Shown in pieces: positions 1-41,789 of a stretch of 41,789 bases of DNA. The translations under genes and the position numbers were made by a program. The first letter of the stretch is position 1. Every line of letters starts with the position of its first letter. The stretch comes from Deltaproteobacteria bacterium. GTDB taxonomy: Bacteria > Myxococcota_A > Polyangia > Haliangiales > Haliangiaceae. The stretch spans positions 1 to 41,789 of the forward strand of contig JAFAOG010000148.1 in assembly GCA_019237945.1 (NCBI GenBank), written 5' to 3'. The notes beneath the pieces were generated by a model. The model searched no databases, was not told the DNA's origin, and saw nothing but the letters and a program-made list of their open reading frames with translations.

Positions 1-2127
1 CGCCGGCACCTCGATGTGCTTGCCCTCGAACTGCGCCGAGAAGTCGCGCGGATCGCCGGAGTCGGTCTGCACGAGCAGGTGCAGCGCGCCCCCGCGCTCG
101 ACGAGCTGGTCGTACTCCTCGTTGACCATCTTCGCGAAGCTCGCCGCATCGACGACCTCGCGACCATCGACGGCGAGCACGACGTAGTGCTCGGCGAGGC
201 CGAGGTCCTGCAGTGGGCCTTGCGACAGCTTGGTGACGATCGCGCCCTTCTCGAGCTTGGGGAACCGCCAGCCGAGCTCGGGGTAGTAATCGACGAGCGT
301 CGCGCCGAGCGCCTTGCTCTCCTTGCCCGAGTCGGTGCGCAGCTTCGCGACATCCTGCTCCGAGAGCTGGACGCGTGCGAACGCGACGTAGCGCTTGCCG
401 TCCTTGCCCTCGAACGCTTCCCAGTAGCGGCCGGAGAGCGGCGGCGCCGACTTCTCGATCACGCGCGCGACCGCATGACGGCCGTCATGGAGCTCGCGGC
501 GAGCCTGCGTCGACAGCGGATCGCGGCTGTACGTCGAGAACGCGGCGCTGCGCGTCTGCTGGATCGAATCGGTCCACGGGTTCGCCTTCGTGTCGCCCGC
601 GAGATACTGCGCGAGCGCCTCGTACGCGGCGTCACTCGCCTCGTCCTCGGCTTCCGACTGGCTCGCCATCGCGAACGACACACCGGTGCACGCGACACCG
701 CCCGCGAGCACGCCGCACTGCGCGGTGCCCGGCAGATCGGTCGCCGCGATCCAGTTCGCGCGCGGCTTGGCGCTCTGCTGCACCATCGGGCCGTAGCCAT
801 AGGGCCCCGGCTCGTACGTCTTCTGGCCCATGCGCTGGTACGCGAGCACGCCGGCGGCACCGCCGACGAGCAGCACGGCCGCGAGCAGGATCGGCACCGT
901 CCGCGTGCGATGCGCGACGTCCATCTGACCGGACGCCTTCGGAAGCGCGGCGAGACCGACCGACGCCTTCTTCTCGATCTTGCGCGCGCGGAGCTCGCCG
1001 ATCTTGTAGCTGAGCTCCTTCGTGAGCACCGGCTTGGGCAGCGTCGGCAGGATCGTCATCACGGCCTCGCCGGCCGTGCACTGCATCGCCGCCTTGCACT
1101 GCGGACACCGCAGCTCGGGGGCGGTCGCGAACTTCAGCACCTCGTGGTGCTCCGCGACGTTGATCTGATGTGCCTGCGTCGTGCCGCACGAGCCGCACGC
1201 GTACGGCATCGTGAAGTCGACGATGACGGCCTTCGCGCCGAGGTCTTCCTTGCTCGCGAGCTTCTCGAGGAACACGGGCTGGACGCCGACCAGAAGCAGC
1301 TGCTCGACGAGCGGCGTGACCTGCTGGACGAACGTGCGCCACTCGGCCGCACCGGCCGGCTCGACGCGCGGCACGTTCGCGACATCGATGATCACGGTGC
1401 CTTCGAGACCCTCGGCGAGCTTGTCGCGCGGGAACGTGCTGTCGAGATCGCCGCCGAGGCGCAGGTACGTGTTGCGGCCGTCGATGATCTTGTCGACGTG
1501 CACCTTCTGGTCGATGCGGCCGATCCGGTAGTCGAGCTTCGTCGCGAGGAACGAGACGACGTCGTAGTCGAGCTCGAACGCGCCCTGGCCGAGGATGTAC
1601 GAGAAGTACGTCGAGCCGTCTTCGTCGAAGTACATCGCCTCCTTGCACGACGGGCACGGGCGCTCCGCGAGCTTCATGCTGCGGATCGCTTCCATGTCCT
1701 TCGTGACGTCGAGGAGCACGCGATGCTCGGAGTCGCAGTAGTCGCAGCGGAACGGCGCGTAGAAGCTGTAGACGCGGCCGCCGCCGGCGAAGTTCGCGAC
1801 CATGTTGAGCTGGTCGACGACCTTCGGCGCGCACTCGATCAGGACCATGTTCTTGGCCTGCTTCGCCGCGATCGTGACGAAGTCGACCCACTCGCGAATA
1901 CCGAACGAGCTGATCTTCTTCACGCCGCCGGTATCGAGCACGAGCGTGTCGCACGAGATCGAGCGCGCGATCTTCTTGCCGTCGAAGCCTTCGTCGATCG
2001 TGCCCGTGAACTTCAGGCACGCGATGCCGCCATCGGCGAACTTCTCGATCGAGAGCTTCGGGCCCTCGGCCGCCGCCGGTGCAGCCGGCGTCTTGTTTTC
2101 AGTCGATGGGCGTACAGCTTCCATCAT
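1..2127 (-). CDS. STAS / zinc-ribbon / PDZ-like membrane protein (3' end cut by window edge)
   Basis: Open in frame from an ATG at 2127 to the left edge, 709 codons without a stop, so the C-terminus is missing. Residues ~25-115 resemble a STAS domain (anti-sigma-antagonist type; the segment around 71-76, KISSFG, matches the phospho-acceptor loop). Two CxxC pairs follow (C128/C131, C158/C161) as a zinc ribbon. Residues ~185-305 look like a second STAS-like unit, followed by a second zinc ribbon (C311/C314, C341/C344). One membrane span lies at ~411-430, and the last ~80 visible residues resemble a PDZ domain. The start overlaps the stop of the upstream GHKL-ATPase gene by four bases (ATGA), so the two are translationally coupled. 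ATPase plus STAS is the classic partner-switch pairing (SpoIIAB/SpoIIAA). Inference: a membrane-tethered partner-switching antagonist with an outward PDZ-like module. Domain names come from pattern recognition only. Confidence 0.85.
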   Translation of the reverse strand, partial: MMEAVRPSTENKTPAAPAAAEGPKLSIEKFADGGIACLKFTGTIDEGFDGKKIARSISCDTLVLDTGGVKKISSFGIREWVDFVTIAAKQAKNMVLIECAPKVVDQLNMVANFAGGGRVYSFYAPFRCDYCDSEHRVLLDVTKDMEAIRSMKLAERPCPSCKEAMYFDEDGSTYFSYILGQGAFELDYDVVSFLATKLDYRIGRIDQKVHVDKIIDGRNTYLRLGGDLDSTFPRDKLAEGLEGTVIIDVANVPRVEPAGAAEWRTFVQQVTPLVEQLLLVGVQPVFLEKLASKEDLGAKAVIVDFTMPYACGSCGTTQAHQINVAEHHEVLKFATAPELRCPQCKAAMQCTAGEAVMTILPTLPKPVLTKELSYKIGELRARKIEKKASVGLAALPKASGQMDVAHRTRTVPILLAAVLLVGGAAGVLAYQRMGQKTYEPGPYGYGPMVQQSAKPRANWIAATDLPGTAQCGVLAGGVACTGVSFAMASQSEAEDEASDAAYEALAQYLAGDTKANPWTDSIQQTRSAAFSTYSRDPLSTQARRELHDGRHAVARVIEKSAPPLSGRYWEAFEGKDGKRYVAFARVQLSEQDVAKLRTDSGKESKALGATLVDYYPELGWRFPKLEKGAIVTKLSQGPLQDLGLAEHYVVLAVDGREVVDAASFAKMVNEEYDQLVERGGALHLLVQTDSGDPRDFSAQFEGKHIEVPA

Positions 2128-3047
2128 GCGCTCCAGAAGTGAACCGACTTGGCCTGCGTACGTAGCTCTCGCAGGTTCATGTCGAGCTCGAACACCGCGG
2201 TCACCTCGGTGTGACGACCGCGCGAAACGTCGAAGAACATCGCCGACGACGAGTTGTGGCAGACCATCATCCCCAACCCTGCCCCGCCGTGCGAGCTATC
2301 CATCTCGCCACCGGCCAGACCGCGCGCGAGCCCCTCGAACACGTGCTTGCGCTCGAGGCGACCGAACGGGTCGCGGACTTGAAGCACGAGCTTGCTGCCG
2401 TCGGTCGCGAGGCGAACGCTCGGACGCTCTTCGTCCGCAAGCCGGATATCCGCCTTGCGATCGAGCGCGTACTTCGGGCGGCCGTGCATGTCGACGGGCG
2501 CGTCGTACATCGCGTTCATGAGCAGCTCGTGGCCGAGCTCGCCGAACATCTCCGAGATGCGCTTGGGCACCTGGAGGTTCGTGACGAACTGCTGGATCTG
2601 ACCAACGGCCGCATCGCGATCGCTCGTCGTGCGGACTTCGAGCTCGATCGCGGAGAAGCCCCAGTCAAGATACGCAGACAGCGGCGGCGGACCACCGGGC
2701 GCCGCGAGCCGGCGCGCGATCATCAAGACCTCCCACGCGCGCGGCGCGCTCTCGAAGTCTTTGCGACCGAGCACGTTGTCGATCAGCTTCGTCTCGACGA
2801 GGTAGCGCAGCGAGCGCTTGAGCGGCTCCGCGGTCCACAGCACGCCGCGCAGCTTGCCGTGCGCGCGCACCTGCTCGGCGACGAAGTCTGCGTCGAACGT
2901 ATCGGCGCAGATCACATCCGCCACGCTCAGGTGCTGGGCGATCTGGGCCGGGTCTTCGACCGTCGTCGCGGTCGCACCGACCGACATGAACAAGCGCGCG
3001 ACCTTCCGGCCGACCAGCTTGTTGCGTTCAAGAATGACCGCGTGCAT
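2124..3047 (-). CDS. GHKL ATPase with N-terminal receiver-like domain (partner-switch kinase candidate)
   Basis: 307 aa. Residues 1-~115 look like a response-regulator receiver fold (start HAVILERNKLVGRKVARLF). The expected phospho-acceptor Asp is not convincing, so this may be a pseudo-receiver. Residues ~155-295 carry GHKL ATPase signatures: an N-box (ELGHELLMNAMYDAP) and a G2-type loop (GGAGLGM). There is no H-box and no dimerisation histidine, so it resembles an SpoIIAB/RsbW-type serine kinase more than a sensor histidine kinase. Its stop overlaps the start of the STAS protein (ATGA), which supports a kinase/antagonist pair. A Shine-Dalgarno GGGAG lies about 8 nt before ATG. It is divergent from the TPR gene at 3202, across a 154-bp gap that is noticeably A/T-richer than its surroundings. 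The target (sigma factor, phosphatase or other) is not in the window. Confidence 0.85.
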   Translation of the reverse strand: MHAVILERNKLVGRKVARLFMSVGATATTVEDPAQIAQHLSVADVICADTFDADFVAEQVRAHGKLRGVLWTAEPLKRSLRYLVETKLIDNVLGRKDFESAPRAWEVLMIARRLAAPGGPPPLSAYLDWGFSAIELEVRTTSDRDAAVGQIQQFVTNLQVPKRISEMFGELGHELLMNAMYDAPVDMHGRPKYALDRKADIRLADEERPSVRLATDGSKLVLQVRDPFGRLERKHVFEGLARGLAGGEMDSSHGGAGLGMMVCHNSSSAMFFDVSRGRHTEVTAVFELDMNLRELRTQAKSVHFWSA

Positions 3048-3201
3048 CTCCCCGCTGCTCCCAAGCTAGCATGCTCCATCAATATGCAACCACCCGAAGC
3101 AAAACGCATTTTTTCGGCATCCAGTAATCGCTGTTTGCGCGCGTACGTTGGAGGTCGTTGCCAGTGATTAAAGGTGCGCGTCGCACGTCTGCTACGATGA
3201 G
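3048..3201. promoter_or_regulatory. Divergent intergenic region, likely promoters on both strands
   Basis: 154 bp between the start codons of the minus-strand ATPase gene and the plus-strand TPR gene. It is the most A/T-rich stretch in the first 8 kb (for example GCAAAACGCATTTTTTCGGC around 3100). Both operons must be transcribed from here. I did not find a convincing -35/-10 pair at proper spacing, so exact promoters are not called. Confidence 0.4.
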
Positions 3202-4302
3202 ATGGTGAGGGTTCTTTTGGCCGTGCTGGTCGCGGCGTTGTGTGCGTCTTCCTCCGCGTCCGCCGACAGCGAGCTGTACCAGACGGTGTCCACGGCGAAG
3301 CCTCGACGGGATCTCTCGCAGTTCCTCGTCGCGAAAGGCGAGAAGGCGGTCAAGGCGCGCGACTGGGCGCACGCGATTCCGCTGTATCAGGCGCTGGTCG
3401 TCGCGCGCGGCCCGGCAAGCGCCGAGCAAAAGCAGCTCGCGGTCGTGTGGACGCTCGCCGGTCAGAACGAGGAAGCATCGAAGGCGTGGGCCGCGTACGC
3501 GGATGCGATCTCCGACGAGAAAGAGCGCGCCGAGGCGATCGCGGAGTCGCAACGTTTGCACGGCGCCCCCGATCCATTCGCCGACAAGATCGAGATCGCG
3601 GCGATGGGCAGCGAGGCCAAGCAGGCGTTCGGGCTCGGCCGCACCGCGTTCGCGAAGAAGCAGTACGGCGACGCGCTCGTCTACTTCCACATGGGCTACG
3701 CGCTCGCGCCCGACCTGCCGGGCTTCCTCCGCGAGCTCGGCTCGACCTACGACAAGCTCGGTGAAGGCGAACGGAAAAAAGAGTTCTACCGGCGCTACCT
3801 CGTGCAGCGTCCGTTCGGCGCCAACGCCGATGTCGTGCGCGCGGAGCTCGCGAAAGAAAAAGATGTGCTCGGAACGCTGATCGTGTCGTCGAGCCTCCCG
3901 TGCACCGAGCTCTGGATCAATCGTCAGAAGATCCCCGGGAAGCTGCCCGCGGCCGGCCTCGCAGTCGCTCCCGGCGACTACAAGGGCCTGTGCTTCAACC
4001 CGAAGTACGAGATGGCGTCGTTCGAGTACGCGACGGTCGAGCCGGGCAAGCCGGCGGCCCTGACGTTCAGGTGGGCGATCATCGTCAACAAGCTCGAGCG
4101 CCCCTACGGCCGCATCGCCATCGAGAAGGCGGACTCCCCGGGCGTCATGATGGACCTCGGAATCACCTCGCCGGAGGTCGGTGTCCCGGTCCCGGCGGAC
4201 GGTCACAAGCTCAAGATGATCCTCAAAGACGATTCAGGGGTGCGATCCGACGAGCGATTGGTGCAGATCGAACCTGGCCAGCGCCTCGTCGTTCAATGGT
4301 AA
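3202..4302 (+). CDS. Exported TPR protein with PEGA-like C-terminal domain
   Basis: 366 aa. A signal peptide is clear (VRVLLAVLVAALCASSSASA, cleavage near residue 22). Residues ~35-215 are helical and contain TPR-like repeats; the segment ~150-195 (LGRTAFAKKQYGDALVYFHMGYALAP) is the clearest unit. Residues ~222-275 (beginning GTLIVSSSLPCTELWINRQ) read like a PEGA-type surface beta domain, with two Cys that could pair in the periplasm. The stop lies 13 nt before the GTG of the Ser/Thr kinase gene, so the two probably form an operon. TPR/PEGA proteins are common neighbours of Hanks-type kinases in myxobacteria. The partner is unknown. Confidence 0.85.
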   Translation: MVRVLLAVLVAALCASSSASADSELYQTVSTAKPRRDLSQFLVAKGEKAVKARDWAHAIPLYQALVVARGPASAEQKQLAVVWTLAGQNEEASKAWAAYADAISDEKERAEAIAESQRLHGAPDPFADKIEIAAMGSEAKQAFGLGRTAFAKKQYGDALVYFHMGYALAPDLPGFLRELGSTYDKLGEGERKKEFYRRYLVQRPFGANADVVRAELAKEKDVLGTLIVSSSLPCTELWINRQKIPGKLPAAGLAVAPGDYKGLCFNPKYEMASFEYATVEPGKPAALTFRWAIIVNKLERPYGRIAIEKADSPGVMMDLGITSPEVGVPVPADGHKLKMILKDDSGVRSDERLVQIEPGQRLVVQW

Positions 4303-4315
4303 GGTCGCGAGCGGC

Positions 4316-5503
<1,188 letters not shown>

Positions 5504-5512
5504 GCTGCGGCC

Positions 5513-6115
5513 ATGGTTGAGCAGTCTGTGCCGCCCACGCCGACCACCCGCGACATTGCGACCCGCACGGCGGTCGTGATCGGCGGCACCGCGCTCGCGT
5601 TCAATGCGGCGTTCTACTTCCTGTCGCAGCTGTACTTCGACAGCCACAAGATCTACACGCCGGGCGTCGGGGAATTCGTCGACAGCAGCGCCCTCGGCAA
5701 GGCGCGCGTCGCGTTCGGGATCCTGTCGCTGCTCGTCGCGGCGTCGGCGTTTGCGGCGTCGCTCGCGCCCCGGCTGATCGGCCACGCGCTCGCGGTCACG
5801 CTCGGCCTCGCGGCGCTGTTCGCCGGCTACGAGTCCTTCGACCACGGGCTGCCGACCGTGATGACGGCCGTGCTCGTCGCGGTCGGCGTGCTGCTGCCGA
5901 CGCTCGCCCACTTCTCGTGGCGCCACTCGCGCGCGGCGTGGTCGTACCTGATCGCGATCGCGACCGTGATGGGCATCGTCACGTTCTTCGGCGCCCCGAA
6001 GGTCCGCAACGTCCTCGACGTCGGCTTCTGGACTGCGATGATCCTGCCCGGCCTGATGTTCGTGATGGTGACCGCGCTCTCGATGGTGCGCGGCGAGTAC
6101 CGCGCGACCGCCTGA
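5513..6115 (+). CDS. Integral membrane protein of unknown function
   Basis: 200 aa, ATG start 9 nt after the kinase stop. About six hydrophobic segments are visible, roughly 18-40, 65-82, 87-107, 112-133, 143-161 and 170-190. There is a short soluble N-terminus, and a periplasmic or cytoplasmic loop (~42-62) with a mixed-charge stretch. No conserved catalytic motif was recognised. The tight spacing suggests co-expression with the Ser/Thr kinase, which otherwise lacks a membrane segment. It could be a membrane partner of the kinase, but that is inference from position only. Confidence 0.82.
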   Translation: MVEQSVPPTPTTRDIATRTAVVIGGTALAFNAAFYFLSQLYFDSHKIYTPGVGEFVDSSALGKARVAFGILSLLVAASAFAASLAPRLIGHALAVTLGLAALFAGYESFDHGLPTVMTAVLVAVGVLLPTLAHFSWRHSRAAWSYLIAIATVMGIVTFFGAPKVRNVLDVGFWTAMILPGLMFVMVTALSMVRGEYRATA

Positions 6116-6174
6116 CCGGCTCCTCACGCGGCGCACGCCTGCCGCCCCGGGAGTCGTGCTGTACGGTGGCCAGC

Positions 6175-7848
6175 ATGAAGCGCCTGCTCGTCGTCGTGGT
6201 CGTCGCCCTCGGATCGAATGCGCACGCGTGGTCGATCGGCAGCCAGCTCGACAACACCGGCTGCCACGAGAAGATCACGACCGCGGCATTTCGGGCTGCG
6301 CGCGCAAAGTTCGCGACCGCGCCGGCGATCGTGCCGACGCGCGATGAAGCGGCGCTGATCAGCGAGGTGCAGTTCGTGCCGCCGGCCGACTTCCGGGGCG
6401 ACCTCGCCGCGATGTCACTGCTGCTCGGCGTGCGCGACAACGATCTCAAGGGCAACAACCCGCTCGATTCGCTGCAGCTGACCGAGGTGCACGGCAACCC
6501 GACGACGCAGGAAGAACATTGCATCCGCGCCGCCGAGGACGACGGCGTCGCCGGCGATACGGCCGCGCTCGATCGCTGCCGCGCGTTCATTCGCACGCGC
6601 ATCGCCGACGCGCTCGGCGGGCTCGCGGCGGACGGCACCGTCGATCCGAGCGCACGCATGGAGCTGCGCGTGTACGTGTCGTTCGCGGGCCACGTGAAGC
6701 CGATGCTGCCGACGTTCTACGTGCGGCTTGGCCAGGCGGTGCACGCGCTCGAGGACGGCTTCACGCACACGTACCGCACGCCCGACGGCAGCGCGGTCAC
6801 CGTCGTGATGAACTGGATCGACTACGTGTCGACGCGCGGCGCGAAGCCCGAGATCGACGGCCCACCCCACCTCGCGGTGATGGATCACTGCGAGGGCAGC
6901 GATCCGCTCGTCAAGCGCAACGCCGATCTCGCGACGCAAGCGGCGACCGAGCTGTTCGAGATCGCGCTCGACCCGTCGCTGACGACCGATGCGAAGCTCG
7001 CCGCCGTCGACGCGCTCACCGCGAAGTACCTCGCGTATCAGCCGGGCTGCACGCTCGACAACGCGTACTGCGATGCGCGCGAGCCGCACGTCACGGGCCC
7101 CGGCGCGACCGGCTGCGATGCCGGCGCCGGCGACGCGGGCTGGATCCTCGCGGTGCTCGTGCTCCTCGCGCGACTGGCGCGTGCGCAACCGGCTCCTGAG
7201 CCGGTGGGCGGCAGCGGCTCGGCGGCGGGCAGTGGCTCGGTGGCGCCCGATGCGCCCGCGGTGCCCGCCCCTCCGCAGGATCCGGCGGCCGCGGCGGCCG
7301 TCGAGCAGGGCCACGAGCCCAAGCGCGACATCAAGACGCCGACCGTCGCCGAGGTCGCGAAGGTTCGCGAGGTGAAGGCGCTCGGGCCGCCGCTCGGCGT
7401 CGCCGTGATGCTCGGCGGGTCGTTCGTGCACGGCGCGCTCGACGTCGCGATCGGCGTGCGCTACCGGATCAACGAGCGATGGGTCGTCGGCGGCGACGTC
7501 GAATGGAATCCGTGGATCACGAGCGTCCCGTGGAGCGTGAAGGCGGGCGCCGCCTCGGCGTACGGCACCGTGATCCGGCGCTATCCGATGAAGCTCGACC
7601 GCGTCAACCTGCGCACGACGGTGAGCCTCGGCGTGTCGACGCTGCTCTTCGACATCTACGGCGCGCCGAAGTACGACATCGGCCCGTTCGTCGGCGTGTC
7701 ACCGCTCGGGATCGACTACGACCTCGGCAATGCGACGCGCCTCGTGATCGATCCACTCTCGATCGATCTGCCGGTGCCGCACCTCGGGCTGATCCCGCTC
7801 TACTACGAGCAGTTCCGCACGATGATCGGGCTCCAGTTCCGCAGCTAG
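6175..7848 (+). CDS. Zinc phospholipase C/P1-nuclease-like domain fused via MYXO-CTERM-like segment to beta-barrel domain
   Basis: 557 aa from ATG 6175; the frame is open further upstream, but the signal peptide fixes this start. Cleavage after AHA (residue 18) leaves a mature Trp1 (WSIGSQLDNTGCHEKIT). In zinc phospholipases C and P1-type nucleases the mature N-terminal Trp is a zinc ligand. Residues 190-198 give HxxxDxxxH (HALEDGFTH), and further His/Asp residues follow, as in that family. Residues ~313-337 (GCDAGAGDAG followed by WILAVLVLLARLARA) look like a MYXO-CTERM tail: Cys, Gly-rich stretch, hydrophobic helix, Arg. The frame does not stop there. It continues through a Pro/Ala/Ser linker (~338-380) into ~165 residues of alternating beta-strand pattern ending in F-R-S, typical of an outer-membrane barrel. 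The fusion may be real or may reflect a lost stop or frameshift (see findings). The stop shares CTAG with the convergent lipoprotein gene. Confidence 0.8.
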   Translation: MKRLLVVVVVALGSNAHAWSIGSQLDNTGCHEKITTAAFRAARAKFATAPAIVPTRDEAALISEVQFVPPADFRGDLAAMSLLLGVRDNDLKGNNPLDSLQLTEVHGNPTTQEEHCIRAAEDDGVAGDTAALDRCRAFIRTRIADALGGLAADGTVDPSARMELRVYVSFAGHVKPMLPTFYVRLGQAVHALEDGFTHTYRTPDGSAVTVVMNWIDYVSTRGAKPEIDGPPHLAVMDHCEGSDPLVKRNADLATQAATELFEIALDPSLTTDAKLAAVDALTAKYLAYQPGCTLDNAYCDAREPHVTGPGATGCDAGAGDAGWILAVLVLLARLARAQPAPEPVGGSGSAAGSGSVAPDAPAVPAPPQDPAAAAAVEQGHEPKRDIKTPTVAEVAKVREVKALGPPLGVAVMLGGSFVHGALDVAIGVRYRINERWVVGGDVEWNPWITSVPWSVKAGAASAYGTVIRRYPMKLDRVNLRTTVSLGVSTLLFDIYGAPKYDIGPFVGVSPLGIDYDLGNATRLVIDPLSIDLPVPHLGLIPLYYEQFRTMIGLQFRS

Positions 7849-8276
7849 TGCGGCGGCGGCTGATCCGGTGCGCACGCGAGCGGCTTGCTCGCGTCGGGCT
7901 GGCGGCACGTGCCCGTGATGTGGTGCGAGTCGAGATCGAACGCGCACGTCGCGTCGGCGGATGACGAGGCGCACGCGTCGAGCGCGGCCTGCGGCGGAGG
8001 CGGCGGCTGATCGGGCGCGCACGCGAGCGGCTTGCTCGCATCGGGCTGGCGACACGAGCCGGTGACGTGATGCGAGTCGAAGTCGAACGCGCAGGTGTCA
8101 CCGGCGGCCGACGAGGCGCACGCGTCGAGCGCGGCCTGCGGCGGAGGCGGTGGGCGGTGATCGCCGGAGCCGCCGGCGGCGGGATCGGTGGAGGATTGCG
8201 CGCTCGAGGCGGTGGCGTCGTCGACGCAGGCGCTGAGCGCGGCGGTGAGGATCAGGGCAGAGAAGATGCGGAACAT
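7845..8276 (-). CDS. Lipoprotein with two tandem 49-residue four-Cys repeats
   Basis: 143 aa. A signal peptide and lipobox (TAALSAC, Cys17) indicate an outer- or inner-membrane lipoprotein. After a Ser/Gly linker, two near-identical units run from ~42 to 90 and ~91 to 139. Each is Pro5-Gln, then DACASS, CAFD-DSHH, TG-CRQPDASKPLACAPDQ, with four Cys (C53, C62, C75, C86 and C102, C111, C124, C135). The paired Cys suggest two disulfide-bonded minidomains; an SHH in each might bind metal. The DNA repeat is about 147 bp long. The DAC...C...G-C...L-C-P pattern resembles a short Cys repeat seen in other deltaproteobacterial lipoproteins, of unknown role. Monocistronic. Confidence 0.8.
   Translation of the reverse strand: MFRIFSALILTAALSACVDDATASSAQSSTDPAAGGSGDHRPPPPPQAALDACASSAAGDTCAFDFDSHHVTGSCRQPDASKPLACAPDQPPPPPQAALDACASSSADATCAFDLDSHHITGTCRQPDASKPLACAPDQPPPH
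7850..8146 (-). repeat. Tandem direct repeat (two ~147-bp units) inside lipoprotein gene
   Basis: The two units encode the 49-residue Cys repeats and differ at only a handful of codons. For example CAFDFDSHHVTGS versus CAFDLDSHHITGT, and AAGDT versus SADAT. They appear to be a recent in-frame duplication, which could expand or contract by recombination. Confidence 0.7.
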
Positions 8277-8334
8277 CGAAAGCTCCTTTCGATGAGACGA
8301 CCGGCTAGCGCACGCGTGCGTTAGGCTCCGCGTG

Positions 8335-8694
8335 ATGGCGATCGAAGGTTCGTGTCATTGCGGTGCGGTGAAGATCGAGATCGCGGAGGCGCCGGTGCAG
8401 GTGACCTCGTGCAATTGCTCGATCTGTCGCCGGCTCGGGACGCTGTGGGCGTACTACCCGTCGACCAAGGTGCGCATCGTCGGCGACACCGCGACGTATC
8501 GCTGGGGCGACAAGACGATCGACTTTCATCACTGCGCGCGCTGCGGCATCACGACGCACTGGTCGCCTATCGCGGGCGTGCGCGGCGAGGATCGGATGGG
8601 CATCAACGCGCGCCTGCTCGGCGACGAGGTGCTCGCGCGTGCGCGCGTGCGACGGCTCGACGGCGCGAACGAGAACTGGTCGTACCTGGACTAG
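8335..8694 (+). CDS. GFA/CENP-V family zinc protein
   Basis: 119 aa from ATG 8335 (a GTG directly before it is an alternative). The conserved GFA zinc ligands are present: C7 and C9 (GSCHCGAV), C26-x-C28-xx-C31 (CNCSICRR), and C67-xx-C70 (HHCARCGITTHW). The family includes the glutathione-dependent formaldehyde-activating protein and many uncharacterised relatives. The fold binds two zinc ions and probably a thiol adduct, but the reaction is usually unknown. The length is typical of a single GFA domain. Its stop and that of the convergent YHYH gene share the tetramer CTAG. Confidence 0.88.
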   Translation: MAIEGSCHCGAVKIEIAEAPVQVTSCNCSICRRLGTLWAYYPSTKVRIVGDTATYRWGDKTIDFHHCARCGITTHWSPIAGVRGEDRMGINARLLGDEVLARARVRRLDGANENWSYLD

Positions 8695-9533
8695 CGCACG
8701 TTGCAGGTCGAGTAGGCCTGGATCTCGGGCGTGTACGGACGCGGATGCGCGGTCCAGCTCGGGCAGAGGTGGACGTGATAGCGCGCGGTCAGCGGGCCGA
8801 CGGTGCCGGTGTGACCGTTCTGCGCGTCGAGGTTGGATTGATCCGGCGCGCTGCCGTCGAGCTCCGTGCAGCCGAGCACGAACGTGCCGTCGCACATCAG
8901 GCCGTACGCCTCGACGCCCGTCGTGCCGGCGCGTGCGAGCACGGCGAGCGGACCGGGCGAGTTCTCGTGATAGTGGTACTCGCCGCTCGGCGCCGGATGC
9001 GCGTTCCACTCGTCGAACGTGTACTGCTCCTGCGCAATGTCGTCGCCGGGCGCGGCGAGCGCATCGAACAGCAGCGTCGAGTCGAGCGCGACGCCGACCG
9101 GGCCGCCGCGATACTCCGAGCCGCTCGTGTTGACGACGCCGTCGACGAGCGCGCTGGTGATCGTCAGGTTGCGCGACGTCGGCGCGAGCGGGATCGTGAA
9201 CGTCGCGTCGTGCTCCGACAGCGTGTTCGGGTTCGCGTGATACGCACCGCCGCGCGCGTCCCACGCCTCGTAGTTCGGCGACGACGCGCCGTAGTAGTAC
9301 GAGCGGTGCGGAGGCAGACCGCGTGTCGTGATCACGAGATCGGTCGCCGTCGCGGTCATCGTGACGCAGCGGAACAGCGTCGCGTACGGCGCGGGGACGC
9401 TCGGATCGATCGACGTCGCGCAATTGTCGAGCGTGCGCTCGCCCGATCCGGCCGACGAATCGGGCGCGGCATCCGGCATCGCCGGCGACGACGAGCCACC
9501 ACACGCCGCGAGCAGCAGCAGCGCGCGCTTCAC
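8691..9533 (-). CDS. YHYH-domain lipoprotein
   Basis: 280 aa from GTG 9533, which overlaps the TGA of the preceding gene (GTGA). The open frame continues upstream, but this start gives a lipoprotein signal (KRALLLLAACGG). The C-terminal half has the YHYH motif (GEYHYHENSPGP, ~185) followed by GTTGVEAYGLMCDG and RYHVHLC, typical of the YHYH family (secreted, His-rich, possibly metal-binding; function not established). An N-terminal domain of ~150 residues precedes it. It is the last gene of the ECF-sigma operon, so it is a plausible regulon member or effector. Confidence 0.82.
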   Translation of the reverse strand: MKRALLLLAACGGSSSPAMPDAAPDSSAGSGERTLDNCATSIDPSVPAPYATLFRCVTMTATATDLVITTRGLPPHRSYYYGASSPNYEAWDARGGAYHANPNTLSEHDATFTIPLAPTSRNLTITSALVDGVVNTSGSEYRGGPVGVALDSTLLFDALAAPGDDIAQEQYTFDEWNAHPAPSGEYHYHENSPGPLAVLARAGTTGVEAYGLMCDGTFVLGCTELDGSAPDQSNLDAQNGHTGTVGPLTARYHVHLCPSWTAHPRPYTPEIQAYSTCNVR

Positions 9534-9967
9534 GGCGGACCTCCTGCAGGTGGACCAGGCGGCGGCGCACCGGGCGGCGGCGGGCCGAGCCCCGGCATCG
9601 GCGGCGGCGGACGCCGCGCGCGCCACGCGTCGAGCTTCTTCAGCTGATCGGGGCGGAGGTGCGGCGTCATCTCGGTCTCGATCGCGTCGAGCACGCCGCG
9701 GATGCGCGGCTGCGTCTCGTGCATGATCGCAGCGAGGTCGGCCTCGTGCGCCTGTGCGATCGCGTGCAGCTGATCGCGCTGCTGTGCGTCGAGGTCGAGC
9801 TCGTGCGTCATCGCTTCGATCGGGCCGCCCGGTGGCGGCGGCGGGCGATCATGTTGCTCGTGCGGTGCCATCCACCGCGTCAGGCCGGCGCCGAACAGCG
9901 CGCCCGCGGCGAACACGCCGACGAGCACGAGGCTCGACATCAGCCGCAGCCACGATTCATTGCGCAT
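9530..9967 (-). CDS. Periplasmic heavy-metal-sensor-like (Spy/CpxP-type) protein
   Basis: 145 aa from ATG 9967. One N-terminal membrane span or signal anchor (~9-29, LMSSLVLVGVFAAGALFGAGL) is followed by a His/Pro stretch (HEQHDRPPPPPGG). A helical region then follows (~50-115: ELDLDAQQRDQLHAIAQAHEADLAAIMHE) with the LxLxxxQxxxLxxI pattern of metal-resistance/LTXXQ periplasmic proteins. The tail is Pro/Gly-rich. It overlaps the upstream membrane-protein gene by 11 nt and the downstream YHYH gene by 4 nt. Placement beside an ECF sigma factor fits a periplasmic sensor in a CnrX-like arrangement. That role is inferred. Confidence 0.78.
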   Translation of the reverse strand: MRNESWLRLMSSLVLVGVFAAGALFGAGLTRWMAPHEQHDRPPPPPGGPIEAMTHELDLDAQQRDQLHAIAQAHEADLAAIMHETQPRIRGVLDAIETEMTPHLRPDQLKKLDAWRARRPPPPMPGLGPPPPGAPPPGPPAGGPP

Positions 9968-10235
9968 AGCGGAGGACCTCCGTCGGATCGGTGTCGTGCG
10001 TCGCCCAGTCGAGCAGCGACGGCGCGTGCGGCGTCGGCGGCGGCGCCTGCGGCTTCGGTGCGAACAGCCACAGGACGAGCGCGGCCGCCATCGACAGGCC
10101 GAGTGCGATCGAGCCGCGCACGACGACGGTGCGCCGCAGCCGGCGTAGCTCGAGCGCCCGCGCGGCGAGCGCCGCGGACTTGCGTTGCCAGTCGCCGCGG
10201 TCAAGCGACGACATGTCGATGCGTTCAGGTTCCAT
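9957..10235 (-). CDS. Small single-span membrane protein, probable anti-sigma factor
   Basis: 92 aa with one membrane span at ~41-60 (GSIALGLSMAAALVLWLF). The N-terminus (~1-38) is basic and helical and faces the cytoplasm; a short periplasmic tail is Pro-rich. It overlaps the ECF sigma gene by 11 nt, the usual place for a cognate anti-sigma factor. No HxxxCxxC zinc motif of the common ZAS class is present, so the assignment rests on size, topology and gene order. Confidence 0.72.
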   Translation of the reverse strand: MEPERIDMSSLDRGDWQRKSAALAARALELRRLRRTVVVRGSIALGLSMAAALVLWLFAPKPQAPPPTPHAPSLLDWATHDTDPTEVLRYAQ

Positions 10236-10821
10236 GATCGACCTCCAGGCGAGCGCGCAGGGCGCGGCGTGCGGTGAACAGATGCTGGCGGCAGTTCGTC
10301 TCGGTCAGCCCGAGCGCGTCGGCGATCTCGGCGTGCGTCCAGCCGTCGAGATCGTGGAGCAGCACGACCTCGCGCTGCACCGGTGTCAGCGTGGCGAGCG
10401 CGGCGAGCAGCTGCCCGCGCAGCACGACATCACTCGCGGGCACGTGCGCGACGATCTCGCCCTCGTGATCGACCGGATCGCGCAGCTTGCGCTTCTCCAC
10501 CGCATGCAGCGCGCGGTTGCGAACGATCTGGACGAGCCAGCCGGAGAACCGCGCCGGATCGCGGCACTCGTCGAGGCGCTCGATCGCGATCAGGAACGCG
10601 TCCTGCGCGATGTCCTCGGCATCGGCGGGGCGGTTGAGCACCGCGAGCGCGACCGCGTAGGCCGCGCGCAGGTGGCGGCGAATCAGCTCCTCGGTCGCGC
10701 TCGCATCGCCGCGGCGCGCCGCCCGCACGAGGTCCGCGACGGGCGTCTGACCGGCGGGGCCCGAGGCGCGGGCATCCGACGGGGCAAGAGCAACGGCGGG
10801 ACTCGCGGGCACCGGCTTCAC
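10225..10821 (-). CDS. ECF-type RNA polymerase sigma factor
   Basis: 198 aa, GTG start. Region 2 at ~40-110 (FLIAIERLDECRDPARFSGWLVQIVRNRALHAVEKRK) and region 4 at ~135-190 (TPVQREVVLLHDLDGWTHAEIADALGLTETNCRQHLFTARRALR) are both clear, with no sigma-3 region. The start is preceded by a ~6-nt gap after the unknown 359-aa gene. Three genes follow with short overlaps: putative anti-sigma, periplasmic metal-sensor-like protein, YHYH lipoprotein. This supports an envelope- or metal-stress module. No promoter motif could be assigned to it. Confidence 0.93.
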   Translation of the reverse strand: MKPVPASPAVALAPSDARASGPAGQTPVADLVRAARRGDASATEELIRRHLRAAYAVALAVLNRPADAEDIAQDAFLIAIERLDECRDPARFSGWLVQIVRNRALHAVEKRKLRDPVDHEGEIVAHVPASDVVLRGQLLAALATLTPVQREVVLLHDLDGWTHAEIADALGLTETNCRQHLFTARRALRARLEVDHGT

Positions 10822-10827
10822 GACCGG

Positions 10828-11907
10828 TCAGCCCGCCGGTGCGTTAGGAGGAGCGTCCAAGTCCGCGTGGCGCCTGGGAACGATGCGGTCGAGGATCGCC
10901 AGGTCGGGGGGCGCCGGGGTGTTCGGCGCGGGGCTCGCCGCGTTGCCGCCGGCACCCTCCTCGAACGCGCGCTCGACCTGCTCGACGACCCGCGCGAACA
11001 CCTGCTCGAGCGCGCGCGTCGCGAGCGCGTGCGGCACCGCCATCCCCATCGCGGCCGCGATCGCGAACGCCTGATCGCGCAGCGGCAGGTCGGCACCGCG
11101 CGGCGCGAACGGCACGACCAGGCTCGCGAGCTGGCGAAACCACGCGAGCCGCTGATCGTGCGGCACGTCGCGCAGGTTCGCGGGCTCGACGATGAAGAAG
11201 TCGCTCGGCTCGACCGGCGCCGGCAGCGGCGCGCCCGCATCGGCGAACAGGAAGCGCCGCGCGAGGAAGTAGATCCACAGCAGCAGCTTGAAGTCGGCGT
11301 AGTGCGCGCCGAACGCGAGCAGCTCGTCGCTCGCCGGCTCGGCCGCGCTCGGCCCGACCAGCACCTCGAAGAACCGCAGCAGCATCTTGTCGCCGCCGCT
11401 GCACACCTCGTGCTCGCCGACGAGCGTGCCGCTCGCCTCCGCGAGCTCGAGCATCGACTCCGGCGTCAGCGCGGGCACGCTCCAGCCCTCGCTCATCGAC
11501 TTGACGAGCAGCCGCTGCGCCCAGATCCCCTGGCCGAGCGTCGCCTTCGACAGCGCGGCGACATGCGCGGGCACGCGGCCGTCGCGGAACAGGTGCCACC
11601 ACGGCAGCGCGCTGCCGAGCTGGCTCACGCGCCACACGTCCATCAACCCGGGCTGCGTCACGCCGAGCCCGCGGTCGTGCGCCGCGCGCACCGACGCGAG
11701 CAGTGCACACGCCTCGTCCCAGTGCGCGCCCATCTGCCGCAGCGCGCTCGCGTTCATCGGCTTGCCGTGGCGCGTCCCGCTGTACGGGCACGTCTTGTAC
11801 TCGATGTCGCCGTCGCGGAGCAGCGCGGGCGGCGTGCGGCCCTCGCGCAGCGGCCGATCCTCGACGTCGCGCAGCCCCGCCGACTCGATCATCTGCAACA
11901 CCCTCAC
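10828..11907 (-). CDS. Unknown protein co-transcribed with queE
   Basis: 359 aa from GTG 11907, which overlaps the queE stop (GTGA); a longer frame exists upstream but would run into queE. I do not recognise a family. It is soluble, with no signal peptide or clear membrane span. A possible Cys-containing segment lies early (YKTCPYSGTRHGKP, ~38-51), the middle is aromatic and helical (FKLLLWIYFLARRFLFA, ~220-236), and the tail is Pro/Ala-rich. The tight coupling to queE and the downstream ECF gene suggests one transcript. Confidence 0.75.
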   Translation of the reverse strand: MRVLQMIESAGLRDVEDRPLREGRTPPALLRDGDIEYKTCPYSGTRHGKPMNASALRQMGAHWDEACALLASVRAAHDRGLGVTQPGLMDVWRVSQLGSALPWWHLFRDGRVPAHVAALSKATLGQGIWAQRLLVKSMSEGWSVPALTPESMLELAEASGTLVGEHEVCSGGDKMLLRFFEVLVGPSAAEPASDELLAFGAHYADFKLLLWIYFLARRFLFADAGAPLPAPVEPSDFFIVEPANLRDVPHDQRLAWFRQLASLVVPFAPRGADLPLRDQAFAIAAAMGMAVPHALATRALEQVFARVVEQVERAFEEGAGGNAASPAPNTPAPPDLAILDRIVPRRHADLDAPPNAPAG

Positions 11908-12521
11908 GGGACGCCGATCACCTTGTGCATCTGAACGGACAACCGCCATCGCGGACGCTCCTGCACGAGCGCGATCGCCTTCGCGAGATGCTCCCGGTAG
12001 TGGTCATCCATCCACGCCTGCGCGAAGTAGTGCTCGCACGGATACTGCGCCTCGTAGCGCGCGAGCGTGCTCGCATCGGTGTGATCGTCGATCACGACCT
12101 TGAGCTCGTTCGGTGCGACGTCGCTCGCGAGCAGCAGGCCGCTCGGATGGTATTGCGGCTTCGGCGAGACGGTCAGCCAGTCGACCTTGCCCTGCGGCGC
12201 GCGCGTCCCGTTCGACTCCATGTGCACGCGAAACCCGGCCGCATGCAGCGCATCGGCGAGCGGCGCGTCGTACTGCAGCGTCGGCTCGCCGCCGGTCACG
12301 ACGACCATGCGCGCGCGATGCGCATCGAGCTCCACCAGCCGCGCCACGATCTCGGGCGCCGTATAGCGAACGGCCCCTTCGGGCGAGAAGTCGGTATCAC
12401 AGCCGGGGCATTCGAGGTTGCATGCGGCGAACCGCAGGAACACGCACGGCCGCCCCGCGTGCGCACCCTCGCCTTGCAGCGTCGGGCCGAACATCTCCTT
12501 CACGAGGTAGCGGCGGTCCAT
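11904..12521 (-). CDS. queE: 7-carboxy-7-deazaguanine synthase (radical SAM)
   Basis: 205 aa from ATG 12521. The substrate loop GPTLQGEGAHAGRPCVFLR (12-30) and the radical-SAM cluster CNLECPGCDTDF (C34, C38, C41) are characteristic of QueE. MVVVTGGEPTLQ (SAM-binding GGEP), a later SPKP motif and the C-terminal VQMHKVIGVP complete the family pattern. The enzyme converts 6-carboxy-tetrahydropterin to 7-carboxy-7-deazaguanine in queuosine/preQ0 synthesis. QueC, QueD and QueF are not in the window. It is divergent, with a gap of only 24 bp, from a lipoprotein gene. Confidence 0.95.
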   Translation of the reverse strand: MDRRYLVKEMFGPTLQGEGAHAGRPCVFLRFAACNLECPGCDTDFSPEGAVRYTAPEIVARLVELDAHRARMVVVTGGEPTLQYDAPLADALHAAGFRVHMESNGTRAPQGKVDWLTVSPKPQYHPSGLLLASDVAPNELKVVIDDHTDASTLARYEAQYPCEHYFAQAWMDDHYREHLAKAIALVQERPRWRLSVQMHKVIGVP

Positions 12522-12545
12522 CCCGCTCGATGCTATAGCGCGGGC

Positions 12546-13481
12546 GTGCGGTTTCGCGTAGCGATCGCCGGGCTCGTCGCATGCGGCTCGTGCGGCAAGG
12601 GCGCCTCGACGCCGCCACCGGCCCCGGCCCCCCCTCCACCTGTTGCGGGAAGTGGCGCCCCCGGAGCCGACTGGACCTGCGAGGCGCTGCCGTTCGAGGC
12701 GTCGACGCCAGTCGGCGAGGCGTCCGGCGCGGCGCTGCTCGACGGCAAGCTCGTCACCGTCGGCGACAGCGGGCAGCATGGCGCGTACGCGATCCTCGAT
12801 CCGGAGACAGGCAAGACCGTCGAGCAGGGCACGCTGCCGCTCGGCGAGCCCAAGAACGCAAGCGACGACCTCGAGGGTCTGTCGACGCTCGACGGCAAGC
12901 TCGTCGCGATCTCGTCGGCCGGCTGGATCCGCACGTACACGCGCACCGAGCACGGCTTCGCGCTCGCGCAGGGTCCGTATGCGCTCGGGCCGATCGACCT
13001 GCCCGTCACCGGCGGCCTTGGCGACAAGCCGCCGAAGGGCGATGGCATGGTGTGCCCGATCGAGGGAACGAACTGCGGGCGCAACTACGAGGGCATCTGC
13101 CTCGGCAGCGCCACGGGCACCGGCAGCGGCGGTGCGTGCGTCGGGTACGCGCTCTCGAAGGCGGACGCCCACCTCTATTGCCTGACGCTCGAGAACGGCC
13201 AGCTGCTGGTTCATCGCGACGGGGCGATCGCGGTCGGGCGTCCCGGCACGCCTGCCGACTGCGCGATCGCCGACGACGGCAGCATCTGGGTCGGCCACAA
13301 TGCCTTTGCGTTCAACGGCATCACCCGGATCGACCACGGCACGTCGACCGACATCGGCGGGGCCGGAATCGGCTTCTCCGAGGCCATCGCGGTCCACGGC
13401 GACACGGTCTGGCGGCTCTCCGATTCCGGTGGATCTCCGAGCCTGATGGCCAAATTTCGCTGCGCGGCCAAGGCCCGGTAA
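12546..13481 (+). CDS. Lipoprotein, beta-propeller-like
   Basis: 311 aa from GTG 12546. The N-terminus is a short lipoprotein signal (RFRVAIAGLVAC, Cys13), then a Pro-rich linker (~24-38). The rest shows repeated beta-strand blocks of the form LDGKLVTVGDSG / LDGKLVAISSAG / ADDGSIWVGHNA, as in WD/NHL- or esterase-like propellers. The cluster DGMVCPIEGTNCGRNYEG-CLGS (~165-185) resembles the strand pattern of soluble-dehydrogenase or SdiA-regulated propellers. No catalytic residues were identified. The nrdR start lies 9 nt after the stop. Confidence 0.8.
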   Translation: MRFRVAIAGLVACGSCGKGASTPPPAPAPPPPVAGSGAPGADWTCEALPFEASTPVGEASGAALLDGKLVTVGDSGQHGAYAILDPETGKTVEQGTLPLGEPKNASDDLEGLSTLDGKLVAISSAGWIRTYTRTEHGFALAQGPYALGPIDLPVTGGLGDKPPKGDGMVCPIEGTNCGRNYEGICLGSATGTGSGGACVGYALSKADAHLYCLTLENGQLLVHRDGAIAVGRPGTPADCAIADDGSIWVGHNAFAFNGITRIDHGTSTDIGGAGIGFSEAIAVHGDTVWRLSDSGGSPSLMAKFRCAAKAR

Positions 13482-13490
13482 AATTAACGA

Positions 13491-13967
13491 GTGCAGTGCC
13501 CGTACTGCGGCGGCGATTCGAGCGTGACCGAGACCCGGGTCACCGCGGATGGCCTGCGGCGTCGGCGCGTGTGCACGGTCTGCAAGCGTCGCTTCACGAC
13601 GTACGAGAAGCTCGGCGCGCCCGGCCTCAAGGTGCAGAAGCGCGACGAATCGGTCGAGCCGTTCGACGCCGAGAAGCTGTTTCGCTCGCTCCAGCGCGTC
13701 GCCGCGCACCGCAGCATCGGCGATGACGACCTGCGCCGCGTCGCGCGCGATATCGAGGCGACGCTCGTCGACAGCGGCCGCAAGAGCGTCGCGTGGAGCG
13801 ACATCGTGGAGCTCGCACTCGATCGCCTGCGCAACATCGACCCGATCGCCGCGGATCGGCTCGCCGCGAATTACACCGACGAATCGGGCGCGGTTCGCTT
13901 CGATCACAGCGCACCGGCGACCGAGACGAAGCAGCTCGGCCTGCCGCTCACCGACGACGAGAGCTAG
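13491..13967 (+). CDS. nrdR: Transcriptional repressor NrdR
   Basis: 158 aa, GTG start (QCPYCGG). The zinc ribbon has C3, C6, C28 and C31, with the conserved RRRRVC and RRFTTYE blocks. An ATP-cone follows at ~49-139 (VQKRDESVEPFDAEKLFRSL). NrdR binds NrdR boxes upstream of ribonucleotide reductase genes and senses ATP/dATP through the cone. The length is typical (150-160 aa). No ribonucleotide reductase gene is in the window; nrdR often lies apart. The stop shares CTAG with the convergent histidine kinase gene. Confidence 0.97.
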   Translation: MQCPYCGGDSSVTETRVTADGLRRRRVCTVCKRRFTTYEKLGAPGLKVQKRDESVEPFDAEKLFRSLQRVAAHRSIGDDDLRRVARDIEATLVDSGRKSVAWSDIVELALDRLRNIDPIAADRLAANYTDESGAVRFDHSAPATETKQLGLPLTDDES

Positions 13968-14728
13968 GCAAGCGGCAGATACATCGAGACCGTCGTGCCG
14001 CGGCTCGGCGCGCTGTCGATCGCGATCCGTCCGCCGGCGCGTTCGACCGCCTCGCGCACGGAGTACAGCCCGATGCCAGTGCCGGTCGGTTTCGTCGTGA
14101 AGAAGATGTCGAAGCACTGCGCGAGCGTCGCTTCGTCCATGCCCGGCCCCGTGTCGACGACGACGAGCGCGACGAAGTCGGGCGCACCGACGAGCGGCAC
14201 GCGCGTGGCCCGGATCGTGAGCGTCCCACCGGCCGTCATCGCTTCGAACGCGTTGATCGCGAGGTTGCCGACGATCAGCTCGACGTCGCGCTTCGCCATC
14301 GGCGTACGCATGTTCGGATCGATCTCGCCGGTGACGCGCACGCCGGCGGGCGCGATGCGACCGAGCTGATCGACCTGGCGCGCCAGCACCCGTGACAGGT
14401 CCGTGGGACCGGCGGCCTCGACCACACGTCGCGCCGCGGCGGTGAGCTTGCGCGCGAGATGAATACCGCGATCGCAGGCCCCTCGCAGATCGGTCAGGGT
14501 CTCCTCCACCTCCGGGTCATCCCCGTACCGCTCCCCTAGCAAGGCGGCGAGGGTCGAGACGATCGTGATCACGTTGCGGACCTCGTGCGCGAGCTCCGCC
14601 GCCACGACGCCGCTCTCCTTCATGTCTTCCATGAACGAGTAGGTAGTGTCCGGCCGCTCGGCGAGCACACCCGTGCACGCCGCAAGTGTTGTCCGTGCGC
14701 GCCGAGTTATCGGTGCGGTGGCTTCCAC
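13964..14728 (-). CDS. Soluble sensor histidine kinase
   Basis: 254 aa. H-box ELAHEVRNVI (~46-55, phospho-His48), N-box NLAINAFEAM, G1 DTGPGM, F-box FFTTK and G2 GTGIGLYSVREAVERAGG are all intact, so it should be active. There is no membrane span and almost no sensory domain (about 40 residues precede the H-box). It must therefore sense through a partner or act as an intermediate. The start overlaps the end of the AraC gene by 22 nt; a downstream ATG (MEDMKESG) is possible. It ends the minus-strand run that includes the double-glycine peptide genes. No receiver protein is adjacent. Confidence 0.9.
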   Translation of the reverse strand: MEATAPITRRARTTLAACTGVLAERPDTTYSFMEDMKESGVVAAELAHEVRNVITIVSTLAALLGERYGDDPEVEETLTDLRGACDRGIHLARKLTAAARRVVEAAGPTDLSRVLARQVDQLGRIAPAGVRVTGEIDPNMRTPMAKRDVELIVGNLAINAFEAMTAGGTLTIRATRVPLVGAPDFVALVVVDTGPGMDEATLAQCFDIFFTTKPTGTGIGLYSVREAVERAGGRIAIDSAPSRGTTVSMYLPLA

Positions 14729-15711
14729 AACCGGTCGCGATACTCGCTCGGGCTCTCACCGAGCCAGCGCGTGAAGGCGCGCGTGAACCCGGAGACCTCG
14801 GCGAAGTGGAGCAAGAACGCGATCTCGCCGATCGAGAGGCTCGCATCACGCAGGTAGCGGAGCGCCAGCTCGCGACGCAGCTCCTCGAGGAGATCGTTGA
14901 ACGTCGCGCCTTTCTCGGCGAGCCGTCGCTGCAACGACCGCGCGCTCATCTTCATCGCCGCGGCAACGCTCGCGATCGTCGGCAGCCGCCGCGGCATCTC
15001 GCTGACCATCGCCGCGTGCACGCGATCGAGGTCGGCCCCGCGCGACGGGAGACGCGCAAGCAGCTCGTCGGCATACGTTCGGAGCAGCTGATTGAGTCCC
15101 GTGTCGGCCTTGACGAGCGGCAGAGCGCCGAGCGCGTGATCGAACGCGATCTCCATCAGCGATGCATCGTACTCGACCGGACACCCGAACGTCGCGGCGA
15201 GCTCGTCGGGACTGCCCGCCGCCGAAATCGCTAGCCTCACGCTGCGCGGCTTCCACTCGACGCCGGTCGCCACACGCGCGCGCAGCACGAGGAAGCTGAC
15301 GAGAAACAGGTCGTAGTGCATCCCGTGGCACGGCGCTCGCCGCGTCAGCCGGTATTGCTCGGTCTCGTCGTGGAGCTCGGACAGTGCGCCGTCGTAGACG
15401 ATCGCGCCGTAGTGACCCATGCGTTCGTAGCCGACCGCGAGCGTCTCGCTCGTACAGAAGATGTAGTCGACGACGCCCCAGCCGTTGGGCAGGTCCATCG
15501 CGCAGTGCAAGCCGAACCACGTGTCGCGGGCCGCGCGCGCCGCGCCATCCCACAGGGCAAGCGCGTTCGCGAACGGATGCCGGGCGTCGATCGCGTCGGC
15601 CGCTTCGCGCGAGATGCCAGCGGATGCGAGCACCGGAGCCGTGTCGACACCGCGCTTGGCGAGCTGATCGAGCGCCGGCCTCAGCGCTGTCGTCGACACG
15701 GTGCCGCCCAC
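14707..15711 (-). CDS. AraC-family regulator (OruR/Arabinose_bd type)
   Basis: 334 aa, GTG start. The N-terminal ~200 residues match the large ligand-binding half of OruR/ArgR-like AraC proteins, including the ATFGCPVEYDAS block (~175-186). The C-terminal ~95 residues are the double HTH: LPTIASVAAAMKMSARSLQRRLAEKG and SIGEIAFLLHFAEVSGFTRAFTRWLGESPSEYR. It starts 15 nt after the 70-codon peptide gene and runs into the histidine kinase gene. That makes it a plausible local regulator of the peptide/export cluster. The ligand is unknown. Confidence 0.93.
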   Translation of the reverse strand: MGGTVSTTALRPALDQLAKRGVDTAPVLASAGISREAADAIDARHPFANALALWDGAARAARDTWFGLHCAMDLPNGWGVVDYIFCTSETLAVGYERMGHYGAIVYDGALSELHDETEQYRLTRRAPCHGMHYDLFLVSFLVLRARVATGVEWKPRSVRLAISAAGSPDELAATFGCPVEYDASLMEIAFDHALGALPLVKADTGLNQLLRTYADELLARLPSRGADLDRVHAAMVSEMPRRLPTIASVAAAMKMSARSLQRRLAEKGATFNDLLEELRRELALRYLRDASLSIGEIAFLLHFAEVSGFTRAFTRWLGESPSEYRDRLWKPPHR

Positions 15712-15726
15712 ACGCGCAGCTTACCG

Positions 15727-15939
15727 TCAGCGGGCGCGGCCTTGCATCATCTGCCCGAGGAACTGCATCGACTGCTGGCTCTCCTGCTGCTTCTCCTGGA
15801 CGAGGCCCTGCCCGACGCCCTGGATCGCCTGCGAGAGGCCCGCGATCGCCTGGAGCAACGCCGGGTCGGTCTGCGGGTTGTGCGTCGTGCGGCCGCCGGT
15901 CACGGCAGCGAGCTCGTCCGCGCTGATCGTCGGAAGCAT
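15727..15939 (-). CDS. Small double-glycine-leader peptide, 70 aa
   Basis: 70 aa. Residues 1-16 (LPTISADELAAVTGG after Met) match the double-glycine leader pattern x-x-EL-x-x-V-x-GG, with predicted cleavage after G16. The predicted mature part is 54 residues: a helical stretch (ALLQAIAGLSQAIQGVGQGL, 27-46) and a Gln/Met-rich end (QESQQSMQFLGQMMQGRAR). It lacks the long Met/Gly runs of the two neighbours but shares the L-S-x-(A/S)-I helix. It begins 3 nt after the 94-aa gene's stop, so the two are co-translated. It could be a third secreted peptide; an immunity or modifier role is possible but not indicated. Confidence 0.75.
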   Translation of the reverse strand: MLPTISADELAAVTGGRTTHNPQTDPALLQAIAGLSQAIQGVGQGLVQEKQQESQQSMQFLGQMMQGRAR

Positions 15940-15942
15940 CGG

Positions 15943-16227
15943 TTAGCCCCGGACGTTCACTTTGACGATGTTCGGCGCGGGAGCCGGGGGCGGCGCCGCG
16001 GCCTGACCGCCACCACCACCGCCGCCCATCATCATCATCATCATCGGCAGCATCATGTTGCTCGACGAGTTGTTCTGGTTGCTCGCGACCTGTTTGATCG
16101 AGTCGGAGAGCTGCATCATCATCATCTGGACTTGGGTGTCGGTATCCGACGAGGTCGCGGCGACGCGCGCTGCACCGCCGGAGACGCGGTCGAGCTCGAC
16201 GGAGTTGATCTGTTCGAAGGTCTTCAT
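15943..16227 (-). CDS. Met/Gly-run peptide with double-glycine leader, 94 aa
   Basis: 94 aa. The leader MKTFEQINSVELDRVSGG (1-18) closely resembles the colicin V leader MRTLTLNELDSVSGG, with cleavage predicted after G18. The predicted mature 76 residues comprise AARVAATSSDTDTQVQ, Met35-38, a helix (LSDSIKQVASN, 40-50), an Asn/Ser linker, M58-M59, Met62-67, Gly68-74, a Pro/Ala stretch, and a beta-like tail (NIVKVNVRG). It is a paralogue of the 106-aa gene: both share GGAARVA, a MMM block, (L/I)S(D/E)SIK and the Met-run/Gly-run junction. A Shine-Dalgarno AAAGGA lies ~8 nt before ATG. It is not a bacteriocin family I recognise. Secretion by the adjacent C39 transporter is inferred. Confidence 0.85.
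   Translation of the reverse strand: MKTFEQINSVELDRVSGGAARVAATSSDTDTQVQMMMMQLSDSIKQVASNQNNSSSNMMLPMMMMMMGGGGGGGQAAAPPPAPAPNIVKVNVRG
16027..16044. repeat. (CAT)6 trinucleotide tract, Met-run codons of the 94-aa peptide
   Basis: Six consecutive CAT triplets on the plus strand, read as ATG codons on the minus strand. They are followed by seven Gly codons that mix GGC and GGT. A perfect triplet tract can slip without shifting the frame, so the number of Met residues may vary between strains. Confidence 0.85.
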
Positions 16228-16340
16228 GGTGGATTCCTTTGCTGGTGAGCGGGGCTAGTTCACGGTGCGTGCCACGAGGCCGGGTGAGTGATTTCAGGCG
16301 AGTCGAAGCGCGAGGGCGTCGCCGCCGGTAGACGAGGTGC
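16228..16340. other. Intergenic gap between the two Met/Gly peptide genes
   Basis: 113 bp between the stop of the 106-aa gene and the start of the 94-aa gene. It contains the Shine-Dalgarno of the 94-aa gene. A plus-strand GTGCCA at 16269-16274 reads TGGCAC on the minus strand, like a sigma-54 -24 box, but has no good -12 partner. No terminator hairpin was recognised. Confidence 0.45.
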
Positions 16341-16661
16341 CTACCAGCACTTCTTGCCGCAGCCGCCGCCGCAGCCGCCGCCGTCGACCTGGACGTACGT
16401 CGGGGGCGGGCCTCCGGCAACGGCCGCGCCGCCGCCTCCTCCGCCCATCATCATCATCATCATCATCATCTGCATCATCTGGTCGCCGCCGTTGTTGTTG
16501 CTGGCGAGCGATTTGATGGACTCGCTGATCTGCGTCAGCATCATCATGAGCTGATCGCTCGAGTCGCCGCTCGATGAGGACGCAACGCGCGCGGCACCGC
16601 CGGCGACGTTGGTGAGGGCGGTCGGATCGATCGAGACAAATTCGTCCTGCTTGGTCGACAT
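16341..16661 (-). CDS. Met/Gly-run peptide with double-glycine leader and Gly-Cys tail, 106 aa
   Basis: 106 aa. The leader (1-22, with SIDPTALTNVAGG before the cut) ends in Gly21-Gly22; the predicted mature chain starts AARVASS. Residues 38-41 are LMMM, then the helix LTQISESIKSLASNNN (42-57), M62-M63-Q64, eight Met at 65-72, six Gly at 73-78, a Gly/Pro linker (PPPTYVQV), and the tail DGGGCGGGCGKKCW with Cys97, Cys101 and Cys105. It is paralogous to the 94-aa gene over ~23-78. A Shine-Dalgarno AAGGA lies ~8 nt upstream of ATG. It starts 39 nt after the FlgO-like/beta-barrel gene. Met, Gly and spaced Cys could bind soft metals (Cu, Ag) or be substrates for crosslinking; this is a guess. Confidence 0.85.
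   Translation of the reverse strand: MSTKQDEFVSIDPTALTNVAGGAARVASSSSGDSSDQLMMMLTQISESIKSLASNNNGGDQMMQMMMMMMMMGGGGGGAAVAGGPPPTYVQVDGGGCGGGCGKKCW
16446..16469. repeat. (CAT)8 trinucleotide tract, Met-run codons of the 106-aa peptide
   Basis: Eight perfect CAT triplets on the plus strand, encoding eight Met on the minus strand. The adjoining Gly codons are mixed (GGA/GGC), so the Gly part is not a simple DNA repeat. Shorter CAT tracts mark the other Met blocks of both peptide genes (for example four triplets at 16114-16125). Confidence 0.85.
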
Positions 16662-16700
16662 GGCTGGTTCCTTGGTGGTGGTGGTGGATGCGCGTTGCGG

Positions 16701-18215
16701 TTAGAAATTGATGCCGAGGTTGGCGCTGCCGGTGATGGCAGTGTCGGAGGCGCCCCACATCCCGTAGGTCGGGACGAGCGCGCCGCTTCCCTCGAAGTCG
16801 AGCGTGATGCGGCGATACTCGAGGTCGCCGCGGACATACAGGTTCGACGGCAGCGGGATCGTGAAGTCACCGGAGAGCGTCATGCCCCACGCGGTGCCCG
16901 CGCCGAACCAGTCTTCCGACGAGATGTCGCCGGTCTCGAGGAGGTAGAGGTACTTCGCGCCGAAGCCGATGTTCGCGCGGTCGGAGACGGCGAGCGACAG
17001 ATGCGCGCCGGCCGAGACGTACGAGTACGCGGTGTCGGGGATCGCGATCGAGGACGGCAGGTCGACGATCGTGTGGGTGACGTTGCCGTAGCTGACACCG
17101 CCGTCGAACGTGACCATGTCGATCGGGTAGCGGTAGTGTGCGCCGAGCTCCCACTGCGAGTGGTTGTACGTGTAGTCGCCGTAGCCGGAGCTGTCCATCG
17201 CGGTGAACGTCGTGCCGAGCGAGTGCGCGATCGACGCCGAGAACCCGAGACCGGAGAGGCCGCCGTCCTGCTTCTTCAGCGGTGCCGGGAACACCTCGGC
17301 CTGGATCTGCATGCCGTGGATCGAGCTCGCCGGGAAGTCGACCGTGTTCTTCGCGTTCGGATCGTGGTCGAACGTGATGCCGCGCGAGCTGTAGTAGCCG
17401 CCGGCGGAGATCGCGAAGCGTGGCGTCGGCCGTGCGATGTGCGACGTCTTGCCCTCGGAGACGATCGCCGCCTCCTTCGAGTCCGGGCCGAACAGCGTGA
17501 CGAGATCCGACTCGTCCTTCTGGTCGTCGGTCGCGGTCGCGACGACCTTCTTGGGCTCCGGCTTCTTCGGCTCCGGCGCCTCTTCCTCGTCCTGGTCGTC
17601 GGCATCGTCCTGCTGGACGACGCGATGGTGCTTCTTGTGATGCTTCGGCTTCGGGGCCTCGTCGTCGTCCGCGTCGTCCTGCGCGGGAGCGGGCTCGTGA
17701 TGAGCGCCGAGCATCGGGCGCATCGTCCGCACGTCGGGCAGCGACGAGGTCGTCTGCGACGCGGTCGGGTCGTCGTCGATGAAGCCGAAGATGTCGTCGA
17801 GCTGCGCGGCGAGCTGGTGGCCCTGGTCGGTCGAGACACCCGAGCTGCCGAGCTTGATCGTGATCGTGTCGATCTCGTTGCCGGTCGCGGCATCGCGCAC
17901 GGCGACGGTCATCACGTGATGGCGGCCCTCGTCCTGGACCCAGCCTTCGATCACCGCGTCGACGCCGGCCTGCTTCGCGGCCTGACGCCACTGCTGCGGA
18001 CCGTGACCCGCCGCCTGGGCGCGCGCGGTTTCCCAGCGGCGCGTCGCGACGACGTCGTACTGATCGCCGAGCAGCGACATCACCGACGATCGACCGACAT
18101 CCGCGAGCACGCGGGGGCCGTCGAAGTCGAGCACGACGACGCGCCGGGGCTTGGCATCCGCCGTGGCCGAGGCCGCGAGCAGCGATGCAATGATGGCAAC
18201 CTGAGAGATGCGCAT
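16701..18215 (-). CDS. FlgO/CsgG-like N-terminal domain plus outer-membrane beta-barrel protein
   Basis: 504 aa from ATG 18215 (MRISQVAIIASLLAASATADA signal peptide). Residues ~24-150 (RVVVLDFDGPRVLADVGRS, AKQAGVDAVIEGWVQ, AVRDAATGNEI) look like the FlgO/TolB-N-type domain that recurs in secreted outer-membrane lipoproteins. A charged linker at ~190-240 alternates Asp/Glu blocks with Lys/His (KPKHHKKHHRVVQ). Residues ~290-504 are a typical barrel: alternating strands ending in GSANLGINF, with terminal Phe. The stop precedes the 106-aa peptide gene by 39 nt, and the start follows the L-domain lipoprotein stop by 14 nt. It is thus embedded in the putative export operon. It could be a surface receptor, an export accessory or the docking point for the peptides; no function is established. 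Confidence 0.8.
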   Translation of the reverse strand: MRISQVAIIASLLAASATADAKPRRVVVLDFDGPRVLADVGRSSVMSLLGDQYDVVATRRWETARAQAAGHGPQQWRQAAKQAGVDAVIEGWVQDEGRHHVMTVAVRDAATGNEIDTITIKLGSSGVSTDQGHQLAAQLDDIFGFIDDDPTASQTTSSLPDVRTMRPMLGAHHEPAPAQDDADDDEAPKPKHHKKHHRVVQQDDADDQDEEEAPEPKKPEPKKVVATATDDQKDESDLVTLFGPDSKEAAIVSEGKTSHIARPTPRFAISAGGYYSSRGITFDHDPNAKNTVDFPASSIHGMQIQAEVFPAPLKKQDGGLSGLGFSASIAHSLGTTFTAMDSSGYGDYTYNHSQWELGAHYRYPIDMVTFDGGVSYGNVTHTIVDLPSSIAIPDTAYSYVSAGAHLSLAVSDRANIGFGAKYLYLLETGDISSEDWFGAGTAWGMTLSGDFTIPLPSNLYVRGDLEYRRITLDFEGSGALVPTYGMWGASDTAITGSANLGINF

Positions 18216-18229
18216 GGCCGTCGTCCTTC

Positions 18230-19231
18230 CTAGTTCTGGTAGGGGCAACCGTTGTTCCAGCACCACGAGTGCTGCTGGCAGGAGCTCGTGCGAGTGCCGG
18301 TGATCTGCAGCGTTCCCGTGATCTGCATGCAGCACGTGAACGGCTGCGGCTGGCAGTAGTCGAGGTTCGTATTGCCGGTGATCAGCACCGAGCCGCCGAC
18401 GAGGCCGACGTGCGTCAGCTGGCCGAGCGACGTCAGCGCCGTGTTGTTGCTGATCGCGATCGAGCCGTCGACCGAGGTCATCGAGCTCGACATCCCGTCG
18501 AGACCGGAGAGCTTCGTGTTGTTGCTGACCGTCAGCGAGCCGTGGATGTACGAGAGCGACGTCAGCGGCTTGAGCGTCGTCAGCGAGATGTTGTGCGTCA
18601 GCGAGAAAGGCCCGACGCTCGACAGCTGCCCGAGGTCGACGCTGGTCAGCGCGTCGTTGTCCTGGATCGTGAGGCCGCCCTCGAGGCGCGTCGCATGCGA
18701 GAGGTCGATCGACGCGAGCTTCGGGTTGTTCTCGATCGTCGTCGCGCCGGTGACGCGCGTCGTCTCGGAAAGGCCGCCGAGGCTCGGAAGCACGTCGTTG
18801 TACTCGACCATCAGCGACGACAGGTCGCCGTGCGGCATGACCTTCGAGATGTCGACGAGCTTCGTGTTGTGGTGGATCGCGAGGTCGCCGGTGACGTGCA
18901 GCATGTCGGGCACCGCGATGCTCGACAGCTCCGTCGAGTCGATCTCGAGCGAGCCGACCGTGCGCAGGTCGCCGAGCTTGTCGAGGCTCGAGATCGCCGG
19001 GCCGCGCAGCGTCAGCTTGCCGCCGAGCTCCCAGCAGCCGGTCGGCAGGCCGGTGAAGCCCGACGAGCCCGTGATCGTCATGTCGCCGGGGACGGACACG
19101 AGGTCGTCACACGTGCGAGCCGACGAGCCGGAGCCGGCGTCGGGGCTGCCGTAGTAGCGACCGCCGCCTCCGCCGACCTGCGCGCAGGCAGCGAGGAGAG
19201 AGCAAAGCAGCAGCTGAGTGGTGGTGCGCAT
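18230..19231 (-). CDS. Surface lipoprotein with leucine/L-domain-like beta-helical repeats
   Basis: 333 aa from ATG 19231 (MRTTTQLLLCSLLAAC, lipobox Cys16; the longer frame upstream has no signal). After a Gly/Ser linker, residues ~55-300 consist of irregular repeats of ~24 residues with periodic Leu/Ile and Asn (SLTVSNNTKLSGLDGM, SIAISNNTALTSLGQL, SVLITGNTNLDYC). This resembles the receptor L-domain or LRR-like beta-helix in other Myxococcota lipoproteins. The Cys-rich C-terminus (QPFTCCMQITG, CQQHSWCWNNGC) suggests a disulfide cap. The gene lies between the TolC-like gene and the FlgO-like barrel gene, all on the minus strand. A role as surface anchor or receptor is inferred. Confidence 0.82.
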   Translation of the reverse strand: MRTTTQLLLCSLLAACAQVGGGGGRYYGSPDAGSGSSARTCDDLVSVPGDMTITGSSGFTGLPTGCWELGGKLTLRGPAISSLDKLGDLRTVGSLEIDSTELSSIAVPDMLHVTGDLAIHHNTKLVDISKVMPHGDLSSLMVEYNDVLPSLGGLSETTRVTGATTIENNPKLASIDLSHATRLEGGLTIQDNDALTSVDLGQLSSVGPFSLTHNISLTTLKPLTSLSYIHGSLTVSNNTKLSGLDGMSSSMTSVDGSIAISNNTALTSLGQLTHVGLVGGSVLITGNTNLDYCQPQPFTCCMQITGTLQITGTRTSSCQQHSWCWNNGCPYQN

Positions 19232-19244
19232 GTTCGATCCCTTC

Positions 19245-19260
19245 AGCACGGACCGTGCCG
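19245..19260 (-). promoter_or_regulatory. CGGCACGGT-N3-TGCT element (sigma-54-like) before L-domain lipoprotein
   Basis: On the minus strand it reads CGGCACGGT, three bases, TGCT. The GG-N10-GC spacing matches sigma-54 -24/-12 promoters. The same 16-nt pattern lies before the TolC-like gene at nearly the same distance from its ATG (15 versus 16 nt from the -12 C). The implied transcript start would fall about 4 nt before ATG and leave the Shine-Dalgarno upstream. It may therefore be a conserved leader element rather than a promoter. Confidence 0.35.
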
Positions 19261-19277
19261 TGCGGTTGACGATGTGG

Positions 19278-19293
19278 ATCCCGCGGGTTGCAC
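19278..19293 (-). repeat. ATCCCGCGGGTTRCAC element, copy 1
   Basis: Sixteen bases that recur at 21077-21092 with one difference (G versus A). The core CCCGCGGG is palindromic. It lies 47 bp upstream of the L-domain lipoprotein start. A protein-binding site shared by the export genes is the most likely reading. No third copy was noticed by eye. Confidence 0.5.
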
Positions 19294-19343
19294 TCCGCGC
19301 GATCTGGGGAGCAGTTCCCTCGCTGTAAACCGGGGGAGTCATC

Positions 19344-20990
19344 TCAGTGCTCCTCCGCGTGCGGGCGAACGTTGACGCGGTACTGCTCGAGGAGGATGCC
19401 GCTGAGGAACTGCAGCTGCGCGACGGCCTCGTGGTAGTCCGCGATGGCGCGGCCGCGCTGGATACGCGCGTCGATCAGCTGCGTCTGCTGCTGCATGACC
19501 TGGAAGTTGCTGGTCTTGCCGGCGACGAAGTTCGTCTTCTCGATGCGGACGTTGTCCTCGGCGACGTTGATCGCCGTGTCCGCGAGCGCGACGCGCGTGC
19601 GCGCCGCCGTGACCTGCTTCACGGCCGTGACGACCTGCACGTCGATCTGGCGCTCGAGGTCGGCGCGGTCGATGTCGAGCCGGTGCTTCTTCGCCGCCGC
19701 CGCATCGCGCGCGTGACGCGCCGCTCCCGACAGCTCGAACGACATCGACACGCCCGCCGTCACCTGGAAGCTGTCGCCGACGGCGCCGAGCGATTCGCCC
19801 GTCGAGTCGCCGTTGCCCATCAGCGCGCCCTGGAGCTGCAGATCGAGCGTCGGCTTGACCTGGTCCTGCGCGACGCCGAGGTCGACGTCCGCGATCTTCT
19901 TCTCGATCTGCACGCTTGCGAGCTGGTGGTTCGCCTGGTGGCTGCGCGCGAGGATCTCGTCGACGTCGAAGTCCTCGTTGCCGACCTCGAACGCCTCGCC
20001 GGGCTTGACGACGATGTCGCGCTTGCCGATCTCGAGACCGACCTTGCGGCGCAGCTCGAGGGACTTCTGCTCGAGCTCGATCTGCGCGCGCAGCAACGCT
20101 TCCTTGCGCGTCGCGATCTCGTACGTCGTCTGCCCGAGTGCGGTCGACGGCGCCGCTCCCGCGCGGATCTGCTCGTGCGTCAGCTGGTCCTGCTTCTGCG
20201 CGAGCTCGATCGCCTGGGTGCGGATGTCGACCTCGTACGCAGCGAACGCGAGCTCCCAGTACGCATCGACGATGTCGCGGATCATCTCTTCGGCCGCGAG
20301 CTGCGCCTTGACGGTCGCCTCGGTCGCCGCGAGATCCGCCTTCTTCTGCGTCGCGAGCGCGACATCGGGGCCAAAGCCGCGCGCGAGCGGCTGCTTGAAC
20401 GTCGCGGCGAGCTTCGTCTGGTTCTGCGACAGGAACTCGTACGGGTTGTTGTTGCTGTTCGTGCCCGTCGGCGAGCCCTGCGCGGCGCTGCCCTGCCCCG
20501 TGAACAGGCGGTCATAGACGTTGTATTCGGTGTTCGTGTGCGCGAGATCGGCCTCGACGCTGAGCGACCCGCCCGTCGGCAGGTTCTTCGCGAGCCCGAC
20601 GCCACCGCTCACCTGATCGGTCGCGACCACGCTGAACGGCGGGACCTCGACGTGATCGGCGACCGCGCTGCGGCTGTACTCCGCGTGCGACGTCATCACC
20701 CACGCCTGATCGCGGCGCGACGCGGCGGCCGTATCGATCGCGACACTCCGATCGACCTTCGCCCGCGCGAGATCCGGCGCGAGCCGCACCGCCACTTCGA
20801 TCAGATCATCGAGCTTGACCGGAAGCATCGCCTTCGCCTCCGGGCCATCGCTCGGCTCCTCGTTCGGATCCTCCTGCGTGTCGTCCGCACCCGGCGCCTG
20901 CGCGACCGTCTCGCGCTTGTGGTGGTGGCGCGGCTGGGCGCTGGCGGTGCCAGCCAGCAGCGTGATCGCGAGGAGCGCTCTCGTCTTCAT
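19344..20990 (-). CDS. TolC-family outer-membrane efflux/secretion channel
   Basis: 548 aa from ATG 20990, with a signal peptide (KTRALLAITLLAGTASAQ) and a His-rich mature start (PRHHHKRE), then an acidic linker. The tandem OEP architecture follows: conserved alternation of long coiled helices and strands, such as DLARAKVDRSVAIDTAAASR, AYWELAFAAYEVDIRTQAIELAQ and the second repeat NHQLASVQIEKKIADVDLG...AARHARDAAAAKKHRLDIDRADLERQI. It is somewhat longer than E. coli TolC. It is the natural outer-membrane conduit for the divergently encoded C39 ABC transporter and its adaptor(s). A clear Shine-Dalgarno AAGGAG lies 7 nt upstream. Confidence 0.93.
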   Translation of the reverse strand: MKTRALLAITLLAGTASAQPRHHHKRETVAQAPGADDTQEDPNEEPSDGPEAKAMLPVKLDDLIEVAVRLAPDLARAKVDRSVAIDTAAASRRDQAWVMTSHAEYSRSAVADHVEVPPFSVVATDQVSGGVGLAKNLPTGGSLSVEADLAHTNTEYNVYDRLFTGQGSAAQGSPTGTNSNNNPYEFLSQNQTKLAATFKQPLARGFGPDVALATQKKADLAATEATVKAQLAAEEMIRDIVDAYWELAFAAYEVDIRTQAIELAQKQDQLTHEQIRAGAAPSTALGQTTYEIATRKEALLRAQIELEQKSLELRRKVGLEIGKRDIVVKPGEAFEVGNEDFDVDEILARSHQANHQLASVQIEKKIADVDLGVAQDQVKPTLDLQLQGALMGNGDSTGESLGAVGDSFQVTAGVSMSFELSGAARHARDAAAAKKHRLDIDRADLERQIDVQVVTAVKQVTAARTRVALADTAINVAEDNVRIEKTNFVAGKTSNFQVMQQQTQLIDARIQRGRAIADYHEAVAQLQFLSGILLEQYRVNVRPHAEEH

Positions 20991-21004
20991 GGAGTGGCTC
21001 CTTG

Positions 21005-21020
21005 AGCAGCCACCGTGCCG
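21005..21020 (-). promoter_or_regulatory. CGGCACGGT-N3-TGCT element (sigma-54-like) before TolC-like gene
   Basis: Minus strand CGGCACGG-TGGCTGCT, GG-N10-GC spacing. It is the twin of the element before the L-domain lipoprotein, including the AAGG that follows directly. The presence of a sigma-54-type activator in the cluster makes a promoter role attractive. The predicted start point about 4 nt before ATG argues for caution. Confidence 0.35.
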
Positions 21021-21076
21021 ATCGCCAACCCATCGACTACTCGCGTAGACAGCGTTTCGTGACCCCGAGGACTCGC

Positions 21077-21092
21077 ATCCCGCGGGTTACAC
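21077..21092 (-). repeat. ATCCCGCGGGTTRCAC element, copy 2
   Basis: Second copy of the 16-bp element, 87 bp upstream of the TolC-like start and 89 bp upstream of the membrane fusion protein start. It sits between the divergent genes, so one bound protein could act on both. Confidence 0.5.
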
Positions 21093-21152
21093 AATGCGAC
21101 CCCCACCCCCGGGCGACACCCGAAATCCGGCCGCGTGTCGCAGGCTTAGCGC

Positions 21153-21168
21153 TGGCTTCGCCTTTGCT
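21153..21168 (+). promoter_or_regulatory. Candidate sigma-54 promoter of the membrane fusion protein operon
   Basis: TGGCTTCGCCTTTGCT: GG at 21154-21155, GC at 21166-21167 with ten bases between, and a good TTGCT -12 box. The -24 box is TGGCTT instead of TGGCAC. The implied start is ~21179, two bases before the ATG, which would give a leaderless mRNA unless ATG 21226 (residue 16) is the real start. The operon's last gene encodes a sigma-54 activator. Confidence 0.3.
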
Positions 21169-21180
21169 CTTTAGCGCGGC

Positions 21181-22758
21181 ATGGACGAAGCGCCGACGTA
21201 TCTTCCGGTCGACGAGCCGGCGACGATGCCGCGCAAGTGCCGGGTGCCGAAGTCGGACTCGGTCATCACGTCCGCGCCGCGCGCCGCCCGCGAGCCCGCA
21301 CCGCTGCCGCCCGCGCCGTCGATCGCCGCGCCGCAGTCGCCGGTCGTCCAGCTGCCCGGTGGCGGCGCCGCATTCGATCCCCACGGCGTGCCGCTGCCCG
21401 CCGAGCTCGCTCCCAACATCTATGGTTGGCTTCGTCGCCTCGCGCTGCAGGCCGACCTCGCCGGCGCCGATCGGCTGCTGCGTGATGCACTCGCGGATCT
21501 GACGTCCTCGCTGTCGGTCGTCCTCATCTATGCGGGGCCGGAAGGGCTCCACTCGCTGGGCACCGATGACGAGATTCCGCAGGGCGAAGCGCAGCAGCCG
21601 ATCCAGGCGGTGGCTCGCTCGCGCCGCGCACTGGTGACGACGCACGTGGCGCTCGTGCCGATCACGACGCAAAGCGAGACGATCTGCGTGATCCAGCTGA
21701 CGCGCAACCCGCGCCAGGCGCCGTTCGGAATGCTCGAGCACGTGCTGATGGCCGCGATCGCGCGCGAGAGCGCCGGCATCATGCATCACCTCGTCGTCGA
21801 GCACCTGCAGCGCCGCACCGAGGCCGAGCAGGACAAGAAGTCGCTGTATCGCCCCGAGGCGCTCGACTCGCATCGCCGCCGCGGTCACGAAGGCGTGGTC
21901 GCGGAGCTGTCGCCGGGCTGGGTGCGCCGCACCTACTACGTGCTCGGCACGATCATGGTGATCGCGGTCGTGTTCTCGGTCGTGATCAAGGTGCCGACGT
22001 ACTCGACGGGCACCGGCGTCGTCATCTATCAGGGCACGCCGGTGACGTCGCCGTCGCCGGGGCAGGTCGAGAAGATCTACGCCGAGGAAGGCCAGAAGGT
22101 GCTCGCCGGCGATCTGATCGTGAAGCTGTCGTCGGAGAAGGAAGACGCCGACCTGCGCGCCGCGAAGACCGCGTACGAGAAGGCGCAGGCCGCGTACTTC
22201 ATGGACAAGGCCGACGAGACCGCACGCAAGGAGATCGTCGAGACGCAGAACTCGTACACGCACGCGCAGGCGGCCGTCGATCAGAAGACGATCCGCGCGA
22301 AGACGGAAGGCACCGTGTCGGGCCTGCACCTGACGCGCGGCCAGGCCGTGCAGTTCGGCGATCCGATCTGCTCGATCGTCCCCGAAGGCACGGCGCCGGA
22401 GATCTGGGCGTTCATGCCGGGCAGCGATCGTCCGCGCGTGCACGCGGGCATGCCGCTGCAGGTCGAGATCTCGGGCTACCAGAAGGGCCGCGAGAAGGCG
22501 GAGATCTACGAGGTCGGCCGCGAGATCACGGGCGCCGCGAGCATCCGCGCGACGCTCGGCCCGCAGATCGCCGACTCGCTCAAGCTGCCGCAGGACGGCT
22601 CGTTCGTGATCGTCAAGGCGAAGCTGCCGACGCGCACGTTCGAGGTCGACCACAAGACGTACCGCTACTTCCACGGCCTCGGCGCGAAGACCGAGGTTCG
22701 CGTCGAGAGCAAGCGCTTCCTCGTGACGCTGCTGCCGTCCCTCGACAAGTACCTCTAG
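21181..22758 (+). CDS. Membrane fusion protein (HlyD-type) with N-terminal GAF-like cytoplasmic domain
   Basis: 525 aa from ATG 21181 (ATG at residue 16 is an alternative). Residues 1-~75 are Pro-rich. Residues ~78-215 form a soluble alpha/beta domain (LLRDALADLTSSLSVVLIYAG, VALVPITTQSETICVIQLTR, FGMLEHVLMAAIARESAGIMHHL) that looks GAF-like. A membrane span lies at ~252-270. The C-terminal half is HlyD/MFP: lipoyl-like VTSPSPGQVEKIYAEEGQKVLAGDLIVKL (~288-316), a short coiled-coil (~325-365), a second lipoyl half (TEGTVSGLHLTRGQAV), then a beta-barrel. Canonical MFPs have only a short cytoplasmic tail, so the ~250-residue sensor-like extension is unusual. The C39 transporter gene begins 11 nt downstream. 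Confidence 0.88.
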   Translation: MDEAPTYLPVDEPATMPRKCRVPKSDSVITSAPRAAREPAPLPPAPSIAAPQSPVVQLPGGGAAFDPHGVPLPAELAPNIYGWLRRLALQADLAGADRLLRDALADLTSSLSVVLIYAGPEGLHSLGTDDEIPQGEAQQPIQAVARSRRALVTTHVALVPITTQSETICVIQLTRNPRQAPFGMLEHVLMAAIARESAGIMHHLVVEHLQRRTEAEQDKKSLYRPEALDSHRRRGHEGVVAELSPGWVRRTYYVLGTIMVIAVVFSVVIKVPTYSTGTGVVIYQGTPVTSPSPGQVEKIYAEEGQKVLAGDLIVKLSSEKEDADLRAAKTAYEKAQAAYFMDKADETARKEIVETQNSYTHAQAAVDQKTIRAKTEGTVSGLHLTRGQAVQFGDPICSIVPEGTAPEIWAFMPGSDRPRVHAGMPLQVEISGYQKGREKAEIYEVGREITGAASIRATLGPQIADSLKLPQDGSFVIVKAKLPTRTFEVDHKTYRYFHGLGAKTEVRVESKRFLVTLLPSLDKYL

Positions 22759-22769
22759 GAGCCATTGCC

Positions 22770-25061
22770 ATGAGCACGATCATCGACAGCTTTCCCGCGC
22801 TCAAGAAGCTTGGCTTCGTCGCTGCGCGTCGCGCGGTGCCGTTCGTGCAGCAGCTCGAGTGGACCGACTGCGGTGCCGCTTCGCTCTGCATGGTGATGGC
22901 CTATCACGGCAAGGAAGTGAAGCTTGCCGAGGTCCGCGAGGCGATGGGCATCGGCCGCGACGGCGTCAGCGCGAAGGCGATCCTCGACACGGCGGAGCGC
23001 TACGGCCTCGCCGGCCGCGGCATCAAGGTCGACATCTCGCAGATCAAGCTGCTCAAGGCGGCGACGATCCTGCACTGGGAGTTCAACCACTTCGTCGTGT
23101 TCGAGCGCGTCGTCAAAGGCGGCGTGCGCATCGTCGACCCGGCGACCGGCCCGCGCGATGTGCCGCTCGCGGACTTCGCGAAGGCGTTCACCGGCGTCGC
23201 GATCGAATTGACGCCGACGCCGCGCATGACGGCGACGAAGTACGAGAAGGGCCGCCTCAAGCGCTACCTCGACGAGCTACTCAGCGAGAAGGGTCTGTTC
23301 TCGCGCGTGATCGTCGTGTCACTGTTCCTGCGGCTCGTCGCGCTCGCGCTGCCGCTGATGACCGGCATGATCATCGACCAGGTCGTCCCGCGCACCGACT
23401 ATCACCTGCTCTACGTCTGCCTCGCGACGATCGCGGGCATGGTCGGCTTCAACCTCATCAGCGAGGTCGTGCGCGCGCACCTGCTGCTGCACCTGCGCAT
23501 CGCGCTCGACACGCGGATGACGCTCGGGTTCCTCGATCACATGGTGTCGCTGCCGTTCCAGTTCTTCCAGCGGCGCTCGACGGGTGACCTGATGATGCGC
23601 GTCGACTCGAACGGCACGGTGCGCGAGATCGTGACGAGCAAGTCGTTGTCGGCGGTGATCGACGGCCTGTTCGTGCTGCTCTACGCGGGTGTCATCTTCT
23701 ACGTCAACCCGACGCTGGGGATCGTGACCATCCTGTGCTCGTCGGCCGAGGCGCTCGTGTTTCTGTGCGCGCGCCCGACGTTCGTGCGCCTGCTCGCGGC
23801 ATCGCTCGACAAGCAGGCGAAGGCGCACAGCTACATGGTCCAGCTGCTCGGCGGCATGGAGACGCTGAAGTGCGCCGGCGCGGAGCGGCTCGGCCTCGAG
23901 AAGTGGAGCAACCTCTACACCGACGAGCTCAACATCAAGATGCGCCAGGCACGCGCGAACGCGTACGTCGACGGCATCCGCGGCGCGGTCGCGAGCATCG
24001 GCCCGATGCTGATCCTGACGATCGGCGCGACGAGCGTGATGAAGCACGACATGTCGATGGGAATGATGCTCGCGATGAACTCGCTCGCGACGAGCCTGTT
24101 CGGGCCGCTGTCGGCGCTGGTGTCGTCGGCCTTGGAGCTGCAGCTCGTCAAGGGCCACATGGACCGCATCGACGACGTGCTGCAGACCAAGGTCGAGCAG
24201 GATCGCGACGCCGCGAAGCAGCCGCCGCGCCTCAAGGGGCACGTCACGGTGAAGAACCTGTCGTTCAAGTACGGCGAGCAAGCACCGCTCGTCGTGCAGG
24301 ACGTCAACCTCGACATCCCGCCCGGCGCGGCCGTCGCCTTGGTGGGGCCGTCGGGCTCGGGCAAGTCGACGCTCTTGAACCTGCTCGCCGGTCTCTACCA
24401 GCCGGTCGGCGGCGACATCGCGTACGACGGCAAGCCGCTGCGCGACATGGACCTGCGCGCGGTGCGCCAGCAGATCGGCGTCGTGCCGCAGCACCCGTTC
24501 ATCTTCGGCGGCACGGTGCGCGAGAACGTCGCGCTGTCGGCGCCGGGCGCGCAGCTCGATCGCATCCAGGCCGCCGCGAAGGTCGCGTGCCTGCACGACG
24601 ACATCGCTGCGATGCCGATGGCCTACGACACCGTGATCTCCGACGGCGGCGGCTCGCTCTCCGGCGGCCAGCGCCAGCGCGTCGCGATCGCCCGCGCGAT
24701 CCTGCGCAACCCGACGCTGATGCTGCTCGACGAGGCGACCTCCGCGCTCGACAACTCGACCGAAGCGCGCGTGATCGCCGGCCTGGAGAAGCTGCGCTGC
24801 ACGCGCATCACGGTCGCCCACCGTCTCTCCACCGTCCGCAACGCCGACCTGATCGTCGTCATGGACAAGGGCCGCATCGTCGAGCAAGGCAACCACGACC
24901 AGCTCGTCGCCCGCGGCGGTCTCTACGCCCAACTTCTCGCCGCCTCGCAGGCCGCCCCCACTCGCCAGGAGCTCCCCTATGAAGCAGCATTCGCTATGTC
25001 CACTCCTGCTGCTCCTCACAGCAGCTTGCGCAACGCACGAAACAGCCCCGAGCGAGGCTGA
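22770..25061 (+). CDS. Peptidase-C39 ABC transporter (double-glycine leader peptidase and exporter)
   Basis: 763 aa. The N-terminal C39 protease (~20-150) has oxyanion Gln28, catalytic Cys34 (QQLEWTDCGAASL), His107 (WEFNHFVVF) and Asp123 (IVDPATGP), all intact; canonical enzymes cut after Gly-Gly leaders. Six-helix membrane domain at ~175-455 with LPFQFFQRRSTGDLMMRV. The ATPase (~490-725) has Walker A GPSGSGKST, Q-loop, signature LSGGQRQR, Walker B LMLLDEATSALD and H-loop AHRLS. A Shine-Dalgarno AGGAG lies 9 nt before ATG. The C-terminus carries ~25 extra residues that overlap the next gene by 83 nt. It pairs with the membrane fusion protein and TolC-like protein as a type I secretion system. 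The three GG-leader peptides are its probable substrates. Confidence 0.95.
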   Translation: MSTIIDSFPALKKLGFVAARRAVPFVQQLEWTDCGAASLCMVMAYHGKEVKLAEVREAMGIGRDGVSAKAILDTAERYGLAGRGIKVDISQIKLLKAATILHWEFNHFVVFERVVKGGVRIVDPATGPRDVPLADFAKAFTGVAIELTPTPRMTATKYEKGRLKRYLDELLSEKGLFSRVIVVSLFLRLVALALPLMTGMIIDQVVPRTDYHLLYVCLATIAGMVGFNLISEVVRAHLLLHLRIALDTRMTLGFLDHMVSLPFQFFQRRSTGDLMMRVDSNGTVREIVTSKSLSAVIDGLFVLLYAGVIFYVNPTLGIVTILCSSAEALVFLCARPTFVRLLAASLDKQAKAHSYMVQLLGGMETLKCAGAERLGLEKWSNLYTDELNIKMRQARANAYVDGIRGAVASIGPMLILTIGATSVMKHDMSMGMMLAMNSLATSLFGPLSALVSSALELQLVKGHMDRIDDVLQTKVEQDRDAAKQPPRLKGHVTVKNLSFKYGEQAPLVVQDVNLDIPPGAAVALVGPSGSGKSTLLNLLAGLYQPVGGDIAYDGKPLRDMDLRAVRQQIGVVPQHPFIFGGTVRENVALSAPGAQLDRIQAAAKVACLHDDIAAMPMAYDTVISDGGGSLSGGQRQRVAIARAILRNPTLMLLDEATSALDNSTEARVIAGLEKLRCTRITVAHRLSTVRNADLIVVMDKGRIVEQGNHDQLVARGGLYAQLLAASQAAPTRQELPYEAAFAMSTPAAPHSSLRNARNSPERG

Positions 25062-25881
25062 TCCCACGGAAGCGATCGTGCCCGCCGCCAAGCCCATCAC
25101 CGCCGCGCCCGCCGAGTTCGTCGGCATCGTGACCTCGCGCAACAGCAAGGTCATCACCGCCGACTTCGAAGGCCGCGTCGATCGCCTCGACCTGTTCAAC
25201 GGCAAGCACGTCAAGGCCGGCCAGGTCGTCGCGCACCTCGACGACAGCGAGCTGCAGAACCGGTTGCGGGCGGCGCGCGCGAAGAAAGCCTCGGCTCAGG
25301 CGCAAGCGGCGAAGGCCGGCGCGATCTACGCGAACGCCGCGCGCAAGGCCAAGGTCGAGCGCTACCTCTCGCGCAGCGGCGCCTCCTCGCCCGAAGCGCT
25401 GCGCAGCGCGCAGTCCGACCAGGCCGCCGCGGGCGCCGAGGGCGGCGTCGCCGAGAGCGACATCAAGGCCGCGAACGCCGACATCGACGAGGTCCAGCGC
25501 CTGCTCGCGAACGCCGACGTCAAGGCGCCGATCGACGGCGTCGTCGCGGTCGTCAAGACCAAGGAAGGCGAGCTCGCGCACAAAGGAACCGCGATCGCGC
25601 GCGTCTTCGATCCCGAATCCCTCGTCATCCGCTTCGGCGTCCCGCACGCGAACCTCGCGACGGTCACGCTGAACACGCCGGTCGTCCTCACGACCGAAGA
25701 CGGAACCCAGATCCCCGCCACCATCCAGCGCCAGGACGACGATCACGATCCGACGATCGACCTGACGACGTTCGAAGCCGCAATCGACCCAACCATCCGC
25801 ATCGACGGGATCCGCGTCGGTGAGTACGGACATGTCCGGATCGCAGCCGCACCGACGGCAGCACAAGGAGCAGCGCGATGA
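24979..25881 (+). CDS. Second periplasmic adaptor (HlyD/RND-type) lipoprotein
   Basis: 300 aa from ATG 24979, with a Shine-Dalgarno AGGAG 7 nt upstream inside the transporter gene. Lipobox LLLLLTAAC (Cys17). Residues ~40-70 and ~178-200 are the two halves of a lipoyl domain (SKVITADFEGRVDRLDLFNGKHVKAGQVVAHLDD; KAPIDGVVAVVKTKEGELAHKG), joined by an Ala-rich helical hairpin (~75-165). A beta-barrel follows. It is a second MFP, attached to the membrane by lipid instead of a helix, so the system encodes two adaptors. It may dock a separate set of channels or build a mixed ring; this is undetermined. The stop overlaps the next start (ATGA). Confidence 0.88.
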   Translation: MKQHSLCPLLLLLTAACATHETAPSEADPTEAIVPAAKPITAAPAEFVGIVTSRNSKVITADFEGRVDRLDLFNGKHVKAGQVVAHLDDSELQNRLRAARAKKASAQAQAAKAGAIYANAARKAKVERYLSRSGASSPEALRSAQSDQAAAGAEGGVAESDIKAANADIDEVQRLLANADVKAPIDGVVAVVKTKEGELAHKGTAIARVFDPESLVIRFGVPHANLATVTLNTPVVLTTEDGTQIPATIQRQDDDHDPTIDLTTFEAAIDPTIRIDGIRVGEYGHVRIAAAPTAAQGAAR

Positions 25882-27311
25882 GCGTGGTACGATCTCTCGA
25901 AGTGGAAGGCTCTGACCTCGAGACCCCGACCTGGGTCACCTCGTATCAAGGCCTGCCGCGCACGGTCAACGTGCGCCGCTGTCGCCTGACCGTCGTTGCC
26001 GGCGCCGATACCGGCAAGACGATCGAGCTCGGCCTGCCCCAGATCCAGATCGGCCGCGCCGGCGCCGACCTCAACCTGACCGACACCAAGGTCTCGGGCC
26101 TGCACTGCGAGCTCAAGCTGATGCCGGAAGGCTACCGCCTCCGCGACCTCGGCTCGACGAACGGTACCTACGTCAAGGGCGTCCGCATCGTCGACGCGTT
26201 CATCCAGCCCGGCTCGACGATCCAGATCGGCAAGTCCGCGATCATCTTCGAGCCGCTCGACGAAGCGATCGCGATGCCGCTGTGGAACGAGGCGCGCCTG
26301 CAGCAGCTGGTCGGCGGCTCGGCCGGCATGCGCCACCTGTTCGACCTCGTGAATCGCTTCGCGCAGTCCGACGCGACGGTGCTGATCCAGGCCGAGACCG
26401 GCTGCGGCAAGGAGCTCGTCGCCGACGCGATTCACCAGTGCTCGCCGCGCCGCGACCAGCCGTTCATCGTGCTCGACTGCTCCGCGATCCCGGAGCAGCT
26501 GTTCGAAGCCCAGCTGTTCGGCTACGAGACGGGCGCGTTCACGGGCGCGATCAAATCCACCCCGGGCGTGTTCGAGATGGCGCACGGCGGAACGCTGTTC
26601 CTCGACGAGATCGGCGAGCTGCCTTTGGATGTGCAGGCGAAGCTGCTGCGCGCGGTCGAGACGCGCCGCGTGCGCCGCCTCGGCGGCACGAAGATGTTCG
26701 CGTCCGATGTCCGCATCGTCGCGGCGACGAACCGCGACCTCGCGGCCGAGGTCAACCGCGGCACGTTCCGCTCCGACCTCTACTATCGCCTGGCCGTCGC
26801 GAAGCTGAGCATCCCCGCGCTGCGCGAGCGTCGCGAGGACATCCCGCTCCTGGTCGAGCACTTCCTCCGCCAGCTGTCCGTCTCGTCGGGCAACCCCGAC
26901 CCGCGCCTGCCCGACGACTTCCTCGCGCGCGCCCAGCGCCACCAGTGGCCGGGCAACGTGCGCGAGCTCCGCAATGCGGTCGAGCGAGCCGTGCTCCTGC
27001 CGAACCATCCGCAAGCCGCGTTCGAGGCGCCGCCGAAGAAGGAGCAAGGCTTCGCGACGATCGACATCGACGTGCCGTTCAAGCAGGCCAAGCAGAAGCT
27101 GGTCGACGAGTTCGACCGCCGCTACCTCGAAGCCCTGCTCGAAGCGCACGACGGCAACATCTCGGCCGCCGCGCGCGCCGCTGGCATCGAGCGCATGAGC
27201 ATCTACAAGATGATCCGCCGCCTCGGCCTGGACAAGGACGAGGAGAATACGAACCGCCCGCCGACGGCGGACCCCGAAGGCGACGAAGAAGCGACGGGCC
27301 ACGACCGCTGA
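25878..27311 (+). CDS. FHA-domain sigma-54 activator (AAA+ / Fis HTH)
   Basis: 477 aa. FHA domain at ~35-125 (IQIGRAGADLNLTDTKVSGLHCEL, LGSTNGTYVKG), AAA+ at ~140-370 with Walker A-like AETGCGKE (172-179), GAFTGA loop at 219-224, Walker B FLDEIG (241-246), arginine-finger region (DLYYRL), and a C-terminal Fis-type HTH (~425-450: GNISAAARAAGIERMSIYKMIRRLG). FHA domains bind phosphothreonine, so this activator is probably switched on by a Hanks kinase; two are encoded in the window. The start overlaps the adaptor stop by four bases, so it is co-expressed with the exporter and is the likely activator of sigma-54 promoters in the cluster. The Walker A first Gly is Ala. Confidence 0.95.
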   Translation: MSVVRSLEVEGSDLETPTWVTSYQGLPRTVNVRRCRLTVVAGADTGKTIELGLPQIQIGRAGADLNLTDTKVSGLHCELKLMPEGYRLRDLGSTNGTYVKGVRIVDAFIQPGSTIQIGKSAIIFEPLDEAIAMPLWNEARLQQLVGGSAGMRHLFDLVNRFAQSDATVLIQAETGCGKELVADAIHQCSPRRDQPFIVLDCSAIPEQLFEAQLFGYETGAFTGAIKSTPGVFEMAHGGTLFLDEIGELPLDVQAKLLRAVETRRVRRLGGTKMFASDVRIVAATNRDLAAEVNRGTFRSDLYYRLAVAKLSIPALRERREDIPLLVEHFLRQLSVSSGNPDPRLPDDFLARAQRHQWPGNVRELRNAVERAVLLPNHPQAAFEAPPKKEQGFATIDIDVPFKQAKQKLVDEFDRRYLEALLEAHDGNISAAARAAGIERMSIYKMIRRLGLDKDEENTNRPPTADPEGDEEATGHDR

Positions 27312-27318
27312 CGGTCGG

Positions 27319-27819
27319 CTACTTGCACTCGATCACTTTTCCGATCGGCGGCCCAACGCACGTGGGGGCGTCGAACATGCCGGTCACCTCGCCGGCGGAG
27401 AACGTGACGTCGAACGTCCCCTTGATCCCCGACGCATCGATCCTTGAGAACGTCACGGTTCCCGCCGTCGCCGTCTCCTGGATGGAGGCGCCGCAGGTAG
27501 CGTCGCGCGCCACGTACTGGACGTACAGATCGGTCGTCACGTCGTACGTGCCGCTCGAGACCGCCGGGATCCGCGAAATGATCCCGAGCGTGCGGGAGCT
27601 CGCCTTCTCGTTCGCCCCGAGCGCACACGCCCCGGAGAAATCGAAAATATCGATCCCGACCGCTCCATTGTCACGGTTCGTAAGCGAGTAGGCGTCCATC
27701 GCGGAGAACGCGCTGCCCGACAGCGTTCCGCTCACCGTTGCGGAGCCCTCCGGATACTGGTGGTCGGTGCAACCTGCGAACAACATCGCCGCCGCAAGCA
27801 GACGCCCCTTGTCCCGCAT
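27319..27819 (-). CDS. Lipoprotein of unknown function
   Basis: 166 aa. Signal peptide with lipobox LFAGC (Cys17). The mature protein is a beta-rich sequence with Thr/Ser (GSATVSGTLSGSAF, GTVTFSRIDASGIKGTFDVTFSAGEVTGMF) and four further Cys that could form disulfides. This lipocalin- or Ig-like pattern is common among small myxobacterial lipoproteins. It converges with the sigma-54 activator gene, 7 bp stop to stop. Upstream on the minus strand is TATAGT, about 10 bp before the ATG, but no matching -35 box. Confidence 0.75.
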   Translation of the reverse strand: MRDKGRLLAAAMLFAGCTDHQYPEGSATVSGTLSGSAFSAMDAYSLTNRDNGAVGIDIFDFSGACALGANEKASSRTLGIISRIPAVSSGTYDVTTDLYVQYVARDATCGASIQETATAGTVTFSRIDASGIKGTFDVTFSAGEVTGMFDAPTCVGPPIGKVIECK

Positions 27820-27873
27820 CCCTGGACTATATCAACCAGGCAACTGGCGCGGCCCTTGCTGCATCCAACGACC

Positions 27874-28083
27874 ATGACGAAAGGGGCGGACCTCGTGACG
27901 TTGGCGCGGCTACACGGCGCACTCGACTCGGTCGTCGAGCTCGAGCAGACGATCGCTGCGATCAAGCAGAGTTCGGCCTCGCCGCGCTCCGTCCAGCATG
28001 TCGCGGACCTGCTCGGTCAAGCGCGCGAGCTGCTGCGGTACATGCTGACACCTGTCGGATCACCTGGCACCCGCGTCGCCTGA
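27874..28083 (+). CDS. Small helical protein, 69 aa
   Basis: The frame is open from 27760, but ATG 27874 gives the sensible start (MTKGADLVTLARLHGALDSV). The product is a hydrophilic helical peptide, with heptad-like Leu/Val spacing (ARLHGALDSVVELEQTIAAI, VQHVADLLGQARELLRYML). It is divergent from the lipoprotein gene, with a 54-bp gap. No Shine-Dalgarno stands out. It may be real because its codon usage has G/C-rich third positions and the helix is regular, but I am not certain. Confidence 0.5.
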   Translation: MTKGADLVTLARLHGALDSVVELEQTIAAIKQSSASPRSVQHVADLLGQARELLRYMLTPVGSPGTRVA

Positions 28084-28144
28084 GTGCCGCCACGTGGTTT
28101 TCGCGCGGCGCGTGGACTACGCGCTCTGTACCCGCGCCCCCGGT

Positions 28145-28197
28145 CCGCCACTTCATACGAATGGCGATTCGAATCTCCATTCGTATCAAGTTGGCGG
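28145..28197. repeat. 53-bp near-perfect inverted repeat between convergent genes
   Basis: Centred at 28170/28171. Inner palindrome GATTCGAATC (28166-28175), then ATACGAATGG (28155-28164) pairing with CCATTCGTAT (28177-28186), then CTT/AAG, then CCGCCA (28145-28150) pairing with TGGCGG (28192-28197). Only two mismatched pairs and one bulge were seen. The stem is A/T-rich against a very GC-rich background. It lies between a plus-strand gene ending at 28083 and a minus-strand gene ending at 28230. It may act as a bidirectional terminator (no U-run follows), as a cruciform or as a dimer-binding operator. Confidence 0.75.
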
Positions 28198-28229
28198 CCC
28201 CTCCCCTGTACATAGACCAACGAGTGGCG

Positions 28230-29108
28230 TCACGCGCTCGCCATGGCGGCCTCGAGCTGCGCTAGCTCCGCGGCTTGCAGCGGCTCCGGGATGTTGTCGG
28301 CGCGCACCGCCGCGATCGCGGCCTCGAGGTGCTGGCGCTTCGACGCACCCGACAGCGAGCGCGCCTTCGACAGCGTATCGGCAAGCTCGACCTCGGCAGC
28401 CGCGGCGACGAGATCGCGGCGCGCAGCGTCGTCCGGGAGCGCATCGAGCGCGCGCGAGAGGGCCGTTCGGCGGGCGAGCGGGCCTTTGGCGGCCGTGATC
28501 TTCGCGCGCCACTCGGCCGGCGTTGGCGCGGCGGACATCGAGACGGCCGCCGCGGGAGTCGGGACCTGCAGGCGCGCGATGCGATGGCCTTCGAGCAGGC
28601 GGCGGAGCTGCGGCGTCTCGAGGACGATGCCCGTGTTGTGCTCGGCGAAGCGGGCGGCGTAGGTGAGTGACTCGAACGCGATCGACGTGAGCGTGCCGTT
28701 GTAGCCCTGGTAGGCGAGCGCGATGCCGGGCGAGGCGCACGACTCGGTGCAGCCGGCCTTCGCGCGGCGGCGACGGGCGCCCGCGACGACGAGCGCGATC
28801 GGGATCGACGCGAGCAGCGCGATCAGGCCGAGCAGCGGGCGGGCGACGACGAGCGAGATCAGGATGCACGCGAGGACACCGAGGACCAGGACGAACGCGG
28901 AGCCGACGCCGGCGGTGTCCCAGGCTTCGGCGTGGCGCAGGCAGCGCGAGCAGTAGGGGACGTCGAGCGCGGCTGCGGAGTCGGGCGCGGCGTGGGCGCC
29001 TCGAGCGCGCGGGAGGTGGAGCTCCTGGTCCGGAGGCGCGCCGCAGCAGGGGCATTCGAACGGGATCGCGAAGCGACGTCCCGTGACCTGGACGATCAGG
29101 CCTGCCAT
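28230..29108 (-). CDS. Zinc-ribbon membrane protein of unknown function
   Basis: 292 aa. An N-terminal CxxC pair (FECPCCGAPP, ~18-27) and a second CxxC (PYCSRCLRH, ~51-59) form a zinc ribbon. One or two membrane spans follow at ~70-107 (AFVLVLGVLACILISLVVARPLLGLIALLASIPIALVV). A soluble C-terminal part (~125-292) contains a predicted alpha-helical tail with regular Ala/Leu/Glu repeats. Not recognised as a known family. It starts 9 nt after the stop of the upstream lipoprotein and probably shares its transcript with the Ser/Thr kinase. Confidence 0.75.
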   Translation of the reverse strand: MAGLIVQVTGRRFAIPFECPCCGAPPDQELHLPRARGAHAAPDSAAALDVPYCSRCLRHAEAWDTAGVGSAFVLVLGVLACILISLVVARPLLGLIALLASIPIALVVAGARRRRAKAGCTESCASPGIALAYQGYNGTLTSIAFESLTYAARFAEHNTGIVLETPQLRRLLEGHRIARLQVPTPAAAVSMSAAPTPAEWRAKITAAKGPLARRTALSRALDALPDDAARRDLVAAAAEVELADTLSKARSLSGASKRQHLEAAIAAVRADNIPEPLQAAELAQLEAAMASA

Positions 29109-29117
29109 GAGGTGAGG

Positions 29118-30194
29118 TTACATCTTCGGCAGGGCGGCGATCACGGTGGCGGGTTCCTGGGAGGTTCCCGCGACGATGTAGTGCTCGGAGACTTGGCCCG
29201 GGGCGGCGACCGTGATCGCGACCGCGCCCTTGGCGTAGACGAGGAACATGCCGGAGGCGCCGGTGGGAGCGGCGTGCGGGGTGAGGGCGCCGGGGCCCGG
29301 CTCGACGTAGACGACCTGGCCCTCGCCTTGATCGATCGTGACGGTGGCGCCGGTGATCGCGTGCTTGGTCGAGATGTCGTAGGCGGCGCCGAACGTCGGC
29401 GCTTCGTACTGCTTGGCGAGCTCGTGATCGTAATAGCCGTAGTAGAGGTCGGAGACGACGCCGACCTCGACCGTGCCGGGCGCGCCGCCGCAGAGCGTGG
29501 GCTTGGCGACGTCGACGCACGTGAGGCCGTAGCGCATGTTCGCGCTGTCGTTGTAGCCGGCGGCGATGCAGCCCGCGCCCATGATCGCGTTGTAGGAGGA
29601 GACCTGGCCGGTGCCGTCGGCGCCGAGCGTCGCGGCGGAGATGCCGTAGTCGACGTACATGCGCCCGAAGTTGCCGCCGATCAGGGAGGGGCGAACGTCG
29701 GCGGCGTAGGCAAAGCCGGTGGCCATCGGGGCGCAGGCGCCCGCGGCGGTGAGATCGATCGGATGGACGGTGTACGCCGCCTTCGCGCCGCACGAGATGT
29801 TCGGGTACAGCGGGACCGCGATGTCCTTCGATGCGGCGGAGGCGCCGCCGTAGATCATCGCCTCGTACGGGTCCATGTTGTCGCTGCAGTGGCCGGCGAA
29901 CGCGTACACCTCGACGCCGAGCAGGCCCGACGAGGGAAGCGGCGCCTTGAACTGGCCGTGCATCATCGAGGCGAGGTCGGCGAACGACGTCGGCGCGTGC
30001 GGGAGGTCGACGCAGTCACTCTTGATCTCCGCGCCGTGGTTCGCCGTGCCGAGGTCGGTGCCGAACGCATCGAGGTTGACGGCCGTGATGCACGAGAGGT
30101 CCATCTGCGGCTCTTGCTGCGGCAGGACCAGGTGCATCTCGATCGCGGGATCGGCGCAGGCGGTGGTGGCGAGGAGGAGGAGTGCGCGCTTCAT
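29118..30194 (-). CDS. Large lipoprotein of unknown function
   Basis: 358 aa from ATG 30194, which shares one base with the preceding stop (TGATG). Lipobox LLLLATTAC (Cys13). The mature protein is beta-rich with scattered Cys (CITAVNLDAFG, CVDLPHAP, GHCSDN, NISCGAKA, AGACAPM) and a Gly/Thr-rich C-terminal sandwich-like segment (ITGATVTIDQGEGQVVYVEPGP). The region KHAITGATVTIDQGEG resembles a carboxypeptidase-regulatory/Ig-like fold. It is in a four-gene minus-strand operon with a kinase, a PEGA protein and a zinc-ribbon membrane protein. Function unknown. Confidence 0.78.
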   Translation of the reverse strand: MKRALLLLATTACADPAIEMHLVLPQQEPQMDLSCITAVNLDAFGTDLGTANHGAEIKSDCVDLPHAPTSFADLASMMHGQFKAPLPSSGLLGVEVYAFAGHCSDNMDPYEAMIYGGASAASKDIAVPLYPNISCGAKAAYTVHPIDLTAAGACAPMATGFAYAADVRPSLIGGNFGRMYVDYGISAATLGADGTGQVSSYNAIMGAGCIAAGYNDSANMRYGLTCVDVAKPTLCGGAPGTVEVGVVSDLYYGYYDHELAKQYEAPTFGAAYDISTKHAITGATVTIDQGEGQVVYVEPGPGALTPHAAPTGASGMFLVYAKGAVAITVAAPGQVSEHYIVAGTSQEPATVIAALPKM

Positions 30195-31348
30195 CAGAAG
30201 CCCCGGATGGAGGTGGGGGTCGCGGACATGTATTCGTAGGTGCCGACCGCGCCGCCGACGAGGACCGCCGCGCCGGCCCACACGTACCAGTGCGAGTACC
30301 AGTGCGATTCTTCGCGGGCCTGCGAGGTGACGACGATCGTGTTCGCGTCGACGAGGTTTTCCGGATCGAGCGCGGCTTGCACCTTGCGGGCGATCGCGGC
30401 GGAGGAGGTCGAGCCGTCGAGCTCGAGCGGCTTGGAGACCTTCTTGGCGTCGACGTCGTAGAGGCGAACCGTGACGTGATCGGCCGCGCCGTCCTCGATG
30501 AACAGGATCTTCGTGTGGCCGCCGGTCAGCTTGGAGATCGCACGGGCGCGCTTGAGGCGGGCCTTGCCGGCGGGCGCGGCGGCGGATTCGTCGACGAGGC
30601 GCGCGGCGCGATCGAGCGTCGTCTCCTTGTCGAGCGCGATCTGGATCTTGTACGGCTCGCTCGTCGAGAGCTCGGCGAGCTCGGCGTAGGGCTTGCGGCC
30701 ATTGGCGCTGACGACGACGAGGTGCATGCCGACCGGCAGCTCGATCTTCTCGCCGGCGGTGTGGGTGTCGCCGCCGTCGATCGTGACCTTCGCGTCGGCG
30801 GGCTCGGCAGAGACGCGGATGGTGCCGGTCTCGTCGGGGTCGTGCTTCGCCTTCTTGACCATCGCGCGCACGCGCGCGGTCGCGGCCTTCGTGTCGACCT
30901 CGAACGCGGGGTTGAGGCGGCGCGCGAGGCGGAACCAGTTCATCGCCTCGTCTTCCTTTTTGAGCTGCGCGGCGATGATGCCGCGCCACTGCGCGAGCTC
31001 GGCGACGGCAGGGATCGGATCGCCGGAGACGGCCTCGCCGAAGATGCGGTCCTGATCGTTGTCGACGAGCTTGATCGCGAGCTCGTAGTCGCCGGCGAGG
31101 AAGGCGTCGCGGATCGCGTCGACGTCGCCGAGGGCGAGCGCGCGGCCGTCGAGCGTGGCGGCGAGCTCGTCGGGCAACTTGACGAGCAGGCCGCGGTTCT
31201 CGAGGACCTTGGTCAGGCGCTCGATCTGGCCGGTGTCGCCGATGTGCGGGGCCGTGTTGACGACGACGACCTGGTTGTCATCGGAGTCATCGGCGTACGC
31301 CGTTGCCGATGCGCCGAGCAGCGCGACGAGCGCTACTTGACGAAGCAC
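30194..31348 (-). CDS. Exported TPR/PEGA-domain protein
   Basis: 384 aa from GTG 31348 (Shine-Dalgarno GGAGG 7 nt upstream); the frame is open further upstream, but the signal peptide (LRQVALVALLGASATAYA) marks this start. Residues ~55-170 are helical with TPR-like spacing (AFLAGDYELAIKLVDNDQ, WRGIIAAQLKKEDEAMNWFRLARRLNP). A PEGA-type beta domain follows at ~185-235 (GTIRVSAEPADAKVTIDGG). One C-terminal membrane span is seen (WYVWAGAAVLVGGAVGTYEYM). It overlaps the kinase gene's 3' end by 16 nt. It resembles partners of Hanks kinases in myxobacteria, which are often sensors or scaffolds. Confidence 0.82.
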   Translation of the reverse strand: MLRQVALVALLGASATAYADDSDDNQVVVVNTAPHIGDTGQIERLTKVLENRGLLVKLPDELAATLDGRALALGDVDAIRDAFLAGDYELAIKLVDNDQDRIFGEAVSGDPIPAVAELAQWRGIIAAQLKKEDEAMNWFRLARRLNPAFEVDTKAATARVRAMVKKAKHDPDETGTIRVSAEPADAKVTIDGGDTHTAGEKIELPVGMHLVVVSANGRKPYAELAELSTSEPYKIQIALDKETTLDRAARLVDESAAAPAGKARLKRARAISKLTGGHTKILFIEDGAADHVTVRLYDVDAKKVSKPLELDGSTSSAAIARKVQAALDPENLVDANTIVVTSQAREESHWYSHWYVWAGAAVLVGGAVGTYEYMSATPTSIRGF

Positions 31349-33324
31349 GAGTGATCCTCCGTGTAGATCTCGAGCGTGGAGACACGCCCACCGGGCACCG
31401 TGATCGAGCAGCTGAACGCGCGGAACTCGCCGTCGGGGTTGCTGACGCGAACGGTGTACTCGCCGCCGGCGAGGTGGAACTTCGCGCCGGGGATGTCTTG
31501 CTGGTCGCGGCCGATCGTGACGGTCGCCGTGCGATCGGCGGTCGTGCGCAGCGTCGCCTCGAGCTTCTTCGACTCCGGCTTCTTCGGCTCGGGCCGCTTC
31601 GGCGCGGTGGCCGCGATCGGCTTGCTCGTGCGCGCCTTGTAGGCGAGCGGCGGGCCGTCGGTGACCTTGGGCTCGTCGGTGACCTTCGGCTCGTCGACGA
31701 CCGGCGCGGGCACGGGGGCCGGTGCCGGCGTCTCGACGGGCACGGGCACCGGCACCTGGACGACCGACGGAACCACCGGCGCGGGCGCGGGCGCCGCCGA
31801 CGCGAGCGGCTCCGCGGACGCCTTGTTCGCGTGATCCGGTGCGATCTGGATCGCGATCGCGGCGCCGATGCCGAGCATCGCGGCGACACCGAGCACACCG
31901 AGCTGCCAGCGCGAGCTCTTCTCGGCGAGGGCGATCTGCGAGCTGCCGGTGACGGTCGAGCCGCCGTGCACGCTCGCCATCTCCGCGGCCGTGACCTGCG
32001 CGGGCGGTTCCATCCAGCCCGAATTCGTGCGCGCGCCCGATTCGAGGCCGGAGACCATCGGCAGCGGCGAGCCCTGCGGCACGCTCGGCCGGGCGATGCG
32101 GCGCTCGCTCGTGCGCTCGAGCGAATCGGCGTGGGCGGAACGTTCGCTCGTCTGCTCGACCGAGTTTGCATCGCGCAAGGCCTTCGACGACGGGCGCGAC
32201 GGACGCGTCGGGATCGGCTCGGCCCACGCGGCCTCGTTCGGCGGCGCCGGGACGGGCTTGCTCTGCGAGATCAGCGAGCGCGTCACGATCGTGACCGGGC
32301 GGTCGGTGTGCTGCGTGCGGCGCTCGGGCACCGGCTCGGCCCCGCCGTGGTTCTCGCGGATCAGCGAGGCGAGCTCGCTCGCGCCCTCGCGCCAGCCGTT
32401 GGCGAAGCGCTCGTCCATCAGCGCGTCGGCGAGCGCCTTCATGCTCGCGTAGCGATCGCGCGGATCGTGGGCGAGCGCCTTCATGCAGATCTGATCGATG
32501 CCGGCGGGCAGGCCCGGCTTGACGACGCGCGGCGGCACGACGCGCATCGGTCCACTCTCGCGCTCGTCGGCCGTGATCTGACGGCCGAGCGGATGCTGGC
32601 CGGTGACCAGCTCGTAGAGCACGACGCCGAGCGCGAAGACGTCGCTGCGCGGCGTCAGCGGCTCGCCGCGCGCCTGCTCGGGCGCCATGTACGCCCACTT
32701 GCCCTCGACGACGCCCGCGCCATTGCCTTCGCGACGCGCGATACCGAAGTCGGCGACGCGGACCTCGCCGCTCGTCGTCAGCAAGAGGTTCGACGGCGAG
32801 ATGTCGGCGTGGATGATGTGGCGGCCGTGCGCGTACTCGAGGCCCGCGGCCGCGGACTGCACGATGTACGCGGTGATCGCGAGCGGCAGGCCGCGCGAGC
32901 CGCGCGCCTTGAGCAGCTGGCGCAGCGACGGGCCGTCGATGAACTCCATGACGAGGAACACGTCCTCGCCATCGCGCGCGAGATCCAAGACGCTCACGAT
33001 GTTGCCGTGCGCCATGCCGACGAGCAGCTTGGCCTCGCCGATCAGGCGCTCGACGAACACGTCGTCGTTCGCGAGCTCGGGGAGCAGGCGCTTGATCGCG
33101 ACCGGCTTCTGGAACCCGTGCGACCCCATCGCGTGGCCGCTGAACACCTCGGCCATGCCGCCCCGGCCGAGCAGGTCACCGAGCACATAGCGGCCCTGCC
33201 GCTTCTGTGTTCCAGGCTCGGCGCCGACAAGGCGCACCTCACCTGTGGTGCTTGTGGGGTTCCCGGCCACGGAGGGGGTCGACTGCAGAGAGCGTGCCCG
33301 GGCTAACAGATCGTACATCCCCAA
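31333..33324 (-). CDS. Membrane-anchored Hanks-type Ser/Thr protein kinase with PEGA-like sensor domain
   Basis: 663 aa. Kinase at ~45-300: Gly loop GRGGMAEVFSG (53-63), Lys78, Glu97, catalytic loop H172-A173-D174 (IIHADISPSN; HRD Arg is Ala), DFG at 192-194, APEQ at ~214-217. A long Ser/Thr/Pro-rich juxtamembrane stretch follows (330-470), then one membrane span (~473-494), a Pro/Ala linker, and a C-terminal PEGA-like domain (~600-655: GAKFHLAGGEYTVRVSNPDGEFRAF). The replaced Arg makes it a non-RD kinase, so it should not need activation-loop phosphorylation in the usual way. It heads a four-gene minus-strand operon and is a candidate phosphorylator of FHA-containing partners such as the sigma-54 activator at 25878. 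Confidence 0.93.
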   Translation of the reverse strand: MGMYDLLARARSLQSTPSVAGNPTSTTGEVRLVGAEPGTQKRQGRYVLGDLLGRGGMAEVFSGHAMGSHGFQKPVAIKRLLPELANDDVFVERLIGEAKLLVGMAHGNIVSVLDLARDGEDVFLVMEFIDGPSLRQLLKARGSRGLPLAITAYIVQSAAAGLEYAHGRHIIHADISPSNLLLTTSGEVRVADFGIARREGNGAGVVEGKWAYMAPEQARGEPLTPRSDVFALGVVLYELVTGQHPLGRQITADERESGPMRVVPPRVVKPGLPAGIDQICMKALAHDPRDRYASMKALADALMDERFANGWREGASELASLIRENHGGAEPVPERRTQHTDRPVTIVTRSLISQSKPVPAPPNEAAWAEPIPTRPSRPSSKALRDANSVEQTSERSAHADSLERTSERRIARPSVPQGSPLPMVSGLESGARTNSGWMEPPAQVTAAEMASVHGGSTVTGSSQIALAEKSSRWQLGVLGVAAMLGIGAAIAIQIAPDHANKASAEPLASAAPAPAPVVPSVVQVPVPVPVETPAPAPVPAPVVDEPKVTDEPKVTDGPPLAYKARTSKPIAATAPKRPEPKKPESKKLEATLRTTADRTATVTIGRDQQDIPGAKFHLAGGEYTVRVSNPDGEFRAFSCSITVPGGRVSTLEIYTEDHSCFVK

Positions 33325-33337
33325 GTTTCGCCGCGCT

Positions 33338-33353
33338 GGCTACCGGGGTAGCC
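33338..33353. repeat. 16-bp inverted repeat GGCTACC-GG-GGTAGCC in divergent promoter region
   Basis: Perfect 7-bp arms with a 2-bp centre, 15 bp upstream of the Ser/Thr kinase start (minus) and 63 bp before the SDR start (plus). A TATAGT box lies at 33399-33404, just upstream of the SDR ATG, with TTGGTG 15 bp before it. The repeat may be an operator for one or both operons. Confidence 0.35.
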
Positions 33354-33415
33354 GTTGATCCCGGGGGATGGGGCCCCTTGGTGGGGCGCGGGGTCCCGTA
33401 TAGTCAGCGCCAGAT

Positions 33416-34207
33416 ATGACGCCAAGCGCCGAGAGTCAGCGCGTATTTGCCCCCGGCATCCTCGACGGCCAGGTCGCGATCATCACCGGCGGTGGGTCGG
33501 GGATAGGGCTCGTGACGGCGCAGGAAATGACGCGCCTCGGCGCGAAGGTCGCGATCTGCGGCCGCACTCCGGAGAAGCTGGCGGCGGCGGCGGCATCGAT
33601 GCCGGGCGTGCTCGCCGAGCCCTGCGATATCCGCGAGCCGGCGCAGGTGGAGGCGTTCGTCAAGAAGGTGATCGAGCGGTTCGGGCGCGTCGACATCCTC
33701 GTCAACAACGCCGGCGGTCAGTTCCCATCGCCCGCGCAGATGATCTCGCCGAACGGTTTTCTCGCGGTCGTGAAGAACAACCTCGTCGGCACGTTCCACA
33801 TGGCGCGCGAGGTCGCGAACCAGTGGATGATCCCGAAGAAGAGCGGGCGCATCATCAACGTGATCGCGAACATCTATCGCGGCTTTCCCGGGATGGTGCA
33901 CACGGGCGCGGCGCGCGCGGGCGTCGAGAACATGACGATGACGCTCGCCGTCGAGTGGGCGCAGTTCGGCATCCTCGTCAACGCGGTCGCGCCCGGCATC
34001 ATCATCTCGTCGGGTACGGCGCAGTATCCGCCGCAGTTGCTCGAGCGCGGCATCGCGGAGACGCCGCTCAAGCGCGCGGGCACCGTCGAGGAGGTCGCGG
34101 CATCGATCGTGTTCCTCGCGTCGCCGGCCGCGCAGTACATCACGGGCGCGACGCTGCGCATCGACGGCGCGCAGTCGCTGTGGGGCCACACGTGGGAGAT
34201 CCCGTGA
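33416..34207 (+). CDS. SDR-family oxidoreductase, PECR/citronellol-dehydrogenase-like subgroup
   Basis: 263 aa. Rossmann motif TGGGSGIG (~25-32), NNAGG at ~94-98, and a C-terminal Gly-rich end with GATLRIDGAQSLWG. The usual Ser and YxxxK are not present. The equivalent segment reads NIYRGFPGMVHTGAARAGVENMTM, a pattern I associate with the peroxisomal trans-2-enoyl-CoA reductase/citronellol-dehydrogenase-like SDR subgroup, where HTGAARAG is typical. The substrate may be an acyl-CoA or terpenoid alcohol, but this is not proven. The stop and the next start share one base (TGATG), so the two SDR genes form an operon. Confidence 0.88.
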   Translation: MTPSAESQRVFAPGILDGQVAIITGGGSGIGLVTAQEMTRLGAKVAICGRTPEKLAAAAASMPGVLAEPCDIREPAQVEAFVKKVIERFGRVDILVNNAGGQFPSPAQMISPNGFLAVVKNNLVGTFHMAREVANQWMIPKKSGRIINVIANIYRGFPGMVHTGAARAGVENMTMTLAVEWAQFGILVNAVAPGIIISSGTAQYPPQLLERGIAETPLKRAGTVEEVAASIVFLASPAAQYITGATLRIDGAQSLWGHTWEIP

Positions 34208-34965
34208 TGGATCTGGAGCTGAAGGACAAAGCGTGTCTTGTCGTCGGCGCGAGCCGCGGCATCGGCAAGGCGATCGCGACGGCGCTCGCGCGCGAAGGCG
34301 GCCGCGTGTGCGCGGTGGCGCGTGGGGCCGAGGAGCTGATCGCGAGCGTCGACAAGCTCGGCCCCGGTCACGCCGCGGTCGCCGCCGACGTTACGACGCC
34401 GGAAGGCGCGGCGAAGGCGGTCGATACGTGCGTGCAGGCGTTCGGCGGCATCGACGTCGTCATCGCGAACGTCGGAAAGTCGTTCGCGCGCGAAGCGTCG
34501 GCGATGGACGATGCCGACTTCGCGAAGTCGCTCGACATGAACCTGTGGTCGACGATGCGCGTCGTGCAGCGCGCGGTGCCGCATCTGATCGCGCGCGGCG
34601 GCGGATCGATCACGATGACGTCGTCGATCTGGGGGCGCGAGGCTGGCGGCGCACCGGGCTACAACGTGGCGAAGGCGGGCGTGATCGCGCTGGCGAAGGC
34701 GCTCGCGCGCGACTACGCGGTCTACGGGATCCGCGTCAACTCGATCGCGCCGGGCTCGATCCTGTTTCCGGGCGGCGGCTGGGATCGCCGGCAGAAGGCC
34801 GACCCTACCGGCATCGCCGACATGATCAAGCGCGACCTGCCGTTCGGTCGGTTCGGCACGCCCGAGGAGGTCGCCGACGTGGTTGCCTTTCTGGCATCGC
34901 CGCGCGCGAGCTGGGTGTCGGGGACGTGCGTCGTCATCGACGGTGCACAAAGTCGGTCGTTTTAG
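34207..34965 (+). CDS. SDR-family oxidoreductase, classical active site
   Basis: 252 aa from ATG 34207. Rossmann motif VGASRGIG (~13-20), NVG at ~91-93 (IANVGKS, in place of NNAG), active-site Ser near SSIWGREAGG and the catalytic YNVAK (Tyr/Lys) at ~155. The C-terminal motif AFLASPRASWVSGTCVVIDGA is typical of SDRs that reduce 3-oxoacyl or other ketone substrates. The paired arrangement suggests that the two enzymes act on consecutive steps or form a heteromer. The first member has an atypical active site. Confidence 0.9.
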   Translation: MDLELKDKACLVVGASRGIGKAIATALAREGGRVCAVARGAEELIASVDKLGPGHAAVAADVTTPEGAAKAVDTCVQAFGGIDVVIANVGKSFAREASAMDDADFAKSLDMNLWSTMRVVQRAVPHLIARGGGSITMTSSIWGREAGGAPGYNVAKAGVIALAKALARDYAVYGIRVNSIAPGSILFPGGGWDRRQKADPTGIADMIKRDLPFGRFGTPEEVADVVAFLASPRASWVSGTCVVIDGAQSRSF

Positions 34966-35009
34966 TCGCCGGCTAGGAATTCCGCGCAGCCGCGTCTGGT
35001 TGAGCGGCC

Positions 35010-37322
35010 GTGACGAGGACGAGGGCACTGATCATCGTGGGGATCGCGGCTGCGATCGCCGTGGCGCTGTGGTGGAAGCATCGCGCGGCGAGCGTTTCAC
35101 CGGCCGTACCGAAGCCGATCGCGGCCGTCGAGAAGACGGGGTCGGCGCGACCGAATGCGGCGCCGATCGAACAAGGCTCGGCCGAGGTGCCGTTCGTCCC
35201 GAACAACGTCAAGGACGGCCGGCCGCTCACGGGCACGGTCACCGATGCGAGCGGCGGCGCAGTCGCGGGCGCGCACATCGAAGCGGGCGACGCGCGTGCG
35301 CTGACGGGCACCGACGGCAAGTACACGATGCTCGTCAAGGAGGGCACGTTGCTCGTGTCGGCGGCGAGCCCGGATTATGCGCCGCAGTCGCGGTACGTCG
35401 TCGTCGGTGCGGCGGGCGCGACGGCGGACTTCTCGCTCGTGCCCGGCGGCGTGATCGAAGGCATCGTGCGCGACGAGAAGACGCGCGAGCCGGTCGCGGG
35501 CGCGGCCGTGATGACGACGCGGCATCGCGTGATGGCGGGCGCCGATGGACGGTTCCGGATCACCGGCCTCAAGCCGGGTGCGTACGAGCTCGAGGCGCGC
35601 GCGAGCGGCCGCACCACGAAGAAGCCGACGATCGTCGGGCTCGGCGTCGCGGAGCAGGTCGCCGATGTCGAGATCCTCGTCGGCGCGGGGCCGGTCGTGC
35701 GCGGCGTTGTCGTCGACGAGCAAGGCACGCCGGTCGCGGGCGTCAATGTATCGACGTTCCGCGGCGACGAGGCGACGGGGCCGAGCGATGCGAAGGGCAA
35801 CTTCATGATCGAGGGGCTCGCGCCGGGTCGCTACATGGTGATGGGCAGCGGCGACGGGTTCGTGCCGCACGGCGGCGCTGCGTTCGAGCTCGCGGACAAA
35901 GATGTCGACGGCGTGCGCGTCGTCGTGCGCAAGGGCGTGAAGGTCCGCGGCCACGTCGAGCCGCGCCAGGTATGCGAGGTGCGCCTCGACTTCGACGACA
36001 AGATGCTGAGCCCGCGCGAGATGCCGATGCTCGTGTCGCCGACAACGACCGATGCGAACGGCGAGTTCGAGCTACCGGCCGCGAGTCCCCTGCCCTACGT
36101 GATCGCGGCGCGCTGCGCGAGCGGCGACCAGGGCAGCGAGAAGGTGACGCTGGCGCCAGGCATGCCGGATGTCACCGTGCACGTCGCACCGGGCGCGAGC
36201 ATCGCGGGGCGCGTCGTCGACGGAAGCGGCAAGCCGGTCGCGGCGGTCACCGTGATGGCGGCGCCGCGCAGTGGCAGCGAGCGCACGGTGATCGTCAACG
36301 GGCTCGTGACGAGCGGCGCGCAGGTGATCACGGGCGCCGACGGCAAGTTCGAGCTCAAGGGACTGTCGGCCGCGACGTATCACGTCAGCGTGCTCGATCG
36401 CGGCAAGCCGCTGCCAATGAAGCAGGACGTCACGCTGACGCTCGGCGCCACCGATCACAAGACCGGTGTCGAGCTCGCCGTCGAGCGACCCGATGGCACG
36501 ATCAGCGGCACCGTCGTCGGCGCCGATGGTCAGCCGATCGCCGATGCGTGGGTCAGCGTGCGTCAGGACATCGAGGACCTGATCGGCGGCATGGGCTCCG
36601 GCGCCGAGTCGCGCATGGTCACGGTGCAGGAGACCGACGACGGCAGCGGTCCCGATCGCGAGTACGCGCCGGCGCTCACCGACGAGCACGGTCACTTCGA
36701 GATCCATGGCCTGCCGCGTACGCCGTGGACGGTCGTTGCCGAGGCGCAGCACGGTGCGCTGCGCGGCCGCCTGCCGAAAGTCACGCCCGATGCGAACGTC
36801 ACCGTGAAGGCACTCGGCATCACCGAGCTGCGCGGCATCGTGCACGGCGCGGCCGGCGTGTTCACGGTCGAGCTCGACGGACCGACGCGCCAGCAGCGCA
36901 GCTTCGCGAGCGCCGACGGCAGCTTCTCGTTCCCGCGCGTCGATCCCGGCCCCTACGATGTCCACGTGACGTCGAGCGCGGGCAACGGCGAGGCGAAGGT
37001 CGAGGTCGTCGCGGGCAAGCAGGCGATGGTCGAGGTGACGCTGGCGTCGAATGCGATCGTCACCGGCACGGTCGTCGACGCGCAGGGCAAGCCGGTCGGC
37101 GGCGCCGGCATCACGATCGTTCCCGACACCGGCGCAGGCGGCGTGCGGATCTCGATCGAAGGCCCGCCGCCGATGACGAATGCGGACGGCACGTTCCGCA
37201 TCGAGGCGAAGGCGGGACCGAGCGCGCTCGCCGTACTGACCCAGCCTCGGCCGACGATCAAGCGGGGGCTTTCGCTGACCGCAGGACAGACCCTCGACGT
37301 CGGCACGATCAAGGTCGAGTGA
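35010..37322 (+). CDS. Membrane-anchored protein with multiple carboxypeptidase-regulatory-like repeats
   Basis: 770 aa from GTG 35010. One N-terminal membrane anchor (RALIIVGIAAAIAVALWW). After a Pro/Ala linker, about eight repeats of ~70-80 residues follow, each with the pattern G-x-V-x-D-x-x-G-x-P-V-A-G-A-x-V ... D-G-x-F-x-x-x-G-L-x-P-G-x-Y. They start at ~73, 148, 228, 310, 400, 495, 600 and 685. These are carboxypeptidase-D regulatory-like/Ig-like beta sandwiches found in surface proteins of Myxococcota. No catalytic residues were identified. Likely a long periplasmic or surface rod. The next gene begins 17 nt downstream. Confidence 0.85.
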   Translation: MTRTRALIIVGIAAAIAVALWWKHRAASVSPAVPKPIAAVEKTGSARPNAAPIEQGSAEVPFVPNNVKDGRPLTGTVTDASGGAVAGAHIEAGDARALTGTDGKYTMLVKEGTLLVSAASPDYAPQSRYVVVGAAGATADFSLVPGGVIEGIVRDEKTREPVAGAAVMTTRHRVMAGADGRFRITGLKPGAYELEARASGRTTKKPTIVGLGVAEQVADVEILVGAGPVVRGVVVDEQGTPVAGVNVSTFRGDEATGPSDAKGNFMIEGLAPGRYMVMGSGDGFVPHGGAAFELADKDVDGVRVVVRKGVKVRGHVEPRQVCEVRLDFDDKMLSPREMPMLVSPTTTDANGEFELPAASPLPYVIAARCASGDQGSEKVTLAPGMPDVTVHVAPGASIAGRVVDGSGKPVAAVTVMAAPRSGSERTVIVNGLVTSGAQVITGADGKFELKGLSAATYHVSVLDRGKPLPMKQDVTLTLGATDHKTGVELAVERPDGTISGTVVGADGQPIADAWVSVRQDIEDLIGGMGSGAESRMVTVQETDDGSGPDREYAPALTDEHGHFEIHGLPRTPWTVVAEAQHGALRGRLPKVTPDANVTVKALGITELRGIVHGAAGVFTVELDGPTRQQRSFASADGSFSFPRVDPGPYDVHVTSSAGNGEAKVEVVAGKQAMVEVTLASNAIVTGTVVDAQGKPVGGAGITIVPDTGAGGVRISIEGPPPMTNADGTFRIEAKAGPSALAVLTQPRPTIKRGLSLTAGQTLDVGTIKVE

Positions 37323-37338
37323 GGTAACATGGCGGTCG

Positions 37339-39090
37339 GTGGGGAAATCCCAGGTACGAGTGGCGCTCGGCGCTGTCGTGACACTCGCGATGATCATCGC
37401 GTCGGCGTGGGTGCTCGACTGGTTTCACGTGCGGATCGTGATGAGCGATCTCTTCGGCCCTGGCGACCTCACGGCATCGCTGTCCCCGGACGCAAACGTC
37501 TCGATCGATCTGCACTCGATGCACTCGTGCGCGCCCGGTACCGGAGTGTGCGCGAGCCAGTCGTTGAGCACGATCAAAGGGATCTATCCGAGCCTCGCGC
37601 TCGCGACGCTCTGGCTATCGCAGCTGTTCGCTGTATCGGTGTTGCTGCAGGCCGTGATCAGCCTCAGCGGCAACCAGCCGAGCGCGCGCATGGCTCGCGG
37701 CGCGTACCTGCTGGGTGTGACGATCTTCCTGATCGGCGGCTCCGCGGGCTACCTGTTCTCGCCCGATACGCAGACGATCGCCGGTGTTCACGTCGAGGTC
37801 GACCGCACGTGGGGGCCTGCGCTGATGTTGCTCGCGGTGTTCGCAGGCTGGTGGACGGTCTATTCGACCCAGGGCTCCGGCGTTCACGATGACGCCGAGT
37901 ACAAGCCGATCAAGGTCGAGAAAACGAAGCGGGGCGCGCCGGCCGCGACTCATGCCGACGACGACGAACCCGATACGCCGCCGATCGTCGACGCGCCGAA
38001 GCGCGAGCAGCGCCCGAAGCAGATCCTGACGCCGGGCGGCACGCAACCGATCCCGAAGCCGGCGGGTGCACCGCGGCTGCCGTCGTCGCTGCCGCTCGAG
38101 GATCCGATCGGCGAGCTCGAGCTCGGTGCGTCGGGCGCGGGGATCAAGATCGAAGATCCGAAGTCGATGTATCACTCGCCCGAGGTCGTGTTCGATCCGA
38201 ACACGCCGTCGATCCCGCTCGCCGAGGAGCCGCGCGGCAAGACGCCGTCGACGCCACCGCTCGAGGCGCGCACGAAGTCGGCGACGATTCCCCCGATCGT
38301 GCGCAACAAGGCGCCGTCGGTGCAGCCGATTCTCGAGCGGCCGACCGTGCCGACGATCCCACCGCCGGTGCAGTCCGCCGCGGAGTCGGGACTGTCGATG
38401 CGTACGAAGCGGCCGTCGAGCTCGCCGCCGTTGACCGAGGGTGGCGTTGTCGTGCGCATGCGTCCGCCGACGAATCCGCCGGTCGCCGCCGATGCGCCGC
38501 GCAAGGGCACGCCGGGCCAGGGCGTCGTGATTCGCGCGAAGCCGCCGACCGCACCGCCGCTGCTCGAGGGCCCGCGTCGCGGCACGCCGGGCAGCGGGGT
38601 GCCCGCGATGTCGCGCAGCAAGACGCCGGGCTCGGTGTCGCAGGTCTCGACGCCGGCCGAGGCCGAGGTCGCTCCACCGGCCGCGCTCGCCGGCAAGCTG
38701 CGCTACGCGACGCTGACCGCGACGGTCTCGCACGTCGGCATCGAGGCGCGCCGCGAGGACGGCTTCGTGCGCACCGTGATGTGGCCCGACGTCGTCGGCA
38801 TCGTCGCGCGCCGGCTGCCGCCGGAAGATCCGTTCGACGGCGTTACGTTCGTCGACGTCGTGTCGACCGCCGGCGCGACGCTGCGGATCCTGCCGTGGAC
38901 GCGGCTGTCGGGCGACCGCATCGAAGGCGATGGCACCGAGCGCGCACGCGCGTTCGTCCAGCTCTGCGCCGCCCGCTGCCCGGGCGCGAAGCTCGACGCC
39001 GCGACGCGTACGTTCCTCGGCAGCCATGGTCAGGCCGCGCAGCTCCCCGACGAGCCGACGCTCGCCGCGCACGATCGCCGGCTCAGCTAG
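37339..39090 (+). CDS. Four-helix membrane protein with long Pro-rich tail
   Basis: 583 aa, GTG start. About four membrane spans (~10-27, 85-105, 120-140, 157-175). Residues ~185-450 are a low-complexity Pro/Thr/Ser/Arg region with repeats such as VVIRAKPPTAPPLLEGPRRGTPGSGV. A folded C-terminal domain follows (~455-550: KLRYATLTATVSHVGIEARREDG, WPDVVGIVARRLPPED). No recognised function. The final 8 nt overlap the stop end of the convergent citrate synthase gene. Confidence 0.82.
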   Translation: MGKSQVRVALGAVVTLAMIIASAWVLDWFHVRIVMSDLFGPGDLTASLSPDANVSIDLHSMHSCAPGTGVCASQSLSTIKGIYPSLALATLWLSQLFAVSVLLQAVISLSGNQPSARMARGAYLLGVTIFLIGGSAGYLFSPDTQTIAGVHVEVDRTWGPALMLLAVFAGWWTVYSTQGSGVHDDAEYKPIKVEKTKRGAPAATHADDDEPDTPPIVDAPKREQRPKQILTPGGTQPIPKPAGAPRLPSSLPLEDPIGELELGASGAGIKIEDPKSMYHSPEVVFDPNTPSIPLAEEPRGKTPSTPPLEARTKSATIPPIVRNKAPSVQPILERPTVPTIPPPVQSAAESGLSMRTKRPSSSPPLTEGGVVVRMRPPTNPPVAADAPRKGTPGQGVVIRAKPPTAPPLLEGPRRGTPGSGVPAMSRSKTPGSVSQVSTPAEAEVAPPAALAGKLRYATLTATVSHVGIEARREDGFVRTVMWPDVVGIVARRLPPEDPFDGVTFVDVVSTAGATLRILPWTRLSGDRIEGDGTERARAFVQLCAARCPGAKLDAATRTFLGSHGQAAQLPDEPTLAAHDRRLS

Positions 39091-40156
39091 GCATCGGGCC
39101 GACGTAGCGCGACGCCGGCCGCACGAGCCGCCCGACGCGACGCTGCTCGAGCACGTGCGCGCACCAGCCGGCCATGCGTCCGACGGCGAACGTCGCCGCG
39201 AACTGCTCGCGCGGCAGGCCGACCGCATCGAGCAGCACCGCCGTGTAGAACTCGACGTTCGCGGCGAGCGGCCGATCCGGCTTGCGCTCGCGGAGGATCT
39301 TCGCCGCCGCCTGCTCGACGGCGCGCGCGAGCTCGAGCCGCGGCGACGCGAGCGGCTTGACCGCGGTCTCGAGCACCGCCGCCCGCGGATCGCGCACGCG
39401 ATAGATGCGATGGCCCATGCCCATGATGCGCCGGCCAGCCGCGAGCTCGCCGAGCAGCCACGCCTCCGCCTTCGCCGGCTCGCCGATCGCGTCGAGCATG
39501 TCGAGCACCGGCCCGGGCGCACCGCCGTGCAGCGGGCCCTTGAGCGCGCCGACCGCCCCGACCGTCGCCGATACGAGGTCACTCGCGGTCGACGTGATCA
39601 CGCGCGCCGTGAACGTCGACGCATTCATCCCGTGATCGATCACGGTGACGAGATACGCCTCGAGTGCACGCGCGGTCGCGTCGGTCGCGGCGCCCGTCGA
39701 CATCCGCAGGTAGTCGGCCGCCTGCCCCGCCGCGGGATCCGGCGCGAGCGGCGTTTTGCCGGCGCGCAGCCGTCCCCACGCGGCGACGAACACCGGCGCA
39801 GCCCCGATCACCGCGACCGCGTCGCGCAGGTCATCGCCGGAGGCCAGCGCCGGGGAGCGACCTGTCGAATGCATGTGAGCGAGCGCGGCGCGCAGCGCAT
39901 CCATTGCATCTTGCGCGGCGAGCGCATCGCCGAGCTGCGGCAACATCTGCCACGCCGCCACGCGCGCCGGGCCCAGCATGCCGAGCTCGCCGCCTCCGGC
40001 TTCGATCACGCGGCGCGCGGCGTCCTCGTACGAGCACGTCGTCGCGAGCTGCTCGACGTCGAAGCCGGCGATGACGAGGCGCCCCGCATCGCCATCGACA
40101 TGCGAGATCGCGGTGTCTGCGAACACGACGCTATCGAGTCCACTGCTGGTCACCAT
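39083..40156 (-). CDS. Citrate synthase-like enzyme
   Basis: 357 aa from ATG 40156; the longer upstream frame is not used. Conserved citrate synthase segments: IDHGMNASTFTARV (~173-186), KGPLHGGAPG (His210), GMGHRIYRVRDPR (His249) and the third catalytic site AANVEFYTAVLLDAVGL, where Asp is replaced by Glu (Glu302). The first two His match the catalytic His274/His320 of pig citrate synthase. The Glu variant also occurs in citrate-synthase-2-like proteins. The C-terminus ending in RPASRYVGP is typical. It is divergent (23 bp start to start) from an HTH-bearing homologue. The substrate may be oxaloacetate or propionyl-CoA-derived; undetermined. Confidence 0.9.
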   Translation of the reverse strand: MVTSSGLDSVVFADTAISHVDGDAGRLVIAGFDVEQLATTCSYEDAARRVIEAGGGELGMLGPARVAAWQMLPQLGDALAAQDAMDALRAALAHMHSTGRSPALASGDDLRDAVAVIGAAPVFVAAWGRLRAGKTPLAPDPAAGQAADYLRMSTGAATDATARALEAYLVTVIDHGMNASTFTARVITSTASDLVSATVGAVGALKGPLHGGAPGPVLDMLDAIGEPAKAEAWLLGELAAGRRIMGMGHRIYRVRDPRAAVLETAVKPLASPRLELARAVEQAAAKILRERKPDRPLAANVEFYTAVLLDAVGLPREQFAATFAVGRMAGWCAHVLEQRRVGRLVRPASRYVGPMPS

Positions 40157-40179
40157 GATCGTGATGTAAGGTGGAGCCG

Positions 40180-40213
40180 ATGGTTGATCAACGTAGAATC
40201 GACAATCAACCAT
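40180..40213. promoter_or_regulatory. Inverted repeat ATGGTTGAT-N16-ATCAACCAT, candidate operator
   Basis: Nine-base arms at 40180-40188 and 40205-40213; the left arm also forms the palindrome GTTGATCAAC (40183-40192). It covers the start codon of the HTH-citrate synthase and lies 24 bp from the divergent start. The HTH domain encoded right here is a natural binder, which suggests autoregulation of both genes. Confidence 0.45.
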
Positions 40214-41397
40214 ACGTCGACGCGCGCACCGCATCGCGCTTCCTCGGCATCCAAGTCCGGACGCTCTACGCCTACGTCTCGCGCGGCCTCGTGCGCAGCA
40301 TGCCGGGCGCGCAGGGACGCCCTCGCCTGTACGCACAGGCCGATCTCGAACGCCTCAAGGCGCGCAGCGCTGCCCGCGCGGGTCACGGCGCCGTCGCGGC
40401 CGGGGCGCTGCGCTGGGGCGAGCCCGTCCTCGACTCCGCGATCACCGCGATCACGCCGCGCGGGCCGGTCTACCGCGGGCGCGCCGCCGTCGACCTCCTC
40501 GACCAGCGCTTCGAGCACGTCGCGGAGCTCCTGTGGTCCGGCTACCTGCCGACCGCGCCGGTGACGTGGCCGCGGCGACCGCTGCCGCTCGCGCTGCTCG
40601 GCAAGCTGATCCCGCCGGGCACGCGCCCGCTCGACGCGATGCCGCTCGTCGTCGATCTGCTCGCGCTCTCCGACCCGCAGCGCGACGACGATCGCGCCGA
40701 CGCCTTCATCGCCCGCGCCCGCACCGTGATCCCGCTGCTCGCGGCCGCGCTCGCGCCCGATACCGCCCGCATGGCGCGCGCGCTCGCCGCCGATTCCGTC
40801 GCCACGATCGCGGCCCGCGCGCTCGGCCTTACCGACGACACCGCCGCCGCACTCGACGCGATGTTCGTGCTGCTCGCCGATCACGAGCTCAACGCCTCGA
40901 GCTTCGCCGCGCGCGTCGCCGCCTCGACGGGCGCCGGCGTCTACGCCTGCCTGTCCGCCGCGCTCGCCACCCTCTCGGGTCCGCGACACGGCACGGCAAG
41001 CGAACGCGTCGCCGCGTTTGTCGACGCGCATCCCGATGCCCGCGCCGCCGCGCGCGCCGCCAGGCGTTCGGGCGACCTGCCGCCCGGCTTCGGTCACAGC
41101 CTCTACCCCCATGGCGACCCGCGCTGCGCACCGCTGCTCGCGCTCGCGCTCGCGCACGAACGCACCCGCGGCCCCTTCACGCGGCGCGCCCGCACGCTGT
41201 TCGCGCTCGCCGACGCGCTGCCCGGCGCGAACGTCGACATCGGTCTCTCGGCGCTGATCGCCGCGCTCGGCCTGCCGCCGTGGGCCGGCTCGGGTCTGTT
41301 CGCGGTCGCGCGCACGGCCGGCTGGATCGCGCACGTGCTCGAGCAGCGTGCCGCCGGCTATCTGCTGCGGCCGCGCGCGCGATACGTCGGCCCGTAA
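40180..41397 (+). CDS. Citrate synthase-like protein with N-terminal helix-turn-helix
   Basis: 405 aa from ATG 40180 (Shine-Dalgarno AGGTGGA directly upstream; GTG 40171 is possible). Residues ~10-65 are a MerR/excisionase-like HTH (VDARTASRFLGIQVRTLYAYVSRGLVRSMPG, YAQADLERLK). The rest is citrate synthase: VLLADHELNASSFAARVAAS, SGPRHGTASE (one Gly fewer than usual), GFGHSLYPHGDPR and GANVDIGLSALIAALG (Asp present), ending LRPRARYVGP. HTH-citrate synthase fusions are known next to a second citrate synthase in several bacteria. The fusion suggests a metabolite-sensing regulator or a bifunctional enzyme. Confidence 0.9.
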   Translation: MVDQRRIDNQPYVDARTASRFLGIQVRTLYAYVSRGLVRSMPGAQGRPRLYAQADLERLKARSAARAGHGAVAAGALRWGEPVLDSAITAITPRGPVYRGRAAVDLLDQRFEHVAELLWSGYLPTAPVTWPRRPLPLALLGKLIPPGTRPLDAMPLVVDLLALSDPQRDDDRADAFIARARTVIPLLAAALAPDTARMARALAADSVATIAARALGLTDDTAAALDAMFVLLADHELNASSFAARVAASTGAGVYACLSAALATLSGPRHGTASERVAAFVDAHPDARAAARAARRSGDLPPGFGHSLYPHGDPRCAPLLALALAHERTRGPFTRRARTLFALADALPGANVDIGLSALIAALGLPPWAGSGLFAVARTAGWIAHVLEQRAAGYLLRPRARYVGP

Positions 41398-41789
41398 CTA
41401 CTGCGCGACGCCGGCCGGCTTGCTCGGATCGAACTCGGCCTTCGAGACGGGGAGTCCGCGCAGCACGAGCGTCAGCACGGTGCCGGCGCCGCCCGCCAGA
41501 TACGTCTTGGGCAAGAACAAGTAGTAGTTCTTGATGCCGTCCTCGGGCGCCTTGCCGTGCGCTTCGGTGCCGGGGTTTCCCGTGCACATGCGGACCTTCT
41601 CACCGGGCGCGAGCACGAAGCCCGGGTCGATGATGCCGAGCAGCGACTTCTTGTTCGAGCCGCGGCGGCCAACGGTCATCCCGCAACCGCGCGTGTTGAA
41701 CGGCGTCTTGCCGTCATTGGTCAGGATCACCCACTCGGTGTTGAGGGCATCCGCGTTCTCGGCAGCCTTGATCTCGACGAAGCGAATCG
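41398..41789 (-). CDS. Lamin-tail-domain-like protein (5' end cut by window edge)
   Basis: The frame is open to the right edge, so the start is outside the window; at least 130 codons are visible. EWVILTNDGKTPFNTRGCGMTVG followed by IDPGFVLAPGEKVRMCTGNP and a late GTVLTLVLRG fit a lamin tail domain (LTD), a beta sandwich seen in secreted bacterial proteins. Two Cys may pair. Its stop directly abuts that of the HTH-citrate synthase gene (TAA/CTA). Confidence 0.7.
   Translation of the reverse strand, partial: IRFVEIKAAENADALNTEWVILTNDGKTPFNTRGCGMTVGRRGSNKKSLLGIIDPGFVLAPGEKVRMCTGNPGTEAHGKAPEDGIKNYYLFLPKTYLAGGAGTVLTLVLRGLPVSKAEFDPSKPAGVAQ

What the first reader, a model, noticed from the sequence alone, without database searches (positions are those of the whole stretch)
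15727..16661. Three double-glycine-leader peptides, two with pure Met runs joined to Gly runs
Seen: consecutive minus-strand genes of 106, 94 and 70 codons. Each N-terminus has the pattern L-x-x-V-(S/A/T)-G-G, near-identical to the colicin V leader. The 106 and 94 products share GGAARVA, a Met block, a short SIK helix, and 8 or 6 Met followed directly by 6 or 7 Gly. Known: such leaders are cut by C39 transporters, and one is encoded 6 kb away in the same gene neighbourhood. Inference: these are exported substrates. Consecutive Met runs are extremely rare in proteins, and I know of no bacteriocin or secreted-peptide family with this Met-to-Gly architecture.
Basis: partly seen in the sequence, partly recalled or inferred. 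Interest (0 to 1): 0.93.

Follow-up and report, generated by a model that had tools for sequence, protein, structure and literature searches.

The report
Secreted methionine-run peptides with own exporter
A soil bacterium related to myxobacteria carries a family of small peptides with export signals and unbroken runs of up to nine methionines, beside a dedicated export machine that recurs with them in related genomes; what the peptides do outside the cell is not known.

Summary
The three ORFs (106, 94, 70 aa) lie where stated and are the only ORFs in the window with a strict double-glycine leader. They belong to a family without a model in the libraries tried: 61 members from 11 genomes of two genera, probably Kofleriaceae. 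All 61 keep GG; position -7 is Leu in 60 and -4 is Val in 58. Their Met/Leu-richest 10-residue core is 55% Met, 15% Leu, 1% Ile, 1% Val. In 16 genus genomes 17 of 22 (ATG)6 runs lie in such genes. dN/dS is 0.14-0.61 in 9 pairs. A cassette travels with them: C39 peptidase-ABC exporter, two HlyD-type adaptors, TolC, leucine-rich-repeat lipoprotein, barrel-like protein, FHA/sigma-54 activator. A sigma-54-like site lies within 100 bp upstream of 27 of 61 peptide genes against 7 of 602 other genes, 5 of those 7 in the cassette; the window's own three genes lack a perfect site. Export and processing are strongly inferred. The final role is open: I favour surface or matrix peptides (working like EbfG1-4 of Synechococcus) over toxins. 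New variant of a known kind.

The parts
16341..16661 (-). P1: GG-leader peptide, 106 aa; M8-G6; tail GGGCGGGCGKKCW
15943..16227 (-). P2: GG-leader peptide, 94 aa; M6-G7. A TGGCAC box lies at about -47 but its -12 half is degenerate (TGAA for TGCT)
15727..15939 (-). P3: GG-leader peptide, 70 aa; sub-type with a Met/Gln-rich C-terminus in 7 of 8 aligned rows
16701..18215 (-). cassette protein: signal-peptide-like N-terminus, charged linker, outer-membrane-barrel-like C-terminal half (by eye); no Pfam family at its cut-off
18230..19231 (-). leucine-rich-repeat (Recep_L_domain) lipoprotein, lipobox LAAC
19344..20990 (-). TolC-like outer membrane channel (OEP)
20991..21180 (.). divergent intergenic region with imperfect sigma-54-like sites facing TolC (CGGCACGGTGGCTGCT) and the first adaptor (TGGCTTCGCCTTTGCT)
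21181..22758 (+). HlyD_3 periplasmic adaptor with a long N-terminal extension (no GAF domain at E<=0.01, unlike the C121 homologue)
22770..25061 (+). C39 peptidase-ABC transporter; Cys (TDCGAA), His (HWEFNHF) and Asp (VDPA) visible where C39 catalytic residues are expected (recalled)
24979..25881 (+). second HlyD-type adaptor, lipoprotein (lipobox in 8 of 8 copies examined)
25878..27311 (+). FHA-domain sigma-54 activator
10831..11949 (-). protein X: unannotated, helical by prediction; within 400 bp of dispersed Met peptides in 5 relatives; membership in the system unproven

Best explanation
P1-P3 are precursors of secreted peptides. The C39 domain of the nearby transporter cuts after GG and the TolC/adaptor channel exports the mature peptides (84, 76 and 54 residues). 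P1 and P2 each contain a helix, a Met-rich hydrophobic helix and a flexible Gly/Pro tail. The FHA/sigma-54 activator of the cassette probably switches on cassette and dispersed peptide genes together. Outside, I think the peptides associate through the Met-rich helix into a surface layer or matrix organised by the co-encoded LRR lipoprotein and barrel-like protein, much as EbfG1-4 do in Synechococcus. Shown by sequence: leader, family, conserved synteny, purifying selection, promoter-like motif. Inferred: cleavage and export (about 0.85), sigma-54 control (about 0.7). The surface or matrix role is a reasoned guess (about 0.4).
For: Leader: of 61 members, GG 61; -7 Leu 60; -4 Val 58; -12 Ile/Leu/Val 61; -15 Phe/Leu/Met/Ile 60. 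[quoted passage not shown] Cassette: complete with peptides on one contig in the window, G001, G014, G024 and G025; split over contigs or cut by contig ends in G002, G007, G009 and G011. Co-occurrence: 11 of 35 genomes in the order have peptides; all 11 have a barrel match and 10 of 11 an activator of 72% identity or more, the exception G003 having 60% in a 73%-complete assembly. Regulon: TGGCAC-N6-TGCT within 100 bp upstream of 27 of 61 peptide genes, 0 of 61 in the reversed or downstream control, 7 of 602 other called genes, of which 5 are cassette genes and 1 another GG-leader ORF. dN/dS 0.14-0.61 in the 9 pairs I chose. Surface role: an LRR lipoprotein (lipobox pattern in 8 of 9, the ninth reads SMTAC) and a barrel-like protein are co-encoded; a related exporter in L138 lies beside a Gly/Tyr/Cys-rich GG peptide and G009 has a Gly/Trp/Tyr-rich one (L058); no separate conserved small membrane ORF that could give immunity was found.
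Against: No expression, secretion or assembly data. The AF2 model of P1 is poor (pLDDT 62.4, pTM 0.25). P1-P3 in the window have no perfect sigma-54-like site. The 61 genes are related, so the Fisher value of 7e-25 is not a true probability; 34 of 61 lack the perfect site in 100 bp, though some are downstream genes of operons; in the own genome the motif has 39 sites against 88 for the reversed control. The barrel query also matched 26 of 30 family genomes at E<=1e-10, with paralogues of G004 (4.9e-31) and G017 (5.3e-25) scoring better than the G024 cassette copy (4.8e-24), so cassette copies are told by place as well as score. Four sister-genus genomes (G022, G026, G027, G028) have an activator of 69-71% without peptides. 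P3 scored 12.8 bits against NCBIfam's bacteriocin leader model with cut-off 15.7. The leader statistics are partly circular because the HMM was seeded with leader-bearing sequences. GG leaders with a hydrophobic core also fit an antimicrobial peptide.
Confidence: 0.45

Rival explanations
1. Antimicrobial (class II microcin/bacteriocin-like) peptides: several hydrophobic GG-leader peptides act on membranes of competitors or prey.
For: GG leader plus C39 exporter plus TolC is the class II microcin arrangement (recalled; PMC4997328 also compares its GG motifs with microcins, passages); two or three different hydrophobic peptides lie in one operon; the lineage is related to predatory myxobacteria (recalled).
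Against: No conserved immunity-like small membrane ORF: all 10 small hydrophobic ORFs with a match in another locus lie antisense over peptide genes (8 loci), and the neighbour clusters (ORFs of 60 aa or more) show none. Paralogues (1 to 8 matches per genome) sit at shared positions beside housekeeping-type genes (SelO-like and deformylase-like, named by eye) under purifying selection.
Confidence: 0.3
2. Met thioethers bind Cu(I)/Ag(I) or absorb oxidants: the peptides are secreted metal or oxidant scavengers.
For: Met exceeds Leu 55% to 15% in the core, with Ile and Val near 1%, which hydrophobicity alone does not explain.
Against: I recognised no copper gene among the clusters that occur near three or more peptide loci (read by eye); in the sister genus the core is Leu/Met mixed; unbroken runs differ from the spaced Mets motifs of copper proteins (recalled).
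Confidence: 0.12
3. Secreted signals between cells.
For: GG-leader signals exist in streptococci (PMC7595303, search listing with start of abstract); many paralogues could carry different signals; an LRR lipoprotein could be a receptor.
Against: Mature forms are 39-98 residues and of low complexity; the histidine kinase at 13964-14728 had only two hits in the loci searched, of 28-30% identity.
Confidence: 0.08
4. The runs are only (ATG)n slippage in tolerant or non-functional sequence.
For: Runs are pure trinucleotide repeats and vary from 5 to 9 Met among the members listed.
Against: 17 of 22 (ATG)6 runs in 16 genomes fall in the Met frame of this family; residues one step from ATG other than Leu are rare in the core (Ile 1.3%, Val 1.1%, Thr 0.8%, Arg 2.0%); dN/dS below 1.
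Confidence: 0.03

Closest known systems
EbfG1-4 and PteB of Synechococcus elongatus PCC 7942
   Same: Four small GG-motif proteins in one transcript, precursors about 9-10 kDa, a C39 peptidase transporter whose Cys is needed for efficient secretion (passages of PMC4997328); EbfG1-3 form amyloid structures and EbfG4 is on the cell surface and in the matrix (abstract of PMC9981879).
   Different: No sequence comparison was made here; mature EbfG is said to show no homology to proteins of other cyanobacteria. The Met run, LRR lipoprotein, barrel-like protein, FHA/sigma-54 activator and dispersed paralogues do not appear in the parts I read.
Class II microcins / colicin V export system
   Same: GG leader (the P2 leader resembles that of colicin V, recalled), C39-ABC transporter, HlyD adaptor, TolC.
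   Different: No immunity gene found, a second (lipoprotein) adaptor, many dispersed paralogues, Met-to-Gly core.
NHLM/NHLP bacteriocin export transporter (TIGR03796)
   Same: Best NCBIfam match of the C39 transporter, E 2.8e-192.
   Different: 640.7 bits against a cut-off of 853.3, so not a member by that model; no NHLP or Nif11 leader model matched P1-P3 at E<=0.5.

Membership tests
Double-glycine-leader substrates of C39 (PCAT) transporters | GG site with hydrophobic residues at -4, -7 and -12 | tested here: met
   GG 61 of 61; -7 Leu 60, Met 1; -4 Val 58, Ile 2, Ala 1; -12 Ile 49, Leu 7, Val 5; neighbouring transporter matches Peptidase_C39 at 2.6e-31
Double-glycine-leader substrates of C39 (PCAT) transporters | cleavage after GG and export by the cognate transporter | not testable with these tools
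   needs expression and mass spectrometry
NCBIfam bacteriocin leader TIGR01847 | score of at least 15.7 bits | tested here: not met
   P3 12.8 bits; not listed for P1 and P2 at E<=0.5
Class II microcins / bacteriocins | adjacent immunity gene | tested here: not met
   8 loci searched for small ORFs with a membrane-like stretch; the 10 with a match in another locus are all antisense to peptide genes; thresholds could miss atypical ones
Class II microcins / bacteriocins | antibacterial activity | not testable with these tools
   needs assay
EbfG-type biofilm matrix proteins | sequence homology to EbfG | not tested
   EbfG sequences were not fetched
EbfG-type biofilm matrix proteins | matrix or surface location and fibril formation | not testable with these tools
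   needs experiment
Lanthipeptides (class I) | LanB dehydratase in the cluster | tested here: not met
   tblastn with the C121 LanB at 1e-12 gave no hit in the window. A LanB lies about 6 kb from one paralogue on C121 but gave no hit in the 20-kb locus of the related G011 peptide (L059)

The most novel reading that the evidence does not exclude
A previously undescribed surface-assembly system of Kofleriaceae: a sigma-54/FHA regulon of dispersed GG-leader peptide genes whose products assemble outside the cell through runs of methionine, exported by a dedicated C39 type I machine with its own LRR lipoprotein and barrel-like protein; in effect a methionine-based structural protein.
Probability: 0.3. 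Interest if true: 0.85.

Novelty: new variant of a known kind. Interest (0 to 1): 0.72.

Why it matters
Long pure Met runs are rare (in 16 genus genomes most (ATG)6 runs are in this one family), and here they are concentrated in a secreted family whose core favours Met over other hydrophobic residues. The case offers a defined exporter, activator, candidate promoter and substrates, so what a methionine run does outside a cell can be tested directly, and the promoter motif offers a way to find exported peptides scattered over a genome.

Tried and rejected
RiPP by LanB: paralogue C121:13516-13782 lies near a NAT gene, an adaptor with GAF domain, a C39 transporter and a lantibiotic dehydratase. 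Rejected as the general explanation because the LanB, NAT and C39 of C121 gave no hit at 1e-12 in the 20-kb locus around the related G011 peptide (L059) and its LanB none in the window.

Other dead ends: genome-contig scan with A1, 584 pattern matches and none confirmed (its pattern was the Met stretch); P1 in plasmids, no match (phages and E. coli collections not searched); Rfam in the window, none. The phylum search with A2 scored at most 13 candidates per genome, so absence there is weak. (ATG)6 runs outside the family, 5 of 22: C523, C394 and C1105 have a longer frame with Asp runs, C126 cannot be assigned, G012:C1245 may be a true Met run in a receiver-like protein.

Literature: no paper held 'methionine-rich' with 'bacteriocin' and 'double-glycine', nor 'Kofleriaceae' with 'double-glycine'. 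In the rows shown I saw nothing on this family; those lists were cut at 10 to 20 rows. Open-licence PMC only.

Full report
What is there. The three ORFs are present as described. P1 (16341-16661, minus) reads leader ...TNVAGG, then AARVASSSSGDSSDQLMMMLTQISESIKSLASNNNGGDQMMQ-M8-G6-AAVAGGPPPTYVQVDGGGCGGGCGKKCW; P2 (15943-16227) has the same layout with M6-G7; P3 (15727-15939) lacks a run. A strict leader search over the window returns these three only. The window is a whole contig, C433 of an 8.1-Mb assembly in 632 contigs. Named records with the contig lengths of relatives (49257, 130826, 31207, 28654 bases) are titled Deltaproteobacteria, Myxococcales or Kofleriaceae MAGs, so 'Kofleriaceae' is an inference from matching lengths and titles.

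The family. An alignment of P1, P2 and two paralogues of contig C121 found relatives in 12 of 30 family genomes at E<=0.01. The wider alignment A2 (48 of the 61 members) found 11 of 35 genomes of the order at E<=0.001: nine of the own genus and two of a sister genus, with 1 to 8 matches each; G016, weak (0.0023), dropped out. In the phylum 4 of 377 genomes matched, all in these two genera, with at most 13 candidates scored per genome. An HMM from 20 seeds collected 61 distinct members at E<=0.001 from the fetched loci, the weakest at 0.0003. Members include Met-to-Gly forms, Met-run forms without Gly, and Leu/Met forms such as SQLMPLLAMSMLNQP in the sister genus; the longest Met run is 5 or more in 20 of 61 and 2 or less in 32 of 61. 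P3-type peptides recur in the same operons.

Are the runs special? In 16 genus genomes there are 22 distinct (ATG)6 runs (my count); 17 lie in the Met frame of GG-leader genes, one of them a further member on G009:C91 that is not among the 61. M6 followed by GGG occurs in 1 of 377 phylum genomes, at the two window genes; the pattern is exact, and other genus members with such genes were mostly not in that sample or break the Gly run. The 10-residue core is Met 0.549, Leu 0.151, Gln 0.072, Ala 0.056, Ile 0.013, Val 0.011, while the rest of the mature peptides has Met 0.019, Val 0.055, Ile 0.040. The core window was chosen for Met and Leu, with a small bonus for Met, so the low Ile and Val are partly forced; the excess of Met over Leu is the telling part. 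dN/dS in 9 chosen pairs ranges from 0.14 to 0.61.

The machine. Divergent to TolC, LRR lipoprotein, barrel-like protein, P1, P2 and P3 run adaptor, C39-ABC transporter, lipoprotein adaptor and FHA/sigma-54 activator. The order recurs complete, with peptides on the same contig, in G001, G014, G024 and G025. In G007 the contig ends inside the second adaptor and the activator is on another contig; in G011 the barrel gene is cut by a contig end and the three peptides start another contig; in G002 TolC and C39 are cut by contig ends and the first adaptor was not seen; in G009 the cassette is on two contigs without peptides beside it. G003 shows barrel and peptides only; G005 shows a barrel fragment beside the activator. 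G008, without Met peptides, has a divergent machine (C39 58%, activator 64%) without LRR and barrel hits, and its TolC is followed by other ORFs with GG leaders. G022, G026, G027 and G028 have an activator of 69-71% but no other cassette hit on the fetched stretches and no peptides, so the activator alone does not predict the peptides.

Control. TGGCAC-N6-TGCT lies within 100 bp upstream of 27 of 61 peptide genes, 0 of 61 in the reversed or downstream control, and 7 of 602 other called genes: five cassette genes, one further GG-leader ORF (L059:2995-3189) and one unrelated gene. It precedes dispersed paralogues as well as operon ones. In the own genome there are 39 sites, fewer than the 88 of the reversed control; of the 30 fetched, 2 precede family peptides, so the motif is not specific to this family. 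P1-P3 of the window have no perfect site; P2 has a TGGCAC box at about -47 with a damaged -12 half (my reading), and TolC and the first adaptor have imperfect sites. Facing TolC, sites with 9 or 10 of 10 matched positions were seen in 5 of 7 cassette loci (window, L046, L047, L051, L053; not L050 and L215); facing the adaptor, none of 7 exceeded 8.

Structure. AF2 gives P1 helices 17-27, 34-55 and 57-72 (the last holds the Met run) and an unstructured tail, low confidence overall.

Function. Export is strongly inferred. For the role outside, the co-encoded LRR lipoprotein and barrel-like protein, paralogues under purifying selection at shared positions, no immunity gene, and Gly/Tyr- or Gly/Trp-rich GG peptides beside a related exporter (L138:7836-8192) or in a relative (L058:360-551) point to surface or matrix material. 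The nearest studied parallel is EbfG1-4/PteB. A toxin role is not excluded.

Reading of papers. PMC4997328: passages. PMC9981879: abstract and section list. PMC6363468: two passages. PMC7595303: search listing with start of abstract. Class II microcin architecture, the colicin V leader, C39 catalytic residues and copper Mets motifs are recalled.

Noticed in passing
window 10831-11949 (-): Protein X, an unannotated helical protein: matches in all 11 peptide genomes and 3 of 24 others; near dispersed Met peptides in several relatives; a relative lies among NRPS-like genes in G013 (L229:5134-5637).
   Followed up: partly
L007:13516-18682 and L008:31-2580 (G000:C121): A second C39 transporter with GAF-HlyD adaptor, NAT and lantibiotic dehydratase near a Met-run GG peptide.
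   Followed up: partly
L138:7836-8192: GG-leader peptide very rich in Gly, Tyr and Cys, ending GCGCW, next to a related C39 transporter in a Myxococcales MAG.
   Followed up: partly
L058:360-551; L059:2995-3189: Further GG-leader ORFs outside the Met family: one Gly/Trp/Tyr-rich, one with a Gln run and a sigma-54-like site upstream.
   Followed up: no
L214:13512-15677: In G008, two ORFs with GG leaders after TolC in a divergent version of the machine, one with a Cys/Gly-rich stretch after the leader.
   Followed up: no
L087 about 2561 (G012:C1245): A Met run followed by a long Thr run ahead of what looks like a receiver domain.
   Followed up: no
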